Below, in pieces: positions 1 to 64,000 of a DNA stretch of 64,000 nt. The translations under genes and the position numbers were made by a program. The first letter of the stretch is position 1; each line of letters starts with the position of its first letter. The stretch spans positions 1,487,501 through 1,551,500 of the forward strand of contig NZ_CP101740.1 of assembly GCF_024496245.1 (NCBI RefSeq), written 5' to 3'. The notes below the pieces were generated by a model, which was not told the origin of the DNA, searched no databases, and saw only the letters and a program-made list of their open reading frames with translations. This DNA is from Sphingomonas qomolangmaensis. Its GTDB lineage: Bacteria; Pseudomonadota; Alphaproteobacteria; Sphingomonadales; Sphingomonadaceae.

Positions 1-63
1 TGCGCGCTCAAAGGGAATGCCAGTACGGGGATCCATCACGGATTCGGGAAAATGGGGATCAGC

Positions 64-2547
64 ATGAGCGACAGCTTCGAAATGACGTCGGCCTATACCG
101 ATGGCGATATCGATACCAACCCGACGAGCAATTCGCACCTGAGCGACCTGATCGATCGCCGCTATTCGCGCCGTGAGACGCTGCGCGGCGGTGCTTCGGC
201 TGCGGCGATCGCGGTGTTCGGCGGCGCGCTGCTCGCGGCATGCGACGACGAGAGCGACACCGACGACGATTCGGCCCCCGTCGTCACCGCAGGATCGAGC
301 GGCACGACCAGCGCCGGACGGTTGGTGACCCTGACCAGCACCGTGACCGACGACGGCGGCATCGTCACCTCATCGTGGACGCAGGTTTCGGGCCCCACCG
401 TGACGCTGGCGGGCGCGACCACCGCGACCGCGACCTTCGTTGCGCCGGCAGTCGCCGCAGGCACGCCGCTGGTGTTCCGCTACACCGCGACCGACCAGAG
501 CGGCCAGGCGAGCAGCGCCGATACGACGGTGACGATCTCGCCCGCACAGCTCGGTTTCACCGCGGTCGCAAAGAACCGCAACGACGTCGTGACGGTGCCG
601 ACCGGCTATACGCTGAGCGTCCTTGCGCGGCTGGGCGATCCTTTGACGGCTGCGACCCCCGCGTTCGCCAACAACGGCACCGACACGGATTATGGCAACC
701 GGTTCGGCGACCATAATGACGCGCTGTACTATTACGGCTTGAATGCTGCTGGTGCCCGGGACGACGCATCGAACATTCGTGGCGTGCTCGTGGTAAATCA
801 CGAAAACATCACCGAGCAATATATGCACGCCAACGGTCAGACCGGCACCGGCGGCGGCGGCGTTGCGATCGCGCGCCCCGAAAGCGAGGCGATCAAGGAA
901 ATCGAAGCGCACGGCGTCAGTGTCATAGAAGTGATCCAAGCCGCGAACGGGGGCTGGTCCTATGTCCAAAACAGCACGTTTAACCGTCGTATCACGCCGA
1001 ACACCCCGGTGACCATCAACGGCCCCGCGCGGGGTTCGACGTTGATGCGCACGGCATACTCGCCTGCCGGCACCGACGGTCGCGGCACGATCAACAACTG
1101 CGCGAATGGCGTGACCCCATGGGGCACGAACCTGACCTGCGAAGAAAATTGGTCGGGCTATTTCCGTCGGCCAACCGCAACCGACAATCCTCGCCGCACA
1201 CCAAAGGAACTGGTAGCGCTTGCCCGCTACGGCGTGTCGAGTACCAACGGTAACTATGGTTGGGCATCGGTCACGCCCGCCGATTCGTCGAGCACGCTGT
1301 ATCGTCGGTGGGACGCCCAGGCGACCGGCGCGAGCGCGACCGCCGATTATCGCAACGAACCCAACCAATATGGCTGGACCGTCGAGGTCGATCCCTATGA
1401 TCGCACCAAGGCCCCGCGCAAGCGCACCGCGCTCGGGCGCATGAACCACGAGGGCGCCTGGCCGGGCAATTTCGTCGTTGGCCGCCGTCCCGCCTGGTAT
1501 CAGGGTGACGATGCGCAGAACGAGTATCTGTACAAGTTCGTCTCTGCGACGCCGTGGGTTGCCGCGGATGCGACCGCGACCGATCGCCTGGCGATGGGGG
1601 ACAAATATCTCGATAGCGGCACGCTGTATGTCGCGCGCTTCAACCCCGACGGTTCGGGCGAATGGCTGCCGCTGGTATTCGGCCAAGGTCCGCTGACCGC
1701 CGCGAATACCGTCTATTCCTATGCCGACCAAGCAGATGTGCTCACCCACGCACGGCTGGCCGCCGATGCGGTGGGTGCGACGCGGATGGATCGTCCCGAA
1801 TGGACCGCAGTCAGCCCAACGACGGGCGAAATGTACCTGACGCTGACCAACAACTCGTCGCGTACTGCAGCCACCGCCGATGCCTCGAACCCACGCGCCT
1901 ATCTTGATCCGCCCAGCACTTCGCGATCGAACCGCAACGGCCACATTCTACGCTTGCGCGAGGCCGGTGATACGACCGAAGCAACGACGTTCACCTGGGA
2001 TATCTATCTGTTCGCAGCTGGTTCGGACCTTGAGGCAGCAAACATCAACTTGTCGGGCCTGACTGCGGATAATGATCTGTCGAGCCCCGATGGCCTGTGG
2101 TTCGGCCGGCCGACCAACGCAACGGGCCAGGTGAAACCGCTATTGTGGGTCCAAACCGATGACGGCGCTTTCACCGACGTTACCAACAATCAGATGCTGG
2201 CCGCCTTCCCTGGTCGGGTCGGGGACGGTGGGACGCGTACCGTGACCAATACTGCCGCCGACGGCACCACGCGCACCGTAACGACGCGGATTGGTGCGGC
2301 GCCGGGGACCGAGTTGCGCCGCTTTCTGGTCGGCCCGGTAGGTTGTGAGATAACCGGCGTTGATACCACTCCTGACGGCCGCACGCTGTTCGTCGGTGTC
2401 CAGCATCCTGGTGAAGGCGGCAACTTGACCAACATCACCAGCCGGTGGCCCGACACCCAAGGCGGCACAACGCCGGCAGCAACGGTTCGTCCCCGCTCGG
2501 CGGTTATCGTCGTCCGCAAGAACGACGGCGGGGTGGTGGCGCTCTAA
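64..2547 (+). CDS. PhoX family phosphatase (DUF839), Tat-exported, with Ig/PKD-like insert
   Basis: Probable secreted alkaline phosphatase of the PhoX (DUF839) family, which releases phosphate from organic phosphoesters outside the cytoplasm. The N-terminus has a twin-arginine region (SRRETLRGG) followed by a hydrophobic stretch ending in LLAAC, so the product is Tat-exported and may be a lipoprotein. Residues of about 75-165 look like a PKD/Ig-like beta domain (alternating T/V, SWTQVSGP). The rest carries PhoX hallmarks: VVNHEN, TPWGTNLTCEENW and NHEGAWP. The start at 64 is preferred because GGGGA lies five bases upstream; an in-frame ATG at 52 would add four residues. A strong hairpin follows the stop. 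Family assignment is good; substrate is unknown. Confidence 0.88.
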   Translation: MSDSFEMTSAYTDGDIDTNPTSNSHLSDLIDRRYSRRETLRGGASAAAIAVFGGALLAACDDESDTDDDSAPVVTAGSSGTTSAGRLVTLTSTVTDDGGIVTSSWTQVSGPTVTLAGATTATATFVAPAVAAGTPLVFRYTATDQSGQASSADTTVTISPAQLGFTAVAKNRNDVVTVPTGYTLSVLARLGDPLTAATPAFANNGTDTDYGNRFGDHNDALYYYGLNAAGARDDASNIRGVLVVNHENITEQYMHANGQTGTGGGGVAIARPESEAIKEIEAHGVSVIEVIQAANGGWSYVQNSTFNRRITPNTPVTINGPARGSTLMRTAYSPAGTDGRGTINNCANGVTPWGTNLTCEENWSGYFRRPTATDNPRRTPKELVALARYGVSSTNGNYGWASVTPADSSSTLYRRWDAQATGASATADYRNEPNQYGWTVEVDPYDRTKAPRKRTALGRMNHEGAWPGNFVVGRRPAWYQGDDAQNEYLYKFVSATPWVAADATATDRLAMGDKYLDSGTLYVARFNPDGSGEWLPLVFGQGPLTAANTVYSYADQADVLTHARLAADAVGATRMDRPEWTAVSPTTGEMYLTLTNNSSRTAATADASNPRAYLDPPSTSRSNRNGHILRLREAGDTTEATTFTWDIYLFAAGSDLEAANINLSGLTADNDLSSPDGLWFGRPTNATGQVKPLLWVQTDDGAFTDVTNNQMLAAFPGRVGDGGTRTVTNTAADGTTRTVTTRIGAAPGTELRRFLVGPVGCEITGVDTTPDGRTLFVGVQHPGEGGNLTNITSRWPDTQGGTTPAATVRPRSAVIVVRKNDGGVVAL

Positions 2548-2560
2548 GCCGCGCTTCTGC

Positions 2561-2600
2561 TTACTCGACCCTCTCGCGTTTACGGGAGAGGGTCGAGTAA
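2561..2600 (+). terminator. Hairpin terminator after the PhoX-like gene
   Basis: A perfect 15-bp inverted repeat (arms 2561-2575 and 2586-2600) with a 10-base loop lies 14 bases after the PhoX stop codon. There is no long T-run, so it may work as a stabilising hairpin or as a terminator of the kind common in GC-rich genomes. Confidence 0.65.
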
Positions 2601-2682
2601 GGGCCTTCTGCTACTTTTCAGATCAAAAGAAGACCCTCACCGCTGCGACTAGGGGCCGCAAGAGCGCCCCTAAGTCTCGCTC

Positions 2683-2704
2683 CCTCTCCCGCCTGCGGGA
2701 GAGG
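2683..2704 (-). terminator. Hairpin downstream of the lipoprotein gene
   Basis: A 10-bp stem (2683-2692 paired with 2695-2704, two-base loop) lies 15 bases after the stop of the minus-strand lipoprotein gene. Further short hairpins of the same CCCTCTCCC / GGGAGAGG type occur elsewhere in the window (20280-20301, 11754-11872), so this may be a recurring terminator-like repeat. Confidence 0.5.
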
Positions 2705-2719
2705 ATTTTGCGTTTGGGG

Positions 2720-3061
2720 TTATTGCTTTGTCATCGCCCGGGTCGACACCTTGGCGTTGCCGTCGGCTTCGATCGAGATCACGTGCTCGACCCCGCCCTC
2801 GCAGCGCGCGCGCCAGATCGAGCCGCTGTCGCCTTGCTGCTCGCTCGACGTGACGCCCTGACACGGTAGGCCGGCGTCGCGGATCGCGCGGATGAAGACG
2901 CCGTTGCGCTGCGCCACCGGCAGCGCCGCAACCGCGGCCTGATAATCGACACCATTCTCGGCGACCTTGGGCTTGGCGGGCGCGGGCGCCGGCGCGGGTT
3001 CGCTGCCGCAGCCGGCCAGCGCGAGCGCGGCGATCAGGGGGATGAATAGGCTGGTCTTCAC
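2720..3061 (-). CDS. Small lipoprotein of unknown function
   Basis: A 113-residue predicted lipoprotein. It begins KTSLFIPLIAALALAGCGSE: a short positively charged end, a hydrophobic core and a lipobox LAGC. A proline/alanine linker (EPAPAPAPAKPK) follows, then a small domain with two cysteines (LPCQG and WRARCEGG) that could form a disulfide. The start is a GTG that overlaps the TetR stop (ATGTGA), with AAGGAG seven bases upstream, so it is translationally coupled to the regulator. The family is not recognised. The second half resembles small periplasmic domains common in sphingomonads, but that is only an impression. Confidence 0.75.
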   Translation of the reverse strand: MKTSLFIPLIAALALAGCGSEPAPAPAPAKPKVAENGVDYQAAVAALPVAQRNGVFIRAIRDAGLPCQGVTSSEQQGDSGSIWRARCEGGVEHVISIEADGNAKVSTRAMTKQ

Positions 3062-3783
3062 ATCGCTTCTCCTTCGACAACGACGTCGGCACCGCGGGGT
3101 GCATAGGCGCGCATGAAGCGGCTGGTGCCGCGCGCCGCGCGTTCGCGGATCATATCGAGCGTCGGTTCGGGAATCATCCCGAACATCAGCTCGATCTCGC
3201 AAAAACCCTTCCAGATGCCGACCAGATCCTCGGCGGCACGCTGCGGATCGTCGACCTCGAGCAGCCCGGCGGCATCGCCTTCGGCGATCAGATCGGCAAG
3301 CCGCCCGCGACACAAGGCGGGCCCGGCGCGGAAGAAGCGCTCAGCCAGCGCCGGGACCTGGGTGATCTCCTGCGCGAGCATCCGCTCAAAGACCGCGTGA
3401 TCCTCGTGGAAGATGAAGGTCAGCAAGCCTTCGCCGAACAGGTTCAGCCGCTCCTCGAGCGACAGCCCGGCTTGCTCGTCGATCGAAAGCGCGCTGTCCA
3501 TCCGCGGCATCTCGCCGCGAATGACCGCTTCGAACAATGTCTCCTTGTCGCCGAAGCGATTGTAGAGCGTGACCTTCGACACGCCGGCGCGCTGCGCGAT
3601 GTCCTCGATCGTCGAGGCATTGAACCCGCGCTCGATGAAGGATTCGCGCGCTGCACCGATGATCGCGTCCTGCTTGGCAGGGTCGCGCGGCCGGCCTGGG
3701 CCGTTCTTGACCGGTTTGCCGCCGCAACAGGCAAGCGCCTTCAATCCGAAGCGACTCTGCTTAACGATCGTTCTTCCTTCCAT
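3058..3783 (-). CDS. TetR/AcrR family transcriptional regulator
   Basis: A one-component repressor-type regulator of 241 residues. The N-terminal helix-turn-helix is clear at about residues 35-85: AARESFIERGFNASTIEDIA, then RAGVSKVTLYNRFGDKETLF. The remaining 140 residues are an alpha-helical ligand-binding domain of the kind found in AefR-like members. It precedes and overlaps the small lipoprotein gene, so the two are probably one transcription unit. The first 25 residues (before GRPRDPAK) are longer than usual for the family; a later start is possible, but no better ribosome binding site is evident. The ligand and operator are not identifiable from the sequence. Confidence 0.88.
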   Translation of the reverse strand: MEGRTIVKQSRFGLKALACCGGKPVKNGPGRPRDPAKQDAIIGAARESFIERGFNASTIEDIAQRAGVSKVTLYNRFGDKETLFEAVIRGEMPRMDSALSIDEQAGLSLEERLNLFGEGLLTFIFHEDHAVFERMLAQEITQVPALAERFFRAGPALCRGRLADLIAEGDAAGLLEVDDPQRAAEDLVGIWKGFCEIELMFGMIPEPTLDMIRERAARGTSRFMRAYAPRGADVVVEGEAM

Positions 3784-3883
3784 GACCGTTCGTCCGGTCG
3801 ATTCGACGGTTGGTCGCTATCTAGCGAACGCGCAAGCCCGGCTGTAGGTCCGTGCCCGCCCGATAGCGACCGACGTTTCTACG

Positions 3884-5200
3884 TCAGTGTTGATAGGCCT
3901 TGGGCAGCGCGCCTTCCTTGGGATCGAGATAGCGCTGGCGCAGCCGGGTCTGGCGGTTCTCCAGCGGCTGTTCGACGCCGTCGATGAATACCGTCGTCGC
4001 AGCGGTACCGACTTCTAGCGGGTCGCCGTCCCAGATCACCACGTCGCCGCGGCGGCCGGGACGGAGCGAGCCGATCTCGCCACCCAGGCCGATCGCCTCG
4101 GCGGGTTTCGAAGTGATCGTCGCGAACGCCTCGCCCCAGCTGAGGCCGGCGGCACCGGGAATTTTGGTCAGCGCGACCAGATTGCCGGCATATTGCTTCA
4201 CCAGCCGCGCCTGGCGCGATTCATCGTCATTGATCTGGCCGATGCCGACGAGCACGCCCGCCGCCTTCAGTCTCCCGATGTTCGACTGGGTTGCCGCCAG
4301 TTGCTCGAACGAGGCGGGCAGATCGGCGAGCGCCGAGGCGATCACCGGGATCTGTGCCGCGGCGATTTCGCGTGCGACCATCCAGCCCTCGGTAGCGCCG
4401 ACGAGCACCGGCTTGAGCGCGGGGAATTCGCGCTTGAGCGCGACGATCGTCAGGATGTCCGACGCGCGCTCGGCATGGACCAGCAACGGCATTTCGCCGC
4501 GCAGCACCGGCCCCAGCGCCTGGGCATCGGCGCGGGTGAGCAACGCGTCCTTGCCGCGATCATTGTAGCTCGCCGGGTTGGCGGCATAGGTGCGCGCCTC
4601 GAACAGCGCGTTGCGCAGCATCGCCATCGCGGCGGGGCGGCTTCCGCCGGCCTGCTCGGCGCCGGTCTGGCCCCATTCCATGAACTGGAACGCCTGGCCA
4701 CGGGTGACCGGGTTCATGTCGCTGCCAAGGTCGATGACCGCGCCCTGGCCGGCAAAGATCGAACCGCGCGGATCGGGCGCGACGATCGCGCGGGTGATCC
4801 CCTCGGCACGGTTGACCGCGATCGGCCCCGATAGCGGGTTCACCGCCGAGGCGATATCGAGCGCGGCGTTGAAAGGCGACGTGGCGGCCGAGGAATCGTT
4901 GGTCTCGCTGACGCCGTCGACCTCGATGATCCCCATCCGGCTAAACCCCGCGACGATGCCGGGCGATACCCAGCGACCACCGGCATCGATCGTGCGCGCG
5001 CCCGCGGGCACCGCTCCGCCCGCGCCCGCCGAGACGACGCGACCGCCGCGAATGACGACGGTGCCGCCCTCGATCGGCGCCGAGCCGTCGCCGATGACCA
5101 GCTTGGCGTTGGTGATGACGACATCCTGGGCGGCGGCGGGAACCGCCACTGCAAGGGTGGTACCGGCGAGCAATGCCGCCGCAAAAGCAAGGGCGCGCAT
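3884..5200 (-). CDS. Amidohydrolase-like exported protein lacking the HxH metal motif
   Basis: A 438-residue member of the amidohydrolase superfamily with an N-terminal signal peptide (MRALAFAAALLAGTTLAVAV, cleavage near AAA-QD). The family's opening strand is present (VVITNAKLVIGDGSAPIEGG, then GGRWVSPGIVAG), but where active members have an HxH metal-binding pair, here the text reads VAGFSRMG. The C-terminal return strand (LGGEIGSLRPGRRGDVVIWDGDP) is intact. The start codon overlaps the stop of the upstream amidohydrolase by one base (TAATG), so the two are coupled and may form a heteromer in which only one partner carries a full active site. An alternative is a different metal arrangement. 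Confidence 0.85.
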   Translation of the reverse strand: MRALAFAAALLAGTTLAVAVPAAAQDVVITNAKLVIGDGSAPIEGGTVVIRGGRVVSAGAGGAVPAGARTIDAGGRWVSPGIVAGFSRMGIIEVDGVSETNDSSAATSPFNAALDIASAVNPLSGPIAVNRAEGITRAIVAPDPRGSIFAGQGAVIDLGSDMNPVTRGQAFQFMEWGQTGAEQAGGSRPAAMAMLRNALFEARTYAANPASYNDRGKDALLTRADAQALGPVLRGEMPLLVHAERASDILTIVALKREFPALKPVLVGATEGWMVAREIAAAQIPVIASALADLPASFEQLAATQSNIGRLKAAGVLVGIGQINDDESRQARLVKQYAGNLVALTKIPGAAGLSWGEAFATITSKPAEAIGLGGEIGSLRPGRRGDVVIWDGDPLEVGTAATTVFIDGVEQPLENRQTRLRQRYLDPKEGALPKAYQH

Positions 5201-6615
5201 TACTTGGTGTCTCCTTCGCCGGGCTGGCCGAGTTCGAAATCGGATACCGGCCGCATCTTGGGGTTGTTGGCATCGTACATCAGCGCGCCGTCGATCCAGA
5301 CGCGCTCGGGGCGGGTGTAGACGCTGAAGGGATCGCCGTTCCACAGCACGACATCGGCCATCTTGCCGGGCTTGAGGCTGCCGGTCTTGTCGGCGACGCC
5401 GAGCGCGGCGGCAGGGCCGATGCCGAGCCAGCGCCACGCGCGCTCCTTGGAGATGCCCATGCCCGCGCGGCGCGCGGCGTGCCATACCTTGGCGACTTCC
5501 TGGTTGAGCCGCTGGATGCCGTTGGCGTCGTCCGAATGGATCATCGCGCACGCGCCCTCATTTTCGAGGATCGCGAGGTTTTCGGTGACCGCGTCGTAGC
5601 TTTCCATCTTGAAGCCGTACCAGTCGGCCCACACCGCCGAGCAGGCATCATTGGCCTTGAGCAGGTCGGCGATCTTGTAGCTTTCGACCGCGTGGTGGAA
5701 GGCGGTGACCTTGTAGCCGAACTCCTTGGCCATATCCATGACGATGGCCATCTCATCGGCGCGGTAGCAATGGTTGTGGACGAGGATTTCGCCCGACATC
5801 ACGCCGCGCAGCGTATCGAGCTGGATGTCGCGCACCGGGGCCTCGCCGCCGTCGGTTTCGTACTTGTCCCATTTGCGGCGATATTCGGCGGCCTTGGCCC
5901 AGGTCGCGCGGTTGACCGCGACATTGCCCATCCGGGTCGAGGGCGCGCGCCCCTTGCCGCCATAGACGCGCTTGGGGTTTTCGCCGCAGGCCATCTTGAA
6001 GCCATAGGGGGCATCGGGGAACTTCATCCCCTGCATCGTGCGCGCATAGACGTTCTTGAGCGTTACCGCGCGGCCGCCCATCAGGTTCGCCGAGCCGGGC
6101 AGGATCTGGAGCGTCGTCACCCCGCCATTGGCGAGCGCGCGGCTGAAGCCGGGGTCCTGCGGCCAGACCGAATGTTCGGCCCAGACTTCGGCGGTGATCG
6201 GCGAGGTCGCTTCGTTGCCGTCCGAATTGGCCTGGACGCCGGGCGAGGGATAGTCGCCGAGATGGCTGTGGACGTCGATGATGCCGGGGGTGACCCATTT
6301 GCCCTGCCCGTCGATCACCTGCGCATCGGCGGCGGCGATTTGCTGGCCGATCTCGACGATCTTGCCGTCGCGGAACAGCACCGCGCCATTGTCGATCCGT
6401 CCGCCTTCGCCGTCGAGGATCGTCACGTTGGTGATGAGCGTCGGCTGGCCGGGATAGGCGCGGTAGGTGGAGGGATAGGGGTTGTGGTCGAAACCCTTGC
6501 CCATGCCGGGTGCGGGCGCCTTCGCGCCCGAGGACGCCGTCTTGGGCCCGCCGGCGTCATTGGCGGCACAGCCGGCGAGGCCGACCGCGGCCAGGATCGT
6601 GATCGCGCTACGCAT
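5200..6615 (-). CDS. Amidohydrolase family lipoprotein with HxH motif
   Basis: A 471-residue periplasmic amidohydrolase, probably membrane anchored: MRSAITILAAVGLAGCAAN is a lipoprotein signal with lipobox LAGC. The metallo-hydrolase core shows GKWVTPGIIDVHSHLG (HxH), later histidines in TAFHHAVE and an MIHSDDANG segment that carries the usual H..D ligands. The C-terminal strand is LKPGKMADVVLWNGDPFSVY. It is encoded immediately upstream of, and coupled to, a second amidohydrolase that has lost HxH. Substrate could be a peptide or a cyclic amide; sequence alone does not tell. A membrane protein gene lies 31 bases upstream on the same strand. Confidence 0.9.
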   Translation of the reverse strand: MRSAITILAAVGLAGCAANDAGGPKTASSGAKAPAPGMGKGFDHNPYPSTYRAYPGQPTLITNVTILDGEGGRIDNGAVLFRDGKIVEIGQQIAAADAQVIDGQGKWVTPGIIDVHSHLGDYPSPGVQANSDGNEATSPITAEVWAEHSVWPQDPGFSRALANGGVTTLQILPGSANLMGGRAVTLKNVYARTMQGMKFPDAPYGFKMACGENPKRVYGGKGRAPSTRMGNVAVNRATWAKAAEYRRKWDKYETDGGEAPVRDIQLDTLRGVMSGEILVHNHCYRADEMAIVMDMAKEFGYKVTAFHHAVESYKIADLLKANDACSAVWADWYGFKMESYDAVTENLAILENEGACAMIHSDDANGIQRLNQEVAKVWHAARRAGMGISKERAWRWLGIGPAAALGVADKTGSLKPGKMADVVLWNGDPFSVYTRPERVWIDGALMYDANNPKMRPVSDFELGQPGEGDTK

Positions 6616-6646
6616 GTCGTTGCAGTCTCCCTGTCGTCTGTATCAT

Positions 6647-7456
6647 TCAGGCAAATACCTGTTCGAGATCGTCGCCGCGCAGCCCCTCTTTCTGGGTGCG
6701 CAGCGTGTGATAGGCCGATGCCACCACCGCGGGCGGGATCATGCCGAGCAAGGCGGTGAGGACGGTATAGAGGACACTCGCGGTCTGGCCATCGCCGGTG
6801 ATCGCGGCGATCCCGCCGATCATCGCCTGCGCCACCACCCAGAAGATCGCGCCGATGACCAGCAACAGCAGCAACTGCCAGCGCGCGCCCGCGGTGAGGT
6901 CTGCGCTGCGCGCGAAGCTGGCGAAGGCGCCGAGCCGCTCGGCGACCATTGCGGGGGTGACGACGAACCACAGACAGATCAGCACGAGCGCGGGGATGAT
7001 GAAGAACACGAAGCCGATGCCGATCGCGAACCAGAAAAGGATCAGCAGCAGCACCGCCGAAGGGATGCGCGGCAGCACGCGCGCGAAGAGGCGCGGCAGG
7101 TCGATCGGCTGGCGGTCGAGCAGGTCGAGCGTGGCGGCGACCAGCAGCAAATTGCCGAGCTGGCCGATCGCAAGCGCGGCAAGCCCGACCAGCATCGCCG
7201 AGAAGAAGGACGGCACCTGGCTGACGTCCGAAACGCGGATCAGCAGCAGCGCCGCGACCATCGGCGCGGCACCGCTGACGAGCACCGTCACCGCGAACAG
7301 AAGCGGCGCCTGCGCGATCGCGCCGAAAGCGTCGCCGATCACCCGCGACAATTCGAAGCTCCAGCCGCGATTGGCAGCATTGCGCATCGCCATGCCGATC
7401 GCGACCGCCAGCGCCGCCGCAAGCAGCAGGAATGCGAGAATGATGATCGTGAACAA
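6647..7456 (-). CDS. Multi-pass membrane protein, unknown function
   Basis: An integral membrane protein with about six hydrophobic segments (for example LLFAVTVLVSGAAPMVAALLLI, LLLILFWFAIGIGFVFFIIP, LLLLLVIGAIFWVVAQAMI). The fold resembles the membrane domain associated with glycerophosphodiester phosphodiesterases (DUF975-like), but I see no catalytic motif. The start is uncertain: the TTG at 7456 has AAGGGGG four bases upstream, while an ATG at 7393 would remove the first hydrophobic stretch and begin just before SFELSRVIGDAFG, which looks like the family's usual N-terminus. It is divergent from the DUF4129-MoxR operon and may work with it. Confidence 0.75.
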   Translation of the reverse strand: MFTIIILAFLLLAAALAVAIGMAMRNAANRGWSFELSRVIGDAFGAIAQAPLLFAVTVLVSGAAPMVAALLLIRVSDVSQVPSFFSAMLVGLAALAIGQLGNLLLVAATLDLLDRQPIDLPRLFARVLPRIPSAVLLLILFWFAIGIGFVFFIIPALVLICLWFVVTPAMVAERLGAFASFARSADLTAGARWQLLLLLVIGAIFWVVAQAMIGGIAAITGDGQTASVLYTVLTALLGMIPPAVVASAYHTLRTQKEGLRGDDLEQVFA

Positions 7457-7560
7457 CTCGCCCCCTTGAGCGTGCAGGGTGGAGCGAAAACCATTGCGTG
7501 TAAATCGCGAAGTGCCGCAAAAGGCACGGGTTGCCGCGCCGGCAGCTTGCGGAGTCGCGA

Positions 7561-8187
7561 TTGCCCCCACCCGCCCCCGTGCCCGACGAAGTCGCGATCC
7601 GCGCGGCGCATGCGGCCGTGCGCGCGGACCCCGAGATTCAGTTCGACTTTCCGTGGCGGCGGATCGAGCCCGACCCCGAATCCCCCTGGCTGACCGCGCT
7701 CGGCGAGGCGTTGCAGCGCTTCTTCGTCGGGCTGGGGCCGGTGTGGGAAGTGATCTTCTGGGGAATGCTGGCGGTGTTGGCGGCGATCCTGGTGATCAGC
7801 CTGTTCCCGCCGGCGCGCGCCTGGGTGCTCGACCGGTTGCGGCGGCGGCCCGCGCCGATGGCCGAGGAAGGCTGGCGACCCGAAGCAGGGGCGGCGCGCG
7901 CGCTGCTTGCCGAGGCCGAGGCGCTGGCGGGGGCGGCGCGCTATGACGAGGCGGTGCGGCTGCTGCTCCATCGCAGCATCGAGGATATCGAGCGCTGGCG
8001 CGGCGGGGTGGTGCGCCCCTCGCTGACGTCGCGCGACATCGCCGCGGTCGACGTGCTGCCGGGCAATGCGCGCGCGGTGTTCGCGCGGATCGTTGCCTTG
8101 GTCGAGCGCGGGCTGTTCGCGCGGCGGCCTTTGGGCGTCGCGGACTGGCAGCGCGCACGCGACGATTATGCGGCGTTCGCGCTGTGA
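7561..8187 (+). CDS. DUF4129 domain protein, first gene of MoxR/DUF58 operon
   Basis: A 208-residue single-span membrane protein. One transmembrane helix (IFWGMLAVLAAILVISLFPP) is followed by a cytoplasmic helical domain with the DUF4129 pattern (ARYDEAVRLLLHRSIEDIE, RPSLTSRDI). It opens an operon whose genes overlap by 4 bp each: DUF4129, DUF4350, MoxR ATPase, DUF58. In this conserved operon the DUF4129 protein is thought to be a membrane partner of the MoxR chaperone. The TTG at 7561 has GGAG six bases upstream; another TTG at 7531 is possible. A small hairpin (GTGCC/GGCAC, 7512-7527) precedes both. Confidence 0.8.
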   Translation: MPPPAPVPDEVAIRAAHAAVRADPEIQFDFPWRRIEPDPESPWLTALGEALQRFFVGLGPVWEVIFWGMLAVLAAILVISLFPPARAWVLDRLRRRPAPMAEEGWRPEAGAARALLAEAEALAGAARYDEAVRLLLHRSIEDIERWRGGVVRPSLTSRDIAAVDVLPGNARAVFARIVALVERGLFARRPLGVADWQRARDDYAAFAL

Positions 8188-9379
8188 GCGACCCCATGAC
8201 AGGGGCCAACCCTACCCCGTTCGGTTCGCGCGCGGGGATCGTGCTGACGGTGCTCGGCGCGCTGCTGCTGCTGGGCTTCCTGCTGCTGTCGGGCTTCGGC
8301 GAGGACATCAACCGGCAGGTGGGACGCGTCCCCGGCCCCGCCGCCAAGGGCGCGACGGGGTTCCAGGCGCTGCACGACATCCTGGCACGGACGCCTGGGA
8401 TCGAGGTGCGGATGCTGCGCGAGCGCAGGGAGTATGCCACCGACGATCTACTGATCCTGACCCCCGATCGCAGCGTCACTGCCGCCGATCTGGGCGAGAT
8501 CATCCGCCAGCGCATCGAGCATCCGACGCTGATCATCCTGCCCAAATGGCAGACCGAGCGCGACGGGCTGACAGGCACGCGCGAGCGGCGGACCGATGCG
8601 ATCGATTTCGGCGCGGGGCGGATCGGCGCGATGCTGAGCAACGTCGCCGAGACCAGCTACGACCGGATGCCGGGGGTGCGCCGTCCGCAGAACCAGAACG
8701 ACCTGCCGAGCTTCGGTCCGGTCGAGCGGCCCGCGACGATCAGCGGGCGCGCGATCACGCCGTTGGTGTCGATCAACCGCGGCGGCGCGCTGCTCGCGCG
8801 CGTTGCGGGCAGCGACACCTACATCCTCGCCGATCCCGATCTGGCGAACAATTACGGCATGCGCGATCCGCGGAACGCCGTCGCGATGGTCGCCGCGCTC
8901 GAATCGATGGGGATCGCCGCGCCGGGGCGGATCGCGTTCGACCTGACGCTGCATTACCGCCCCGGCGACCGCAACCTGGTGAAGCTGATGTTCACCCCGC
9001 CCTTCATCGCGGTGACAATCGCCTTGCTCGCCGCCGCCGCACTCGCGGGCTGGGCGAGCATCGCGCGCTTCGGGCCGCCGCTGCGCGACGCACGCGCGCT
9101 GGCGTTCGGCAAGGCGGCGTTGCTCGACACCGTGGCGGCGCTCACGCGCGCGGCGGGCAAGGCGGGCGCGGGCGGCGGCGCCTATGCCGATACGATGCGC
9201 GATTGGCTGGGGCAGCGGATGCGCGCGCCGGGGCATCTGCACGGCGAGTCGCTGGCGGCGTGGATCGAGGCGCAGCGGCCGGGCTATGCCGCGCGTGACC
9301 AAAGGCTGCGGCGCGCAGGCCACGAAAGCGAATTAGTGTCGGCGGCGCAAGGCCTACACGACTGGCGACAGGAGACAGC

Positions 9380-9383
<4 letters not shown>
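8184..9383 (+). CDS. DUF4350 domain protein
   Basis: A 399-residue protein with an N-terminal membrane anchor (IVLTVLGALLLLGFLLLSGF), a central periplasmic domain of the DUF4350 type (KGATGFQALHDILARTPGIEV, DLLILTPDRS) and a second membrane helix near residue 280 (IAVTIALLAAAALAGWASI), followed by a cytoplasmic helical tail. It starts at a GTG overlapping the stop of the DUF4129 gene (GTGA) and ends overlapping the start of the MoxR gene (ATGA), so translation is coupled. DUF4350 domains resemble glutamine-amidotransferase/ThuA-like folds; no catalytic residues are assigned here. Confidence 0.85.
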
Positions 9384-10332
<949 letters not shown>

Positions 10333-10336
<4 letters not shown>

Positions 10337-11712
10337 TCTATCCCACCCAGCGCGCGGCGATGTTGGTCGCGGTGGCGGCGCCGGTGGCGTTGGCGCTGGG
10401 GGTGGCGGTGCCCGGCGGCTGGGTCGCGGCGCTGGGGTGGGTGATCGTCGTGGTGGCGGCGGTGTTCGTCGATGGGTTGCTTGCGCCTTCGCTGGCGGGT
10501 GCGGCGATGGTGGACGCGCCGGCGATGGTGCCGGTCGGGGGGCGGGTTTTGCTTGCGCCTGCGATTGCGGGTGGGGGGCGAGCCGAGTTCGCGGCTGAGG
10601 TAAGCGAACCACTCGAGAGGACACGCCATCCCCTCCCCGTTCGTGCTGAGCTTGTCGAAGCACCGTCCTTCGCTTCGAAGAACAGAACGGCCCTTCGACA
10701 AGCTCAGGGCGAACGGGGAGAGGATATCCCCCAGCAATCAGACGGCAGCGAGGATGGCGCGCTATCCTACACCGCCCCACGCCGCGGGACCGCGCGTGTC
10801 TCGGCGCTCTGGGCGCGCCGCCGCGGCCCGCTCGGTTTCGCGTGGCGGCAACGCAGGATCACCACCGACACCGCGATCCGCGTCGTTCCCGACATCCGCC
10901 CGACGCGCGAACAGGGGATGCGGCAATATCTGCGCAGCACCCAGTTCGGCAGCCGGATGCGCGCCGAAAGCGGCGACGGGCAGGAATTTCAGGCGCTGAC
11001 CGATTTCCAGCCGGGGATGCAGCGCCGATCGATCGACTGGAAGGCGTCGGCGCGACATTTGTCGCTGCAGGCGCGCGAATATCGCACCGAGCGCGACCAT
11101 GCCGTGGTGCTGGCGATCGATTCGGGACGCGCGATGGCCGATCCGGTCGAGGGGGTGCCGCGGGTCGATCGCGCGGTGTCGGCGGCGCTGCTCGCGGCGT
11201 TCGTCGCGCTCAAATCGGGCGACCGGGTGCGGCTGTTCGGTTTCGCCGCACGGCCACAGGTCGACAGTGGATCGCTGACCGGCGCGCGCAGCTTCGCCAG
11301 CCTGCACGCGCACGCCGCCGACATCGATTATGGAACGGGCGAGAGCAACTACACGCTGTCGCTGACCGCGCTCGACCAACGGCTCGACCGGCGATCGTTG
11401 GTGGTGGTCTTCACCGAATTCACCGATCCCACCGCCGCCGAATTGCTGCTCGCGGCGGGCCAGCGGCTGCTCAAGCGGCACCGCGTGCTGTTCGTGCTGT
11501 TCCACGATGTCGAGCTCGAAGGCTTCGTCGCGGCGCGGCCGGCGAGCGCCGACGACGTGACGCGCGCCAATGTCGCGCAGGCGCTGCTGCGCGAGCGGCG
11601 GATCGTGATCGAGCGGGTGAAGCGGCTGGGGATCGAGGTGATCGAGGCCGATCCGCAGGCGATGCCGCTGGCGCTGGTCGAGCGGTATCTGGCGCTGCGG
11701 GAGCGCGGGTGA
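10333..11712 (+). CDS. DUF58 (vWA-like) protein carrying an in-frame repeat insertion
   Basis: A 459-residue DUF58 protein, the presumed vWA partner of the MoxR ATPase. Two N-terminal membrane helices precede a beta-rich region and the DUF58 signature RRSIDWKASARH, with the metal-site-like segment AIDSGRAM after it. It starts at a TTG overlapping the MoxR stop (TTGA). Residues of roughly 95-145 are encoded by a palindromic repeat (10632-10722) and read VRAELVEAP and LRQAQGERGED, a peptide with no relation to the family. The reading frame stays open across it, so the protein probably tolerates a 45-50 residue loop between the N-terminal domain and the vWA region. Confidence 0.9.
10632..10722. 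repeat. REP-like palindromic repeat inside the DUF58 coding sequence (type A)
   Basis: Two inverted arms, CCCCGTTCGTGCTGAGCTTGTCGAAG (from about 10635) and CTTCGACAAGCTCAGGGCGAACGGGG (ending about 10718), flank a short spacer. The same arm sequence occurs at 61067-61175 (both arms) and 17212-17243 (one arm). The arms are near-perfect complements of each other. This copy lies in frame within a gene; the others are intergenic. Confidence 0.85.
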
Positions 11713-11749
11713 TGGGGGGTGGTTGCAATCCTCGCCAGCGCCCTACGCT

Positions 11750-11872
11750 GATCCTCCCCCGCAGGGGGAGGGAGACCGCGAAGCGGTGGAGGGGGTTCGC
11801 CCCAGGCGGATCGCTCGCGGCCAGCCCCCTCCACCAGCCTGCGGCTGGTCCCCCTCCCCCCCTGGGGGAGGA
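11750..11872. repeat. Intergenic mosaic of short hairpins
   Basis: The 169 bases between the DUF58 and SpoIIM genes are made of nested inverted repeats: CTCCCCC/GGGGGAG (11754-11770), CCGC/GCGG, TGGAGGGGG against CCCCCTCCA, CCAGCC/GGCTGG and CCTCCCCC/GGGGGAGG ending near 11872. The two outer hairpins resemble each other. The block may lower or protect expression of the downstream genes within the operon. GGAGG at its end serves as ribosome binding site for the next gene. Confidence 0.7.
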
Positions 11873-11881
11873 TTTTTGCGC

Positions 11882-12889
11882 ATGAAGCCCGCGACTACCC
11901 CCTTCTTCACCACGCGGAATTTCCGCGCCGAGCGCGAGGGTGACTGGGCTCGGCTCGAGGCGTTGCTCGACATCGTCGAGAAAAGATCGGCTAGGCGCCT
12001 CTCATCCGACGAGCTGGTCGAGCTGCCGCGCCTCTACCGCGCGACCTTGTCGGCGCTGTCGATCGCGCGCGAAACCTCGCTCGACGCGAGCCTGGTCGGC
12101 TATCTCGAGAGCCTGGCGACGCGCGCCTATTTCATCCTCTATAGCGGGCGGACGCCGATGCGGCGCCAGCTGCTCGGCTTCTTCGCGCGCGGCTGGCCGC
12201 GGGCGGTGCGCGGGATGGTGCCCGAGATCTTGCTCGCGCTGGCGCTGTTCGCGGCGAGCGCGGTGGCGGGCTATGCCTTGGTCGTCGCCGACCCGGCCTG
12301 GTTCGCCGGCATCGTCGATGAAGGCATGGCGAGCGGGCGCAACATGGAGGCGAGCGCGGCGTTCCTGCGCGACACGCTGTATGGCGCGCCGAAGGATAGC
12401 GGGCTCGAGGTGTTCGCGACGCAATTGTTCACGCACAATTCGCAGATCTCGATCCTGGTGTTCGCGCTGGGCTTTGCGTTCGGGGTGCCAACGATGCTGC
12501 TGCTGGCGTCGAACGGCGCGCTGATGGGGGCGTTCTTTGCGGTCTATGTGCCGCACGGGCTCGGCTGGGGGCTGCTCGGCTGGCTGTCGATCCACGGCAC
12601 CACCGAGATTTTCGCGATCCTGATCTCGGCGGGCGCGGGGTTCCATATCGGGCGCGCGGTGGCGTTTCCCGGGCAGCGCACGCGGATGGCGGCAGCGTCG
12701 GAGGCGGGGCGGCGCGCGGCGATCGCGATGATCGGGGTGGTGGTGATGCTGCTGGTCGCCGGGCTGCTCGAAGGCTTTGCACGGCAGTTGGTCCGCACCG
12801 ACGAAGCGCGCTTCGCGATCGCGCTGACGATGCTGGCGGGGTGGGTAGCGTATTTCGCGTTCGGAGGGCGGACGCGTGGCCAAGGCTAA
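11882..12889 (+). CDS. Stage II sporulation protein M (SpoIIM)-like membrane protein
   Basis: A 335-residue multi-pass membrane protein of the SpoIIM family, found in many non-sporulating bacteria together with MoxR and RDD genes. A soluble helical N-terminal region of about 100 residues (ARLEALLDIVEKRSARRLSS) is followed by at least five hydrophobic helices, including the conserved stretch around FTHNSQISILVFALGFAFG and WLSIHGTTEIFAILISAGAG. The ATG at 11882 is chosen because GGAGG lies about 11 bases upstream and the longer open frame translates the hairpin repeats. It overlaps the RDD gene by 14 bp. Confidence 0.88.
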   Translation: MKPATTPFFTTRNFRAEREGDWARLEALLDIVEKRSARRLSSDELVELPRLYRATLSALSIARETSLDASLVGYLESLATRAYFILYSGRTPMRRQLLGFFARGWPRAVRGMVPEILLALALFAASAVAGYALVVADPAWFAGIVDEGMASGRNMEASAAFLRDTLYGAPKDSGLEVFATQLFTHNSQISILVFALGFAFGVPTMLLLASNGALMGAFFAVYVPHGLGWGLLGWLSIHGTTEIFAILISAGAGFHIGRAVAFPGQRTRMAAASEAGRRAAIAMIGVVVMLLVAGLLEGFARQLVRTDEARFAIALTMLAGWVAYFAFGGRTRGQG

Positions 12890-13736
12890 GCGAATCGGGC
12901 TCGAACGGCGGCTGGTGACGCCCGAGGGAGTGACACTGCAGCTCAAGCTCGCGGGGTCGGGTGCGCGTGCGGGGGCGTTCCTCATCGATGCGCTGGTGAT
13001 GCTCGCGATCCTGATCGGCACGACGCTGGCGCTGTTCGCCTTCCATGCCGGCCTGGGCAGCGCGTTCGGCAGCCTGTTGCTGATCTTGTGGATGCTGGGC
13101 TTCTTCGCGCTAAGAAACTTCTATTTCATCCTGTCCGAAAGCGGCGCGCGCGCGGCGACGCTGGGCAAGCGGGTGATGCGGTTGCGGGTGATCGCGCGCG
13201 ACGGCGGGCGGCTGACCGGCGGCGCGATCGTCGCGCGCAACCTGATGCGCGAGATCGAGATCTTCCTGCCGCTGATGTTCACCGCCTATAGCGCGTCGCA
13301 GGGGATCGGCGATCGCTGGGCGGGCGCGGCGGGGTTGCTGTGGGCGGCGATCTTCCTGTTCTTCCCTGCCTTCAACCGCGACCGGCTGCGCGCGGGCGAC
13401 CTGATCGCGGGAACCTGGGTGATCGAGACGCAGCGGCGGCGGATCGGTACCGACCTGCTCGCCGCCGCCCCAATAGCGGCAACGACGCCCTTCAGCGATG
13501 CCGAGCTCGACGCCTATGGCCAATATGAGCTGCAGAAGCTCGAGGAGGTGCTGCGGCGCGACGACCGCGATTCGATCACCACCGTCGCGGCGGCGATTCG
13601 GCGGCGGATCGGGCGCGACGACATGCCCGACGACCGCCAGTTCCTCGACGCCTATTATGCAGCGGTTCGGCTGCACCTCGAGCGCAAGCTGCTGTTCGGG
13701 CAGAGGAAACGCGACAAGTTCGACGCTGCCGCGTGA
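12876..13736 (+). CDS. RDD family membrane protein
   Basis: A 286-residue RDD domain protein, last gene of the MoxR/DUF58 operon. The domain spans residues 25-180: ARAGAFLIDALVML (the R-D pair), LGKRVMRLRVI, and DRLRAGDLIAGTWVIETQ, with two to three membrane helices between. A C-terminal soluble tail of 100 residues is predicted to be helical and charged. It starts at a GTG inside the end of the SpoIIM gene, with GGAGG nine bases upstream. RDD proteins are membrane proteins of varied function, some implicated in ion transport; no specific role can be assigned here. Confidence 0.9.
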   Translation: MAKAKRIGLERRLVTPEGVTLQLKLAGSGARAGAFLIDALVMLAILIGTTLALFAFHAGLGSAFGSLLLILWMLGFFALRNFYFILSESGARAATLGKRVMRLRVIARDGGRLTGGAIVARNLMREIEIFLPLMFTAYSASQGIGDRWAGAAGLLWAAIFLFFPAFNRDRLRAGDLIAGTWVIETQRRRIGTDLLAAAPIAATTPFSDAELDAYGQYELQKLEEVLRRDDRDSITTVAAAIRRRIGRDDMPDDRQFLDAYYAAVRLHLERKLLFGQRKRDKFDAAA

Positions 13737-13744
13737 CCACCCAC

Positions 13745-13820
13745 GTCATGGGACCGCGACCTTTAGTCATGGACGCTTGACATTCTTGCATGATATGGCA
13801 CTTTGTCATGGTCGCCTGAC
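13745..13820. promoter_or_regulatory. Repeated operator-like sites upstream of the XRE regulator
   Basis: Three copies of a 16-base motif occur in 76 bases: GTCATGGGACCGCGAC (13745), GTCATGGACGCTTGAC (13766) and GTCATGGTCGCCTGAC (13805). The second and third are GTCA-N8-TGAC dyads. Start-to-start spacing is 21 and 39 bases, close to two and nearly four helical turns. They sit just before the small helix-turn-helix gene and are good candidates for autoregulatory sites. The binding protein is inferred, not shown. Confidence 0.55.
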
Positions 13821-13863
13821 ATAAGGTCAGCTAGACATGGCAGGGGAACCGGCCGGAGTGTGG

Positions 13864-14073
13864 ATGAAAAATCGCCTGAAAGTGCTGCGCGCCGAACGGG
13901 ACTGGAGCCAAGCCGAGCTTGGCGGCCGGCTGGGGGTGTCGCGCCAGGCGGTGAACGCGATCGAGACGGGGAAATACGACCCCTCGTTGCCGCTGGCGTT
14001 CAAGATCGCACGCCTGTTCGATGCCCCGATCGAGGAGATTTTCGATGACGAGCATGGGGGTGAAGATGCGTGA
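13864..14073 (+). CDS. Small XRE-family helix-turn-helix regulator
   Basis: A 69-residue DNA-binding protein that is almost entirely a Cro/C1-type helix-turn-helix: KNRLKVLRAERDWSQAELG, then VSRQAVNAIETGKYDPSLPL and ending LFDAPIEEIFDDE. This is the compact class that usually pairs with a small membrane protein encoded next. The ATG at 13864 has GGAG five bases upstream; an upstream in-frame ATG at 13837 lacks a clear site. Three repeats with GTCA/TGAC arms precede it. The 3' end overlaps the membrane protein gene by 8 bp. Confidence 0.88.
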   Translation: MKNRLKVLRAERDWSQAELGGRLGVSRQAVNAIETGKYDPSLPLAFKIARLFDAPIEEIFDDEHGGEDA

Positions 14074-14500
14074 CGGCCCGATCGGCACCGGGGAACAGGC
14101 GGCGCGGTTGCGGCAGCGACGAGTTCGCCGCCTGTTTGCCGCCTTGGCTGCAGCGGGGTTCGTCACGGGGCTGGCCATGGCGTTGGTCGAAGACGATACC
14201 AAGGGACCGGCGGCCGGGGTCGGAGCGCTCTCACCGGCCTTCGCGATCGGTGCCGTCGTCCTTGGCGTGATCGCGATCCTGTGGGGCGGGCTGCGCTATT
14301 GGCAGAGCACCGATGAGCTCGACCGCCGCGACAATATGCTGGCGTCGATGATCGGCCTGAACCTGTACGCGCTCACCTACCCCGCATGGTGGACGTTGTG
14401 GAAAGGCGCGCTCGTTCCGGCCCCCAACGGCGAGATCATTTTCATGGCCACCGTGATCGTCACGGCGATCAGCTATGGCTGGCTCAAATATCGCAACTGA
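14066..14500 (+). CDS. Small membrane protein paired with the XRE regulator
   Basis: A 144-residue protein with about four hydrophobic segments (LFAALAAAGFVTGLAMAL, FAIGAVVLGVIAILWGGL, IGLNLYALTYPAWWTLW, IIFMATVIVTAISYGWL). Its start overlaps the regulator gene; GGGGGTGA precedes the ATG at 14066, but ATGs at 14045 and 14054 are possible. Such pairs are widespread and the membrane protein may sense a signal for the regulator. I do not recognise a named family with certainty. Confidence 0.75.
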   Translation: MRDGPIGTGEQAARLRQRRVRRLFAALAAAGFVTGLAMALVEDDTKGPAAGVGALSPAFAIGAVVLGVIAILWGGLRYWQSTDELDRRDNMLASMIGLNLYALTYPAWWTLWKGALVPAPNGEIIFMATVIVTAISYGWLKYRN

Positions 14501-14528
14501 TCGCGGCGCGATCGCAGGGAGAATGACG

Positions 14529-15470
14529 ATGAAAATGACGTTGCTGAAAGTGGGAACGGCGCTCTGGCTCGCCGCCCTGCCCGCGATCGCGGCGGCGCAG
14601 ACCGCGCCTGCCGCGCCGGCGCTCACCGCGGCACCGCCCGCCGCCGCTGCCGCACCCTCGGTCGATGCCGATCCCGCCTTGTGGGCGGTGCGCGACGAGG
14701 ACACGACGATCTATCTGTTCGGCACGATCCATGTGCTCAAACCCGGCCTGTCGTGGTTCGACGATGCGGTACGCCGCGCGTTCGACCAGAGCGACCAAGT
14801 CGTGCTCGAGCTGGTCGCGCCCGAGCCGGCGGCGATGCAGGGGCTCATCATGAAGCTGGCGGTCAACCCGACCGGGCCGACGCTGACCGAGAAGCTGCCC
14901 GCCGACAAGCGCGAGGCCTATGCCAAGGCGGTGACCGGGCTGGGGCTGCCCGCCAACGCGTTCGACCGGCTCGATCCGTGGTTCGCCTCGGTCAACCTCA
15001 GCCTCCTGCCGCTGCAGAAGCTGGGCTACGACCCCACCCAGGGGGTCGAGGCGCAGGTGAGCGCGGCGGCCAAGGCGGCGGGCAAGCCGGTGATCGGCCT
15101 CGAAACCGCCGAGGAGCAATTGGGCTTTTTCGACGCGTTGCCGCAGCCGGCGCAAGTAAGGCTGCTGGTATCGACGGTCGATGAGCTCGACGGGCTGGGG
15201 CCGATGATCGAGACGATGGTCGGCGCCTGGGCCAAGGGCGACCCCGAGGCGCTGGGCAAGCTGATGAACGACAGCCTGCGCGAGAGCCCCGAAGTCGCCA
15301 AGGTGCTGCTGAACGACCGCAACGAGCGTTGGGCCGACTGGATCGAGAAAAGGCTCGAAACCCCGGGAACGGTGTTCATGGCGGTCGGCGCGGGGCATCT
15401 GGCGGGATATGACAGCGTGCTCGCCAAGCTCACGACGCGCAAGGCCAAGCTGGTGCGGCTGGCGTATTGA
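14529..15470 (+). CDS. TraB/GumN family protein
   Basis: A 313-residue exported protein of the TraB/GumN family. A signal peptide (LLKVGTALWLAALPAIAAAQ) and an A/P-rich linker precede the domain. The two conserved glycine-histidine motifs are present: IYLFGTIHVLKPG near the start and FMAVGAGHLAGYDSV near the end. The family resembles Tiki-type metalloproteases, though bacterial functions are mostly unproven. The ATG at 14529 is well spaced from AGGGAG; another ATG lies two codons upstream (14523). Confidence 0.9.
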   Translation: MKMTLLKVGTALWLAALPAIAAAQTAPAAPALTAAPPAAAAAPSVDADPALWAVRDEDTTIYLFGTIHVLKPGLSWFDDAVRRAFDQSDQVVLELVAPEPAAMQGLIMKLAVNPTGPTLTEKLPADKREAYAKAVTGLGLPANAFDRLDPWFASVNLSLLPLQKLGYDPTQGVEAQVSAAAKAAGKPVIGLETAEEQLGFFDALPQPAQVRLLVSTVDELDGLGPMIETMVGAWAKGDPEALGKLMNDSLRESPEVAKVLLNDRNERWADWIEKRLETPGTVFMAVGAGHLAGYDSVLAKLTTRKAKLVRLAY

Positions 15471-15479
15471 GGCCCCAGG

Positions 15480-15574
15480 TCCGTTCGTCCTGAGTAGCGA
15501 CTGAGCGGAGGCGAAGGCGCGTATCGAAGGACTTGCCCCAAGCGGGCCGGTGCTTCGATACGCCGCACGAACGG
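15480..15574. repeat. REP-like repeat, type B
   Basis: This block begins CCGTTCGTCCTGAGTAGCGA and ends CGATACGCCGCACGAACGG, with complementary outer arms (CCGTTCGT / ACGAACGG) and inner arms (GTATCGAAG / CTTCGATAC). A closely similar block lies at 62762-62882. It fills the space between two convergent genes and may also act as a bidirectional terminator. Confidence 0.75.
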
Positions 15575-15583
15575 TGGGCGGGG

Positions 15584-16258
15584 TTAGCTACGCCCCAGAT
15601 AGTGCGATTGCGCGGCATCGGTCGCCTGGATCGCCAGTACCGAGCGCGCATCGCCCGCGGTGCGCGGGCGGCCGGTGCGGTCCGACGAGGCGTCGATCAC
15701 CCGGTCGAGCAGCGCCTGGCCTTCGGTCCACCAGCCGATGCCGCTCGCGGCGTTCAGATGCCCCTGCGCGCCGGCGTCGACGAAGTGGCTGCCCCAGGCA
15801 TCGGCGAGGTTGTGCGCCTGCGCGATGTCGATCCACGGGTCGTCGGTGCTGGCGACCACGATCGACGGGAAAGGCAGCAGCTGGCGCGGCGACGGCGCGA
15901 AGGCCTTGAGATCGGGATGCGCGTCGGCGCGATCGACATCGGCGGGGGCGACGAGCAACGCGCCCGCGACCGGCCAGCCGAAGGGCTGCGGCGACAGCGC
16001 CGCCCACCAGGCGACCGCGAGACAGCCGAGGCTGTGCGCCGCGAGCACGACCGGCGCGCGAGTGGCGCGGATCGCCTGGTCGAGCTTGGTCACCCAGGCG
16101 TTGCGATGCGGGGTGTTCCACATGCCGAGGTCGACGCGCGTCGTGTCGGGCCGCGATTCCTCCCACAAGCTCTGCCAGTGCGAGGGCCCCGAGCCGCCGA
16201 GGCCGGGCACCGTCAGGACCACCGGGGCAGCGGAGTCGATGTCGGAAAAGATACCCAT
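15584..16258 (-). CDS. RBBP9/YdeN family alpha/beta hydrolase
   Basis: A 224-residue serine hydrolase of the RBBP9/YdeN family. The opening strand VLTVPGLGGSGPSHWQSLWE is diagnostic. The nucleophile elbow is AAHSLGCLA (serine near residue 75); the acid is in ASTDDPW and the histidine in AQGHLNAASG. All three triad positions are present. No signal peptide, so it is cytoplasmic. GGAG lies seven bases before the ATG. It converges with the TraB gene across a repeat. The natural substrate is unknown for this family. Confidence 0.88.
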   Translation of the reverse strand: MGIFSDIDSAAPVVLTVPGLGGSGPSHWQSLWEESRPDTTRVDLGMWNTPHRNAWVTKLDQAIRATRAPVVLAAHSLGCLAVAWWAALSPQPFGWPVAGALLVAPADVDRADAHPDLKAFAPSPRQLLPFPSIVVASTDDPWIDIAQAHNLADAWGSHFVDAGAQGHLNAASGIGWWTEGQALLDRVIDASSDRTGRPRTAGDARSVLAIQATDAAQSHYLGRS

Positions 16259-16345
16259 TTGCCGTCTCCAGTCTAAAAGGGCGGCGAAGGCGCGACCGGC
16301 GGACGCTCTAGGGGACGGACGACAGTCTCGCCTCCACCGTCATCA

Positions 16346-16366
16346 CAGGTAATTCCTACTTACCTG
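16346..16366. promoter_or_regulatory. Dyad in the divergent promoter region upstream of tlyA
   Basis: CAGGTAA and TTACCTG form a perfect 7-bp inverted repeat separated by seven bases. It lies between the divergent hydrolase and tlyA genes in an otherwise featureless 175-base region, so it could be an operator for either. No regulator is identified. Confidence 0.35.
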
Positions 16367-16433
16367 GTATGCAATAGCCGCGCGGCCAATCGAGGGTTGC
16401 GTGCGCCCGATCGAATGTGGGTGGAGAAACGGT

Positions 16434-17192
16434 GTGGCCAACAAGATGCGCGTGGACCAGATGCTCGTCGATCGCGGGCTGGCCGAGAGCCGCACGCGCG
16501 CGCAGGCGCTGGTGATGGCGGGGCTGGTGTTCGCGGGCGATCGCAAGGTCGAGAAGCCGGGCCAGCCGTTCGCCGACGACGTCGTTCTCGACGTCCGCGG
16601 GCGCGACCATCCCTGGGTATCGCGCGGCGGGGTGAAGCTGGCGCATGCGCTCGCGCATTTCGGCTGGGGGGTCGAGGGCGCGGTGGCGATCGATGTCGGG
16701 TCGTCGACTGGGGGGTTCACCGATGTGCTGCTCACGAACGGCGCGGCGCGAGTCTATGCGGTCGATTCGGGGACCAACCAGCTTGCGTGGAAGCTGCGGC
16801 AGGATCCGCGCGTGGTGGTCCACGAACAGACCAGCGCGCGGATCCTGACCGCCGCGCACATCGCCGAACCGATCGACTTGGTGGTGTGCGATGCAAGCTT
16901 CATCGGGCTCGCCAAGGTGCTCGATCGGCCGCTGTCGTTCGTTCGCCCCGGTGGGCGGCTGCTGGCGCTGATCAAGCCGCAGTTCGAGGCGGGGCGCGGC
17001 GAGGTCGGCAAGGGCGGCGTGGTGCGCGACCCTCAGATCCACGCGCGGGTGTGCGACGAGGTTTCGGGCTGGCTGACGGGGATCGGCTGGACGGTCGAGG
17101 GGGTGGTCGAAAGCCCGATCACCGGCCCCGAGGGGAATGTCGAGTTCCTGATCGCTGCGAGCCTGCTCGATCCCAAGGCGACTCGAGCGTAA
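16434..17192 (+). CDS. tlyA: TlyA family rRNA 2'-O-methyltransferase
   Basis: A 252-residue TlyA-type methyltransferase, which methylates ribose 2'-hydroxyls in rRNA (historically annotated as haemolysin A). An N-terminal S4 RNA-binding domain (RVDQMLVDRGLAESRTRAQA) is followed by an FtsJ-like fold with the SAM site AIDVGSSTGGFTDVLL and the later segment LLALIKPQFEAGRGEVGKGG. The GTG at 16434 is chosen because GGAG sits seven bases upstream; a later ATG is at 16446 and a longer frame starts at 16401. Complete by length. Confidence 0.9.
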   Translation: MANKMRVDQMLVDRGLAESRTRAQALVMAGLVFAGDRKVEKPGQPFADDVVLDVRGRDHPWVSRGGVKLAHALAHFGWGVEGAVAIDVGSSTGGFTDVLLTNGAARVYAVDSGTNQLAWKLRQDPRVVVHEQTSARILTAAHIAEPIDLVVCDASFIGLAKVLDRPLSFVRPGGRLLALIKPQFEAGRGEVGKGGVVRDPQIHARVCDEVSGWLTGIGWTVEGVVESPITGPEGNVEFLIAASLLDPKATRA

Positions 17193-17211
17193 ACTTTCGG
17201 CCACTCAAGAA

Positions 17212-17243
17212 GAAGGGCACTTCGACAAGCTCAGGGCGAACGG
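17212..17243. repeat. Half copy of the type A repeat
   Basis: GAAGGGCACTTCGACAAGCT followed by CAGGGCGAACGGA matches one arm of the repeat at 10632-10722 and 61067-61175. The opposite arm is missing. The rest of the 172-base gap between tlyA and tspO shows nothing else I recognise. Confidence 0.65.
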
Positions 17244-17364
17244 AATTGGCGGGTGCGCCTGAAGAAAACCGTCCCATCGCGGTGCGATACGGATCATTTC
17301 ATCGCATCGCGTCTTGGTTTAGGGCGGAGCGCCGCGCGGGTGCGGTTCGACGAGAAGGAACGGC

Positions 17365-17919
17365 ATGCGCGAATTAGCGTCACGGGGCCAGTTGCGACTA
17401 TCCTTCCTGCGCTGGGCGGTCGTTACCGTTCCCGCAGTTGTGTTGTTGGGGTTCCTGTCGGGCCGGATCGCGCCGACGGGCTCGGAAAACGCCTGGTACA
17501 TGGCGCTCGCCAAACCCGAATGGCAGCCGCCCGGCTGGGCATTCCCCGTGGCTTGGACGACGCTGTACGTCCTGATGGGGCTCGCGCTGGCGATCATCCT
17601 CAACGCGCGCCGGGCACGCGGACGCGGGCTCGCTATTGGCTTGTTCATCCTGCAGTTGCTGGTGAACCTCGCATGGGCGCCGCTGTTCTTCGGCGCGCAT
17701 CTGGTGAGCCTTGCGGTGATCCATATCGCGGTCATCCTGGTGCTGGCGATCGCCAGCACCTTCGCGTTCGCGCGCGTGCGCAGCCTGGCGGCGTGGCTGA
17801 TGGTACCGTATCTGTGCTGGATCAGCTTCGCGCTGCTGCTGTCATGGGAGATCGATCGGCTCAATCCCTATGGCGAAACCCTTGTGCCGTCGGGCGCGTC
17901 CACCCAAATCGAGCTTTGA
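17365..17919 (+). CDS. tspO: TspO/MBR family tryptophan-rich protein
   Basis: A 184-residue five-helix membrane protein of the TspO (CrtK, peripheral benzodiazepine receptor) family, which binds porphyrins and cholesterol-like ligands and affects tetrapyrrole metabolism and stress. Conserved tryptophan/proline motifs are visible: ALAKPEWQPPGWAFPVAWT, LYVLMGLALA and LLVNLAWAPLFFG. AAGGA precedes the ATG. A short extra N-terminus before the first helix is normal. It is followed by a small UbiK-like gene. Confidence 0.92.
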   Translation: MRELASRGQLRLSFLRWAVVTVPAVVLLGFLSGRIAPTGSENAWYMALAKPEWQPPGWAFPVAWTTLYVLMGLALAIILNARRARGRGLAIGLFILQLLVNLAWAPLFFGAHLVSLAVIHIAVILVLAIASTFAFARVRSLAAWLMVPYLCWISFALLLSWEIDRLNPYGETLVPSGASTQIEL

Positions 17920-17938
17920 ACGCTTCGAGGATAGAACC

Positions 17939-18199
17939 ATGCAGACCGAAAACCGCCTGTTCGACGATTTCGCCAAGATCCTGAATGGCGCCGCGGGCAC
18001 CATCGCCGGCATGGGCCGCGAGGCCGAAGGCGCCGCGCGCGAGCGTGCGCGCGAATGGATCGGCGGGCTCGACTTCGTTGCACGCGACGAGTTCGACGCG
18101 GTCAAGGCGATGGCCGCCGCCGCGCGCGACGAGAACGACGCGCTGAAGGCGCGGATCGACGCGCTCGAAGCCAAGCTGGCACCGCCGCCCGCGATTTGA
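17939..18199 (+). CDS. UbiK-like accessory factor (BMFP domain)
   Basis: An 86-residue protein matching the BMFP/YqiC (UbiK) pattern: N-terminal RLFDDFAKILNGAAGTIAGM amphipathic helix and a C-terminal coiled coil RDENDALKARIDALEAKLA. UbiK helps organise the ubiquinone biosynthesis complex in other proteobacteria; in this organism the role is inferred. The ATG at 17939 sits 19 bases after the tspO stop and starts at the usual family N-terminus (MQTENRLFDDFA), with GAGGA about seven bases upstream. Confidence 0.85.
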   Translation: MQTENRLFDDFAKILNGAAGTIAGMGREAEGAARERAREWIGGLDFVARDEFDAVKAMAAAARDENDALKARIDALEAKLAPPPAI

Positions 18200-18305
18200 G
18201 CAACCGTCCACAGGTTTCTGGCCGTCCTCCCCGCAACCCGCTTGCGCGGGGGACGGCGGCGCGACACGATTTGCACCGGGCACCCGGGCCGTGCAAAGGA
18301 TGACC

Positions 18306-18809
18306 ATGCTCGAAGAAGCCGAGTTCGACCGCGACGATGCGGCACCCATCGACATGCTGGAGAGCTATTTCGCCGCGCATGGCTGGAGCCATGAGCGCGA
18401 CGACGACGAGATCGTCGCGAAGGTGAAGGGCAGCTGGGCCGAATATGAGCTTCGCGCGATCTGGCGCGAGGACGACAATGTCCTGCAATTCCTGGCCTTC
18501 CCCGACGTCCGCGTCGCCGACGAACGCCGCGCGACGATCTATGAGACGATGGGGCTGGTCAACGAACAGCTCTGGATCGGCCATTTCGAGCTCTGGTCGA
18601 CCAGCGGCATCCTGCTGTACCGCCACGCCGCGATGATCGACGGCGAAGGCGGCGGCACGCTGACGCTCGACCAGGCCGAGATGCTGATCGAAAGCGCGAT
18701 CGACGAATGCGAGCGCTTCTATCCGGTGTTCCAGTTCGTGCTGTGGGGCGGAAAGACCCCAAAGGAAGCGATCGCCGCATCGCTGATCGAGACGCAGGGC
18801 GAGGCGTGA
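18306..18809 (+). CDS. YbjN domain-containing protein
   Basis: A 167-residue acidic cytoplasmic protein of the YbjN family (type III secretion chaperone-like fold). Typical pattern: MLESYFAAHGWSHERDDDE, then strands VLQFLAFPDVRV and FELWSTSGILLYRHA and a long C-terminal helix. AAAGGA is six bases before the ATG at 18306. The last codons overlap the start of proC (GTGA), indicating coupling. The role in alphaproteobacteria is unknown; the fixed pairing with proC is common in sphingomonads as far as I recall. Confidence 0.85.
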   Translation: MLEEAEFDRDDAAPIDMLESYFAAHGWSHERDDDEIVAKVKGSWAEYELRAIWREDDNVLQFLAFPDVRVADERRATIYETMGLVNEQLWIGHFELWSTSGILLYRHAAMIDGEGGGTLTLDQAEMLIESAIDECERFYPVFQFVLWGGKTPKEAIAASLIETQGEA

Positions 18810-19606
18810 ACGGCGACGCGATGCCGACATTGTGGCTGGTCGGCGCGGGCAACATGGGCGGCGCAATGCTGCGCTGCTGGATCGCCAGCGGGTTGCCCGC
18901 GGCCAAGGTGACAGTGATCGATCCGGGCAGTCCTTCGGTACCCGAGGGTGTGGCCGTGATGGCGCAGGCGCCCGATGGCCCGCTGCCCGAGATCGTCGTG
19001 CTCGCGGTGAAACCGCAACTGATCGACCAGGCGCTGCCGAGCCTTCGTAAGGGCGCCGCGCCGGTACCGTTGCTGGTGTCGATCCTTGCCGGGGTCGAGG
19101 TATCGACGCTCGCCGAGCGCTTTGCCGCCGATGCGGTGGTGCGCGCGATGCCCAATCTGCCCGTCGCGATCGGCAAGGGCGTGGTGGCGCTGCATGGCGA
19201 CGCGGGCGGGCGCGCCGCTGCCGAGGCGCTGATGGCGCCGCTCGGGCTGTTCGAATGGATCGACGACGAGGCGCTGTTCGACGTCGTCACCGCGCTGTCG
19301 GGCAGCGGGCCCGGCTTCACCTATCGCTTCATCGATGCGCTCGCGCGGGGCGGCGCGGCGCTCGGGCTGCCCGCCGACCAGGCGCTGCGGCTGGCGCGCG
19401 CGACGGTCGAGGGGTCGGCGATCCTGGCCGCTGGCGCAAGCGAGAGCCCCGTCGTGCTGGCCGACCGGGTCGCCAGCCCGGGCGGATCGACGCGCGAGGG
19501 GCTCAACGTCCTCGACGCCGACGATGCGCTGGTGACACTGGTCACGCGCACGCTCGAGGCGGCGACCCGCCGCAATGCCGAGATGGCCGCCGCCGCGCGC
19601 GGCTGA
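18806..19606 (+). CDS. proC: Pyrroline-5-carboxylate reductase
   Basis: A 266-residue ProC, last step of proline biosynthesis: reduction of 1-pyrroline-5-carboxylate with NAD(P)H. The Rossmann motif LVGAGNMGGAML is at the N-terminus. The C-terminal dimerisation region carries TALSGSGPGFTYRFIDAL and the substrate-binding RVASPGGSTREGL, both diagnostic. Start at GTG 18806 overlaps the YbjN stop; an ATG at 18821 five codons later is an alternative. Confidence 0.95.
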   Translation: MNGDAMPTLWLVGAGNMGGAMLRCWIASGLPAAKVTVIDPGSPSVPEGVAVMAQAPDGPLPEIVVLAVKPQLIDQALPSLRKGAAPVPLLVSILAGVEVSTLAERFAADAVVRAMPNLPVAIGKGVVALHGDAGGRAAAEALMAPLGLFEWIDDEALFDVVTALSGSGPGFTYRFIDALARGGAALGLPADQALRLARATVEGSAILAAGASESPVVLADRVASPGGSTREGLNVLDADDALVTLVTRTLEAATRRNAEMAAAARG

Positions 19607-19671
19607 GGTCGACGGAACGCCGCTTGCCCCGACCCGTTGTCCGGTCAGACGGATTTGCAACGGAGGCACCC

Positions 19672-20271
19672 ATGACGACGACCACCACCATCGACCGCGA
19701 TAGCGAAGGTCGTACCGCCAAGCCCGACAAGCCCAATCTGGGCCTGCTGGCGGGCGCGGCGACCGCGGGTGCGGCGCTGGGCATGCTCGCGATGATCGGC
19801 CGCAAGGCCGCGGTGCAGGCGCCGAGCGCGCTGGCGCGCGACTGGGTCGAGGCGCTGACGCTCGAGCACAAGGCGGTGCTCAAGATCTTCGACGCGCTCG
19901 AGGCGACCGATTCGCGCAACACCACCAAGCGGGCGATGCTGCTGGCGCAGATGAAGCACGCACTGGTGAAGCATGACGTCGAGGAATCGAGCGTGATCTA
20001 CCCGGCGCTGCGCGAGGCGGGACAGGTGGAGGCGGCCGATCACCTCACCAAGGATCACGGCTATGTGAAGCAGCATCTCTACGACCTCGACAACAGCCCC
20101 AAGGATTCGCCCGATTTCCTGATCAAGGTGCGCAAGTTCCGCGCCGATATCGAGCAGCACATGACCGAGGAAGAGACCGAGCTGTTCCCGGCATTGCGCG
20201 CGCAGTTGTCGGAGGAGAAGAACAAGCACCTGACGAGCGCGATGAACAAGGAAGGCTTCAAGGTGGCGTGA
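19672..20271 (+). CDS. Hemerythrin domain-containing protein
   Basis: A 199-residue protein with an N-terminal glycine/alanine-rich hydrophobic stretch (LLAGAATAGAALGMLAMIG) that may anchor it, then a four-helix hemerythrin HHE domain. Iron ligands are visible in LTLEHKAVLKIFDALE, LVKHDVEESSVIYPAL, DHLTKDHGYVKQHLYDL and DIEQHMTEEETELFPAL. Such proteins bind a di-iron site and may sense or handle oxygen or nitric oxide. GGAGG lies five bases before the ATG. A hairpin with a UUCG loop follows. Confidence 0.9.
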   Translation: MTTTTTIDRDSEGRTAKPDKPNLGLLAGAATAGAALGMLAMIGRKAAVQAPSALARDWVEALTLEHKAVLKIFDALEATDSRNTTKRAMLLAQMKHALVKHDVEESSVIYPALREAGQVEAADHLTKDHGYVKQHLYDLDNSPKDSPDFLIKVRKFRADIEQHMTEEETELFPALRAQLSEEKNKHLTSAMNKEGFKVA

Positions 20272-20279
20272 CGCTTGCC

Positions 20280-20301
20280 CCCTCCCGTTCGCGGGAGGGG
20301 A
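20280..20301. terminator. Bidirectional hairpin with TTCG tetraloop
   Basis: Nine-bp perfect stem (20280-20288 with 20293-20301) and a TTCG loop, one of the most stable RNA tetraloops. It lies exactly between the convergent hemerythrin and MarR genes, 8 bases from one stop and 1 base from the other. Confidence 0.7.
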
Positions 20302-20302
20302 T

Positions 20303-20806
20303 TTAGCGGCCGAGCATCGCGATGCGCGCGCGTTCCTCGTCGGGGATCAGCCCTTCGAGCACCGCCCAGAAGCCGCCGACCGCGCCCTGCCCCGCGCTGG
20401 CATAGGCCGCAGACAAGCGCTCGCGCAGTTGGTCGAACAACGCGGTCTCAAGCGCGCTACCCTCGGCGGTCAGCCGCAGCAGGCGCTGGCGGCGGTCACG
20501 ATCCCCGGGGCGCATCTCGACCAGCCCGCGTTCGGTGAGATCGCCGAGCACGCGGCCGAGCGACTGTTTGGTGATCGCCAGCAATGCCAGCAACTCGCTC
20601 ACCGTAAGCCCCGGCTGGCGCGCAATGAAGTACAACGCGCGGTGGTGCGCCCGCCCCAGCCCTTGCGCCGCCAACGCATCGTCGACCGAGCGCGTGAGGT
20701 GGCTATAGCCGAAATAGAGGAGCTCGATCCCCTTGCGGATTTCGGGTTCGCGCAGGAACAAGGGCGAGGCGGTACGCAGCGGATCGGGGATCGTTGGGCC
20801 AGCCAT
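20303..20806 (-). CDS. MarR family transcriptional regulator
   Basis: A 167-residue winged helix-turn-helix regulator: LTRSVDDALAAQGLGRAHHR, recognition region LTVSELLALLAITKQSLGRV and wing LVEMRPGDRDRRQRLLRLT. The start at 20806 gives the standard MarR length; the open frame upstream translates the antisense of the aminotransferase gene. It is divergent from that gene with a 75-base gap, so regulation of the aminotransferase and itself is plausible. Ligand unknown. Confidence 0.9.
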   Translation of the reverse strand: MAGPTIPDPLRTASPLFLREPEIRKGIELLYFGYSHLTRSVDDALAAQGLGRAHHRALYFIARQPGLTVSELLALLAITKQSLGRVLGDLTERGLVEMRPGDRDRRQRLLRLTAEGSALETALFDQLRERLSAAYASAGQGAVGGFWAVLEGLIPDEERARIAMLGR

Positions 20807-20881
20807 GTTGACCTGTTTTGGCAGCGCCCCTACCGTTCGGCAACCCTTGGCCATGGCGCTCCCATGGCGCTTTGACGCTGG

Positions 20882-21988
20882 ATGCCCCCGATGCTCGATA
20901 CCGCCACCCTGCCCTTCACGATCGAACCAAATGCCAATCCGGTCGCGGCGAGCGAGCGCGAGGCGCTGCTGGCGAATCCGGGCTTCGGGCGGGTGTTCAC
21001 CGATCATATGGCGATGATCCGCTGGAACACCGAGCAGGGCTGGCACGACGCGCGGATCTGCCCGCGCGCGCCGCTGCAGATGGATCCGGCATCGTCGGTG
21101 CTGCATTATGCCCAGGAGATTTTCGAAGGGCTCAAGGCCTATCGCACCGACGATGGCGGCGCGACCTTGTTCCGCCCCGATGCCAATGCGCGACGCTTCG
21201 CCGAATCGGCGCGGCGGATGGCGATGGCCGAATTGCCCGAGGCGCTGTTCCTCGAATCGATCCGCGCGCTGGTCCGTGCCGACCGCGCCTGGCTGCCGAG
21301 CATCGACGGCGGATCGCTGTACCTGCGCCCGTTCATGATCGCGAGCGAAGTGTTCCTGGGGGTGAAGCCCTCGGCCGAATATCTCTACATGGTCATCGCC
21401 TCGCCCGCGGGCGCGTATTTTAAGGGCGGCGCCCCCTCGATCACCGTGTGGGTGTCGGACGATTTCACCCGGGCCGCGCCCGGCGGCACCGGCGCTGCCA
21501 AGTGCGGCGGCAATTATGCCAGCGGGCTGCTCGCACAGGCCGAGGCGATCCGCGAGGAATGCGACCAGGTGGTGTTCCTCGACGCGGTCGAACGCCGCTA
21601 TGTCGAGGAACTGGGCGGCATGAACACCTTCTTCGTGATGGACGACGGCAGCCTGCAGACCCCGCCGCTGGGGGGAACGATCCTGCCCGGCATCACCCGC
21701 GATTCGATCCTGACGCTGGCGCGCGACGCCGGCATGACGGTGCGCGAGGCGCCGTATGCGATCGACCAATGGGAAGCCGATGCCGCCAGCGGCCGACTAC
21801 GCGAGAGCTTCGCCTGCGGCACCGCGGCGGTGGTGACGCCGATCGGCCGCGTGCGCGGCACGTCGCGCGATTTCCGCATCGGCAATGGCGGGCCGGGCGA
21901 GGTGACGACGCGGCTTCGCGCGCAACTGGTCGCGATCCAGCGCGGCCAGGCGCCCGATCCACACGGCTGGGTCGAATACCTGGCCTAA
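20882..21988 (+). CDS. ilvE: Branched-chain amino acid aminotransferase
   Basis: A 368-residue class IV PLP-dependent aminotransferase of the BCAT type, interconverting valine, leucine and isoleucine with their 2-oxo acids. Supporting motifs: LHYAQEIFEGLKAYR, the lysine region GAAKCGGNYASGL (Schiff-base lysine), YVEELGGMNTFFV and GTILPGITRDSIL. Length fits the long bacterial/eukaryotic-type BCAT. Start could be 20882 or three codons later (20891). Convergent or divergent partners: MarR upstream, tRNA-Gln downstream. Confidence 0.93.
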   Translation: MPPMLDTATLPFTIEPNANPVAASEREALLANPGFGRVFTDHMAMIRWNTEQGWHDARICPRAPLQMDPASSVLHYAQEIFEGLKAYRTDDGGATLFRPDANARRFAESARRMAMAELPEALFLESIRALVRADRAWLPSIDGGSLYLRPFMIASEVFLGVKPSAEYLYMVIASPAGAYFKGGAPSITVWVSDDFTRAAPGGTGAAKCGGNYASGLLAQAEAIREECDQVVFLDAVERRYVEELGGMNTFFVMDDGSLQTPPLGGTILPGITRDSILTLARDAGMTVREAPYAIDQWEADAASGRLRESFACGTAAVVTPIGRVRGTSRDFRIGNGGPGEVTTRLRAQLVAIQRGQAPDPHGWVEYLA

Positions 21989-22034
21989 AGCCCCTTCCCT
22001 AACCCGCGTGCGCGGTTATAAGCGCACGCCTTGC

Positions 22035-22109
22035 TGGGGCGTCGCCAAGTGGTAAGGCAGCGGCTTTTGATGCCGCCATGCGCAGGTTCGAACCCTGCCG
22101 CCCCAGCCA
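22035..22109 (+). tRNA. tRNA-Gln (anticodon TTG)
   Basis: Cloverleaf can be folded by eye: acceptor arms TGGGGCG (22035) and CGCCCCA (22099), anticodon stem GCGGC/GCCGC around the loop TTTTGAT with anticodon TTG at 22067-22069, T-arm GCAGG-TTCGAAC-CCTGC, discriminator G and encoded CCA. The 3' end serves as the integration site of the island that follows. Confidence 0.95.
22093..22109 (+). repeat. attL: 17-bp repeat in tRNA-Gln 3' end
   Basis: CCCTGCCGCCCCAGCCA, covering the 3' T-stem, acceptor strand and CCA of the tRNA. It is identical to 39797-39813. The first four downstream bases differ between the two copies before a shared TTTTC. Confidence 0.85.
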
Positions 22110-22211
22110 AATTTTCTGCTAAGTGCCTGATATAACTGGCTAACCCCGGTTCGGACGTCCCAGCGTGTGCATTCGACTGTGCCAATGGGCTGTCCGAGGA
22201 GATCATGTACC

Positions 22212-24140
22212 TTGGCCTCACTCCAGCATATTTATCGCCGCGGCCATATTTTCTGGTGGCGCAGAGTTCATTTTTCGTTCCATAATAAGCCTATTGATGT
22301 TCGCCTGTCGCTCGGAACCCCCGACCGGCTGCAGGCACGGAACCGGGGCGCGGCGTTGACCGCGTCCTATGATCGGGTGGTTATTATGCTGAACCAACGC
22401 ATGCGCGCCGAGCGCGACCTGACTGAGCGCGAGCTGCAGAAGATCGCCCGCGACATGTATGAGGCACGTCTCGCGGAGCTCTGCACGCAGCAACGTGCAG
22501 CGCCGGGCGATGCTGAGCTCATGTCTGCCGCCAACAATGCCTATGTCGATTACTTCGAACGGCTGGCCCGGATGGGCGGCCACCTCTCCTTCATGTCCGA
22601 CGAGGAGGACCGGCTGCGGGCTGAAGGCTGGGACGAGCGCCGGGTTGCCGACCTGCGCCAGACGATTGGGCTGCGCGAAGAGCGCGGGATCACGCCCATT
22701 CGACGAAGCGACATAGACTGGCATCTTGGGAAGGCTGGTCTTGAACCCGATGACTATCTTCGCTGGAAGGTCGAGCTGGCGCTCTACACCGCCTATCGGG
22801 ATGCGTACGTCGATGCCGACCGCCAGCTCCAATCCGGATCAGGCTTTCACGCAGTGGAAGCCCCTGAACCTCCCCCCACGCCGATCCCAAGCGGCGATAC
22901 GGAAGCGCTCGCCATTCCCGAACGCTGGCGCACATGCACGCCGACCCAAGCCGCCGAATGGATGATCGAGGAGACACCGCGGCTGTTGGATCACCGCCGG
23001 GATGGCAAGCGATCAAAAGACAGCGTCGGAGAGCAAACACTTCGGCAGATCCGCTGGGCAGCGACGCTGTTGGAGAAATCGCTGCCGCCAGGCACGCCTC
23101 TTTGGAAGGTGACCAAGAAGGAGATCATCGACCTCGATCGATGGTTCGATCAGCTTCCGGTGCATTTCGGTAAATCAATCCACGACAGGGATCCTGCGCG
23201 GTCGCTCGAAGCCGCCGCCGCTGACGCTGTCGAACGGATCGATACCGGCCACCTCGCGCCCGAAGACGTCGGCTTCTCGACGGGGACGACGAACAAGCAT
23301 TTCAACAAGCTTGGTCAAATCCATAAATTCATGCGCAATCAGGTCGACGTGGTCGCGCCTATCGACTTTGGTGACTTCACCCTGCCCATCGACGAGGACG
23401 AGCGCGAGGCCCGCAAGCGCTACACGCGCGAACAGGGCGAGGCGATCTTCCGGCTGGCGCTATGGACGGGATGCGTTGGAACGCGCGATCGGCTGCAGCC
23501 GGGCAACACCGTCATTCACGACGGGCTGTTTTTCGTGTTGCTGCTAGTCTGGTACACCGGGGCGCGGCGCGAAGAACTATGCAAGCTAATGCTCGACGAC
23601 ATCGAAGAGCGGCACGGCATCGCCTACATCCTGATCCGAGCAACCGAAACTGGCCGAATAAAGAACAAGTCGGCGCGCAGGGTCGTTGTGGTGGCGGACG
23701 AACTCGTCCGCCTCGGGTTCATTCGCTACGTCGAGGCGATGCGCCTTGCTGGCGAGACGCTGCTGTTCCCAGAGTTGATGCCGGGCGGTGATACGAAGCG
23801 GAAGTTGGGCGACGTTTTCTACAAGCTTTGGTGGATCTATCTGAAGCCGTTGGTGCCCGGCCTCGTTCGCGGTCAGGCTATGCACTCAGCGCGTCACATG
23901 GTGGCGGACGAACTGAAGGACCAGGAGGTCTTCATCGAGTTCCGCAACGATCACCTCGGTCATCGGGGTAAAGGCGAAGGCGAAACGCGTTATCCTTCAG
24001 CCGCTTCGCTCCAGAGGCTTCGAGAATTGGTGGCTAAAATTCCCGTCGTCACGTCCGGCATACCCGATCAGGAGTCGATCAACCTACTTCCCGTGAGTAT
24101 GCGCCAGGCGCGACCTACACGGCAAACGAGCGACCGGTAG
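22212..24140 (+). CDS. int: Tyrosine recombinase (integrase) of the island
   Basis: A long tyrosine site-specific recombinase of about 642 residues. The N-terminus (HIYRRGHIFWWRRVHF) is the type seen in long DUF6538-like phage/island integrases; a central arm and core-binding region follows. Catalytic residues: arginine in WYTGARREELCKL, the HxxR box in MHSARHMVADEL, the second histidine region NDHLGHRG and tyrosine in GETRYPSA. The start is uncertain: TTG 22212 follows AGGAG by about ten bases and begins right at the conserved N-terminus; ATG 22167 in frame would add 15 residues. The AGGAG is even better placed for ATG 22205, which opens a 26-codon out-of-frame peptide. Confidence 0.88.
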   Translation: MASLQHIYRRGHIFWWRRVHFSFHNKPIDVRLSLGTPDRLQARNRGAALTASYDRVVIMLNQRMRAERDLTERELQKIARDMYEARLAELCTQQRAAPGDAELMSAANNAYVDYFERLARMGGHLSFMSDEEDRLRAEGWDERRVADLRQTIGLREERGITPIRRSDIDWHLGKAGLEPDDYLRWKVELALYTAYRDAYVDADRQLQSGSGFHAVEAPEPPPTPIPSGDTEALAIPERWRTCTPTQAAEWMIEETPRLLDHRRDGKRSKDSVGEQTLRQIRWAATLLEKSLPPGTPLWKVTKKEIIDLDRWFDQLPVHFGKSIHDRDPARSLEAAAADAVERIDTGHLAPEDVGFSTGTTNKHFNKLGQIHKFMRNQVDVVAPIDFGDFTLPIDEDEREARKRYTREQGEAIFRLALWTGCVGTRDRLQPGNTVIHDGLFFVLLLVWYTGARREELCKLMLDDIEERHGIAYILIRATETGRIKNKSARRVVVVADELVRLGFIRYVEAMRLAGETLLFPELMPGGDTKRKLGDVFYKLWWIYLKPLVPGLVRGQAMHSARHMVADELKDQEVFIEFRNDHLGHRGKGEGETRYPSAASLQRLRELVAKIPVVTSGIPDQESINLLPVSMRQARPTRQTSDR

Positions 24141-24666
24141 ATGAGGGCGGCCCATCATGTATCACCAAGTTGTGCGTCGCTCAGCGCAAGTTATTGGGTC
24201 CCGGCGCCGGAGCGGGTTGGGTAGCGGCCTACGAGGCGGCGCGCGGGCTCAGTTGCTGCCGGTGAAGTTCTGCGCGGTGAAGTTGCCTGACGTGGCCGAA
24301 TTGGCCTTTGTTCGTAACCGATGTCGTGTATGCGTCCGGCGAAGGCCGCTTTGTGGGGCGGACGAAAGACCGCTCTTAAATGCGCTCGCATGAGCGCGCT
24401 TAGGGGCGGTAAGGCATATAATACGGATTTTCGGCCATTTTGTTGGGACGATCGTGGCGCAAGAAAAATCGATCGCCGGTAAGGCGCTAGTGTTGAAGCC
24501 TTTTCAACCCGTGGCATCGGGACGTAAAAATATCTTGCTGGTTTCCCTTGTGTAGATAAGATGTAAGACATTGTCCATTACGGACAGCCTGTAACTGTGA
24601 GCGTCATTGTAAAAGGTAGTTGCTCGAAGGCGAGCCCTCCTGTGTGCCGACTTTTCGCGGACTCGA
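24141..24666. other. Island gap, no gene recognised
   Basis: 526 bases. The first part is GC-rich with a short direct repeat (GGTGAAGTT at about 24260 and 24277) and a GCGCTC-GCAT-GAGCGC hairpin at 24382-24397. From about 24,400 composition turns AT-rich, and this part probably holds the promoter of the next gene. No convincing coding sequence. Confidence 0.5.
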
Positions 24667-25218
24667 ATGACGAAAGTGCTGAAAATGGGCCGAAAGACGC
24701 TTTGTGCGGTTTTCCTGCTTACAGTTCCCGCCTTGGTCGGCTGCTGTCTGACAGGCAGGCCTGTAGTAAGCGAAAATCAAGGCTGGCCCGATGCAGGTTG
24801 TCGCCGTCTTGGCGACGATTATAAAGTCGATCCCGTGCGAACAATTGATTCGGGATTGAAAATGTTCCGTGAAAACATGCTCCCACAGGCGCGAAATACC
24901 GGGCGTAGATTTCCCGGCTATTCGACGTGGATGACTGAGGTGGGCGAGGCTATACGGCGTCACGAAGAAACAGAAGCGACCGACGCAAGTTCAGCAGCCC
25001 AAGCTGAGTTTGACCAGTGGACGCCGAAATTTAACCGACCTCCGTTTAGTTTGGATCAGCCGCAGATACAAGATATGGAAAAGGTTGCGGCGATTAAAGC
25101 TCAAACCGAGTTCAGGCTGATGGCGAAGAGTCTGACGGGTAGGCTAAGGTGCCAAACCGACGATACGCGTGAGGCGGCGGCCAATCATTTTTACGCAAAC
25201 TATAAAATCGATGATTGA
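24667..25218 (+). CDS. Predicted lipoprotein/exported protein, island cargo, unknown
   Basis: A 183-residue protein. A signal region is visible (TLCAVFLLTVPALVGCC, lipobox-like LVGC), with a basic N-terminus TKVLKMGRK. The mature part is hydrophilic and mostly helical (DMEKVAAIKAQTEFRLMAKS) and has a few cysteines. Base composition is clearly less GC-rich than the chromosome outside the island, supporting transfer. I recognise no family. It is followed by an AT-rich gap and a larger lipoprotein gene in the same direction; the two might act together at the envelope. Confidence 0.6.
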   Translation: MTKVLKMGRKTLCAVFLLTVPALVGCCLTGRPVVSENQGWPDAGCRRLGDDYKVDPVRTIDSGLKMFRENMLPQARNTGRRFPGYSTWMTEVGEAIRRHEETEATDASSAAQAEFDQWTPKFNRPPFSLDQPQIQDMEKVAAIKAQTEFRLMAKSLTGRLRCQTDDTREAAANHFYANYKIDD

Positions 25219-25539
25219 TCCTTACGCCGGACAGGGATGATACTGTTATGCTGCGCTGCTTAAAGGCGTCACGATTTAAACGTTTATTATCAGCGTGATG
25301 ATCTTTCGAATATGGGCAAGACGCTTTATTAAATGATGGACCGTTCTGGAAATCCGCGCGATCTAGCAGAATGACGGCAGAATCATCCATTGGTGTCGGC
25401 CATTTGCCGAAAGACTGGTGGTCATAGGCTGTACTTTGCCACTTTCGATTTGAATACGCTTGCGGCCTTTTTATATTTGAAAACTTTAACAATAAAGTTG
25501 ATGCGGTCGAACTCGCTTTAGCTGAAACCGGGGGGTGTT
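25219..25539 (+). other. AT-rich gap with a candidate promoter
   Basis: 321 bases with no convincing gene. The composition is far more AT-rich than the chromosome average. A promoter-like pair lies at 25450-25477. Confidence 0.5.
25450..25477 (+). promoter_or_regulatory. Candidate promoter for the large lipoprotein gene
   Basis: TTGAAT (25450-25455) and TATATT (25472-25477) with a 16-base spacer, 62 bases upstream of the ATG at 25540. The match is by eye only. Confidence 0.3.
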
Positions 25540-27990
25540 ATGAAAAAGTCGTCTTACGTGCTTTCGGCGGGATTCAGCCTAACACTTCTCGGGGGGTGCG
25601 CCGGTGAACCCGCCTTTGAGAGAGGCATACAGGTCCAATGGGCGGACGACGTCGGTACAGTCGCTATATCCAAGCATGGTGATCCGATCGAGTGGGATGA
25701 GGTTGCGACGGATCTTCAGCCCAACTTCAAATTGGACAGCGCCACAGCACTCGCAAACGCGATGCCAATCACGCAGTCGTTCGACGAACGCCTTTTTGAT
25801 GCGCTAACTGCAAATGTTCAGGCCGGCCTACCGGGCGTCACCAGCCTGCGGACTACTAACGAAGTCACAGACGCGGAAACCGGCGAGATTGTAACAACGG
25901 TAGACAATACGCGGACACGGCAGACCGGGACCGTTCCCGCTCCCGCCGGACTTACTCCAACAGGCGCCGCCGCTCTCACTGCGCTCGCGAGCCCCACCTT
26001 CGGCGACGACCCGATGCTGCGCTACCTAGCAGCTACTGCCCTGCTGCAGGAGGTTGCGCTACTGAACAGGTACATAAAGGACCAGGTGCGCTGGCCGGGC
26101 TCGCAGGCGTTTGTCGTGCGCCTTCAACTCAACGTCGCGCCGAATGCAAGATCGATGCCGTACGACGTCGAGGCTGACATCACCATTCACTCGGAGGACG
26201 AGCAGAGCCGGGCTGGGCTGGCGCTACCAACCCAGTCGCTTGCTAGATCTCTTGAAAACGGGGCGACTCCGGGCATGCCTACGGCGGCCGCGGCTATCGC
26301 CGGCCGACAATCCGAATGCGCCGCTGGGAGTTATGACACCTTACAGGTGCTGCCAATGATTGTTACCGACAATTTAGAGGGCATGAAGGCGGCACGTTCG
26401 GCAGACAACGTCCGACAGCTCGCACTTTCTATGCTTGGCACTGCGGGCAATGTGGGGTTGGGCGGGCAGTTTGGCCGGACATCAGAGGCGCTCCGCCGCA
26501 GCGAGGGACGCGAAACCAACAGCCTTATGACTGTCGCCAAGCTCAGCGACGACACGGTTCGGGTGCGTCTCGGAGCGGTCCAGAGCCCGCGTTACGGCTA
26601 TGTTATGTCTGAGCGGAACCACTTCGTATCGCTCGTCGTAGTTGTTCGACCTTGCATCAACTCTAAAGGAACAGCCTTCACTGGCGACGGCGAGCGCAAT
26701 CTAACTGTGGTTTCGCGAACGAACTTCCGCGATGGCGCGACGGGCCGCTCCCTCCCGTACCGACCGGGAACCGCTCGGCTAATGGAACAGATCAGCCACA
26801 TCCAGGAGCAGTTCGTCGGTCAATTCAACTACCTTGAGCTCGCCCAAATGTACCAGTGGGTCACGAGTCAGAACCGCTCGAAGTTCTACGATTACGTGGT
26901 CGGCAAGCACTTGAGTGCTAGTATGTGTAAGCCCGGCAGGTTCAAGAAGCTATTCGGCGTACAGCGGGCGTACGCGCTGGATCAGGACGATTATATAAAG
27001 TTGCTGGAAGGGAAGGGCTACAGGCGAGGTGATGATGGAAAAGTGCTCGATGCGTCCGGAAGCGGCGTGGACCTACGGTTCGCTGCCTCAGACCCGATGT
27101 GCCTATCGCTGGCCCGGCTGCGCTACCAAATGGTAGCCGCCCCTCTCTGGACCGAACTCCAGAGTGTCAGGCCGACGGGTCAGTTTGCCTTTACAAACGT
27201 TCCTGTCAGGCTCAGGCAACGGAAGCCCGCGCTCCCGCCCAAGCAGCAAGTCCTAGTGAATCTAACAAGCGGGGATTCGACCGTTACCATTCCACTTGGA
27301 CAGGATATGCTCGAGTTCCGGGCGGCTCAGCTAATGCTCGTCGAAGGAAGTGGTCCCCCGATACCCGCATCCACCGCCACTATCGCGGCCAACGGGCGCT
27401 CTGTTACAGGGTCCTTCCAGCCGCTTGCGCGGTTTGGAATCAAGCCGACAGCGGACTCAGAGGCGACCGGCCAAGCTGGTGGGACTGCCTCCACAACCGC
27501 CGGAATCCAGCGTCTATACCAGTTAAAGCTTTCAATGACTTATCCGAACGGGCAATGTCCTGACGACAAAGCCATCAAGGACGGCGATGTCTGTGTACAG
27601 GAGTACCCTGTTCGCTTTTTCGACGCAACCAAGGCGTCTACTACGACTCCGTTCACCTTGGGGGCTACGGCCACGGGCATCGTTGCTGACCCGGCGAAAG
27701 GCTTGGGGAAACTCATCGTAGTTGTAGGGACGTCAAATGCCGCCGCGTCGGCGGACAAGCTCAAGCTCTCCGTTGAGGGCGCGCAGGTCAACACCGCCAC
27801 CGCAAGGGGTGGCTCAGCCCTTAAGCTAGATGGCAACGGATGGAAGGTAGCAGGAGCGGGCGAGATTGTCCTCGACCTTGAAAACCTGATCCCCAACACG
27901 GTTGTCAAAGTTACACTCAAAGATGGTCCCGCTACCGCAGGAACTGTTAGCACAAGCGTGATTTCGGCCGCGTCCAGCAAGGGTAGCTGA
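25540..27990 (+). CDS. Large lipoprotein of unknown function, island cargo
   Basis: An 816-residue predicted lipoprotein: KKSSYVLSAGFSLTLLGGCA carries a charged end, hydrophobic core and lipobox LGGC. The following 500 residues are mixed alpha/beta without a recognised motif. The last 300 residues look like successive beta-rich domains (strings such as QQVLVNLTSGDSTVTIPLG and GKLIVVVGTSNAA), with threonine/alanine-rich composition typical of surface or periplasmic proteins. The start is the first ATG after GGGGGTG. I find no enzyme signature. Its size and surface localisation suggest an envelope function or an anti-phage surface role, but this is speculation. Confidence 0.7.
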   Translation: MKKSSYVLSAGFSLTLLGGCAGEPAFERGIQVQWADDVGTVAISKHGDPIEWDEVATDLQPNFKLDSATALANAMPITQSFDERLFDALTANVQAGLPGVTSLRTTNEVTDAETGEIVTTVDNTRTRQTGTVPAPAGLTPTGAAALTALASPTFGDDPMLRYLAATALLQEVALLNRYIKDQVRWPGSQAFVVRLQLNVAPNARSMPYDVEADITIHSEDEQSRAGLALPTQSLARSLENGATPGMPTAAAAIAGRQSECAAGSYDTLQVLPMIVTDNLEGMKAARSADNVRQLALSMLGTAGNVGLGGQFGRTSEALRRSEGRETNSLMTVAKLSDDTVRVRLGAVQSPRYGYVMSERNHFVSLVVVVRPCINSKGTAFTGDGERNLTVVSRTNFRDGATGRSLPYRPGTARLMEQISHIQEQFVGQFNYLELAQMYQWVTSQNRSKFYDYVVGKHLSASMCKPGRFKKLFGVQRAYALDQDDYIKLLEGKGYRRGDDGKVLDASGSGVDLRFAASDPMCLSLARLRYQMVAAPLWTELQSVRPTGQFAFTNVPVRLRQRKPALPPKQQVLVNLTSGDSTVTIPLGQDMLEFRAAQLMLVEGSGPPIPASTATIAANGRSVTGSFQPLARFGIKPTADSEATGQAGGTASTTAGIQRLYQLKLSMTYPNGQCPDDKAIKDGDVCVQEYPVRFFDATKASTTTPFTLGATATGIVADPAKGLGKLIVVVGTSNAAASADKLKLSVEGAQVNTATARGGSALKLDGNGWKVAGAGEIVLDLENLIPNTVVKVTLKDGPATAGTVSTSVISAASSKGS

Positions 27991-28583
27991 ACCCAAGCGG
28001 GGCGGGCTGATTTTAAAGGCTAGCAGCCGGTCAACCCGCCATACGGTTCTTCCTAGTTTAGAAGGTAGAATTTATGAATTTAAGCGCACGCGAATGCTGT
28101 CGGCTAAAGTAGATCTCATATCCCTGGTGCCCTAGCCGTATGGGCTGTCGGGCGTTTCTATAATTAGGGCCCGTTCTCCTGCGCTCAATCTGGCCGATCG
28201 CCTTGAGAGCAAAAGGACCCCAAGCAAGCCAACCGATTGGCTGAGCATCCGTTGCGGCGGAAGCGTCAAGAGTTGGTGTGCGGGCGGGCGATTGAACGTT
28301 ACGTAGCGAGGCCTGTGGTACAGCGTTCAGCGCTCAAAACCTGATAGTTTGCCGCTGCCAAAACGTGCTTGTTTCGCACTGGGCACCGCAAAATGATTGC
28401 TTATGGGGGCTAGGCTTCGCGTAATGACTGTTTATGGGAGTGGACATGGACTTCGGCGCGTGTGGTCCGATCTACCCTAGATCTGTGAAAACGTGAGCAA
28501 ACATTACTCCTTGTGGGGAAAACGACACGTGCGATAATTCATCGGCGTCCGCCCTTGTCGCCCGCCCTGCCGAGTAGCCCCAT
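27991..28583. other. Gap upstream of the nuclease/SMC cassette with a direct repeat
   Basis: 593 bases without a recognised gene. Near its end two 18-base copies occur: AATGATTGCTTATGGGGG (28392-28409) and AATGACTGTTTATGGGAG (28423-28440), start-to-start 31 bases, about three helical turns. They may be operator sites for the cassette that starts at 28584. Confidence 0.45.
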
Positions 28584-29285
28584 ATGCGTAAATATCATGA
28601 TTTCCTGCTGCACTCGGCATCAGACCTCAACGCCTTTCTCGGCTGTGCACACGCGGCCGCGCTGAACCTGCGCAAGCTGCGCGATCCTGCGAGCCTCCCG
28701 GATCGGGCTACGGACGAGGAAGGGGCGAAGTTAATTCAGGACGCAGGGCACAAGCACGAGGCAGCCTATCTCGAGCATCTGAAGCAGTTGGGGGATGTGG
28801 CAGAGGTGACGGCCTCCGGCTCGCTCGAGCACCGCGCGACCGCGACTATGGTGGCGATGCGCGAGGGTTCCGAAATCGTCTATCAGGCAGCGTTTCTCGA
28901 TCAGCCCTGGCATGGCTTCGTGGATTTTCTGCGCCGAGTCGAAACACCTTCCGCGTTAGGCTCGTGGAGCTACGAGGCGGTCGACACCAAGCTGGCCCGG
29001 GCGGCCAAGGCCAGTCATGTTCTTCAGCTGGGCCTGTATTCGGATCTGATCGCCGAGGTCCAGGGTGCCCGACCACAGGCGATGCACATCGTGCTGGGCG
29101 ACGGAACGTGTGGCTGTTCGAGACCGCCGGCGAGTTACTATCGCTCCAGTCGACGACCGCGCGGCGTCGGCTCGACCCGCATATCTACGACTGGCCGGCG
29201 CACGATACGACCGATCCGATCGCCGATCTGCCCATTCTCGACTGGGAGTCCGGCAGCTGCGTGTCGGTGCGCGACGATGTCCTGA
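28584..29285 (+). pseudogene. RecB-like nuclease (TM0106-type) N-terminal fragment
   Basis: The first 170 residues match TM0106-type RecB-like PD-(D/E)xK nucleases: LLHSASDLNAFLGCAHAAAL, GHKHEAAYLEHL (conserved histidine), GFVDFLRRV (Asp), YEAVDTKLARAAKASH (E-x-D-x-K-like catalytic strand) and LQLGLYSDLI. The core motifs are therefore intact. After MHIVLGDGT (about 29,105) the reading frame degenerates into arginine/proline-rich text and stops at 29285, whereas family members continue for several hundred residues. Two other frames carry plausible continuations for a few codons (VWLFETA, then SYYRS), so a frameshift lies at about 29,105-29,150 and the rest of the gene is deleted. Its reading runs into the next, unrelated gene remnant. 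Confidence 0.65.
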
Positions 29286-31366
29286 CAGGGTTCGAGCATA
29301 TCTGTCTGCGCGTCGCCCCGCGGCTGCAGAAGCGTCCACGTCACAGCGTGACTGGGCTGGACCTCGCAGCAGACGGCTATGCCGTCCGCTACCTCGACCT
29401 GGACGCGCCGGAACCGGGGCAGGAGCCGACCGAGCGTTTCAATATGGTGTTGCTCGCTGTGGGATTTGGCCTCGAACCCGATGAGCCGGTCCAGAACATC
29501 CAGAGCGCGAGTTATTGGTCCGACGCCGGCGTGCCCGTCGCCGAATTTCAGGGGCGCCCGACTCCGCGCTTCTTTGTCAGCGGTGCCGGCGATGGTGGCT
29601 TGATCGACCTCGTTGCTGCCGGGGCAACAAATTTCGATCACGCTGGCATGATCGGCATGATCGCAAATCATCCGGGAATCGACGAGCTTTCCGCCGTACT
29701 GGCAGCGATCGACATCGAGGCTCGCACCGCCGACGCGGCAGGCGCGCGGTACGATTTCATGGCGGCGTATGACGCGCAATTATTCGCTCGGCTCAACGCG
29801 ATCGGGCTGGTCGCTGCCGTGACCCAACAACTGCGGCCCGGCGTCCGGCTGACATTGCAGACGCAGCGTGCCGAGATGTTCGAAGTCTCGACGTCGACCC
29901 TCAATCGTCTCGCCGCCTATCTGACTGTTAAGGCCTGCGATGCCGATGCACAGCGAAGCTTTCGTCATCTCCACTGCGACGCGGTGGTGCGAATCGATCC
30001 ACCCGACCCCGCCCACGAGCCAGCGGCACCATTCTGGCTCGACTGCGCAGGCGAGATGGTCGCCGCCGATTCCGTGATTGTGCGTCGCGGTCCTTTGCGC
30101 GCCGCGGTACGCGGTCCCTTCGAGCCGCATCTGGCCGGCCATGATGACGTACATAAGGAGTGGCTAGCTCGTCACGGGAATGCGACGCTGATCCCGAAAT
30201 TGTCGGGTCATGCTCGGACGCTGTTTCTGGAAGCGGCCCGCAAAGCCGGCATTCCGCTTGCGCCCAGATGGCAGCGGCACACCGAGCAACAACTGCCGAT
30301 CTCGATTCAGGTCCGGCGTAGTGCCGACCGCTTGCGCTGGTCCGGGGCCATTGCGGCCGAAGAGCTCGTGCGCGCATGGAGCGATGATCAGGCGTTTGAG
30401 ATCATCCTGCCCGACGGCCCCGATCAGTTCGGCGCGGCGGCCGGCGCGATCCTTCGGGTAGCGTGCCACAGCCGCGTCAGCCGACTGCATGCCACGCCAG
30501 CGTTGTGGACCCAACATGTCAGGGCGTTGAGCCTCGACTCCCTGCACGCCGAGGGTATGACGATGCCGACCATAACTGGCGGAAATCCCGGTGGTGCGGC
30601 ACAAAATCCGGTCGAGGTCGCCCCTGATATCTTGGCGCGGCGAATTCATCGCGCGCTCGACGCTTGGCTTCTCGATAAACTCAACGCGCACCTTCAGCCC
30701 TTCTTTGCCAGCAACGCCGACCCTGGCCGGCCGGTCGGACTGACCGTTGCGAACGATCTCCGCGCCGCTATGGCGGCCACCTGGGTCGATTGGCGGGCGT
30801 CGTTCGCCGATGACCCCGGACTACTCAACCATTTCTTGCGGCTGATGATTTGCGCGGTCGAAGACGGTGATAATCGCGATGCCGCACAGGTGCTGGTTGG
30901 GCCGACCAAAAGGAAGGAGATCATTCGCGGCACAGCGGTGTCGCTGGCGATCGCGGCTGCCTGGCAAACCACCTCCCCCAAGGGCGCTGGCCCGGGCAAC
31001 CTCATCCGCGAGCGTGACGGCGATAGTGCCTGGGCGGGTCACGGCTGTGCCGCTAACTTGATCAACGGGAACGACATGGCGCTGTGCGCAGCCTCCTATA
31101 TGTGGCAGACTCAGTTCGTCATCCTGATCGTCAAGGGCATGATCGAAGTTGCACGCGGGGCTGAACGTGCCTTTGCCCAGATCGACTCCGATCAGCCGGC
31201 GTTGAGCGAAACGGATGGTGCGGGTCCGGTGATCATGTCGATCAACCGCGATTTCTCGGACGCGGTCGCGGCTGGCCTTGGCGCTCTTCGCGACCTGCTG
31301 GCGGCGGTCGAGGCGCGGCATTTTGAGGTGTTGAACAAGGCGATCGAGAAAGGCGGCGCAGCATGA
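29162..31366 (+). pseudogene. N-terminally truncated flavoprotein-like protein, first member of SMC cassette
   Basis: About 735 residues of open frame. Text begins abruptly at RRRLDPHIYDWPAHD and continues LPILDWESGSC; VSGAGDGGLIDLVAAGA about 135 residues later is a glycine-rich nucleotide-binding turn like the second Rossmann motif of FAD/NAD(P)-binding proteins. The first Rossmann motif expected at an N-terminus is absent because the sequence upstream belongs to a RecB-like nuclease. The C-terminal half is a long unrecognised domain. Its stop overlaps the ATG of the next gene (ATGA), so it was the first gene of a coupled three-gene operon. It may still be made from an internal start; the frame itself is open from 28964, but its first 66 codons are the antisense-free shadow of the nuclease. 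Confidence 0.55.
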
Positions 31367-32055
31367 CCGACGGGGTGAAATTGTCTTCCAAACTGGTCGA
31401 CTTCACAGACCGTCTGCGCAAGGCAGCGAGTGGAGTTGGTCTCACGGTTTCGGACCGGCCGCAATTGGCCAGCTCGACCTTCAACGGCGGCTCGACCAAA
31501 TCGACCTTGCTCAGTCCAGCCGACTTGCCCGCCGAAAGCCATGCCGTCCGCATCGATCGCTTCAACATCGTCCTCGGCCTGTTGCCGGACATCGCAACCC
31601 TTGAAGCGGTGCGCGAGACTTTGCGGCGCTACCGCAACCAATGCGTCGTTGCGCGTTCCTATCTCGCCAGCAACGAAGCGCTTGACCTGCAGCTGATGTT
31701 GCTTGGTCCGCGTGCGAGCGAGCGGCAGGAAGCATGGCGAGCGCTCGCCCTCATGGTCGAGCGCGACGATCGCGTAGCCCGAAAACTGGCGTGGCTCCGT
31801 CCCGAGGATGACGACAGCGACGAGGCGAGCTTCGCCGACTTTCTCAAAAGAACGTTCCTCGCCCGCCCATGGGAAGTTGACAAGGATGATTTCGAGGACG
31901 CAGCGCTCGACGAATTGAGTGGCGGCGTGCCCAAACCGGGATTGCCGCGGACACTAGCCGAGGAATGGGAGCGGATCGCACTCGACGAGAAGAAGTCGCC
32001 GGATGACATCGTCATTGCGTTGGTGAAGGCCTGGGAACGGCGAGGTCAGGCATGA
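31363..32055 (+). CDS. Small middle component of an ABC-three-component-like system
   Basis: A 230-residue protein between the flavoprotein-like gene and the SMC-like ATPase, overlapping each by 4 bp (ATGA). The N-terminal part (KLVDFTDRLRKAASGVGLTV) and the sequence RYRNQCVVARSYLASNEALD look like the middle component 1 proteins of the predicted ABC-three-component (ABC-3C) conflict systems, which link an effector to a dedicated ATPase. This is recalled resemblance, not a profile search. A charged helical C-terminal part follows (LAEEWERIALDEKKSPDD). No catalytic motif is evident; an adaptor role fits. Confidence 0.65.
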   Translation: MTDGVKLSSKLVDFTDRLRKAASGVGLTVSDRPQLASSTFNGGSTKSTLLSPADLPAESHAVRIDRFNIVLGLLPDIATLEAVRETLRRYRNQCVVARSYLASNEALDLQLMLLGPRASERQEAWRALALMVERDDRVARKLAWLRPEDDDSDEASFADFLKRTFLARPWEVDKDDFEDAALDELSGGVPKPGLPRTLAEEWERIALDEKKSPDDIVIALVKAWERRGQA

Positions 32056-35000
32056 GCGATATTTTTCTGTCTCGCATCGGCACCCATGATTTCCGAACGT
32101 TCGGCGATTTCGAGATCGAGATACCGGCAGCGCCTGGCCTGGTGCTGCTCACCGGGACCAACGGTCTTGGAAAGAGCAGCTTTTTCGATGCGATCGAATG
32201 GGGTCTGACAAACACGATCCGGCGCTTCGAACCCTATGTCCAGAAGGGCAAGAAGAGGCTCGCCGAGAAGGACTATCTCACCCGTCGAGGCGCCGAGCCC
32301 GGTTCGCACCGTGTATCACTGACTTTTTCTGGCGAGGAACCGATCGTGCGCGCGGCAGGCACCGGCACGGCGACTGCCGACATTGTGGCTCGGCTCGCCC
32401 GGCCCGACCGTCGGGCGATCAATGATCTCGGCACCTATCTCGCCCTGACGCATTTCCTGGGACAGGCGGCGCAGCAACGGTTCACCAGTCGCGACCCGCG
32501 CGATCAGTGGCAGGCATTGAAGGGGCCGAGCGGCATCGATCGGCTGGAGCGAATTCGAGCTGGGCTGCGCGGGCGTCCGACGGTGACGGCATTCAACCGG
32601 CGTATAGAAACGCAGCAGACGGTGGTCACGACGCTCGAGCGACAGATTGCCGACTGGCAAGGCTGGCTGACGCGCCTCGAGCGGCTGCGTTCGGCCGCCC
32701 GCGCGACGGGCGCGCTGACGGCGGCCGAGGTCACCGAGCGGATCGACCAGCTGGAGACCGATCTGCCCGAGCTCATAACGGGACAGCCACTTGCGATCAC
32801 CGGGGAGGATGTCGGGCGACGGCTCGCAGCCCTGGGCGACCGGATCGGCGACGCGCTCCGCTTGATGGGCGAGCGCAAGGCAGGGCTCGAGGCTTTGGCG
32901 CCGCTCGCCGTGCAATATGCGATCAGCCAGGCGGAGAGCCGCCTCGATACGCCGGCACTCGTTCGATTGCGTGGCGAGGTTAGCGATGCGCAAGCGCGGC
33001 TCGGCCGGGCATTGCCGCTCGTCAGCACGGCAAATAACGCCGTGACCGCACAGCAGGCGGCGATCGCGACGATCGGCCACAATATTCAGGTGCTTGAGGC
33101 GGGCAGCACTGATCTCGCGCGCCGTCAGCAGCTCCTTGCGCTCATCGCCACCGACGCGGCGGATCGCGCGGCGCTGGTCGAGGCGATCGCGGCGAATCGG
33201 GCAACTATCCAGATAGCCGACGGCACGATCGGCAATCACGCAGAGGCGGCGGCGGAGGTGGCGCGCCTGCGCAGCCTCGCGGCATCCGCCCGGGCGCTCG
33301 ACGAAGCGATGGCGGATTATCTGAATCTGGAAGCGGAGTCCGCAAAAGCTTCGGCAGCGCTGGCGCAAGGCCGCGAGGTTGCCGGGCCTGTGACCGTCCA
33401 GATTGTCGCGCTCGAGACTCAATTGGCTGGGGTCGACCGCCGCATCGGCGATGCCGAGCGTGACCGTGCGGAGGCCGATCGGCATGCCACGGCTATCAGC
33501 GCGGCGCTGTCGCAGCTTGCTAGTCATCTTCACGCGAACGACACGGACTGCCCGGTCTGCAACACATCATTTGCGCCTGGCGTGCTTAAGGCGCTTGCCG
33601 ATGCCGCCGCGGTCGGGAGCGACGGTCGGCTCGCGCAGGCGGACGAAGTGGTTGAAGCACTGCGGGCAAACCGCAGTGACCTGACTAGCAAGATCGACGC
33701 GCTGAAGGCGCAGGTCGCAGTTGTCGACGAGCTCGTTCGCGCAGCCGATACGACAGCTCGTGCAGCGAGCGATGCACGGGAGGCGGTTGCCCTCTCGCTC
33801 GACGTGCCTGCCTACAGTGATCTCGCGCCGCTCGCCGCACGACGACGGAGCGATGCGGAGACCGCGCTGGCAACGGCGGAGGCGGCGCTCGATCTGATGG
33901 CCGCAAATGCCGCAGCGGCGAGCGAACAGCGCTCGGCGGCAGCCAACCGCCTCGACGAACTTATCGTGCGCGAAAGCCAGCTCGGCGCGCGCGTCGCGCA
34001 GTTCGAGAGTGAGGATGCCGCCTGCGCGGACCGGATTTCCGCGCGCAACCTGTCGAATGCGACCTTGGCCGATATCGAGGCACGGCTGACATCGGTACGC
34101 GGCGAGGCCGAAGCGGCGCGAGCGCGCCTCTCCGAGCTGGTCGAGGCGGCCAGCGCTACGGTGGCGGCGTCGCAGCGCGAACAGGCGGCGGTCGACACCG
34201 GGAAAGCGGCGCTCGCGGCGACGGAAGCGACGCGTGCGACTGCCGAACAGGGCGCGCGTCAAATTCAGCTGCGCTGGACACAGGCGGGGCTACCGGGCAT
34301 TCCTAGCCAGGCGGGCTATGATGAAGGGGTAGCGGCAGTCGATGCGACGCTCGTCGGCCTGCGCTCGCTTGCCGAGCGGCAGCTGATACTGGCGCGCGAC
34401 AATGAAGACGCATTGCTGCAGACCGAAATCGACGAGATCGTGTCCGCGTTGCGCCTGGCGGGTGGCGAAGAAAGTGCCGGCGACCCTACGGCTCACCTGG
34501 CCAACCTCAAGTCGAAGCTCGCCTCTGCCAAAGCCACAGTCAAGCTAACGACCGCGGCGCGTAATGCCGTCAAACGCTATTCAGAAGATCTGCAGGCGCA
34601 GGCCAACGACTTTTCTACACGTGTGCTCGACCCGCTCAACACGGTGATCGACGATTTCAACGAAGCGATGCTGAGCACTCCGGGCGAGAGCATCCAGTTC
34701 AGAGCCGATACCCGTGTAGACGCGACGACGTTCGGGATGGCGCTGCGCTACCGCGAGAAGGTCGAAAACGCGATCGAGGCGGTAAAGGATCTGCCGCCGC
34801 AGGTAGTGCTGAGCGAAGGTCAGCTCGCGGCCAATGGTTTCAGCATCCTTTGTGCGGCGAGCACCGCCTACCCCTGGTCGCGGTGGCGCGCGCTGCTGCT
34901 CGACGACCCGCTCCAGCATAATGACATCATCCACACCGCGGCGTTCGTCGATGTGATGCGCAATATGGTGGAAATGAACGGCTACCAGCTGATCATGTCG

Positions 35001-35186
35001 AGCCATGATCGCGGTGAAAGCGACTTCATCGCTCGCAAATTCGACGCGGCCGGGCTACCCTGTACGACGGTGTTGCTGACGGCACCGTCCGACAAGGGAG
35101 TCGTGTGGGTCGAACCCGAGCAAAATCCAGCCGCAAACCGTATATTGCGTCGAGATGCCGCCGCGCAAAGCGCAAGTAACGGCTGA
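32052..35186 (+). CDS. SMC/Rad50-like ATPase with zinc hook
   Basis: A 1044-residue ABC ATPase of the SMC/Rad50/SbcC type. The head has Walker A GTNGLGKSS at residues 35-43. Two long coiled-coil arms (about 180-490 and 510-860, rich in A/E/R heptads such as LVEAIAANRATIQ) flank a zinc hook CPVC at about 499-502. The C-terminal head carries the signature LSEGQ near 919, Walker B ALLLDDP near 946 and the switch MSSHDRGE. A dimer joined by zinc at the hook and ATP at the heads is expected, acting on DNA ends or topology. It is coupled to the middle component by overlap and is the energy-consuming part of the cassette. No signs of decay. Confidence 0.88.
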   Translation: MSDIFLSRIGTHDFRTFGDFEIEIPAAPGLVLLTGTNGLGKSSFFDAIEWGLTNTIRRFEPYVQKGKKRLAEKDYLTRRGAEPGSHRVSLTFSGEEPIVRAAGTGTATADIVARLARPDRRAINDLGTYLALTHFLGQAAQQRFTSRDPRDQWQALKGPSGIDRLERIRAGLRGRPTVTAFNRRIETQQTVVTTLERQIADWQGWLTRLERLRSAARATGALTAAEVTERIDQLETDLPELITGQPLAITGEDVGRRLAALGDRIGDALRLMGERKAGLEALAPLAVQYAISQAESRLDTPALVRLRGEVSDAQARLGRALPLVSTANNAVTAQQAAIATIGHNIQVLEAGSTDLARRQQLLALIATDAADRAALVEAIAANRATIQIADGTIGNHAEAAAEVARLRSLAASARALDEAMADYLNLEAESAKASAALAQGREVAGPVTVQIVALETQLAGVDRRIGDAERDRAEADRHATAISAALSQLASHLHANDTDCPVCNTSFAPGVLKALADAAAVGSDGRLAQADEVVEALRANRSDLTSKIDALKAQVAVVDELVRAADTTARAASDAREAVALSLDVPAYSDLAPLAARRRSDAETALATAEAALDLMAANAAAASEQRSAAANRLDELIVRESQLGARVAQFESEDAACADRISARNLSNATLADIEARLTSVRGEAEAARARLSELVEAASATVAASQREQAAVDTGKAALAATEATRATAEQGARQIQLRWTQAGLPGIPSQAGYDEGVAAVDATLVGLRSLAERQLILARDNEDALLQTEIDEIVSALRLAGGEESAGDPTAHLANLKSKLASAKATVKLTTAARNAVKRYSEDLQAQANDFSTRVLDPLNTVIDDFNEAMLSTPGESIQFRADTRVDATTFGMALRYREKVENAIEAVKDLPPQVVLSEGQLAANGFSILCAASTAYPWSRWRALLLDDPLQHNDIIHTAAFVDVMRNMVEMNGYQLIMSSHDRGESDFIARKFDAAGLPCTTVLLTAPSDKGVVWVEPEQNPAANRILRRDAAAQSASNG

Positions 35187-35576
35187 TTTTCATATGGTGA
35201 CCTGAAGCTTAGCGGCCAGCATTCACCTCACCGCATTGTAGTCATTAACAGTGACGCTTCCGCCTGAACGGATAATCGTTGAGATCATGTGTCGGCTAGC
35301 CACCTCGCGAGTGGCAGCCTTCAGGGTCGTTGGAGTCGGAACTAAACGACCGATGTTAGTGCGCGTAGCTGTCGTCGAGGCGGCGACGAAGGGGGGGTCT
35401 GCTTTTGCCAGGTGCCATGGAGCGCCCGAAAGTCCACTTTTGGGTCGTGATGCCGCATGGCTGCCGTTCGGCTTTGCGCCCAATCTCAGTCGCTCGAAAC
35501 CGACTAGAACTTTCCCGCAAGCTGCCGTTCGTTCGGAAGCCGAGAAGGCGGGCGATCCTCACTCCGCCGGTAGCGG
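35187..35576. other. Gap between convergent cassettes
   Basis: 390 bases between the ATPase stop and the end of the minus-strand decayed gene. Short open frames on both strands have no codon or motif support. No clear terminator hairpin was found. Confidence 0.4.
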
Positions 35577-36711
35577 CTATGCCGGGTGGTCGACTACGGC
35601 CTGTCGCCAGCGATCGAGACTGGCCCCCGGCAACAACGCCTCGACCGGAGCGAGTTCGAAATGGGCGCTTTCGCCCGCACGGCGGAAGTCATGCGCTTGG
35701 ATGCCGGTCCAGAATAATGCGAGCGCCCGGTCCGCAGTGAACAGTGCCACACGCTCGTTGGGAAACAGCGCGAACAGGTTGATCAATATCTCTAGTGATC
35801 TCAGATCCGCGAGCGCGTTATAGGCGTCGCCGGCGCTGTAATCGGATCGGAACTTGAGCAATTTCTTCGCCGGGCTGCCGGAATTCGGCACGGCCACCGC
35901 ACTCAGCGCGGCGAGCACGACGAGCGAGTTGCGCGGCACCTGGTACCGGTCCGCGGCCTCCAGCAGCTTTTGCCACCGAGTATCAAGCAAGGCCCGGCTG
36001 GTCGGCGAAACGAGAGCCGGCGCGATATCAATGAGAAACACCTGCTTGCGGGCAAGTCCGCGACGCGTGTCCTCGATCAGCCCCAGCGCGCCGGCAATGC
36101 TTTGGTCGCCGATCGCGAGCGTGGCTTTGGGTAGCGCCTTGCCGATCAGTGCGGCCGCTTCCTCGAGCTGGGCCGCGAGCAGCGCGGGGCAGGGTTGCCG
36201 CGGCCATTGCCTTCCATGGCGAAGAGCAGCGGATTGATGCGGACGTCGACGTCGGCAAGCATGTCGAGAAAATCGCGCTCTTCCGCGACCACCGTGCCGC
36301 CCTCGTAGCGAGCCCTGATCTGCGAGACGGCGTTGCGGTCGAGAAGCACGGTTACCCCGGGCCGACTCACGGCAAGCCCGGAGGGCAACCAGCCGCCACG
36401 CGCAGACTCACCGTCATCGAGGACAAGACGCTCTCCAGGGTGGCATGGCCCTTGGCGATCTTGTCGATATCGACGCCGGGAATGTCGGTTTCGAGCACCC
36501 TTGCGTTATGTCAGTCGAGCGGGACCGTAACCGGCACATGCAGGCGGGCCTCGGCCAGTTGCCGGTAGCCGAGCGGCGGCAGGAACTCGATCCCGACGAA
36601 GCTGATCGACCGCGCGGGCTGGCCATCCTGTCCCTCAAGCTCCGTGAGCTTGATAACCCAGTCGCCGACCCCGGCGATGCGGGTCAGCCGCTGCTCGGTT
36701 GTCTCGGGCAC
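35577..36711 (-). pseudogene. Decayed PIN-like protein gene with stop and frameshifts
   Basis: Fragments in several frames of the minus strand read as one protein of about 380 residues. The first part (MPETTEQRLTRIAGVGDW to VTVPLD) stops at a TGA at 36511-36513, but the same frame continues with ARVLETDIPGVDIDKIAKG. A frameshift near 36,390 is needed to reach LPSGLAVSRPGVTVLLDRNA, and another near 36,200 to reach PALLAAQLEEAAALIGKAL and on to the end. The segments VTVLLDRNAVSQI and RVALFTADRALALFW, with acidic residues on strands, are reminiscent of PIN-like nucleases. Sequencing error could mimic this, but three lesions in one gene favour real decay. Confidence 0.65.
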
Positions 36712-36811
36712 TCGGTCCTGCCAGATACGAGCCTAACCCTCGGCTCGGTTGGCGCGTAATGCGCGCCGGCAGGCGTTGGAACGACACTATGTTCGGGCGA
36801 AGGGAAGCAGT

Positions 36812-38077
36812 TCATTGACCGGCTGCTCCCGCATCACCTGCTCCGCCGTCATTCAGGCGCGCCAGATACCTGTCGACGAGAAAGGCACGTGGCTCGACCG
36901 TGGCGCTGCCGCCAACAAAGGCCTTAGCCCATGCCTCCAGCTCGGTGACGAATCGCGCTTCGTCGGTGGCGTAATGGGCGAACGCGCTGAATCCCATGTA
37001 GTCGAGGATGAGGAGCGGCTCGCCGCGCGCGTGCGCTGCCCGCATCAGGTCGGCAACGCTCTCCGCCTGCGACGGAAAAATCTCCTTCACGATAGCGACG
37101 CTGATCAGCGGCCGCCCGGCGCGATGCAAATCGATATCCTCGCGGAGGACGGTGAGCAGGATGGGGTCGGCGGTCCCGGCATAGTTCAGCGCGCCCTTAC
37201 CCTGCGCCACCGCCTCGGCGATCTGGCTCTGGGACTTGCGCAATTTGCGATCGATGGTCCGCGCGAGGCTCTCGGCCGTATTCGGGCTGTCCTTGGCTTG
37301 GATCAGCAGGATGGCGCTTCCGGTCGCGGCGACGACATCGACGAACTCCTTGTCCGATCCGCGCTTGAACGGATTGAGAATGATCTGCTGGGGCGCCATG
37401 AAGCGCCGTAGCGCCTCGGCAATATCCCTTTCCTGGAAATAGCCGGGTCGCCGCGAGTCGCGCTCCAGCATCGAGATCGCATAGCCGTCCGAACCGACAT
37501 AGTTGTGCACGCCTTCGCGCACGTCGAGGATCGCGAGATCCTCGGGCCAGAGCGGCTCGGCGAAGCGGACGCGAATCGCGCGGGCATCGTCCTCGGAGGT
37601 GCGATGTCCGAACCAATGTTGCAGCCAATAGAGAATGTCGGTCCCGCTGGCGTGGCTTTGCGGAGGCAGACGCAGTTCCTCCTGCGTCTGCAGATGGCTG
37701 CCGGGATCTTCGACCGTGCAGCGATACGCCATCCGGTCGCGGCCGAGATCGTCAACGAAATAGACATCGATTTCGGGCGCCAGCATCATTCCGACCAAGG
37801 CGAGCGAGGTATCGTCGTCACCGAACAGCGGTGTGCGGACGACAAGCGGCTCGTCGGCATCGTCGAAGAAAGCAGAGACGAAGCCGAAGGACAGGCCATC
37901 TTTCGCTCCAAACGGCACCACATAGACCGCGAAACCACGATGTTGGCGGATCGCGAGCAGGGCCTCCTTGGAGAGCTTCACCGCCAGCGACAATCTGCCA
38001 TTCGGGTAGATTGGTACGAGGCCGCCGGGCAATACGCGCAACGCGGCGGAAATCTGCGGGAAGTCGATCGCCAGCAT
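36812..38077 (-). CDS. Nuclease-like protein of unknown family (possible PD-(D/E)xK)
   Basis: A 421-residue cytoplasmic protein. The N-terminal 220 residues form a beta-rich region without a known motif (LVPIYPNGRLSLAVKLSKEA). At about 245-275 the text EFVDVVAATGSAILLIQAKD resembles the catalytic strand pair of a PD-(D/E)xK fold, with Asp and a Q-x-K in place of E-x-K, as in some Mrr-like and VRR-type nucleases. The C-terminal part is helical. AAGGCG lies eight bases before the ATG at 38077. It is between the REase-TOPRIM gene and the decayed PIN-like gene on the same strand, suggesting one operon of nucleic-acid enzymes. Function is a suggestion only. Confidence 0.6.
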   Translation of the reverse strand: MLAIDFPQISAALRVLPGGLVPIYPNGRLSLAVKLSKEALLAIRQHRGFAVYVVPFGAKDGLSFGFVSAFFDDADEPLVVRTPLFGDDDTSLALVGMMLAPEIDVYFVDDLGRDRMAYRCTVEDPGSHLQTQEELRLPPQSHASGTDILYWLQHWFGHRTSEDDARAIRVRFAEPLWPEDLAILDVREGVHNYVGSDGYAISMLERDSRRPGYFQERDIAEALRRFMAPQQIILNPFKRGSDKEFVDVVAATGSAILLIQAKDSPNTAESLARTIDRKLRKSQSQIAEAVAQGKGALNYAGTADPILLTVLREDIDLHRAGRPLISVAIVKEIFPSQAESVADLMRAAHARGEPLLILDYMGFSAFAHYATDEARFVTELEAWAKAFVGGSATVEPRAFLVDRYLARLNDGGAGDAGAAGQ

Positions 38078-38198
38078 CAGCTGACGCCTTGCCTGGCGCA
38101 AGCGACCTTGAGCTTCGGCGGTGCCCAGGCCGGCCGAAAGTTTACCGCCATCAACGCCGTGCCGCCATGCTTGGGTCCGGCACGATTGGCCCTGCCGA

Positions 38199-39299
38199 TC
38201 ATCCTTTCCCCCTGGCGACGGTGCCGCGCATCCAGTCCATGAATTTTCCGAAATCTCGGTTCTGCGACATAAGCCGTTCGATATCGGCGTTGCGGGCGAC
38301 GCGGCGGGCGGCTTTCATTTTGCTGCCCGTGGGCGGCACAAGATTGATATAATCGACATCGCAGGCGTTCTCGAGAACGTCCTCCAGGCTCGGTGTCAGG
38401 ACAAGTAAATGCCCTCCCATCGTGGAAAGCGTGTCGTGTACCTCCGCGAGGCGCTCCATTGGCATGTCGCTCTCGATGACTGCAGCGAGCCCTGGCACGC
38501 CGGCGGCATGGAGCTGTCGCAAAAGGCTCGCCACGTTGAGCTGTCCGCCAGCTGGCCAGACGCGGGTCGCCGCGGCGATACCGGCATCGACGCGGCCAAA
38601 CAGGATCTGCAATGCTTCTTGGTCTGCGGCGCCCTCGACGATGATATTGGCGAGACCCGTCCTGAACGATGCCGCGTTTCCGACTGGTACCGATGTTGCC
38701 TTGGCTGCTGCCGCCGCCGCGTCGGGCCCGGCGCTGAGCGGCAGAAACGGCTGGCCCTCCTCGGCCGCGTAGCGCAGCTTCTCTCGTAAGGCGGCGATGA
38801 ACGTCAGATGGCCTTGGGCAACGAGTTGGAAGTCGCTGCCATTGAACAGGATCAGGTTGATCTCCTTGCCGAACTTGAGCGCGTCGACGGCGTCCGGCGA
38901 GAAGCCGGACATCGAGACAAACACGCCGATGGTGCCGACGAGCTTGCCATCGACCTTGCCCTTGAAGGCATAGAAGTCGGACGCCGGAACCGGCTCGGCC
39001 TTCCATTTCGCCTCAAGCAGGAAGGTTCGTTCCGCGAACAGGAACGACCCGTCGATTTCCTCTCCGCTGGGGCGAATATGAGTTTTGGGTTCCAACCCTT
39101 CGGCCAACAGGATACGGGAGATGATCCGCTCGAGCGCAAAACCACGGCGCTGGTACCAGCCCTTTGGAACCGGATCGGGAGGTGTCAGCCAGTATTCAAA
39201 GCTGTCCTTGTCGTGCACGTCGCGTTCTGGCCCTTGTTCCCGTCCGAGCCTAAGCGCGTCGCCTCGCGAAAAACAGGGGAATCGCGCTGGCGCGCTCAA
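38199..39299 (-). CDS. Restriction endonuclease-like / TOPRIM fusion protein
   Basis: A 366-residue protein with two parts. Residues 48-140 have an Mrr-like PD-(D/E)xK domain: RRGFALERIISRILLAEGL, IRPSGEEIDGSFLF (Asp at 83) and RTFLLEAKW (E-x-K at 96-98), then VGTIGVFVSMSGFS. Residues 215-320 look like a TOPRIM domain: NIIVEGAADQEALQILF (Glu 222) and AAVIESDMP (Asp 278). Both catalytic cores look intact. This pairing suggests site recognition plus cleavage of DNA in a defence system. The start is unsure because the first 40 residues have no parallels; GTG at about codon 28 is an alternative. It is the first gene of the minus-strand group next to attR. Confidence 0.75.
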   Translation of the reverse strand: MSAPARFPCFSRGDALRLGREQGPERDVHDKDSFEYWLTPPDPVPKGWYQRRGFALERIISRILLAEGLEPKTHIRPSGEEIDGSFLFAERTFLLEAKWKAEPVPASDFYAFKGKVDGKLVGTIGVFVSMSGFSPDAVDALKFGKEINLILFNGSDFQLVAQGHLTFIAALREKLRYAAEEGQPFLPLSAGPDAAAAAAKATSVPVGNAASFRTGLANIIVEGAADQEALQILFGRVDAGIAAATRVWPAGGQLNVASLLRQLHAAGVPGLAAVIESDMPMERLAEVHDTLSTMGGHLLVLTPSLEDVLENACDVDYINLVPPTGSKMKAARRVARNADIERLMSQNRDFGKFMDWMRGTVARGKG

Positions 39300-39796
39300 G
39301 TATTATGCCGCCCGCGTCTATGTCTCACCTACGGAGTGGCCTTACTAAAAACGCAGGCTCCCCAACGGCCCAGTTCCAGAAATCCGTTAGCTTCACATCT
39401 GATGTCCGCTTCACGCGACTTTCAAACGAAAGCCGCAAGTCCGCTGACGGCCCAGTTCCAGTCGGAAAGCACATTGACGGATGACCGGTTTCGGGGCGTG
39501 ACCAACCCAGCTTGAGTGACGGCAAATGGGTCTTTGCTGACGCCAGAGGACGGCTCGATGGCCCCCAAAGGGTGGTCGTAGTCTGCGCCGAGTCAGGCTC
39601 GCGTCCCATGTTTTTACGCTTAGCATGTCGAAAGCGCACAACGGATACGACGGTGACCGATCAAGATTCAAAGAAGCACCGCCGAGTGCTGCAGGCGTTG
39701 CACGCTGTGCCAATGCACTGTAACAAGAGACTGCGCAGACGGTATCTGCGCGCCAGTAATATCAAGCACTTAGCCGGCGTTATATTTGGCTGGGGC
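39300..39796. other. Island right-end region with a 15-bp direct repeat
   Basis: No gene recognised. A 15-base direct repeat ACGGCCCAGTTCCAG occurs at 39365-39379 and 39447-39461 (82 bases apart). Such paired repeats near an island end may be accessory recombinase (arm-type) sites. The region ends in attR. Confidence 0.45.
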
Positions 39797-39813
39797 CCCT
39801 GCCGCCCCAGCCA
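39797..39813 (+). repeat. attR: 17-bp copy of the tRNA-Gln 3' end
   Basis: Identical to 22093-22109. Directly before it TGGCTGGGG (39787-39795) is the inverted complement of CCCCAGCCA at 39805-39813, so a hairpin surrounds the core. The right boundary of the island. Confidence 0.85.
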
Positions 39814-39878
39814 GCTTTTCACCGCATTTCTGCGCGCGAGCGCCCCGGGGCGTGGCCTCGCCGCCCCCCCCGCCGCGA

Positions 39879-42800
39879 TTAGTCCGTGATCGCCACCACG
39901 TTATCGTCCGAGTTGCGATCGACATATTTGTTGTACGGATCGACGCCGGCAAAGGTCGGGCGGCGCGCGGTGACGATGCGAATCTGCTGCTGCCCGCTGC
40001 GGACCGGGCGGCGTTCGATCGACACGACGTTGGGCGCTGCGAAATCGCCCACGCCGGGGCGTGCGGTGAACACGCCGATCTCGATCATGTCGTTCAGCGG
40101 CGCTTGTTTCTCGACGCCCTTGCCATCGGCATAGGCCTTGCCCGCTGCGACGGTCAGCGTCGTTTCGAACCGCCCGCCGGCGATCGGGCGAACCGTCGCT
40201 GCGGTGGTCTTGAGATCGTAGATGGTGATTCGTTCGAGCAGGTCGGCGACCAGCTGCCGCTCGGCATCGTTGCGCGCGAGCCCCCGAAAGCCTTCGACCA
40301 GATCGGTCGATCGCGCATAGGGCGCACCCTTGAAGCGATAGCGGTCGAGCAACGCCGCGAGCATTGCGTTGACGCGGTCTTCGCCCAGCCGGTCCTGCAG
40401 CAGGTACATCGCCAGCGAACCCTTGCGGTAATGGATATACCCCTGGTTCTCGACCCGATTGAGCGGCAGCTCCTCGATCGCCTCGCTGCCGCGTGAACGC
40501 AGGTAATTGTCGAGTTCGTATTTCAGGAAGCGGCGGATGCGGTCGTCGCCATACATGTCCTTCATCACCATCAGCGCGCCATATTGTGCCAGCGTCTCGA
40601 CCAGCATCGTGCCGCCCTGCATGTCGGCACTGATCAATTGGTGCGCCCAATATTGATGCGCCAGCTCGTGCGCGGTGACATAGGTCACATAGTCGATCGC
40701 CTTGGGATCGCGGGTATCGGCGATGAAGCCGATCTTTTCCGAATAGGGAATGGTGCCGGCAAACGCCTGCGCGAACGTGGCATAGCCCGGAAATTCGATG
40801 ACCCGCGCATAATCGAACTGATAGGGGCCGAACGCGCGTTCGAAATAGCCGAGCGACCGCTGCATCGCCGCCAGCATCCGCGGGACGTTATAGGCATGGC
40901 CGGGGTGGTGATAGACGCTGAGCGCCACATCGCCCGCGCGTGCGGTCGCCTCGGCATAGCGTGCCGACTGGACCGAGAAAAAGGCGAGGATCGGTGCGGT
41001 CGACACGAAGCGCGCGGTGCGGCGGCCACCGGCGGTGGTGTCCGACACGCGGCGGCCGGGCGCGATCGGCACCTGATCGGCGCTGGTCGACAGCGTGATG
41101 TCGCTCATGACCCAGCTGGCATTGGCGATATAGTTGCGCCGCGTTGCCGACATATCTTCGAGCTTGGCCATGCGCTGCTCGGCGGGCAGCCCGTATTTGC
41201 GCCGCTCGGCGCGGTCGGTGAGCAAGCCGAAACGCTGCATCCCGATCTGCGGCGCGAATTCGGTGTTGTTGAGGAAGCTGCCATTGGCAACGAGCCGGGT
41301 GTCATCGCCATTAGCGCGAAGCCCGCGCTGTTCGCGCATCGTGGTGAAGTCGAGCACGGTGCGCGCCCCTGGCGCGAGCGGGGTATCGAAGCGGTAGATG
41401 CGGTATTGGTTCTTCGCGTCGTCGGTCGCCAGCCGGGCGCCGGGCACGCCGATACCGGTAATCCGCATCGAAGGATCGGCGGCACGGACGTGCAGCGTCT
41501 CGAGCGGCGCACCGGTGTCGTTGATCAGCCAGAAGCGGCCGCGTGCCTCCATGCGGCGACGCTCGGGATAGAGATCGACCTTGATGCGCATCGCCGTCGC
41601 CGATGGCTGGCGCACGGTCTCGTAGCGCAGATAGCGTTTCTCATAGTCGGCGAGCTTGGCGTTGTTGTCGTCGCGGGTGCGATAGTCGTTGAGGACGTTC
41701 ATGTTCCAGTACAGGAACCCGCCGGTCGCGCCGAAGACCAGCAACGCGGCGGCGATGATCGCGCCGGGTGCGCCCCTGAGCCGGGCGGGCAGCCGCGCCA
41801 GCCGTGCCTTGAGCCGCGTCTCGGTACCGCGCCGCCACAGCAAATGCGCCAGCACCGCCAGAATGACGGCAAAAGCGCCCCAATAGAGCCGCAACCACCA
41901 CCCCGCCGGCCCGCCAACCTGATCGCCGTTCATGTCCGAAAGCTGCGGCGTGCCGGTGCTGCCGTACAGATATAGCGGGTGTTCGAAGCCGATGTTCGAC
42001 AAGGTGATCGTTGCGACGAGATAGACGACCATCAGCGCCCACCCGACATATTTGTTGGGGCTGAGCGCCTGGAGGAACACCGCCAGCACCGCGATCAACA
42101 GCATGTCGATCGATAGCGGGACCAGATACCAGCCGAGATATTGGCCAAGCTCGATGCTGGCGCCGCCGCGGATCACCTGGACCAGGATCGCCGCGACGAC
42201 CGATACCGCGAGCGTCGCGAACAACACGATCGCCACCGCGAGCGTTTTGGGCACCATATACGCCCAATTGGGCAAGGCGGTGGCATCGACGATCTCGTGC
42301 ATCCGGCGATCGCGATCGCGCCATACGACTTCGCCCGCATAATAGATCGCGATGACGATCGGGATGATCGCGAAGCTGCCGAACAGCACTTCGAGGATCG
42401 CGAAGGTCAGCGGCCGGCCGGGGGTGCCATAGGCCTGGTTGGCGCCGAGCAGGCCGCCCACCGCATTGGCGAGACCGATCGCCAGCAGCACGAAAAAGGC
42501 GGGGCTCTTGAGCACCTGCCCGATCTCGAACCGGCACCGCGCAAGAAGCTGGGTGCCGCGGGCGGCCTCGGGATTCGTCGCGGGCAGCTTGGCCACGATC
42601 GCCGGCGGCTGCGCTGCGAGCTTGGCCTCGCGCTTGGCCTGCCGCCGCATCCGACGCTTCGACATGCCGCGTTCGGCAAAGCTGAACCGAGCATAGGCCA
42701 GCAGCAGCGCGAGCCCCGCGACGCCGAACGCCAGGCAGCGATTAACGAGCAATGCGCCCTCGATCGGGGGTATCATCGTATTGGATTCGGCCGCGGTCCA

Positions 42801-43466
42801 ATATCGCGCGGTCACGCCGAACGCGCCGATGCCGAAGGGTTCGAAATAGGCGACGGTGTCGCGCCATTCGGGACGCGCCTGGATCACGCCGATCAGCACG
42901 AAATAGCCGACGAGGAAGACGATCACCCCCAGATAGCTGTACACCATCGACCGCGTCAGCGTCGCCACGGCAAAGAAGATCGCCGCGGTCAGCACCACAT
43001 TGGGCAGCGCCAACACGAAATAGGCGAAGGCGTAATACCGCAGCCGGTTCGGCCCCAGCGTCTCGGCATCGAGCCAGGGCATCAGCGAACCGAGCCAGAT
43101 CGCGAGTGGCACCGCGGCAAAGGCGATCGCGGCGGCGCCGAGCGCGCCCGCGAAGCGGCCGATCAGATAGTCGAACTTCACCACCCGCGTCGATCGCACC
43201 ATCGGCCCGAAGCCGCTTTCGTCGTCGCGCACGATCACGTTGGCGACGAACGCGGTGGTCACGAACATGAAGAAGATCGACAGGATCAGATGCGTCTGCG
43301 CGATCGCAAAGGGCGAATTGACATGGACGTTGCCGCCGCTGCCGATCTGGATCTGGTCGATCGTCGTCGCGCCGAAGGTCAGCAGGAAGAACAGGATAGC
43401 GACGACCCAGAAGACGGGGCTGCCGAGCTGGTAGCGAAGCTCGAAGGCGGCGATGCGGGCGAACAT
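39879..43466 (-). CDS. ABC-2-type permease fused to M1 family aminopeptidase
   Basis: A 1195-residue membrane protein. Residues up to about 600 hold two ABC-2-like permease halves (about a dozen hydrophobic helices; AFELRYQLGSPVFWVVAILF at the N-terminus). After a linker, a periplasmic M1 metallopeptidase domain follows: HELAHQYWAHQ around residues 927-937 (HExxH) with the third zinc ligand in MLVETLAQYGALM. The downstream partner of this kind of fusion is the ABC ATPase encoded just upstream on the same strand (17 bases away). Probably an exporter-coupled peptidase; the exported substrate is unknown. GGGAG lies seven bases before the ATG. Full length for this family as far as I know. Confidence 0.9.
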   Translation of the reverse strand: MFARIAAFELRYQLGSPVFWVVAILFFLLTFGATTIDQIQIGSGGNVHVNSPFAIAQTHLILSIFFMFVTTAFVANVIVRDDESGFGPMVRSTRVVKFDYLIGRFAGALGAAAIAFAAVPLAIWLGSLMPWLDAETLGPNRLRYYAFAYFVLALPNVVLTAAIFFAVATLTRSMVYSYLGVIVFLVGYFVLIGVIQARPEWRDTVAYFEPFGIGAFGVTARYWTAAESNTMIPPIEGALLVNRCLAFGVAGLALLLAYARFSFAERGMSKRRMRRQAKREAKLAAQPPAIVAKLPATNPEAARGTQLLARCRFEIGQVLKSPAFFVLLAIGLANAVGGLLGANQAYGTPGRPLTFAILEVLFGSFAIIPIVIAIYYAGEVVWRDRDRRMHEIVDATALPNWAYMVPKTLAVAIVLFATLAVSVVAAILVQVIRGGASIELGQYLGWYLVPLSIDMLLIAVLAVFLQALSPNKYVGWALMVVYLVATITLSNIGFEHPLYLYGSTGTPQLSDMNGDQVGGPAGWWLRLYWGAFAVILAVLAHLLWRRGTETRLKARLARLPARLRGAPGAIIAAALLVFGATGGFLYWNMNVLNDYRTRDDNNAKLADYEKRYLRYETVRQPSATAMRIKVDLYPERRRMEARGRFWLINDTGAPLETLHVRAADPSMRITGIGVPGARLATDDAKNQYRIYRFDTPLAPGARTVLDFTTMREQRGLRANGDDTRLVANGSFLNNTEFAPQIGMQRFGLLTDRAERRKYGLPAEQRMAKLEDMSATRRNYIANASWVMSDITLSTSADQVPIAPGRRVSDTTAGGRRTARFVSTAPILAFFSVQSARYAEATARAGDVALSVYHHPGHAYNVPRMLAAMQRSLGYFERAFGPYQFDYARVIEFPGYATFAQAFAGTIPYSEKIGFIADTRDPKAIDYVTYVTAHELAHQYWAHQLISADMQGGTMLVETLAQYGALMVMKDMYGDDRIRRFLKYELDNYLRSRGSEAIEELPLNRVENQGYIHYRKGSLAMYLLQDRLGEDRVNAMLAALLDRYRFKGAPYARSTDLVEGFRGLARNDAERQLVADLLERITIYDLKTTAATVRPIAGGRFETTLTVAAGKAYADGKGVEKQAPLNDMIEIGVFTARPGVGDFAAPNVVSIERRPVRSGQQQIRIVTARRPTFAGVDPYNKYVDRNSDDNVVAITD

Positions 43467-43482
43467 GCGCTGCGCTCCCCGC

Positions 43483-44379
43483 TCAGGCGGCTTGCGCGGG
43501 CAAGGGCGTGCGGCGGCTGTGCGCGAGCGTCGAGAAATAGACGTCCTCGAGCCCGCCGTCGACGCTGGTGAAGCCGTCGCCGGGATCTGCTGGCGCCAGG
43601 ATATGGATCACCGTCCGGCCGGCGAACAGCCGGGTCGAGATCACCTCATAGCGCTCGCGATAGGCGTCGAGCTGGTCGCGCGCGATCGTCTTTGCCCAGA
43701 TGTTGCCGCGGGTTTGCGCGATCAGATCGTGCGGCGCGCCTTCACGCTGGATCCGCCCGCCCGCCAGGATCGCCATGCGCGGGCACAGATCGGCGACGTC
43801 CTCGACGATGTGCGTCGACAGGATGATGACGACATTCTCGCCGATCTCGGCAAGCAGGTTGAGGAAGCGGTTGCGCTCCTCGGGGTCGAGCCCGGCGGTC
43901 GGCTCGTCGACGATGATCAGCTCGGGATTGCCGATCAGCGCCTGCGCGATCCCGAAGCGCTGGCGCATCCCGCCCGAAAAGCCCGCGATCGCCTTCTTGC
44001 GCACCGACCATAAATTGGTCTGGTTGAGCAATGTCTCGACCGTCGCCTTGCGATCGGCGGCCGAGGCGACGCCCTTGAGCACCGCCATGTGATCCAGCAT
44101 GTCATAGGCCGATACGCGCGGATACACCCCGAAATCCTGCGGCAGATAGCCGAGCGTGCGGCGCAGTCGTTCGGGCTGGGCGATCACGTCGATGTCGCCG
44201 AAGCTGATCGTACCCTCGGTCGGCGTCTGGAGCGTGGCGATGGTGCGCATCAGCGTCGATTTGCCCGCGCCATTGGGGCCTAGCAGCCCGTACATCCCCT
44301 TGGGGATCGACAGGCTGACGCCGTCGAGCGCGCGCGTGCCATTGGCATAGACATGGCTGATGTTGTTGAGTTCGAGCAT
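43483..44379 (-). CDS. ABC transporter ATP-binding protein
   Basis: A 298-residue ABC ATPase: Walker A GPNGAGKS (about residues 35-42), Q-loop YLPQDFGVYPRVS, signature FSGGMRQR, Walker B LIIVDEPTAG, and H-loop ILSTHIVED. It is the energising subunit for the permease-M1 peptidase fusion that follows it on the same strand 17 bases downstream, with which it surely forms an operon. The CcmA/BcrA-type layout and a C-terminal extension of 75 residues are usual for ABC-2 exporters. Confidence 0.95.
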   Translation of the reverse strand: MLELNNISHVYANGTRALDGVSLSIPKGMYGLLGPNGAGKSTLMRTIATLQTPTEGTISFGDIDVIAQPERLRRTLGYLPQDFGVYPRVSAYDMLDHMAVLKGVASAADRKATVETLLNQTNLWSVRKKAIAGFSGGMRQRFGIAQALIGNPELIIVDEPTAGLDPEERNRFLNLLAEIGENVVIILSTHIVEDVADLCPRMAILAGGRIQREGAPHDLIAQTRGNIWAKTIARDQLDAYRERYEVISTRLFAGRTVIHILAPADPGDGFTSVDGGLEDVYFSTLAHSRRTPLPAQAA

Positions 44380-44471
44380 CTTACCCCCCGGTCAGAGGCG
44401 AAGCCTAACACGGTGTATTGCAGGGGCAAAGCACTATAAACGAATAGCCGACGATAGCCTCGGTGGGCAGG

Positions 44472-44810
44472 TCAGCGCTGCTTCTTGGTGATGGTAGCGG
44501 TGAAATCAGGGTCCTTTTTCGCGACCCAATCGACGAACTTGCGGACATTGGGGTTCGCCAGCAGCCCTTCGACGTCCATCCCGTGCCGCTGCAGCTCGGA
44601 ATTGGTGAAGTTGGCGGTCAGCGTCTGCTGGCAGATGCCGTGCATCGGCACGACGTCGCGCCCGCCCCGGCTCTTGGGGACCGGATGATGCCAGACGATC
44701 GTCTTGCCGGTCGGCCGGCCGCACAGCCAGCATACTACCGACGCCGCTGGTGCCTCGTCCTCGCGGTCGGCATCGCCATAGGGATCATGCTTCGAATGTT
44801 TGCGCGCCAT
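44472..44810 (-). CDS. HNH endonuclease domain protein
   Basis: A 112-residue small HNH protein. A CxxC pair (VVCWLCGR) is followed by the HNH-like core IVWHHPVPKSRGGRDVVPMHG and ICQQTLTANF, typical of the small HNH proteins that occur in alphaproteobacterial genomes. A basic N-terminus (MARKHSKHDP) probably binds nucleic acid. It stands alone between the ABC operon and an AI-2E family gene. Whether it cuts DNA is unknown. Confidence 0.8.
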   Translation of the reverse strand: MARKHSKHDPYGDADREDEAPAASVVCWLCGRPTGKTIVWHHPVPKSRGGRDVVPMHGICQQTLTANFTNSELQRHGMDVEGLLANPNVRKFVDWVAKKDPDFTATITKKQR

Positions 44811-44887
44811 GGTCGATCTGGTTCCTGAAAGCTGGTTGCGCCCCTATCGCAGCAAGCGCCGCCTTACCACCGCCGCATGACGCGCGA

Positions 44888-45961
44888 TCAGCCGGTACCG
44901 GGCGTATCGCCCAGCCGTTGCTCGGTCAGCACCTGCCAAGCCGCGATGAACAACCCCGCGGCGAGCGGGCCGACGACGATGCCGCTCAAGCCGACCAGAT
45001 TGATCCCGCCGAGCGTGGTCACCAGCACCAGCCAATCGGGGATGCCGGTGTCGCGCCCCACCAGGATCGGGCGCAGGATATTGTCGGCGAGCCCGATCAC
45101 CAGCACCCCCGACAGGATCACGATCGCCGCCTGCCAGATCGCGCCGGTCGCCAGCAGATAGATGCCGACCGGCGCCCAGATCAGCGCGGGGCCGATCGCG
45201 GGCAGCAGCGCGGCGATCGCCATCAGCACCCCCCACAGCAACGCCGCGGGCAGCCCTACCACCCAGAAGGTGGCCGCGCCGATCGCGCCTTGCACCAGCG
45301 CGACGATCCCCGAGCCCTTGATCGTCGCGCGCACCACCGCGACGAACTTGTCGGCCAGCCGCTCGGCGACCGACCGCTCGAGCGGCATCGCGCGGACGAT
45401 CGCCGGCCCGATGTCGTCGCCGTCGCGCAGCAGGAAGAAGGTGATGTACAGCCCGACGCCGAAGGCGAGCAGGAAGCCCGCCGCATTGGCGCCGATCGAC
45501 AGCGCGCGGGTGGCGAGCATGCTCGCGCTGCTGCCGACCGCGCGGGCAAGGCTCGCCTGCGCCTGCTCGAGGCTGTTGAAGCCCGAATTGTCGACCAGCC
45601 GCTGCAGCCGAAGCGGCAGCGCGTCGTGGACCTGCTCGAAATACAGCCCGAAATTGATCTGCCCCGACAGCATCTGGCTATACACCCCCGCGGCCTGGTC
45701 GACGACTAGGCTGGCGATGACGATGGCGGGGATGACGACCGCGACGGTGATGATCAGGATCGTCAGCGCCGCGGCGGTATTGCGCCGATCGGGAAAGCGC
45801 GCGAGCAGCCGGTGGAACAGCGGCTGGAACAGGATCGCCGCCAGCGTCGCCCACAGCAACGCGCCGATAAAGTCCGCCACCACCAGCAGCAGCGCCAGCG
45901 TGACCAGCACGACCAGCGCGATCAGGCCGCCATTCTCAACGCGTTCACGATTCACCGCCAT
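44888..45961 (-). CDS. AI-2E family transporter
   Basis: A 357-residue membrane protein with about seven to eight helices, matching the AI-2E/PerM family (formerly UPF0118). Family features: LLWATLAAILFQPLFHRLL at the N-terminus, long extracytoplasmic loop, and the C-terminal segments IPDWLVLVTTLGGINLVGLSGIVVGP. Members have been assigned to quorum-signal export or sodium/proton antiport; which applies here is unknown. A perfect 12-bp palindrome (TCCGAATTCGGA, 46023-46034) lies about 60 bases upstream. Confidence 0.9.
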   Translation of the reverse strand: MAVNRERVENGGLIALVVLVTLALLLVVADFIGALLWATLAAILFQPLFHRLLARFPDRRNTAAALTILIITVAVVIPAIVIASLVVDQAAGVYSQMLSGQINFGLYFEQVHDALPLRLQRLVDNSGFNSLEQAQASLARAVGSSASMLATRALSIGANAAGFLLAFGVGLYITFFLLRDGDDIGPAIVRAMPLERSVAERLADKFVAVVRATIKGSGIVALVQGAIGAATFWVVGLPAALLWGVLMAIAALLPAIGPALIWAPVGIYLLATGAIWQAAIVILSGVLVIGLADNILRPILVGRDTGIPDWLVLVTTLGGINLVGLSGIVVGPLAAGLFIAAWQVLTEQRLGDTPGTG

Positions 45962-46092
45962 CGGGGAGCTTGCCTTGCGCTAGTTGATGCTTTGCATGCG
46001 CCAACTGCGGCGGACACGCACGTCCGAATTCGGAACGACGTCGTCCAAACCCCTACCTGGCGCTTTTGGTCCGCGCCGCGGGAGCGCCCGGA

Positions 46093-46746
46093 TCAGCGAC
46101 CCTCGAACCGCTGCCCCGACCCGATCCGCGCGGCGATGATCGCGGCAATGCCCGCCGCCGCGGCCGCAGCCCACAGCGCGCCCATTCCGGCAACGGCATA
46201 GCTCGCCGCGCCCGCAACGCCGCCTGCAAGCAACCCCGCCCATAGCAGCAGATACGGCGCCCATCCGAAGCGATCGCCGCCCCCGAGCGCGATCGCGATA
46301 TGCTGGCCCAGCTTCACCAGCGTTCCCGTCATATAGGTGAGCCCGATATGGATGTCGGCGCCCTCGGCGAACACCGCATTCTCGGCCCCCATCGCCAGCG
46401 CCATCGCAACCGCGGCGGCGCCATGATAGCCCCACGCCGCGAGCAACGCCGCCAGCCCGAGTAGCGCCGCCACCAACGCCAGGACCGCCGATCGCCGCGC
46501 GGTGCCGAAACGCCGCCCCACCAGCGATCCGAACACGACCCCCGCAACGAAGCTCAGGATTAGCCCGCCGGCGACCACCGCGTCGCCGCCGCGCTCGCTC
46601 AACCCGACCCCGATCCGCGTGGTGTTCCCGCTCATGAACGAGACGAAGAAGCCGCCCAGGTGGACGAAGCCGACCGCGTCGACAAACCCCGCCAGCGCCG
46701 ACAGCGAAGCGGCCAGCAACCTGATGCGCATGTCGTATCGGACCAT
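46093..46746 (-). CDS. YoaK/DUF1275 family membrane protein
   Basis: A 217-residue membrane protein with six hydrophobic segments. The family signature is at the N-terminus: LSALAGFVDAVGFVHLGGFF followed by SFMSGNTTRIGV, and later LTYMTGTLVKLGQ. Function is unknown in this family. Alternative start at the internal ATG five codons later (46731). Confidence 0.9.
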   Translation of the reverse strand: MVRYDMRIRLLAASLSALAGFVDAVGFVHLGGFFVSFMSGNTTRIGVGLSERGGDAVVAGGLILSFVAGVVFGSLVGRRFGTARRSAVLALVAALLGLAALLAAWGYHGAAAVAMALAMGAENAVFAEGADIHIGLTYMTGTLVKLGQHIAIALGGGDRFGWAPYLLLWAGLLAGGVAGAASYAVAGMGALWAAAAAAGIAAIIAARIGSGQRFEGR

Positions 46747-46820
46747 CGGCAGGGCTTAGCACGAAGCGGTGGGTCGGCGTTCGATATCCTCGGACGAGCC
46801 ACGGCTAAACCGACGGAGAA

Positions 46821-47240
46821 TTATCGCTTCGTGCCGAACGCCTGCATCGCGTCGAGCGTTTCCTGGCTCAGGTGATGTTCGAGCCCCTCGGCGTCCATCT
46901 CGGCGATTTCGCTCGATACGCCCAGCCGCAGCAGGAAGCCGACGACGATGTCGTGCCGCGCCTTCGATCGTGCCGCCAGCGCGCGCCCCTCATCCGTCAG
47001 GAAGATCGAGCGGTAGGGGCGCATCTCGACCAGACTGTCGCGCTTGAGCCGGGTCAGCGTGTTCGCCACCGTCGCGGGGGTGACGCCCAGCCGTTCGGCG
47101 AGGTCGGTGGCCCGCGCCTCACCGGTTTCGGCGATCAGATCGGCGATCAGCTCGACATAATCCTCCTGCGTTTCGGTGCGGTGCGCCGAGCGCAGGCGCG
47201 CGAAGCGGCGCGCATGTTCCTGGGGTTCGGGCAAGGTCAC
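46821..47240 (-). CDS. mntR: Manganese-responsive DtxR-type regulator MntR
   Basis: A 139-residue DtxR-family regulator of manganese uptake. Winged helix: TQEDYVELIADLIAETGEAR, TDLAERLGVTPATVANTLTR and the wing EMRPYRSIFLTDEGR; a metal-binding helical domain follows with SKARHDIVVGFLLRLGVS and DAEGLEHHLSQETL. This is the single-domain MntR class, without the SH3-like tail. It is divergent from mntH and a perfect palindrome lies between them. GTG 47240 with GGAG nine bases upstream is preferred; ATG 47291 would add 17 residues but would almost abut the operator. Confidence 0.88.
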   Translation of the reverse strand: MTLPEPQEHARRFARLRSAHRTETQEDYVELIADLIAETGEARATDLAERLGVTPATVANTLTRLKRDSLVEMRPYRSIFLTDEGRALAARSKARHDIVVGFLLRLGVSSEIAEMDAEGLEHHLSQETLDAMQAFGTKR

Positions 47241-47298
47241 GGCGGGCAGCTCCTGTACGTCGCCGCACCCTTGCCATGGCAATGCCGACATTCCAAAT

Positions 47299-47314
47299 AT
47301 TAGCCCTAGCTAAT
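47299..47314. promoter_or_regulatory. MntR operator palindrome
   Basis: ATTAGC-CCTA-GCTAAT, a perfect 6+6 inverted repeat in the intergenic space between mntR and mntH, 46 bases before the mntH start. Position and symmetry fit an MntR box that represses both genes when manganese is plentiful. Confidence 0.75.
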
Positions 47315-47359
47315 CTTGATCGCGCGCGCATATAGGCTGGGCGACCGGAGACGCCCTGC

Positions 47360-48718
47360 ATGACCGACGACGCGATCGAGCCCGAGGCCAGCCCCGCCAA
47401 GCCGCGCGGCTGGCGTACGCAATCGGGCGACAGCCTGCCCGAGGTGTTCCGCAGCATCCCGATCCCGCGCGATGCGCGCTTCTGGACCAAGATGGGCGCG
47501 TTTTCCGGCCCCGGCTATCTGGTCGCGGTCGGATACATGGACCCCGGCAACTGGGCGACCGGCCTCGCGGGGGGATCGCAGTTCGGCTATACATTGCTGT
47601 CGGTCGTGCTGCTGTCGAACGTGATGGCGATCCTGTTGCAGGCGCTTGCCGCAAAGCTCGGCATCGTCACCGGCCGCGACCTGGCGCAGGCCTGCCGCGA
47701 CCATTATAGCCGCCCGGTGGGGTTCATGCTGTGGGTGGCGTGCGAGCTGGCGATCATCGCCTGCGACCTGGCCGAGGTGATCGGCACCGCGATCGCGCTG
47801 CAATTGCTGTTCGGCATCCCGCTGGTCTGGGGCGTCGTCATCACCGCGTTCGACGTGCTGCTGATCCTGCTGCTGCAGCAACGCGGCTTCCGCAAGCTCG
47901 AGGCGTTCGTGATCGCGCTGCTGATCGTGATCGGCGTGTGCTTCGCAGTCGAGCTCGCGCTGGCGCAGCCCGCGATCGGCGACGTGCTGCGCGGCTACAT
48001 CCCCACCACGCAGGTCGTGACCAACCCGGCGATGCTGTACGTCGCGATCGGCATCCTCGGCGCGACGGTGATGCCGCATAACCTGTATCTGCATTCGTCG
48101 ATCGTCCAGACGCGCGCGTTCGAGCGCGACGAGCGGGGCAAGCGCGAGGCGATCAAATACGCGACGCTCGACAGCACGATCGCGCTGATGCTGGCGCTGC
48201 TGATCAATTCGGCGATCCTGATCCTGGCCGCCGCGACCTTCCACACCGCAGGACGCACCGACGTCGCCGAGATCGGCGATGCGTATCAGTTGCTCGCACC
48301 GATGCTGGGGGTGGGCGTCGCCAGCACGCTCTTCGCGGTCGCGCTGCTGGCGTCGGGGCAGAATTCGACGATCACCGCGACGCTCGCCGGACAGATCGTG
48401 ATGGAGGGATTCCTGCGAATCCGCCTGCCCGCATGGCAGCGGCGGCTGATCACCCGGCTGCTGGCGATCATCCCCGCGGTGACCGTCGCGGCGCTGTATG
48501 GCGACAGCGGCACCGCGCAATTGCTGGTGTTCAGCCAAGTGGTGCTGTCGATGCAATTGCCCTTCGCGGTGATCCCGCTGGTCGCCTTCACCAGCGATCG
48601 CGCCAAGATGGGCGGCTTCGCCAACCGCCCCGCGCTCAAATGGGCGGCGTGGATTGTCGCGGCGGTGATCGTGACCCTCAACGTGAAGCTGCTGATCGAT
48701 TTCGCGGCGATGATCTGA
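47360..48718 (+). CDS. mntH: Manganese transporter of the Nramp family
   Basis: A 452-residue Nramp transporter, proton-coupled uptake of Mn2+ (and Fe2+). Metal-binding motifs [10 protein letters not shown] (helix 1) and [14 protein letters not shown] (helix 6) are present with the standard eleven-helix pattern. The first 40 residues are a soluble tail rich in charged residues. CCGGAG sits before the ATG. Regulation by the neighbouring MntR and the palindrome at 47299-47314 is likely. Confidence 0.96.
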
Positions 48719-48801
48719 AGCAAAACGCTTTCGCCTGTTAGCGTTACCGCGCTATGCTTCTTGCCATAATCGCCGTCGGGCGAAGGGCGGAGGGGACGAA
48801 T

Positions 48802-49740
48802 ATGCGGGTTCATCGGGCATTCGCGGCGCTGCTGGCGCTTGGCACACCGGCGCTGGCGCAGGATTCGCAGCAGCAGGCGCGCGCGATTGCGGGCGAGCCC
48901 GTCGCCGCGCCGCAGCGGCTGACGCTCGCCGACCTGCCCGAGCCGACGGGCAAGCCGATCGCGCTGTTTGACGGGCGCAGCCTAGACGGGTGGACGGCGT
49001 GGCTGGGCTATGCCGATCCCGCGATCACCTATCAGGCCAAGCCCGGCGCGACGCCGATCGGCACCTCCCGCGACACCAAAAGCGATTTCGCGGTGCGCGA
49101 GATCGACGGGGCGCCGGCGATCTGGGTGAAGGGCGAGACCTGGGGCAGCCTGGTCCACCGCGCGGACCTGCGCGACTATCACCTGCGGCTGGAGTTCAAA
49201 TGGGGGGCCAAGACCTTCGCGCCGCGCGAAACGCTGCCGCGCAACAACGGCCTGCTCTATCACACGCATGGCGCGCCCGGCGAAGTGTTCGGCACCTGGC
49301 GGCCATCATCGGAGTTCGAGATCATGACCGGATCGACCGGCATGATCGTCGCGGTGGGCGGCAAGCTGCGCGGGCGCACCAATGTGAGTTTCGATCCGAC
49401 GCTGATCGCGCCGCATCTGCGCTACCGCGCGGGCGGCACCGAGATCGACATCGTCAATGGCACCCCGACCTGGAATGTCGAGGCGGCGACCGACGCCGAG
49501 CGCCCGGTGGGCGAGTGGAACACGCTCGACCTGTACGTGGTGGGCGACCGCGCGGTGCATGTCGTCAACGGCGTGCCGGTGGCGCAGGTCCGCGACCTGG
49601 CGACGATCGCCCCCGACGGCACCCGCGTGCCGCTGACGCATGGCCAGATCCAGTTGCAGTCCGAAGGGGCCGAGACGTGGTTCCGGGGGATCACGGTGGA
49701 GCCGATCAAGACGCTGCCGCGGGTTGTGGTGGGGGAGTGA
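48802..49740 (+). CDS. DUF1080 (3-keto-disaccharide hydrolase-like) exported protein
   Basis: A 312-residue secreted protein. Signal peptide MRVHRAFAALLALGTPALAQ; then a concanavalin-like beta domain of the DUF1080 type (FDGRSLDGWTAWLGY, DYHLRLEFKWG, NNGLLYHTHG, GQIQLQSEGAETWFRGI). Some members hydrolyse 3-keto-glycosides. GGAGGGG is seven bases before the ATG at 48802; the longer frame from 48754 lacks a site. Its 3' neighbour is the minus-strand caspase operon, 31 bases away. Confidence 0.88.
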   Translation: MRVHRAFAALLALGTPALAQDSQQQARAIAGEPVAAPQRLTLADLPEPTGKPIALFDGRSLDGWTAWLGYADPAITYQAKPGATPIGTSRDTKSDFAVREIDGAPAIWVKGETWGSLVHRADLRDYHLRLEFKWGAKTFAPRETLPRNNGLLYHTHGAPGEVFGTWRPSSEFEIMTGSTGMIVAVGGKLRGRTNVSFDPTLIAPHLRYRAGGTEIDIVNGTPTWNVEAATDAERPVGEWNTLDLYVVGDRAVHVVNGVPVAQVRDLATIAPDGTRVPLTHGQIQLQSEGAETWFRGITVEPIKTLPRVVVGE

Positions 49741-49771
49741 TGGGGGGGGCGACAGACGACTTTAAATTTAC

Positions 49772-51661
49772 CTACAGGACTGACTTGGCAGAATAAGGCA
49801 GTTGCTTAGGCATCAGGAACCAAGGGGTTCGATCAGGTAGCAGTAATGCTGCAAACACAGCGATCAGGCCCTCGCCTTTGATAGGGGTGGGCGCAGATTG
49901 CCAAACTGCTTCCAATTCGCTCACCGTAAAAATGTCTGTGCCAATGCGGTATCCTGCATTCACACCGCCCCTTATCGTGTCGTCGCCGAATTCTTCATAT
50001 GCTGCAGGAAGGAAGGCATTGAGGTCCGTGCCATCAAACTGAATCAGCCAAGGATCGAACGCGTCTTCCAAGCCAAATAGCGCAGCCCCTCGCAACAATA
50101 TGGTCAAAAGCTCCGTAGGCCGAGCCAGTGACGGCCGAACTTGATCAGCGACCCCCGTTTGGCGGGCAATAAGAAATCGAAGAATTTCCTTCGGGTCGAT
50201 GCTCGGCGATGCAAAGAGACCCTTATAACGAATCGCAGAATTGAAGAGAGTTCCCAAGAGCATCTCGGCCTCAGCGGTAGCACCACCTTGAAAAGCGGCT
50301 GAAAGTGCACACACTAAGGGAGCGGCTTGGGCATCACTGATCGCCACGACAGATGACGGAAGCTGTTCCAAAATCGCGTTAATGTATCGCCGAAGCAAAT
50401 CGCAATCCGCAACTTCGTCGTTCTCGCTTCGGATATGATAGACCATTGCAGCCCACCCCAAGAGGCGCGTGAGACGTAACGGGAGTAAAAAGAGGTCTGG
50501 AATACCCCCAGCTCGCGTGAGAAGCGCGTAGCGGTCCGCGCAAACTGCGATGGTTGCTTCGGCCACCACCCGCTCCGCCTCGTTCGCAGCCTCAGTGGCC
50601 AAGCTTTTTATTGAAGCCGCAACTGCAGCCTCACCGGCATGGCGTAGGGCCGCAACAATGATTGAGGCGGTGACATCTAAGGTGCGAAGGCGATCCAGTG
50701 AGCTATCGGCTTTTAGCTTTCCCGCAGCGTTGAGCCTCTCCAACAGTTGGGCGCGACTGTTGCCTGTCGGAAGCGTCGCTAACACTCGGCCCAAGCCGTC
50801 GATAACCTCACGCGGCGACCATTCCGCGTTGTCGAGGCGGTCCCATATGCGCCATAGGTCTGACATCGCAGCTTCCACCGCTACTTGAGTGTCAGAATCG
50901 AGCCAATCGCCTAATGTAGCTCTCAGCGGGCCGCCTCCTCCTCCGAAAGATGGGTTGCGACAAAACCGTCTCGGCCCAAATAGGTTGAGCCCCCAAAGGA
51001 CAGGCGACTGCTCTCCTGCTGCTGCTAAAACTTCAGCTACACGTGTGCCGATCTCCAGCAAATCTAACGTAGGCCGATTGTCTGAAACGAACGTTTTACC
51101 TTCAATGCAGTTTAGGAATGCGAAAGTGCCAATACCGGCATCATCAACCTCCATGGCCGACTGATCGCGCGCCGCCATTGCCAAAACAGTAACGCCCGGA
51201 GTGTTTTTTGCGCCAAGGTCTTCGGGTCGCAGCAACGCCCTAATATCACCCGATACGCCCCCGGCTTGACACGCATCGACAATAAGGTTGGTTTGAAGGG
51301 GAGCTGCTTCAGCAATAATAGAAAGCAGCTCGCTCGCCGACAACGCAGTGGCAGATAATAACCGCGACGATGCGTCGCGCGGTAGCAGGTAAAATGTGCC
51401 AGCCTTTACACCGCCATGACCAGCGAAAAATACAGTCAGCGTTTCTATCTGTTCTGGCCAGTCTAACACCTCTCGAATCGCTACGCGTACCTCTGATAGG
51501 GTGGGAGATATTAGCAAGCGTGACCATAAGGGGTCATAATCTCCGACTTCCGGCATCATAAGCATGTTAAAAACGCGGCAGGCGTCTCCCTCCGCACCTG
51601 ATAACAGGTTTTCCTCGTCGTACTGGTCACACCCTATAGCGATTAAGCATCGCCGGTTCAC
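49772..51661 (-). CDS. Caspase family (C14) protease, second gene of two-gene operon
   Basis: A 629-residue protein with an N-terminal caspase/metacaspase fold: CLIAIGCDQYDEENLLSGAE, the catalytic histidine in VFFAGHGG (His 82) and the catalytic cysteine in IVDACQAGG (Cys 131), both in the canonical context. Residues 240-629 are an unrecognised largely helical domain that could be a sensor or a repeat scaffold. It starts at GTG overlapping the stop of the upstream gene (GTGA), so both are coupled. Base composition is lower in GC than the flanking genes, a sign of transfer. Bacterial caspase-like proteases often act in cell suicide or CRISPR/toxin defence; target here unknown. Confidence 0.88.
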   Translation of the reverse strand: MNRRCLIAIGCDQYDEENLLSGAEGDACRVFNMLMMPEVGDYDPLWSRLLISPTLSEVRVAIREVLDWPEQIETLTVFFAGHGGVKAGTFYLLPRDASSRLLSATALSASELLSIIAEAAPLQTNLIVDACQAGGVSGDIRALLRPEDLGAKNTPGVTVLAMAARDQSAMEVDDAGIGTFAFLNCIEGKTFVSDNRPTLDLLEIGTRVAEVLAAAGEQSPVLWGLNLFGPRRFCRNPSFGGGGGPLRATLGDWLDSDTQVAVEAAMSDLWRIWDRLDNAEWSPREVIDGLGRVLATLPTGNSRAQLLERLNAAGKLKADSSLDRLRTLDVTASIIVAALRHAGEAAVAASIKSLATEAANEAERVVAEATIAVCADRYALLTRAGGIPDLFLLPLRLTRLLGWAAMVYHIRSENDEVADCDLLRRYINAILEQLPSSVVAISDAQAAPLVCALSAAFQGGATAEAEMLLGTLFNSAIRYKGLFASPSIDPKEILRFLIARQTGVADQVRPSLARPTELLTILLRGAALFGLEDAFDPWLIQFDGTDLNAFLPAAYEEFGDDTIRGGVNAGYRIGTDIFTVSELEAVWQSAPTPIKGEGLIAVFAALLLPDRTPWFLMPKQLPYSAKSVL

Positions 51662-52332
51662 GGTCGAAAAGCCTTAAATCGCTGAAGTCGCTCCTGCTCC
51701 TTAGCAATAGCTGATGCCTTTTTTCCTTCGATCAACGCTTCCGCTTTGGCCTGATACTCCGGGGATTGGCTTTGCAATTCAGTGAGAATGCGCTGACCCA
51801 TATTGGGCGCCACATAAATCGAGGGCATAGAAATATCACCGTCTGGACCAACACCGAACTCTATCTTTTCAAGCATTTCCATAAAGGCATCCGGCAAAGG
51901 ACGGTTGCCCCCCTGGACAGTGTTTCCACTTTCTTCGCAGACGCGAGATACGGATTGGAAAACGTGTTGTATCTGTTGTTCAGCCATACTTCCAGCAACA
52001 CCAAGGATTGTCTTGGGTATGATAGTGAGATCGTGGTCGGCGATATCCTGCCAAGCAATGGCCCACTCGTCTTGAATGGTGACCATTTCTTCAGGTGCGC
52101 GTTCCGGTACGGCGGGCGAACTCCAGCCTCTCCCATGCATAAAACGGCGTACGTTTTCTTCGGGAACGATCTCGTTCATTCGTGTTTGTGTGATCGCTCC
52201 AATCACCGCAACCATGGCAGCCTGCACGGCCTGACGTTCCTTAACATAGTCGCCGAATTCTCGCGGCCGGTCAGCTGTCTGTAGATCGGCTGCGGTCGCA
52301 AAGTTTTGGTCGCTGTCATTGCTCATGGCCAT
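51658..52332 (-). CDS. Unrecognised partner of the caspase protein
   Basis: A 224-residue soluble protein, helical with a basic charged C-terminal tail (GKKASAIAKEQERLQRFK). No signal peptide, no membrane helix and no enzyme motif. It is the first gene of the operon and overlaps the caspase gene by 4 bp, so it may be a substrate, activator or sensor of the protease. Codon use is AT-richer than the chromosome. Start at ATG 52332 (or 52326). It does not look like a gasdermin. Confidence 0.65.
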   Translation of the reverse strand: MAMSNDSDQNFATAADLQTADRPREFGDYVKERQAVQAAMVAVIGAITQTRMNEIVPEENVRRFMHGRGWSSPAVPERAPEEMVTIQDEWAIAWQDIADHDLTIIPKTILGVAGSMAEQQIQHVFQSVSRVCEESGNTVQGGNRPLPDAFMEMLEKIEFGVGPDGDISMPSIYVAPNMGQRILTELQSQSPEYQAKAEALIEGKKASAIAKEQERLQRFKAFRP

Positions 52333-52425
52333 CAGTGTAAACCCTTTTTAACCGATTTACAGGCGTTCGGCGCTTTAGAAGGCAGGTACTTGATCTGCCC
52401 GCTTCCCACAGGACATTACCCCACC

Positions 52426-55400
52426 TCAATGAAAATCCCGCGACTTCGGCAGCACCCGCACATCCCGCGGATGCCGATCATACACCGGCCGCGCGACTTC
52501 GTCGGCGCGCGATAGCGTCGTCGGGGGCGCGGCGTCGCCCAGCGTGTCGAGCAATGCGGTGCGGTCGATCACGCGGGCGCCCATCAGGTGGACGACGCCC
52601 TCGGGGCTGCGCTGGACCTCGCCCTCGACCAGCATCAGCCGCGCGGTCATCACCTCGCGGCGATAGGTTTCGAACAGGCGCGCCCATAATACGACGTTGG
52701 TGACGCCGGTTTCGTCCTCGATCGTGACGAAGATCGCATTGCCCTTGCCGGGGCGCTGGCGGACCAGCACGATTCCCGCGGTGCGAAGCCTTGTGCCCGC
52801 CTTGGCCGCGCTGGTCTGCGCGCAGGTGGCGACGCGCTCGGCATCGAGCGTGCGCCGCACGAAGGTCATCGGATGATCCTTCAGCGACAGGCGAAGCGTC
52901 TGGTAATCGATCGCGACTTCCTGCGACGCCGCCATGGCGGGCAGCGCCATATCGGGTTCGTCGGCAAGCTCGCGCGCGCGCGCGGCGGCGAACAGCGGCA
53001 GCTCGCCACTGGGGGTGCGGCGCGCCTCCCACAAGGCCTGCCGCCGCCCCAGCCCCAGCGAGCCGAAGGCATCGGCATCGGCGAGCAGGCGAAGCGCGCG
53101 CTGCGGCAGATCGGCGCGGCGCGCGAGCGCCTCGACGCTGTCGAAGCGGCCATGCGCGCGGGCGGCGACCAAAGCCTGCGCCCAGGCCTGCCGAAAGCTG
53201 TCCATCTGGCGAAAGCCCAGCCGGATCGCGAGCGCGCCCTGCCCCGGCTGCCTGAGGCCGCCCTCCAGATCATTGTCCCAGATGCTGGCGTTGATGTCGA
53301 TCGGCCGCACCTCGACGCCGTGTTCGCGCGCGTCGCGCACGAGCTGCGCGGGGGCGTAGAAGCCCATCGGCTGCGAATTGAGCAGCGCGCAGGTGAACAC
53401 CGCGGGCTGATGGCATTTGATCCACGACGAGACATAGACCAGCCGCGCGAACGACAGCGCGTGGCTTTCGGGAAAGCCATAGCTGCCGAACCCCTCGATC
53501 TGGCGATAGCAACGCTCGGCAAAGGCGCGTTCGTAGCCGCGCGCGGTCATGCCATCGACGAGCTTGTCCTTCATCTTGTCGATCCCGCCATGGTTGCGGA
53601 AGGTGGCCATCGCGCGGCGCAGCTGGTTCGCCTCGCCCGGGGTGAAGCCCGCCGCGACGATCGCCAGCTTCATCGCCTGTTCCTGGAACAGCGGCACGCC
53701 GAAGGTCTTGCCGAGCAGGGTGCGAAGCTCGTTGGGGTCGTGCGGCGGCGCGGGCGAGGGATAATCGACCTTCTCGATCCCGCTGCGGCGGCGAAGATAG
53801 GGGTGGACCATGTCGCCCTCGATCGGGCCGGGGCGGACGATCGCGACCTGGACGGTGAGGTCGTAGAGCGAGCGCGGCTTGAGGCGCGGGAGCATGTTGA
53901 TCTGCGCGCGGCTTTCGACCTGGAACACGCCGATGCTGTCGCCCTTGTCGAGCATTTCGTAGACTGCGGGGTCGTCGGCCTTGATGTCGACGGTGAGGTC
54001 GTGATCGCCAAGCCCGTGCTCGCGCATCATCGCGAACGCCTTGCGGATGCAGGTGAGCATGCCGAGCGCGAGGACGTCGACCTTCATCAGCCCCAGCGCG
54101 TCGATATCGTCCTTGTCCCATTCGATGAAGGTGCGGTCGGCCATCGCGCCATTGTGGATCGGCACGGTCTCGTCGAGCCGGTTCTGGGTGAGGATGAAGC
54201 CGCCGACATGCTGCGAGAGATGGCGGGGAAATTCGAGGATCTGGTCGACCAGGCTGCGTAGCCGCGCGACGTGCGGGTTGGCGGGATCGAAGCCCGATTC
54301 GGTGAAGCGGCGCTCCTCCATGCGGCTGGCGAAGCTGCCCCACACGGTGCCGACCAGCCGCGCGGTCGCGTCCTCCGAAAAGCCCAGCACCTTGCCGACT
54401 TCGCGGACGGCGCTGCGCGGGCGATAATGGATGACGGTCGCGGCGATCCCTGCCCGCTCGCGGCCATAGCGGGCATAGATATACTGCATCACCTCCTCGC
54501 GGCGTTCATGCTCGAAATCGACGTCGATATCGGGGGGCTCGTGGCGTTCCTCGGACACGAAGCGCGAGAACAGCAGGTCGTGCTCGGTCGGATCGACCGA
54601 GGTGACGCCGAGCAGGAAGCAGACGATCGAATTGGCCGCCGAGCCACGCCCCTGGCACAGGATCGGCGGATCGCGGGTGCGCGCGAAGCGGACCAGATCG
54701 TGGACGGTGAGGAAATAATAGGCGTAGTTCTGGCTGGCGATCAGCGTGAATTCCTCGGCCAATCGGCGGCGGACATCGGCGGGCAGATCGGCGCCGTAGC
54801 GCTGGTGCGCCGCCTCGACGACCATATGCTCGAGCCATGCCTGTGGCTGCCAGCCCTCGGGCACCGGCTCGTGCGGATATTCGTAGCGCAGATCGTCGAG
54901 GGTGAAGACGATGCGGGCGAGCAGGGCCAGGCTTTCGCCCACCGCCTGCGGGCAATCGCGGAACAGCCGCGCCATTTCGGCGGCGGGCTTGAGATAGCGT
55001 TCGGCATTGGCGGCGAGGCGGCGCCCGGCGGCGGCGATCGTCGTCTTCTGTTCGATACAGGTGAGGACGTCGTGGAGCTGGCGCTGATCGGGGGTGGCGT
55101 AGAGCGCATCGTTGGTGGCGAGCAGCGGCAGCCCGGTGCGCGCGGCGAGGTCGATCAGCGCGGCGAGGCGGCGGCGGTCGCGGCCCGCGCGGTGCATGGT
55201 CGCGCCGATCCAGACGCGGCCGGGGGCGGCGGACTGGAGGGCGGCGAGGATGCGTTCCTGGCCCCCCACCCCATCGTCACCCCGGACTAGTTCCGGGGTC
55301 CAGCGTGCGCCAACCGCTGGCGTGGGTGGTGGAGAGGTGGACCCCGGAACCAGTCCGGGGTGACGAAGCAGGGTTAGTTTGGGTTCGACGGGTGGCGCGC

Positions 55401-55836
55401 GAACGGGACCGAGCGTTGGGGTCGCCATCACGATCAGCAGCAGATCCTCGCTATACGCCAGCAGATCCTCGAGCCGCAGCACGCAGCCGCCCTTTTGCGC
55501 GCGCAGATTGCCCAAGGTCAGCAGCCGGGTCAGCCGGCCCCAGCCGTGGCGCGTCGCGGGATAGGCGAGGATGTCGGGGGTATCGTCGGCGAACACCAGC
55601 CGCGCGCCGACGACCAGGCGGAAGTCGATCTCACCCAGCCCCGCCTCGGCAGCCTTGGCGCGCGCCTGTTTGAGCGCGACGTGCGCGCGCACCACCCCCG
55701 CCACGCTGTTGCGGTCGGCAATCCCGATCCCCGCCATGCCGAGCGCGAAGGCCTGCGCAACCATGTCCGACGGTGCCGACGCGCCGCGCAGGAACGAATA
55801 GTTGGTCGCCGCCCCGAGTTCGGCGAACCCGGTCAT
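52426..55836 (-). CDS. dnaE2: Error-prone DNA polymerase DnaE2 (ImuC)
   Basis: A 1136-residue C-family polymerase for SOS mutagenesis across lesions. PHP domain at the N-terminus (AELGAATNYSFLRGA, GIADRNSVAGVVR), catalytic palm with PPDIDVDFEHERRE, then the fingers and thumb (GFVPGEANQLRR-like segment GFTPGEANQLRR) and an OB-fold near the end. The start at 55836 overlaps the imuB stop by 4 bp. Residues of about 165-220 contain text from a palindromic repeat (55276-55364) that is read in frame and unrelated to the family (LLRHPGLVPGST, RWTPELVRGDDG). The imuA-imuB-dnaE2 order is the classical mutasome. Confidence 0.95.
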   Translation of the reverse strand: MTGFAELGAATNYSFLRGASAPSDMVAQAFALGMAGIGIADRNSVAGVVRAHVALKQARAKAAEAGLGEIDFRLVVGARLVFADDTPDILAYPATRHGWGRLTRLLTLGNLRAQKGGCVLRLEDLLAYSEDLLLIVMATPTLGPVRAPPVEPKLTLLRHPGLVPGSTSPPPTPAVGARWTPELVRGDDGVGGQERILAALQSAAPGRVWIGATMHRAGRDRRRLAALIDLAARTGLPLLATNDALYATPDQRQLHDVLTCIEQKTTIAAAGRRLAANAERYLKPAAEMARLFRDCPQAVGESLALLARIVFTLDDLRYEYPHEPVPEGWQPQAWLEHMVVEAAHQRYGADLPADVRRRLAEEFTLIASQNYAYYFLTVHDLVRFARTRDPPILCQGRGSAANSIVCFLLGVTSVDPTEHDLLFSRFVSEERHEPPDIDVDFEHERREEVMQYIYARYGRERAGIAATVIHYRPRSAVREVGKVLGFSEDATARLVGTVWGSFASRMEERRFTESGFDPANPHVARLRSLVDQILEFPRHLSQHVGGFILTQNRLDETVPIHNGAMADRTFIEWDKDDIDALGLMKVDVLALGMLTCIRKAFAMMREHGLGDHDLTVDIKADDPAVYEMLDKGDSIGVFQVESRAQINMLPRLKPRSLYDLTVQVAIVRPGPIEGDMVHPYLRRRSGIEKVDYPSPAPPHDPNELRTLLGKTFGVPLFQEQAMKLAIVAAGFTPGEANQLRRAMATFRNHGGIDKMKDKLVDGMTARGYERAFAERCYRQIEGFGSYGFPESHALSFARLVYVSSWIKCHQPAVFTCALLNSQPMGFYAPAQLVRDAREHGVEVRPIDINASIWDNDLEGGLRQPGQGALAIRLGFRQMDSFRQAWAQALVAARAHGRFDSVEALARRADLPQRALRLLADADAFGSLGLGRRQALWEARRTPSGELPLFAAARARELADEPDMALPAMAASQEVAIDYQTLRLSLKDHPMTFVRRTLDAERVATCAQTSAAKAGTRLRTAGIVLVRQRPGKGNAIFVTIEDETGVTNVVLWARLFETYRREVMTARLMLVEGEVQRSPEGVVHLMGARVIDRTALLDTLGDAAPPTTLSRADEVARPVYDRHPRDVRVLPKSRDFH
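55276..55364. repeat. Palindromic repeat inside dnaE2 (type C)
   Basis: Complementary arms GTCACCCCGGACTAGTTCCG... (from 55276) and ...CGGAACCAGTCCGGGGTGAC (to 55364), ending the inserted block; this is a repeat type different from those at 10632 and 15480. On the minus strand it encodes peptides such as HPGLVPGS and WTPELVRGD without breaking the frame. Confidence 0.8.
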
Positions 55837-57386
55837 GCGAATAAGCCGTGAACATACCAGCGCGGATCGGCGGCTTCGCGGCCATAGAGGCCGTGGCGGA
55901 ACACCCAGAAGCGACGGCCGCGCGAATCCTCGATCCGGTAATAATCGCGCGTCAGCCCGCCATTGTCGGCGCGCCGCCACCATTCGGAGGCGATCCGCTC
56001 GGGCCCCTCGAAGCGGGTGATGTCGTGCAGCGTGCGCCTCCAGCGAAAGCGATGCGGCGGGCCGTCGGGGACTTCGGCCATCACCTCGATCGGCTGTGGC
56101 GGATCGAACAGGTGGAGCGGACGAAGCGGCGGCTCGCCGGGCTCGGGGCTGTCCCAGGCGGCAGGGGTGCCGGTATCGACCGCGGGGAGCGTCAGCACGC
56201 CTTGCTCGGGGATATGCGTGTCGCGCGTGGCGAAGCGGCGGATCCGCCCGCGCCCCAGCCGCGCGCTGAGGCGATCGACCAATGCCGCCATCGCCTCTTC
56301 GCTGATCGTCCCGCCTTCGAGCTGGAGCTGGGTCGGCGCAAGCGGCTCGATCGCGGGGATCGCCAGGCGGATCATGTCGAAGCCGAAGCCGGGGTCAATC
56401 GGATCGGCGAGCGAATCGACGCGCTCGCCGAACAGCCGCACCAGCATCGCGGCATCGCGCAGCGGCTGGCCGCTTTCGACCGCGAGATCGAACACCCGCC
56501 CATCGCTGCGGAACAGCCGGACGGCGAAGCGGCGGCCGCCCATGTGGCGCTCCTCGAGCTCGGTCGCGGCCTGTTGCGCCAGATCGCCGATCGCCGCGAG
56601 CGCATCCTGCGTCCGCGCGATCGGCTCGGCGAAGCGGCGCTCGAACAGCATCGCTGGCGGCGGGCGGCGCGGCGAGATGCGGCTGTCGGACGAGCCGAGC
56701 ACCCGCGCGAGCATGTCGGTGGTGTCCTTGCCGAAGCGCGCCGACACCGGACCAGACGGGCGCACCGCCAGATCGCCCAGCGTCTTGAGCCCGGCGCGGC
56801 GAAGCGCGGTCTCGGTCTCGTCGTCGAGCCGCAGCGCCTCGACCCCCAGCCGGCGCAGCGCCGCATCCTCGCTCGCCGCAGGCGCGGTCTGGAAGCGCGC
56901 GAGCGCCTGCGCGCCTTCGGGGCTGCCGGCGAAGGCATGGCGCAGATGCCCGGTCCAGCGCGCCATCCGCGCCTCGACATCGGCGAGCAATCCGGCCTCG
57001 TCGCCGAACAGATGCGCCGCGCCAGTGATGTCGAGCGTCAGCCCGTCGGGCGAATCGAGCGCGACCATCGGGGTGTAGCGCTCGCACCCGTCGGCCAGCC
57101 GTTCGAGCCAGCCGATATCGGCGACCGGATCGGCATCGAACACCGCAAGCTCGGGCACGCGCGCGCGGGCATCGGCGAGCGACAGCCCGGCGGCGAGCCC
57201 CAGCGCCTGCGCACGCGGATCGACCGCGACAAGGCGGATCGCGCCGCGATCCTTTTCGACCAGCGCGAACGGCGAATCATCAGGCACGTCGCAATCGGGC
57301 ACCCCCATCCGCACCAGCCGATCGACCGGCAGGAAGGGAAACCACAGCGCCAGATAGCGCCGGCGCGCGGAAGCTTGCTTGTTCAC
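55833..57386 (-). CDS. imuB: ImuB, catalytically inactive Y-family polymerase-like protein
   Basis: A 517-residue Y-family polymerase relative which acts as the hub of the mutasome, binding the beta clamp and DnaE2. The N-terminus RRRYLALWFPFLPVDRLV is diagnostic; LTLDITGAAHLFGDE corresponds to the catalytic region of DinB. Acidic residues normally needed for catalysis are not obvious. The GTG at 57386 is just inside the imuA 3' end, with GGAG shortly upstream, giving a 107-bp overlap. The stop overlaps dnaE2. Confidence 0.9.
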   Translation of the reverse strand: MNKQASARRRYLALWFPFLPVDRLVRMGVPDCDVPDDSPFALVEKDRGAIRLVAVDPRAQALGLAAGLSLADARARVPELAVFDADPVADIGWLERLADGCERYTPMVALDSPDGLTLDITGAAHLFGDEAGLLADVEARMARWTGHLRHAFAGSPEGAQALARFQTAPAASEDAALRRLGVEALRLDDETETALRRAGLKTLGDLAVRPSGPVSARFGKDTTDMLARVLGSSDSRISPRRPPPAMLFERRFAEPIARTQDALAAIGDLAQQAATELEERHMGGRRFAVRLFRSDGRVFDLAVESGQPLRDAAMLVRLFGERVDSLADPIDPGFGFDMIRLAIPAIEPLAPTQLQLEGGTISEEAMAALVDRLSARLGRGRIRRFATRDTHIPEQGVLTLPAVDTGTPAAWDSPEPGEPPLRPLHLFDPPQPIEVMAEVPDGPPHRFRWRRTLHDITRFEGPERIASEWWRRADNGGLTRDYYRIEDSRGRRFWVFRHGLYGREAADPRWYVHGLFA

Positions 57387-58056
57387 GATCCCACTCCACT
57401 CGCCAGACCCCGCCTTGGGCGCGGCCACGCTGGCGCAACAATTCGACTTCGAGCGCGGGATGCCCCGGCGCATCGGCGGCGAGCGGCACCGATGCCGCCG
57501 CGCGCACCGCCCAGCGAGTCTGCGCGGCGCTGGGCGAAGGTTCGGCGGCGATCCGAAGGATGATCGCGGTGACCCCCGATTCCTCGGCCGCCAGCGCCAG
57601 CCGCCGGCTTGCGGTGAGATCGAGCCGGCGCGGATCGCGCCACAATTCGATCAGCGCGATCCCGACATCGGGGCAGCGCACGACATCGGCAGCCGCGCGC
57701 AGCACCGCGAGCGGATCGGGCAGCAGCCCCAGGATCAGCCGGTCGGGGTCGATACCGATCTCGACCAGCCCCGCGGCATGGAGCTGCCCGCCCTGCCGAT
57801 CGGCGGTTTCCTCGCGCAGCCACACGATCCCGCCGCCCAGCCGCCGCGCCAGCATCGCCGCGAACCCCGCCGCGCAGCTCGCATCGGCGGCATCGAGCGC
57901 GAACACCTCGTGCACCCGCCCGCGCGCCAGCCCGCCGCCCAGCGCCAGGTCGATCGCGGCATGACCGGTCGCCACGCACGTCGACGCGATCGAGGGCGGT
58001 GGCTCGATCGCGGCGATCCTGCGGCGCAGGTCGCTCAAGGCGGACGACTCGGTCAT
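57280..58056 (-). CDS. imuA: ImuA, RecA-like mutasome component
   Basis: A 258-residue ImuA (SulA/RecA-like) protein, required with ImuB and DnaE2 for damage-induced mutagenesis. Recognised by GHAAIDLALGGGLARGRVHE and RLGGGIVWLREETAD. Its end overlaps imuB by 107 bp. A LexA box ends only four bases before the ATG (58056), so no room remains for a ribosome binding site; either the mRNA is leaderless or a later start is used. Confidence 0.88.
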   Translation of the reverse strand: MTESSALSDLRRRIAAIEPPPSIASTCVATGHAAIDLALGGGLARGRVHEVFALDAADASCAAGFAAMLARRLGGGIVWLREETADRQGGQLHAAGLVEIGIDPDRLILGLLPDPLAVLRAAADVVRCPDVGIALIELWRDPRRLDLTASRRLALAAEESGVTAIILRIAAEPSPSAAQTRWAVRAAASVPLAADAPGHPALEVELLRQRGRAQGGVWRVEWDREQASFRAPALSGAVVSLPAGRSAGADGGARLRRA

Positions 58057-58060
58057 AATT

Positions 58061-58075
58061 GTTCACTATATGTTC
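58061..58075. promoter_or_regulatory. LexA (SOS) box of the imuA-imuB-dnaE2 operon
   Basis: GTTC-N7-GTTC (58061-58064 and 58072-58075), matching the direct-repeat LexA box of alphaproteobacteria. On the imuA strand it reads GAAC-ATATAGT-GAAC, directly before the ATG. Confidence 0.8.
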
Positions 58076-58158
58076 TTATCGCGCCGATCGCCGAGCCGAG
58101 TCAATCGCGCCCTGCCCCCGCGCGGGCGATTGACCCCCGCCGCCGCAACGGGCATATA

Positions 58159-58172
58159 GTAACAACTGTTAC
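58159..58172. promoter_or_regulatory. Palindrome upstream of hpd
   Basis: GTAACA-AC-TGTTAC, a perfect 14-base palindrome starting 27 bases before the hpd ATG, in the divergent region shared with imuA. Its position suggests an operator for the tyrosine-catabolic operon; the regulator is not identified. Confidence 0.45.
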
Positions 58173-58185
58173 CAGTTTAGGAGCG

Positions 58186-59262
58186 ATGCCGACCATGGAT
58201 CATATGGACGTGAACCCGATGGGCCTCGACGGCTTCGAATTTTGCGAATTCACCTCGGCCGATCCCGATCGGATGGCGGGCCAGCTCGAAGCGATGGGGT
58301 TCGTCGCGGCGTCGGTGCATCCGACGCGCGACGTCGTTCGATACAAGCAGGGGCGGATCAACATCCTGCTCAACCGCGAAGCGACCGGCCATGCCGCCGA
58401 GTTCCGCGCGGCGCACGGCCCATCGGCCAGCGGGATGGCGTTCCGCGTGCAGGACGCCAAGGCGGCGTTCGATGCAGCGATCGAGCGCGGCGCGAGCGCG
58501 GCCGATGCCGCCGAGGGCGCGCTGGGCGAAGGCTATGCGCTGCAGGGGATCGGCGGATCGATGCTGTACCTGGTCGATCGCCACGGCGCGCGCGGCAGCC
58601 TGTATGACGACTGGACCCCGGTCGAGGGGGCGGCGGAGGCCGAGGCGGCGAACAACGTCGGGCTCGACCTGCTCGATCACCTCACCCACAATGTCCGGCG
58701 CGGGCAGATGCGGGTATGGTCGCAATTCTATGCCGCGATCTTCGGCTTCGAAGAGCAGAAATATTTCGACATCAAGGGCAAGGCGACCGGGCTGTTCAGC
58801 CAGGCGATGATCGCCCCCGACAAGGCGATCCGGATCCCGTTGAACGAAAGCCAGGACGACAAGAGCCAGATCGAGGAATATCTGCGCGAATATAATGGCG
58901 AAGGCATCCAGCATTTGGCCTTCACCACCGACGACATCTACGCGACGGTGGAAAAGCTTCGCGCGCGCGGGGTGAAGCTGCAGGACACGATCGAGACGTA
59001 CTACGAACTGATCGACAAGCGCGTGCCGGGGCATGGCGAGGATGTCGAGCGGCTGAAGCGCAACCGCATCCTGATCGACGGCGACACCGGCGACGAGGGG
59101 ATTTTGCTGCAGATCTTCACCGAGAATATGTTCGGGCCGATCTTCTTCGAGATCATCCAGCGCAAGGGCAATGAAGGCTTCGGCGCGGGGAATTTCCAGG
59201 CGCTGTATGAGTCGATCGAGCTCGACCAGATCCGCCGGGGTGTGGTGACCGTCGACGCCTGA
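58186..59262 (+). CDS. hpd: 4-Hydroxyphenylpyruvate dioxygenase
   Basis: A 358-residue HPPD, converting 4-hydroxyphenylpyruvate to homogentisate in tyrosine breakdown. Fe(II) ligands are two histidines (in [12 protein letters not shown] and [11 protein letters not shown]) and a glutamate (FFEIIQRKG). The C-terminal domain is complete to the conserved [23 protein letters not shown] precedes the ATG at 58186; the ATG at 58195 is an alternative. hmgA follows. Confidence 0.94.
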
Positions 59263-59396
59263 TCGACGTGCCAAGCGCAGCTTGGCGCGAGATGCGGCGC
59301 GCAGGCGCCGCCGTCGACCGGCCGGCACGGCAGAGCCGGCCCATAGGGCACGGCTTTGCCGGGACCGACGGGCCGGCGGGTGATAGAGAGGCGACC

Positions 59397-60677
59397 ATGA
59401 CCCATTACCTCCCCGGCTTCGGCAATCACGTCTCGACCGAGGCGATCCCCGGCGCGCTGCCGATCGGGCGCAATTCGCCGCAGCGGCCGGCGTTCGGGCT
59501 GTATGCCGAGCAATTGTCGGGCACCGCCTTCACCGCGCCGCGCCACGAGAATCGCCGATCTTGGCTGTATCGGATGCGGCCGACCGCCGAACATCCGCCG
59601 TTCGTGCGCTACACCGGCGCGGCCGATTTCGCCCCCGGTACCAGCGATGCGCCGCTCGCGCCCAATCGCCTACGCTGGGACCCGCTGCCGCTGCCGCAAG
59701 CCCCGGTCGACCTGATCGACGGCATGACGACGATGATGGCCAGCCGCGACCCCGCCAGCCTCAACGGCGTCGCGCTGCACGTCTATGCCGCCAGCCGCGA
59801 CATGGACGCGCGCGTCTTCATGAACGCCGACGGCGAGATGCTGTTCGTCCCCGAACATGGCCGGCTGGCGCTGCTGACCGAACTCGGGCGGATCGACGTC
59901 GCGCCGGGGCAGATCGCGCTGATCCCGCGCGGGGTGCGGTTTCGCGGGCTGCTGCCCGATGGCGCGGCGCGCGGCTATGTCTGCGAGAATCACGGCAGCT
60001 TCTTTCGCTTGCCCGATCTGGGGCCGATCGGTGCCAATGGCCTGGCCAACCCGCGCGATTTCGAGACGCCGGTCGCCTGGTACGAGGATCGCGACGAGCC
60101 GTTCGAGGTGGTGCAGAAATTCATGGGATCGCTGTGGACGACGACGATCGACCATTCGCCGCTCGACGTGGTGGCGTGGCACGGCAATCTTGGCCCCTGG
60201 CGCTATGACCTGGCGCGGTTCAACGCGATCAACACCGTCAGTTTCGACCATCCCGACCCGTCGATCTTCACCGTGCTGACCTCGCCCAGCGACGTGGCGG
60301 GCCGCGCCAATGCCGATTTCGTGATCTTCCCGCCGCGCTGGATGGTGGCCGAGGACAGCTTCCGCCCCCCCTGGTTCCACCGCAACGTGATGTCCGAAGC
60401 GATGGGGCTGATCCAGGGGGCGTATGACGCCAAGGCCGAGGGATTCCAGCCGGGGGGCATTTCGCTGCACAATCTGATGTCGGGGCATGGCCCCGATGTC
60501 GCGACGTGGAAGGCCGCGAGCGCGGCTGAACTGAAGCCGCACAAGATCGACGGCACGATGGCGTTCATGCTCGAAAGCTGCTGGCCATATCGCCCGACAC
60601 AAACCGCGCTCGATCGCGCGCAGCTCGATTACGACGCGGTGTGGAACGACTTTCCCAAGGCGAAGCTGCCGCAGTGA
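59397..60677 (+). CDS. hmgA: Homogentisate 1,2-dioxygenase
   Basis: A 426-residue HmgA, opening the homogentisate ring to maleylacetoacetate. Family motifs: [35 protein letters not shown], and ligands in [14 protein letters not shown] and [15 protein letters not shown]. Start at ATG 59397. The 134-base space after hpd holds several short hairpins (GCCAAGC/GCTTGGC-like, CGGC/GCCG), possibly a processing or attenuating signal. The stop overlaps the next gene by 4 bp. Confidence 0.96.
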
Positions 60678-61054
60678 GCGCTGCCGATACGCGGGTGTTC
60701 GCGACCCCGGCGGGGGTGACTTTGGGCGCGCTCGACCTGATCGCCGATGGCGCGGCGCGCAGCTTCGTCGTGCAGATGCGCGCAGGGCGGTTTCATGGCT
60801 TTGCGGTGCGGCGGGGGGGCGAGGTGGTCGGCTATGTCGATCGCTGCCCGCATATGCAGGTGCCGCTGGCGCAGTCGCTGGATGCGTATCTGACCCCCGA
60901 TGGCGGGTTGATCGCGTGTGCCTGGCATGGGGCGCTGTTTCGGATCGACGATGGCGAATGCGTCGGCGGGCCGTGCGTGGGGGCGCGGCTGGGGGCGTGG
61001 CCGTTGGTGGTCGAGGCGGGGATGATCGTGACGGGGGTGGCGGCGACTGGATAG
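60674..61054 (+). CDS. Rieske 2Fe-2S domain protein coupled to hmgA
   Basis: A 126-residue small Rieske ferredoxin-like protein: cluster motifs CPHMQVPLA and [16 protein letters not shown] (C-x-H ... C-x-x-H). It begins at GTG overlapping the hmgA stop (GTGA), so translation is coupled and it probably takes part in aromatic amino acid catabolism, perhaps as an electron carrier or as a regulator of the dioxygenases. Function not established. Confidence 0.88.
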
Positions 61055-61066
61055 CGCGCTGTTCCC

Positions 61067-61175
61067 TTCCCCGTTCGCCCTGAGCTTGTCGAAGGGTCGT
61101 CCTGCGCTTTCGGCGGTCACGCGCTGGGAGAGTTCGGGCCGGCCCTTCGACAGGCTCAGGGCGAACGGACGGGAA
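61067..61175. repeat. Type A REP-like repeat between convergent genes
   Basis: Arms CCCGTTCGCCCTGAGCTTGT and GACAGGCTCAGGGCGAACGG are near-complementary, with 60 bases between. Same family as 10632-10722. It may also serve as the transcription terminator of the hmgA operon and of the minus-strand gene at 61199. Confidence 0.8.
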
Positions 61176-61198
61176 AGGTTATCCTCCCCCTCACAGGC

Positions 61199-61996
61199 TT
61201 ACCGCTTCCGCGCGCCGCCCTTGGCGCCATAGCCCTTGGCGAACACCGCATCATACACCGCGAACCGCACATCCTCGTTCGCCAGCTCGATCCGCGGCAA
61301 CGGTGCCGCTCTTGCCAGCACGCGATCGTCGGCACCGGGGCCGGTGAGGACGCCGCGATCGGCGATCAGCACCGGCGGCACCGCAATCTCGGGTGGCGCG
61401 GCGCGCGGAAGTACGCCGTCGACTGCGGTATCGATCACCCGCACCTTGCCGCCCATCCTGGTTAGGTCGAACAACCGCTCGGCAAAGGCGGCGGGGAAGC
61501 GGATGCAGCCGTGCGACGCCGGATAGCCGGGCAGATCGCCGGCGTGGAGCGCGATGCCGGTCCAGGTGAGCCGCTGCATGAAGGGCATCGGCGCGTCCGA
61601 ATAGAGGTTCGAGCGGTGGAACACCTTCTTTTGCAGGATCGTGAAGGCGCCCACTGGGGTATCCTTGCCCGGCTTGCCCGTCGATACCGTCGAGATGCCG
61701 ACCAATTTGCCGCCGCGATAGACATAGGCGAGCTGGCTGGGCAGGCTGATGACGATCGCGACATCGCCGGTGGTGGCGGCGTCTTCGCGCCAGACATATT
61801 CGCCCGCCTGCAAGGCCGCAGCGCGCGATTCGACGTTGGTTTGTGCGCGCACCGTGTCGAGCGGCGCTGCGACCAAGCCGATCGCAATGAACAACGCATT
61901 AACCATGCCAAGTCGTTGCGGGCGAGACGAGCCGTGGTGGTTACCCGCCAGACCGCGCAACGAAACCGCGAAACCACCCAAAGGCTTTACCTTCAT
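61199..61996 (-). CDS. L,D-transpeptidase (YkuD domain)
   Basis: A 265-residue exported L,D-transpeptidase which cross-links or modifies peptidoglycan. YkuD domain at about 75-190: VAIVISLPSQLAYVYRGGK, TPVGAFTILQKK and the catalytic PASHGCIRFP. Positively charged start and a hydrophobic helix (MVNALFIAIGLVAAP) indicate secretion, with a longer than normal N-terminal region. GGAGG (62004-62008) is nine bases upstream of the ATG at 61996, supporting that start. It is only 16 bases from the divergent L,D-transpeptidase gene, so the two 5' regions overlap. Confidence 0.88.
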   Translation of the reverse strand: MKVKPLGGFAVSLRGLAGNHHGSSRPQRLGMVNALFIAIGLVAAPLDTVRAQTNVESRAAALQAGEYVWREDAATTGDVAIVISLPSQLAYVYRGGKLVGISTVSTGKPGKDTPVGAFTILQKKVFHRSNLYSDAPMPFMQRLTWTGIALHAGDLPGYPASHGCIRFPAAFAERLFDLTRMGGKVRVIDTAVDGVLPRAAPPEIAVPPVLIADRGVLTGPGADDRVLARAAPLPRIELANEDVRFAVYDAVFAKGYGAKGGARKR

Positions 61997-62012
61997 CTGC
62001 TATAGCCTCCGT

Positions 62013-62753
62013 ATGTATGGCGTAAATCAAACCTCGGAAGAGGTAAACAACCTGCTAACCAAATCGGCCTCGCGGCGCACGCTTTTACGCGGCAGCCTGG
62101 TGGCAGGCGCAGTGTTGGCGGTACCGAGCTGCGTCCGCGCGCCGGTCGATCGCATGGCGGGGCGCGGGATCGAGCCGCTGGCGTCGAGGCCTCCCGCCCC
62201 TGCTCCTTATGTCGCACCGAAGTTCGATCCGCGCCGGATCGCGGGGGTGCGGCGACCGCTGCTCGAACGCGCGCTGGCGGCGCGCGACACGCATCGCCGC
62301 AGCATCACCAAGCGCGACCGGATCGCGGTCGTCGATTTCGGCGCGGGGTCGGCGGCGCCGCGGATGCACCTGGTCGATGTCGCCAATGGCCGCGTCACCG
62401 ATCTGCTGGTCGCGCATGGCAGCGGCTCGGACCCCCGCCACACCGGCTTCCTGCAGCATTTCTCGAACGTCGATGGATCGAACGCATCGTGCGAAGGCGC
62501 GTTTGCCACGAGCGACTATTATGTCGGCAAGCATGGCCGATCGCAGCGGTTGCTCGGGCTCGATCCGACCAACGACAATGCGCTGGCGCGCGCGATCGTC
62601 GTCCACGGTGCCTGGTATGCCGAGGCCGAGATGCTGGCGATCCACGGCAAGCTGGGGCGCAGCCAGGGCTGCTTCGCGGTGGGCGATGCGCGGTTGCAGC
62701 AGGTGTTCAACCATCTGGGCGAAGGCGCGCTGATCTACGCCGCGAAGGCTTGA
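62013..62753 (+). CDS. YkuD-like murein L,D-transpeptidase catalytic domain protein
   Basis: A 246-residue exported protein. A twin-arginine-like signal (ASRRTLLRGSLVAGAVLAV) is followed by a murein L,D-transpeptidase catalytic domain of the second YkuD type: LLVAHGSGSDPRHTGFLQHFSNV, ARAIVVHGAWYA and the cysteine in GRSQGCFAVGD. Probably acts on peptidoglycan like its divergent neighbour. There is no clear ribosome binding site before the ATG at 62013; the mRNA may be leaderless or start further in. Confidence 0.82.
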   Translation: MYGVNQTSEEVNNLLTKSASRRTLLRGSLVAGAVLAVPSCVRAPVDRMAGRGIEPLASRPPAPAPYVAPKFDPRRIAGVRRPLLERALAARDTHRRSITKRDRIAVVDFGAGSAAPRMHLVDVANGRVTDLLVAHGSGSDPRHTGFLQHFSNVDGSNASCEGAFATSDYYVGKHGRSQRLLGLDPTNDNALARAIVVHGAWYAEAEMLAIHGKLGRSQGCFAVGDARLQQVFNHLGEGALIYAAKA

Positions 62754-62761
62754 GAGCACTT

Positions 62762-62882
62762 CCGTTCGTCCTGAGTAGGGACTGAGCGAAGGCGAAGGCC
62801 CGTATCGAAGGACCCTGCCACAAGCGGGCGGATGCTTCGATACGCCGCTTCGACGAGCTCAGCGGCTACTCAACACGAACGG
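62762..62882. repeat. REP-like repeat, type B (second copy)
   Basis: Begins CCGTTCGTCCTGAGTAGGGA and ends CTACTCAACACGAACGGT; closely similar to 15480-15574, with an extra inner arm TTCGACGAGCTCAGC. It precedes the NAD+ synthetase gene. Confidence 0.8.
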
Positions 62883-62928
62883 TGTGGTTTGTCTTGGCCT
62901 GCGCCACGCCCGCGCCTAAACCCGCAGC

Positions 62929-64000
62929 ATGCGCCACCGTTTCTTCTCGCACCACACCCATGGCTTCGTCCGCGTCGCCGCCGCGACCCCTGCCGCGATG
63001 GTCGGCGATCCGATGGCCGCCGCCGCCTCGACGATCGCGCTGGCGCAGGAGGCGAACCGCGAGCGCGTCGATCTGGTGGTCTATCCCGAGCTCAACCTCA
63101 CCAGCTACGCGATCGACGACCTGCACCTGCAGGACGCGCTACTCGCGGCGAGCGAGGCGGCGGTGGCCGCGGTGGTCGCGGCGAGCGCCGAGCTTCACCC
63201 GGTGCTGCTGGTCGGCGCGGCGCTTCGGCGCAACGGGCGAGTCTACAACACCGCGGTCGCCATCGCGCGCGGGCGGATCCTCGGCGTGGTGCCCAAGAGC
63301 TTCCTGCCCAATTACCGCGAATATTATGAGAAGCGCTGGTTCGCCTCGGGACTTGGCCTCGGCGGCCTGACGATCGACGTCGCCGGCCAGACCGTGCCGT
63401 TCGGCACCGACCTGCTCTTCGCCGCGAGCGACCTGCCCGACTTCATCTTCCACGCCGAGATCTGCGAGGATTTCTGGGCCCCCGCCCCGCCCTCGACCAC
63501 GGGTGCGCTCGCGGGTGCACTGATCTGCTGCAACCTGTCGGCATCGAACATCGTCATCGGCAAGGGGCGCGAGCGCGACCTGCTGTGCGCGGCCCAAAGC
63601 GCGCGCGCGGTGTGCGCCTATGTCTATTCGGCGACCGGTCCGGGAGAGAGCACCACCGACCTTGCCTGGGACGGCCAGGGAATGGTCCACGAACTGGGCG
63701 AGCTGCTCGCGACCTCGGGCCGCTTCGACCTCGCGACCGAGCTGGTCGTCGCCGATGTCGATGCCGGGCGGGTGCGGCTCGAGCGGATGCGGATGGGCAC
63801 CTTCAACGATGCCGCCGCCGCCGCGGGCCATCCCGAAACGCGCTTCCGCCGGATCGCGTTCGAACACGCCCCCGATTTCGCCGATGTTGGGTTGCGCCGC
63901 GACATCCGCCGCTTTCCGTTCGTGCCCAATACCCCCGCGACGCTCGACGAGGATTGCTACGAAGCCTTCAACATCCAGGTCGAGGGGCTGCGCAAGCGAG
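62929..64000 (+). CDS. nadE: Glutamine-dependent NAD+ synthetase, 5' part (cut by window end)
   Basis: The first 357 codons of a glutamine-hydrolysing NAD+ synthetase, final step of NAD+ synthesis. The N-terminal nitrilase-like glutaminase domain is visible with its catalytic triad: glutamate in VYPELNLTSYAIDD, lysine in GVVPKSFLPNYREYYEKRWF, cysteine in AEICEDFW. The synthetase domain lies beyond the window. Start at the ATG at 62929 (MRHRFFSHHTHGFVRVA), which keeps the conserved frame to the edge. Confidence 0.93.
   Translation, partial: MRHRFFSHHTHGFVRVAAATPAAMVGDPMAAAASTIALAQEANRERVDLVVYPELNLTSYAIDDLHLQDALLAASEAAVAAVVAASAELHPVLLVGAALRRNGRVYNTAVAIARGRILGVVPKSFLPNYREYYEKRWFASGLGLGGLTIDVAGQTVPFGTDLLFAASDLPDFIFHAEICEDFWAPAPPSTTGALAGALICCNLSASNIVIGKGRERDLLCAAQSARAVCAYVYSATGPGESTTDLAWDGQGMVHELGELLATSGRFDLATELVVADVDAGRVRLERMRMGTFNDAAAAAGHPETRFRRIAFEHAPDFADVGLRRDIRRFPFVPNTPATLDEDCYEAFNIQVEGLRKR

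Follow-up and report, generated by a model that had tools for sequence, protein, structure and literature searches.

A Lamassu lmuA-lmuC-lmuB operon with a beheaded flavoprotein-type effector gene, probably decayed, in a tRNA-Gln island of Sphingomonas qomolangmaensis

The Lamassu/ABC-three-component (ABC-3C) family is predicted to serve in defense against phages and plasmids. In passages of a review (PMC10586767), LmuB is described as the likely sensor of aberrant DNA and LmuA as the effector, and all Lamassu components are reported to be essential wherever tested. The same passages describe effector heads that vary, PD-(D/E)XK nucleases among them, and name a “double-Rossmann dehydrogenase” among the effectors. 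Parts of a second paper (PMC12409362) concern Vibrio cholerae DdmABC, which has the same three-part plan as the operon described here but carries a Cap4 nuclease effector head and DUF6521 in its middle component. According to an addendum in that paper, the activated Cap4-type LmuA is released and forms a tetramer; its text also recounts a contested report in which truncated DdmABC variants keep anti-phage activity. Type II Lamassu/ABC-3C systems have the gene order effector, middle component, ABC ATPase, with proteins of the CTD2, MComp1, and LmuB families and a zinc hook in LmuB. The operon analyzed in this work has the same order, families, and hook, but its effector is beheaded.

This work concerns a window of 64,000 nucleotides from Sphingomonas qomolangmaensis (contig NZ_CP101740.1, positions 1,487,501 to 1,551,500), in which three adjacent plus-strand ORFs overlap by 4 bp at each junction (Table 1). 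The product of the first ORF matches Pfam CTD2 (C-terminal domain 2 of ABC-three-component systems) at 271 bits against a cut-off of 25, the second matches MComp1 at 46.8 bits (cut-off, 27.3), and the third matches AAA_23 at 43 bits (cut-off, 27). PADLOC scores the same proteins at 918 bits for LmuA, 302 bits for LmuC (residues 1-229 of 230), and 1214 bits for LmuB (residues 1-1038 of 1044 aa). Because Pfam and PADLOC assign all three proteins, the trio, judged by these profile matches, is LmuA, LmuC, and LmuB of the already known Lamassu/ABC-three-component family. A small middle component lies beside lmuB, the effector ends in an ABC-3C C-terminal domain (CTD2), and LmuB is an SMC/Rad50-like ATPase with Walker A, signature, and Walker B motifs. 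Two plasmid homologues are annotated “ABC-three component system protein,” “middle component 1,” and “AAA family ATPase.” Sequence searches against solved structures gave a best E value of only 0.47 for LmuC and for P0001, an intact relative of LmuA; for LmuB, they gave weak SMC/Rad50 matches (best E, 0.004).

Table 1. Features of the operon, the adjoining nuclease fragment, and the surrounding island (window coordinates)
Feature	Coordinates	Strand	Basis
tRNA-Gln (TTG anticodon), island integration site	22035..22109	+	ARAGORN; same tRNA at empty site in G010
Left 17-bp direct repeat, att-like, 3' end of tRNA-Gln	22093..22109	+	Exact repeat of 39797-39813
Integrase-like ORF, 657 aa from first GTG, true start uncertain	22167..24140	+	Pfam; adjoins tRNA
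5' part (174 codons) of TM0106-type RecB-like nuclease gene	28584..29105	+	TIGR03491, below cut-off
Beheaded lmuA	29105..31366	+	Matches P0001 from residue 97/98 to 853; C-terminal ABC-3C CTD2 kept
lmuC, middle component 1, 230 aa, whole	31363..32055	+	Pfam MComp1; PADLOC LmuC
lmuB, Rad50/SMC-like ABC ATPase, zinc-hook motif, 1044 aa, whole	32052..35186	+	PADLOC LmuB; motifs
Right 17-bp direct repeat, att-like, island end	39797..39813	+	G010 alignment resumes at 39797

An earlier note on this DNA had described three ORFs overlapping by 4 bp each, a third protein with Walker A, CPVC, LSEGQ, and Walker B motifs, a flavin/NAD-binding-like first component, and the layout of an ABC-three-component system with a Rad50/SMC-like ATPase. 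The ORF list bears out the overlaps, all four motifs were located, the fold predicted for P0001 is in keeping with a flavin/NAD-binding protein, and Pfam and PADLOC agree with the layout. The note did not remark that the effector gene is headless and stands out of frame behind part of a nuclease gene. Neither of the outcomes that the note had set against itself, a middle protein unrelated to ABC-3C and genes that do not co-occur elsewhere, arose: MComp1 is matched over its cut-off, and the trio stands together in 21 of 22 loci.

The motifs of LmuB lie at aa 35 (Walker A, GTNGLGKS), aa 500 (CPVC), aa 920 (LSEGQ), and aa 948 (LLLDDP). The protein is longer than the ∼650 aa given for LmuB in the review passages (PMC10586767), and its Walker B motif, LLLDDP, differs from the Glu-to-Gln form described there as general in LmuB. 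Among 23 LmuB sequences, the window copy included, the CPVC hook and the Walker B sequence LLLDDPLQH occur in all 23, none of which therefore has the Glu-to-Gln form, and LSEGQ occurs in 22; Walker A reads GTNGLGKS throughout, except in L013 (GANGLGKS) and the truncated L022. The Glu-to-Gln change is thus a reported tendency rather than a defining feature of Lamassu/ABC-3C.

For the effector, the closest guide is P0001 (853 aa), which is 92% identical to window LmuA and the nearest protein among the matches listed. Its predicted fold is that of a two-dinucleotide-domain flavoprotein (YpdA, thioredoxin reductase, flavin monooxygenase), with a glycine-rich motif in each of the two predicted dinucleotide-binding domains. 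Window LmuA keeps the second motif only and falls short of an FAD/NAD(P)H flavoprotein of this fold. Flavoprotein-type Lamassu systems occur in Rhizobiales and others (e.g., L003, L004, and L046; PADLOC PDLC03858), and LmuA is 77% identical to that of L003 over the shared part; in these three loci, the head is present and lmuA lies in one frame, whereas the window gene is headless. One Lamassu subtype bears the name Lamassu-Fmo. Disulfide-reductase chemistry for LmuA was considered and is unlikely despite a fold common to such enzymes, because no CxxC is common to more than 40 of 80 relatives.

Homology to LmuA starts abruptly at codon 29105, where the sequence NVWLFETAG aligns with residue 97/98 of P0001. 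Relatives at 90-92% identity reach ∼97 residues further toward the N terminus. Because homology begins only at this codon, the window copy lacks residues 1 to ∼97, which include the first GxGxxG motif. Upstream of about 29099-29105, the lmuA frame is open but without homology. The same boundary is seen when the whole of P0001 is compared to the window (match from about 29093-29105) and in the DNA alignment to a congeneric copy in L051 (from 29099), and the PADLOC LmuA profile is matched from position 77 in the window copy versus position 2 in P0001. When our genome was searched with P0001, residues 95-853 were matched in a single place, with no second match to the missing head. With ∼97 residues gone, the complete N-terminal enzymatic domain of a working effector is absent, and the loss of the head with its first GxGxxG motif is why we class the locus as a decayed, nonworking Lamassu member. 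The remaining 753 codons contain no stop. Around the break, no convincing start codon preceded by a ribosome-binding site was seen, so the most that would be translated is a C-terminal docking piece of LmuA; an in-frame GTG at 29261 has GGAG upstream, and the database product, P0081 (436 aa), begins at an internal ATG at 30056, a codon from which the remnant could be translated. Our preferred reading, to which we assign a probability of roughly 0.8, is that this is a Lamassu lmuA-lmuC-lmuB operon whose effector gene, lacking its first ∼97 codons, lies behind the out-of-frame 5' part of a nuclease gene, and that it decayed recently, with its defense function likely dead.

To place the break among related loci, 25 LmuA loci in genome contigs were compared; L002, L014, and L023, in which the contig ends inside the operon, were excluded, leaving 22 that are fully visible. 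The order lmuA-lmuC-lmuB is conserved in 21 of these; in the remaining one (L022:6662-9368, from a gammaproteobacterial metagenome-assembled genome), a deletion removed lmuC and joined remnants of lmuA and lmuB. A single open frame is kept by lmuA in 19 of the 22 (it is broken in L009, L022, and L024, and also in the excluded L023) and by lmuB in 21, that of L015 and L024 being judged by ORF length where blastp covers only its end. This difference (3 versus 1 of 22) is a hint that breakage is more frequent in effector than in sensor genes, although the counts are low and sequencing errors may account for some of the breaks. A missing lmuA head was found in none of the 25 other loci. In L045:5675-8172, on Rhizobium jaguaris plasmid pRCCGE525a, lmuA is split near residues 126-137, close to the flavin-binding head, and annotated as two CDS. 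In L046:12261-14262, on Agrobacterium fabrum plasmid pAt3, TIR, SIR2, and TIR genes directly follow the lmuA-lmuC-lmuB operon.

CTD2 was found in 3 of 61 genomes of the genus searched; in the two besides our own, an LmuA-like gene occupies a single frame (of 838 and 849 codons, respectively), the second being only distantly alike (32% over 21-377). A search with LmuA among 61 relatives at an E value of 0.001 returned three matches, our genome plus the weak G034 (E, 2e-13; 31% over 2-268) and G008 (E, 4e-4), and at class level only our genome among 385 was matched at 1e-20. No LmuA was found in phage records at 1e-5, and similar DNA on plasmids was limited to one record covering 5% of the query.

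Selection on the three genes was gauged against five relatives. The dN/dS values of lmuA, lmuC, and lmuB range from 0.08 to 0.15 (0.08-0.12 for the lmuA remnant), much like the 0.03-0.14 among those relatives, and they show past purifying selection on all three. Most dS values exceed 1, so the ratio is unable to date the lmuA break. Given its lack of stops and low dN/dS, selection could still be acting on the remnant, but a break of recent date would give the same picture. One alternative is that a headless complex of CTD2 remnant, LmuC, and LmuB has been retained for another role, such as that of a block bound to DNA ends or of a decoy. The whole lmuC and lmuB and the stop-free remnant are consistent with this, as are certain homologues. 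A pattern for the first motif failed in 10 of 120 homologues among the matches listed, of which 7, counting the window protein, have no head region; the others are P0016 (a normal motif missed by the pattern), P0063 (head present, with a shortened motif), and P0044 (a sequence that starts at the motif). Of the six foreign headless proteins, P0095 is encoded on a 103-kb contig, but the other five lie on contigs of 1.4 to 11.5 kb and may owe their missing heads to contig ends or gene calls. In view of this and of the need for every component reported for the family, we consider a retained headless complex unlikely. Its more specific form, a stable headless Lamassu that has shed its killing head and uses the LmuB-LmuC sensor and CTD2 dock to block or mark foreign DNA ends without suicide, appears quite unlikely.

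The sequence in front of lmuA is itself the remnant of a gene. It matches TIGR03491 at 77.9 bits over positions 3-156 of 462, short of both full length and the family cut-off of 97.45. Its residues 1-174 are up to 80% identical to ten aligned relatives, and likeness to TM0106-type RecB-like nucleases, at 36-51% identity to three genomic relatives, is confined to this stretch; the window holds the 5' part only, whereas the open frames of those three relatives span 1127 codons (same genus) and 1139 and 601 codons (same order). The nuclease frame runs on past 29105 to 29285 without homology. Since nuclease homology ends where LmuA homology starts and the relatives' genes are longer, both genes are truncated at the same point. 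The likeliest cause would be a deletion that fused the upstream nuclease gene to lmuA, with loss of the nuclease end and the lmuA start. That a TM0106 gene regularly accompanies lmuA was rejected, as the fragment is unmatched in the 25 lmuA loci L002-L026.

The junction could also be read as an effector swap, in which the flavoprotein head has given way to the RecB-like nuclease part, nuclease and LmuA being translated as a single protein by frameshifting or the frame gap being a sequencing error. The break falls just after the PD-(D/E)XK core, whose residues are kept (D114, E131, DTK134-136, Q148, and Y152), both frames are open across 28601-29285, and nucleases are among the variable heads of the family. 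However, the fragment lacks the Cys cluster with which most of the ten aligned relatives continue beyond the break, and most of the flavoprotein domain is left behind as a partial middle part. The lmuA remnant lies in a different frame from the nuclease fragment, and inspection by eye showed no slippery site. The absence of the fragment from the other lmuA loci also argues against a swap, as does its structure model (174 residues), which is of low confidence (pLDDT, 69) and gave no PDB match in Foldseek at an E value of 0.001. A swap is accordingly quite improbable.

A further alternative is an assembly error that joined two unrelated places, with an intact lmuA in the true genome. The genome, however, is a single contig, 99.75% complete, and neither the lmuA head nor the nuclease fragment has a second match in it. 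Its other partial TIGR03491 match (positions 194-281) is a separate 764-aa ORF with its own start (L035:790-3084), which by eye looks like another RecB-like nuclease and not the missing end of the fragment. We regard an assembly artifact as very improbable. Hardly credible is the reading of the earlier note, an ABC-3C system that is intact and not yet described, its flavin effector being of a new type: the operon layout fits, but Pfam and PADLOC place all three proteins in existing families at high scores, the annotations of plasmid homologues already name them, the review passages name the effector type (PMC10586767), and the start proposed for a whole first gene, near 29162, falls inside a truncated coding region whose relatives are ∼97 residues longer.

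The operon is carried on an integrated island. A 17-bp repeat (CCCTGCCGCCCCAGCCA) occurs at 22093 and 39797, and the integrase-like ORF beside the tRNA matches Pfam Phage_integrase at 23.3 bits (cut-off, 27.1; E, 6e-05). In the single-contig congeneric genome G010, alignment extends at 95.2% over window positions 16442-22116 and at 95.3% from 39797 on; because both aligned flanks meet there with 24 overlapping bases, ∼17.7 kb is absent from G010, which represents the empty site. The tRNA-Gln end, the repeat, the integrase-like ORF, and the empty site together identify the Lamassu operon as island cargo.

The island also holds other ORFs. The minus-strand ORF at 38199-39299 (366 aa) has an Mrr_cat restriction-endonuclease half (24.8 bits, over the cut-off), and its other half is weakly OLD-like TOPRIM (15.2 bits, below the cut-off). 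Beside it, the minus-strand ORF at 36812-38101 (429 aa) has an IQAKDS stretch that by eye resembles a nuclease motif; it matches no Pfam or NCBIfam family, and PADLOC gave only an E value of 0.075. Two minus-strand ORFs (35577-36041 and 36146-36388) look by eye like parts of one broken PIN-like protein, with no Pfam match. The plus-strand ORFs at 24667-25218 and 25540-27990 have lipoprotein-like starts by eye and no Pfam match over the cut-off; among 37 genus genomes, the latter (816 aa) was found in our own only. Elsewhere in the window, a caspase-like minus-strand ORF (49772-51661; PADLOC, 30.5 bits) lies in a low-GC stretch (about 49750-52423) that has no alignment longer than 150 bases to the fetched part of G010.

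By analogy with the family, LmuB together with LmuC would act as a sensor of aberrant DNA or of DNA ends and keep LmuA inactive; upon sensing, LmuA would be released and assemble, as a passage in PMC12409362 describes for the Cap4 type. In intact relatives, the predicted fold suggests that LmuA with FAD would oxidize NAD(P)H, leading to arrest or death of the infected cell. In the window copy, the first dinucleotide-binding unit, the predicted FAD holder, is gone, and no flavin chemistry would be expected; LmuB and LmuC would still be made, without a working flavoprotein.

Recognition of the trio as Lamassu, and not a new system, removes a false lead. Because the remnant scores 918 bits as LmuA, a profile-based catalogue would probably list an active Lamassu system here. 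The locus also offers a natural case of a suicide-type defense in which the effector gene is broken and the sensor genes are whole, and as such, it bears on the contested report of truncated DdmABC variants recounted in PMC12409362.
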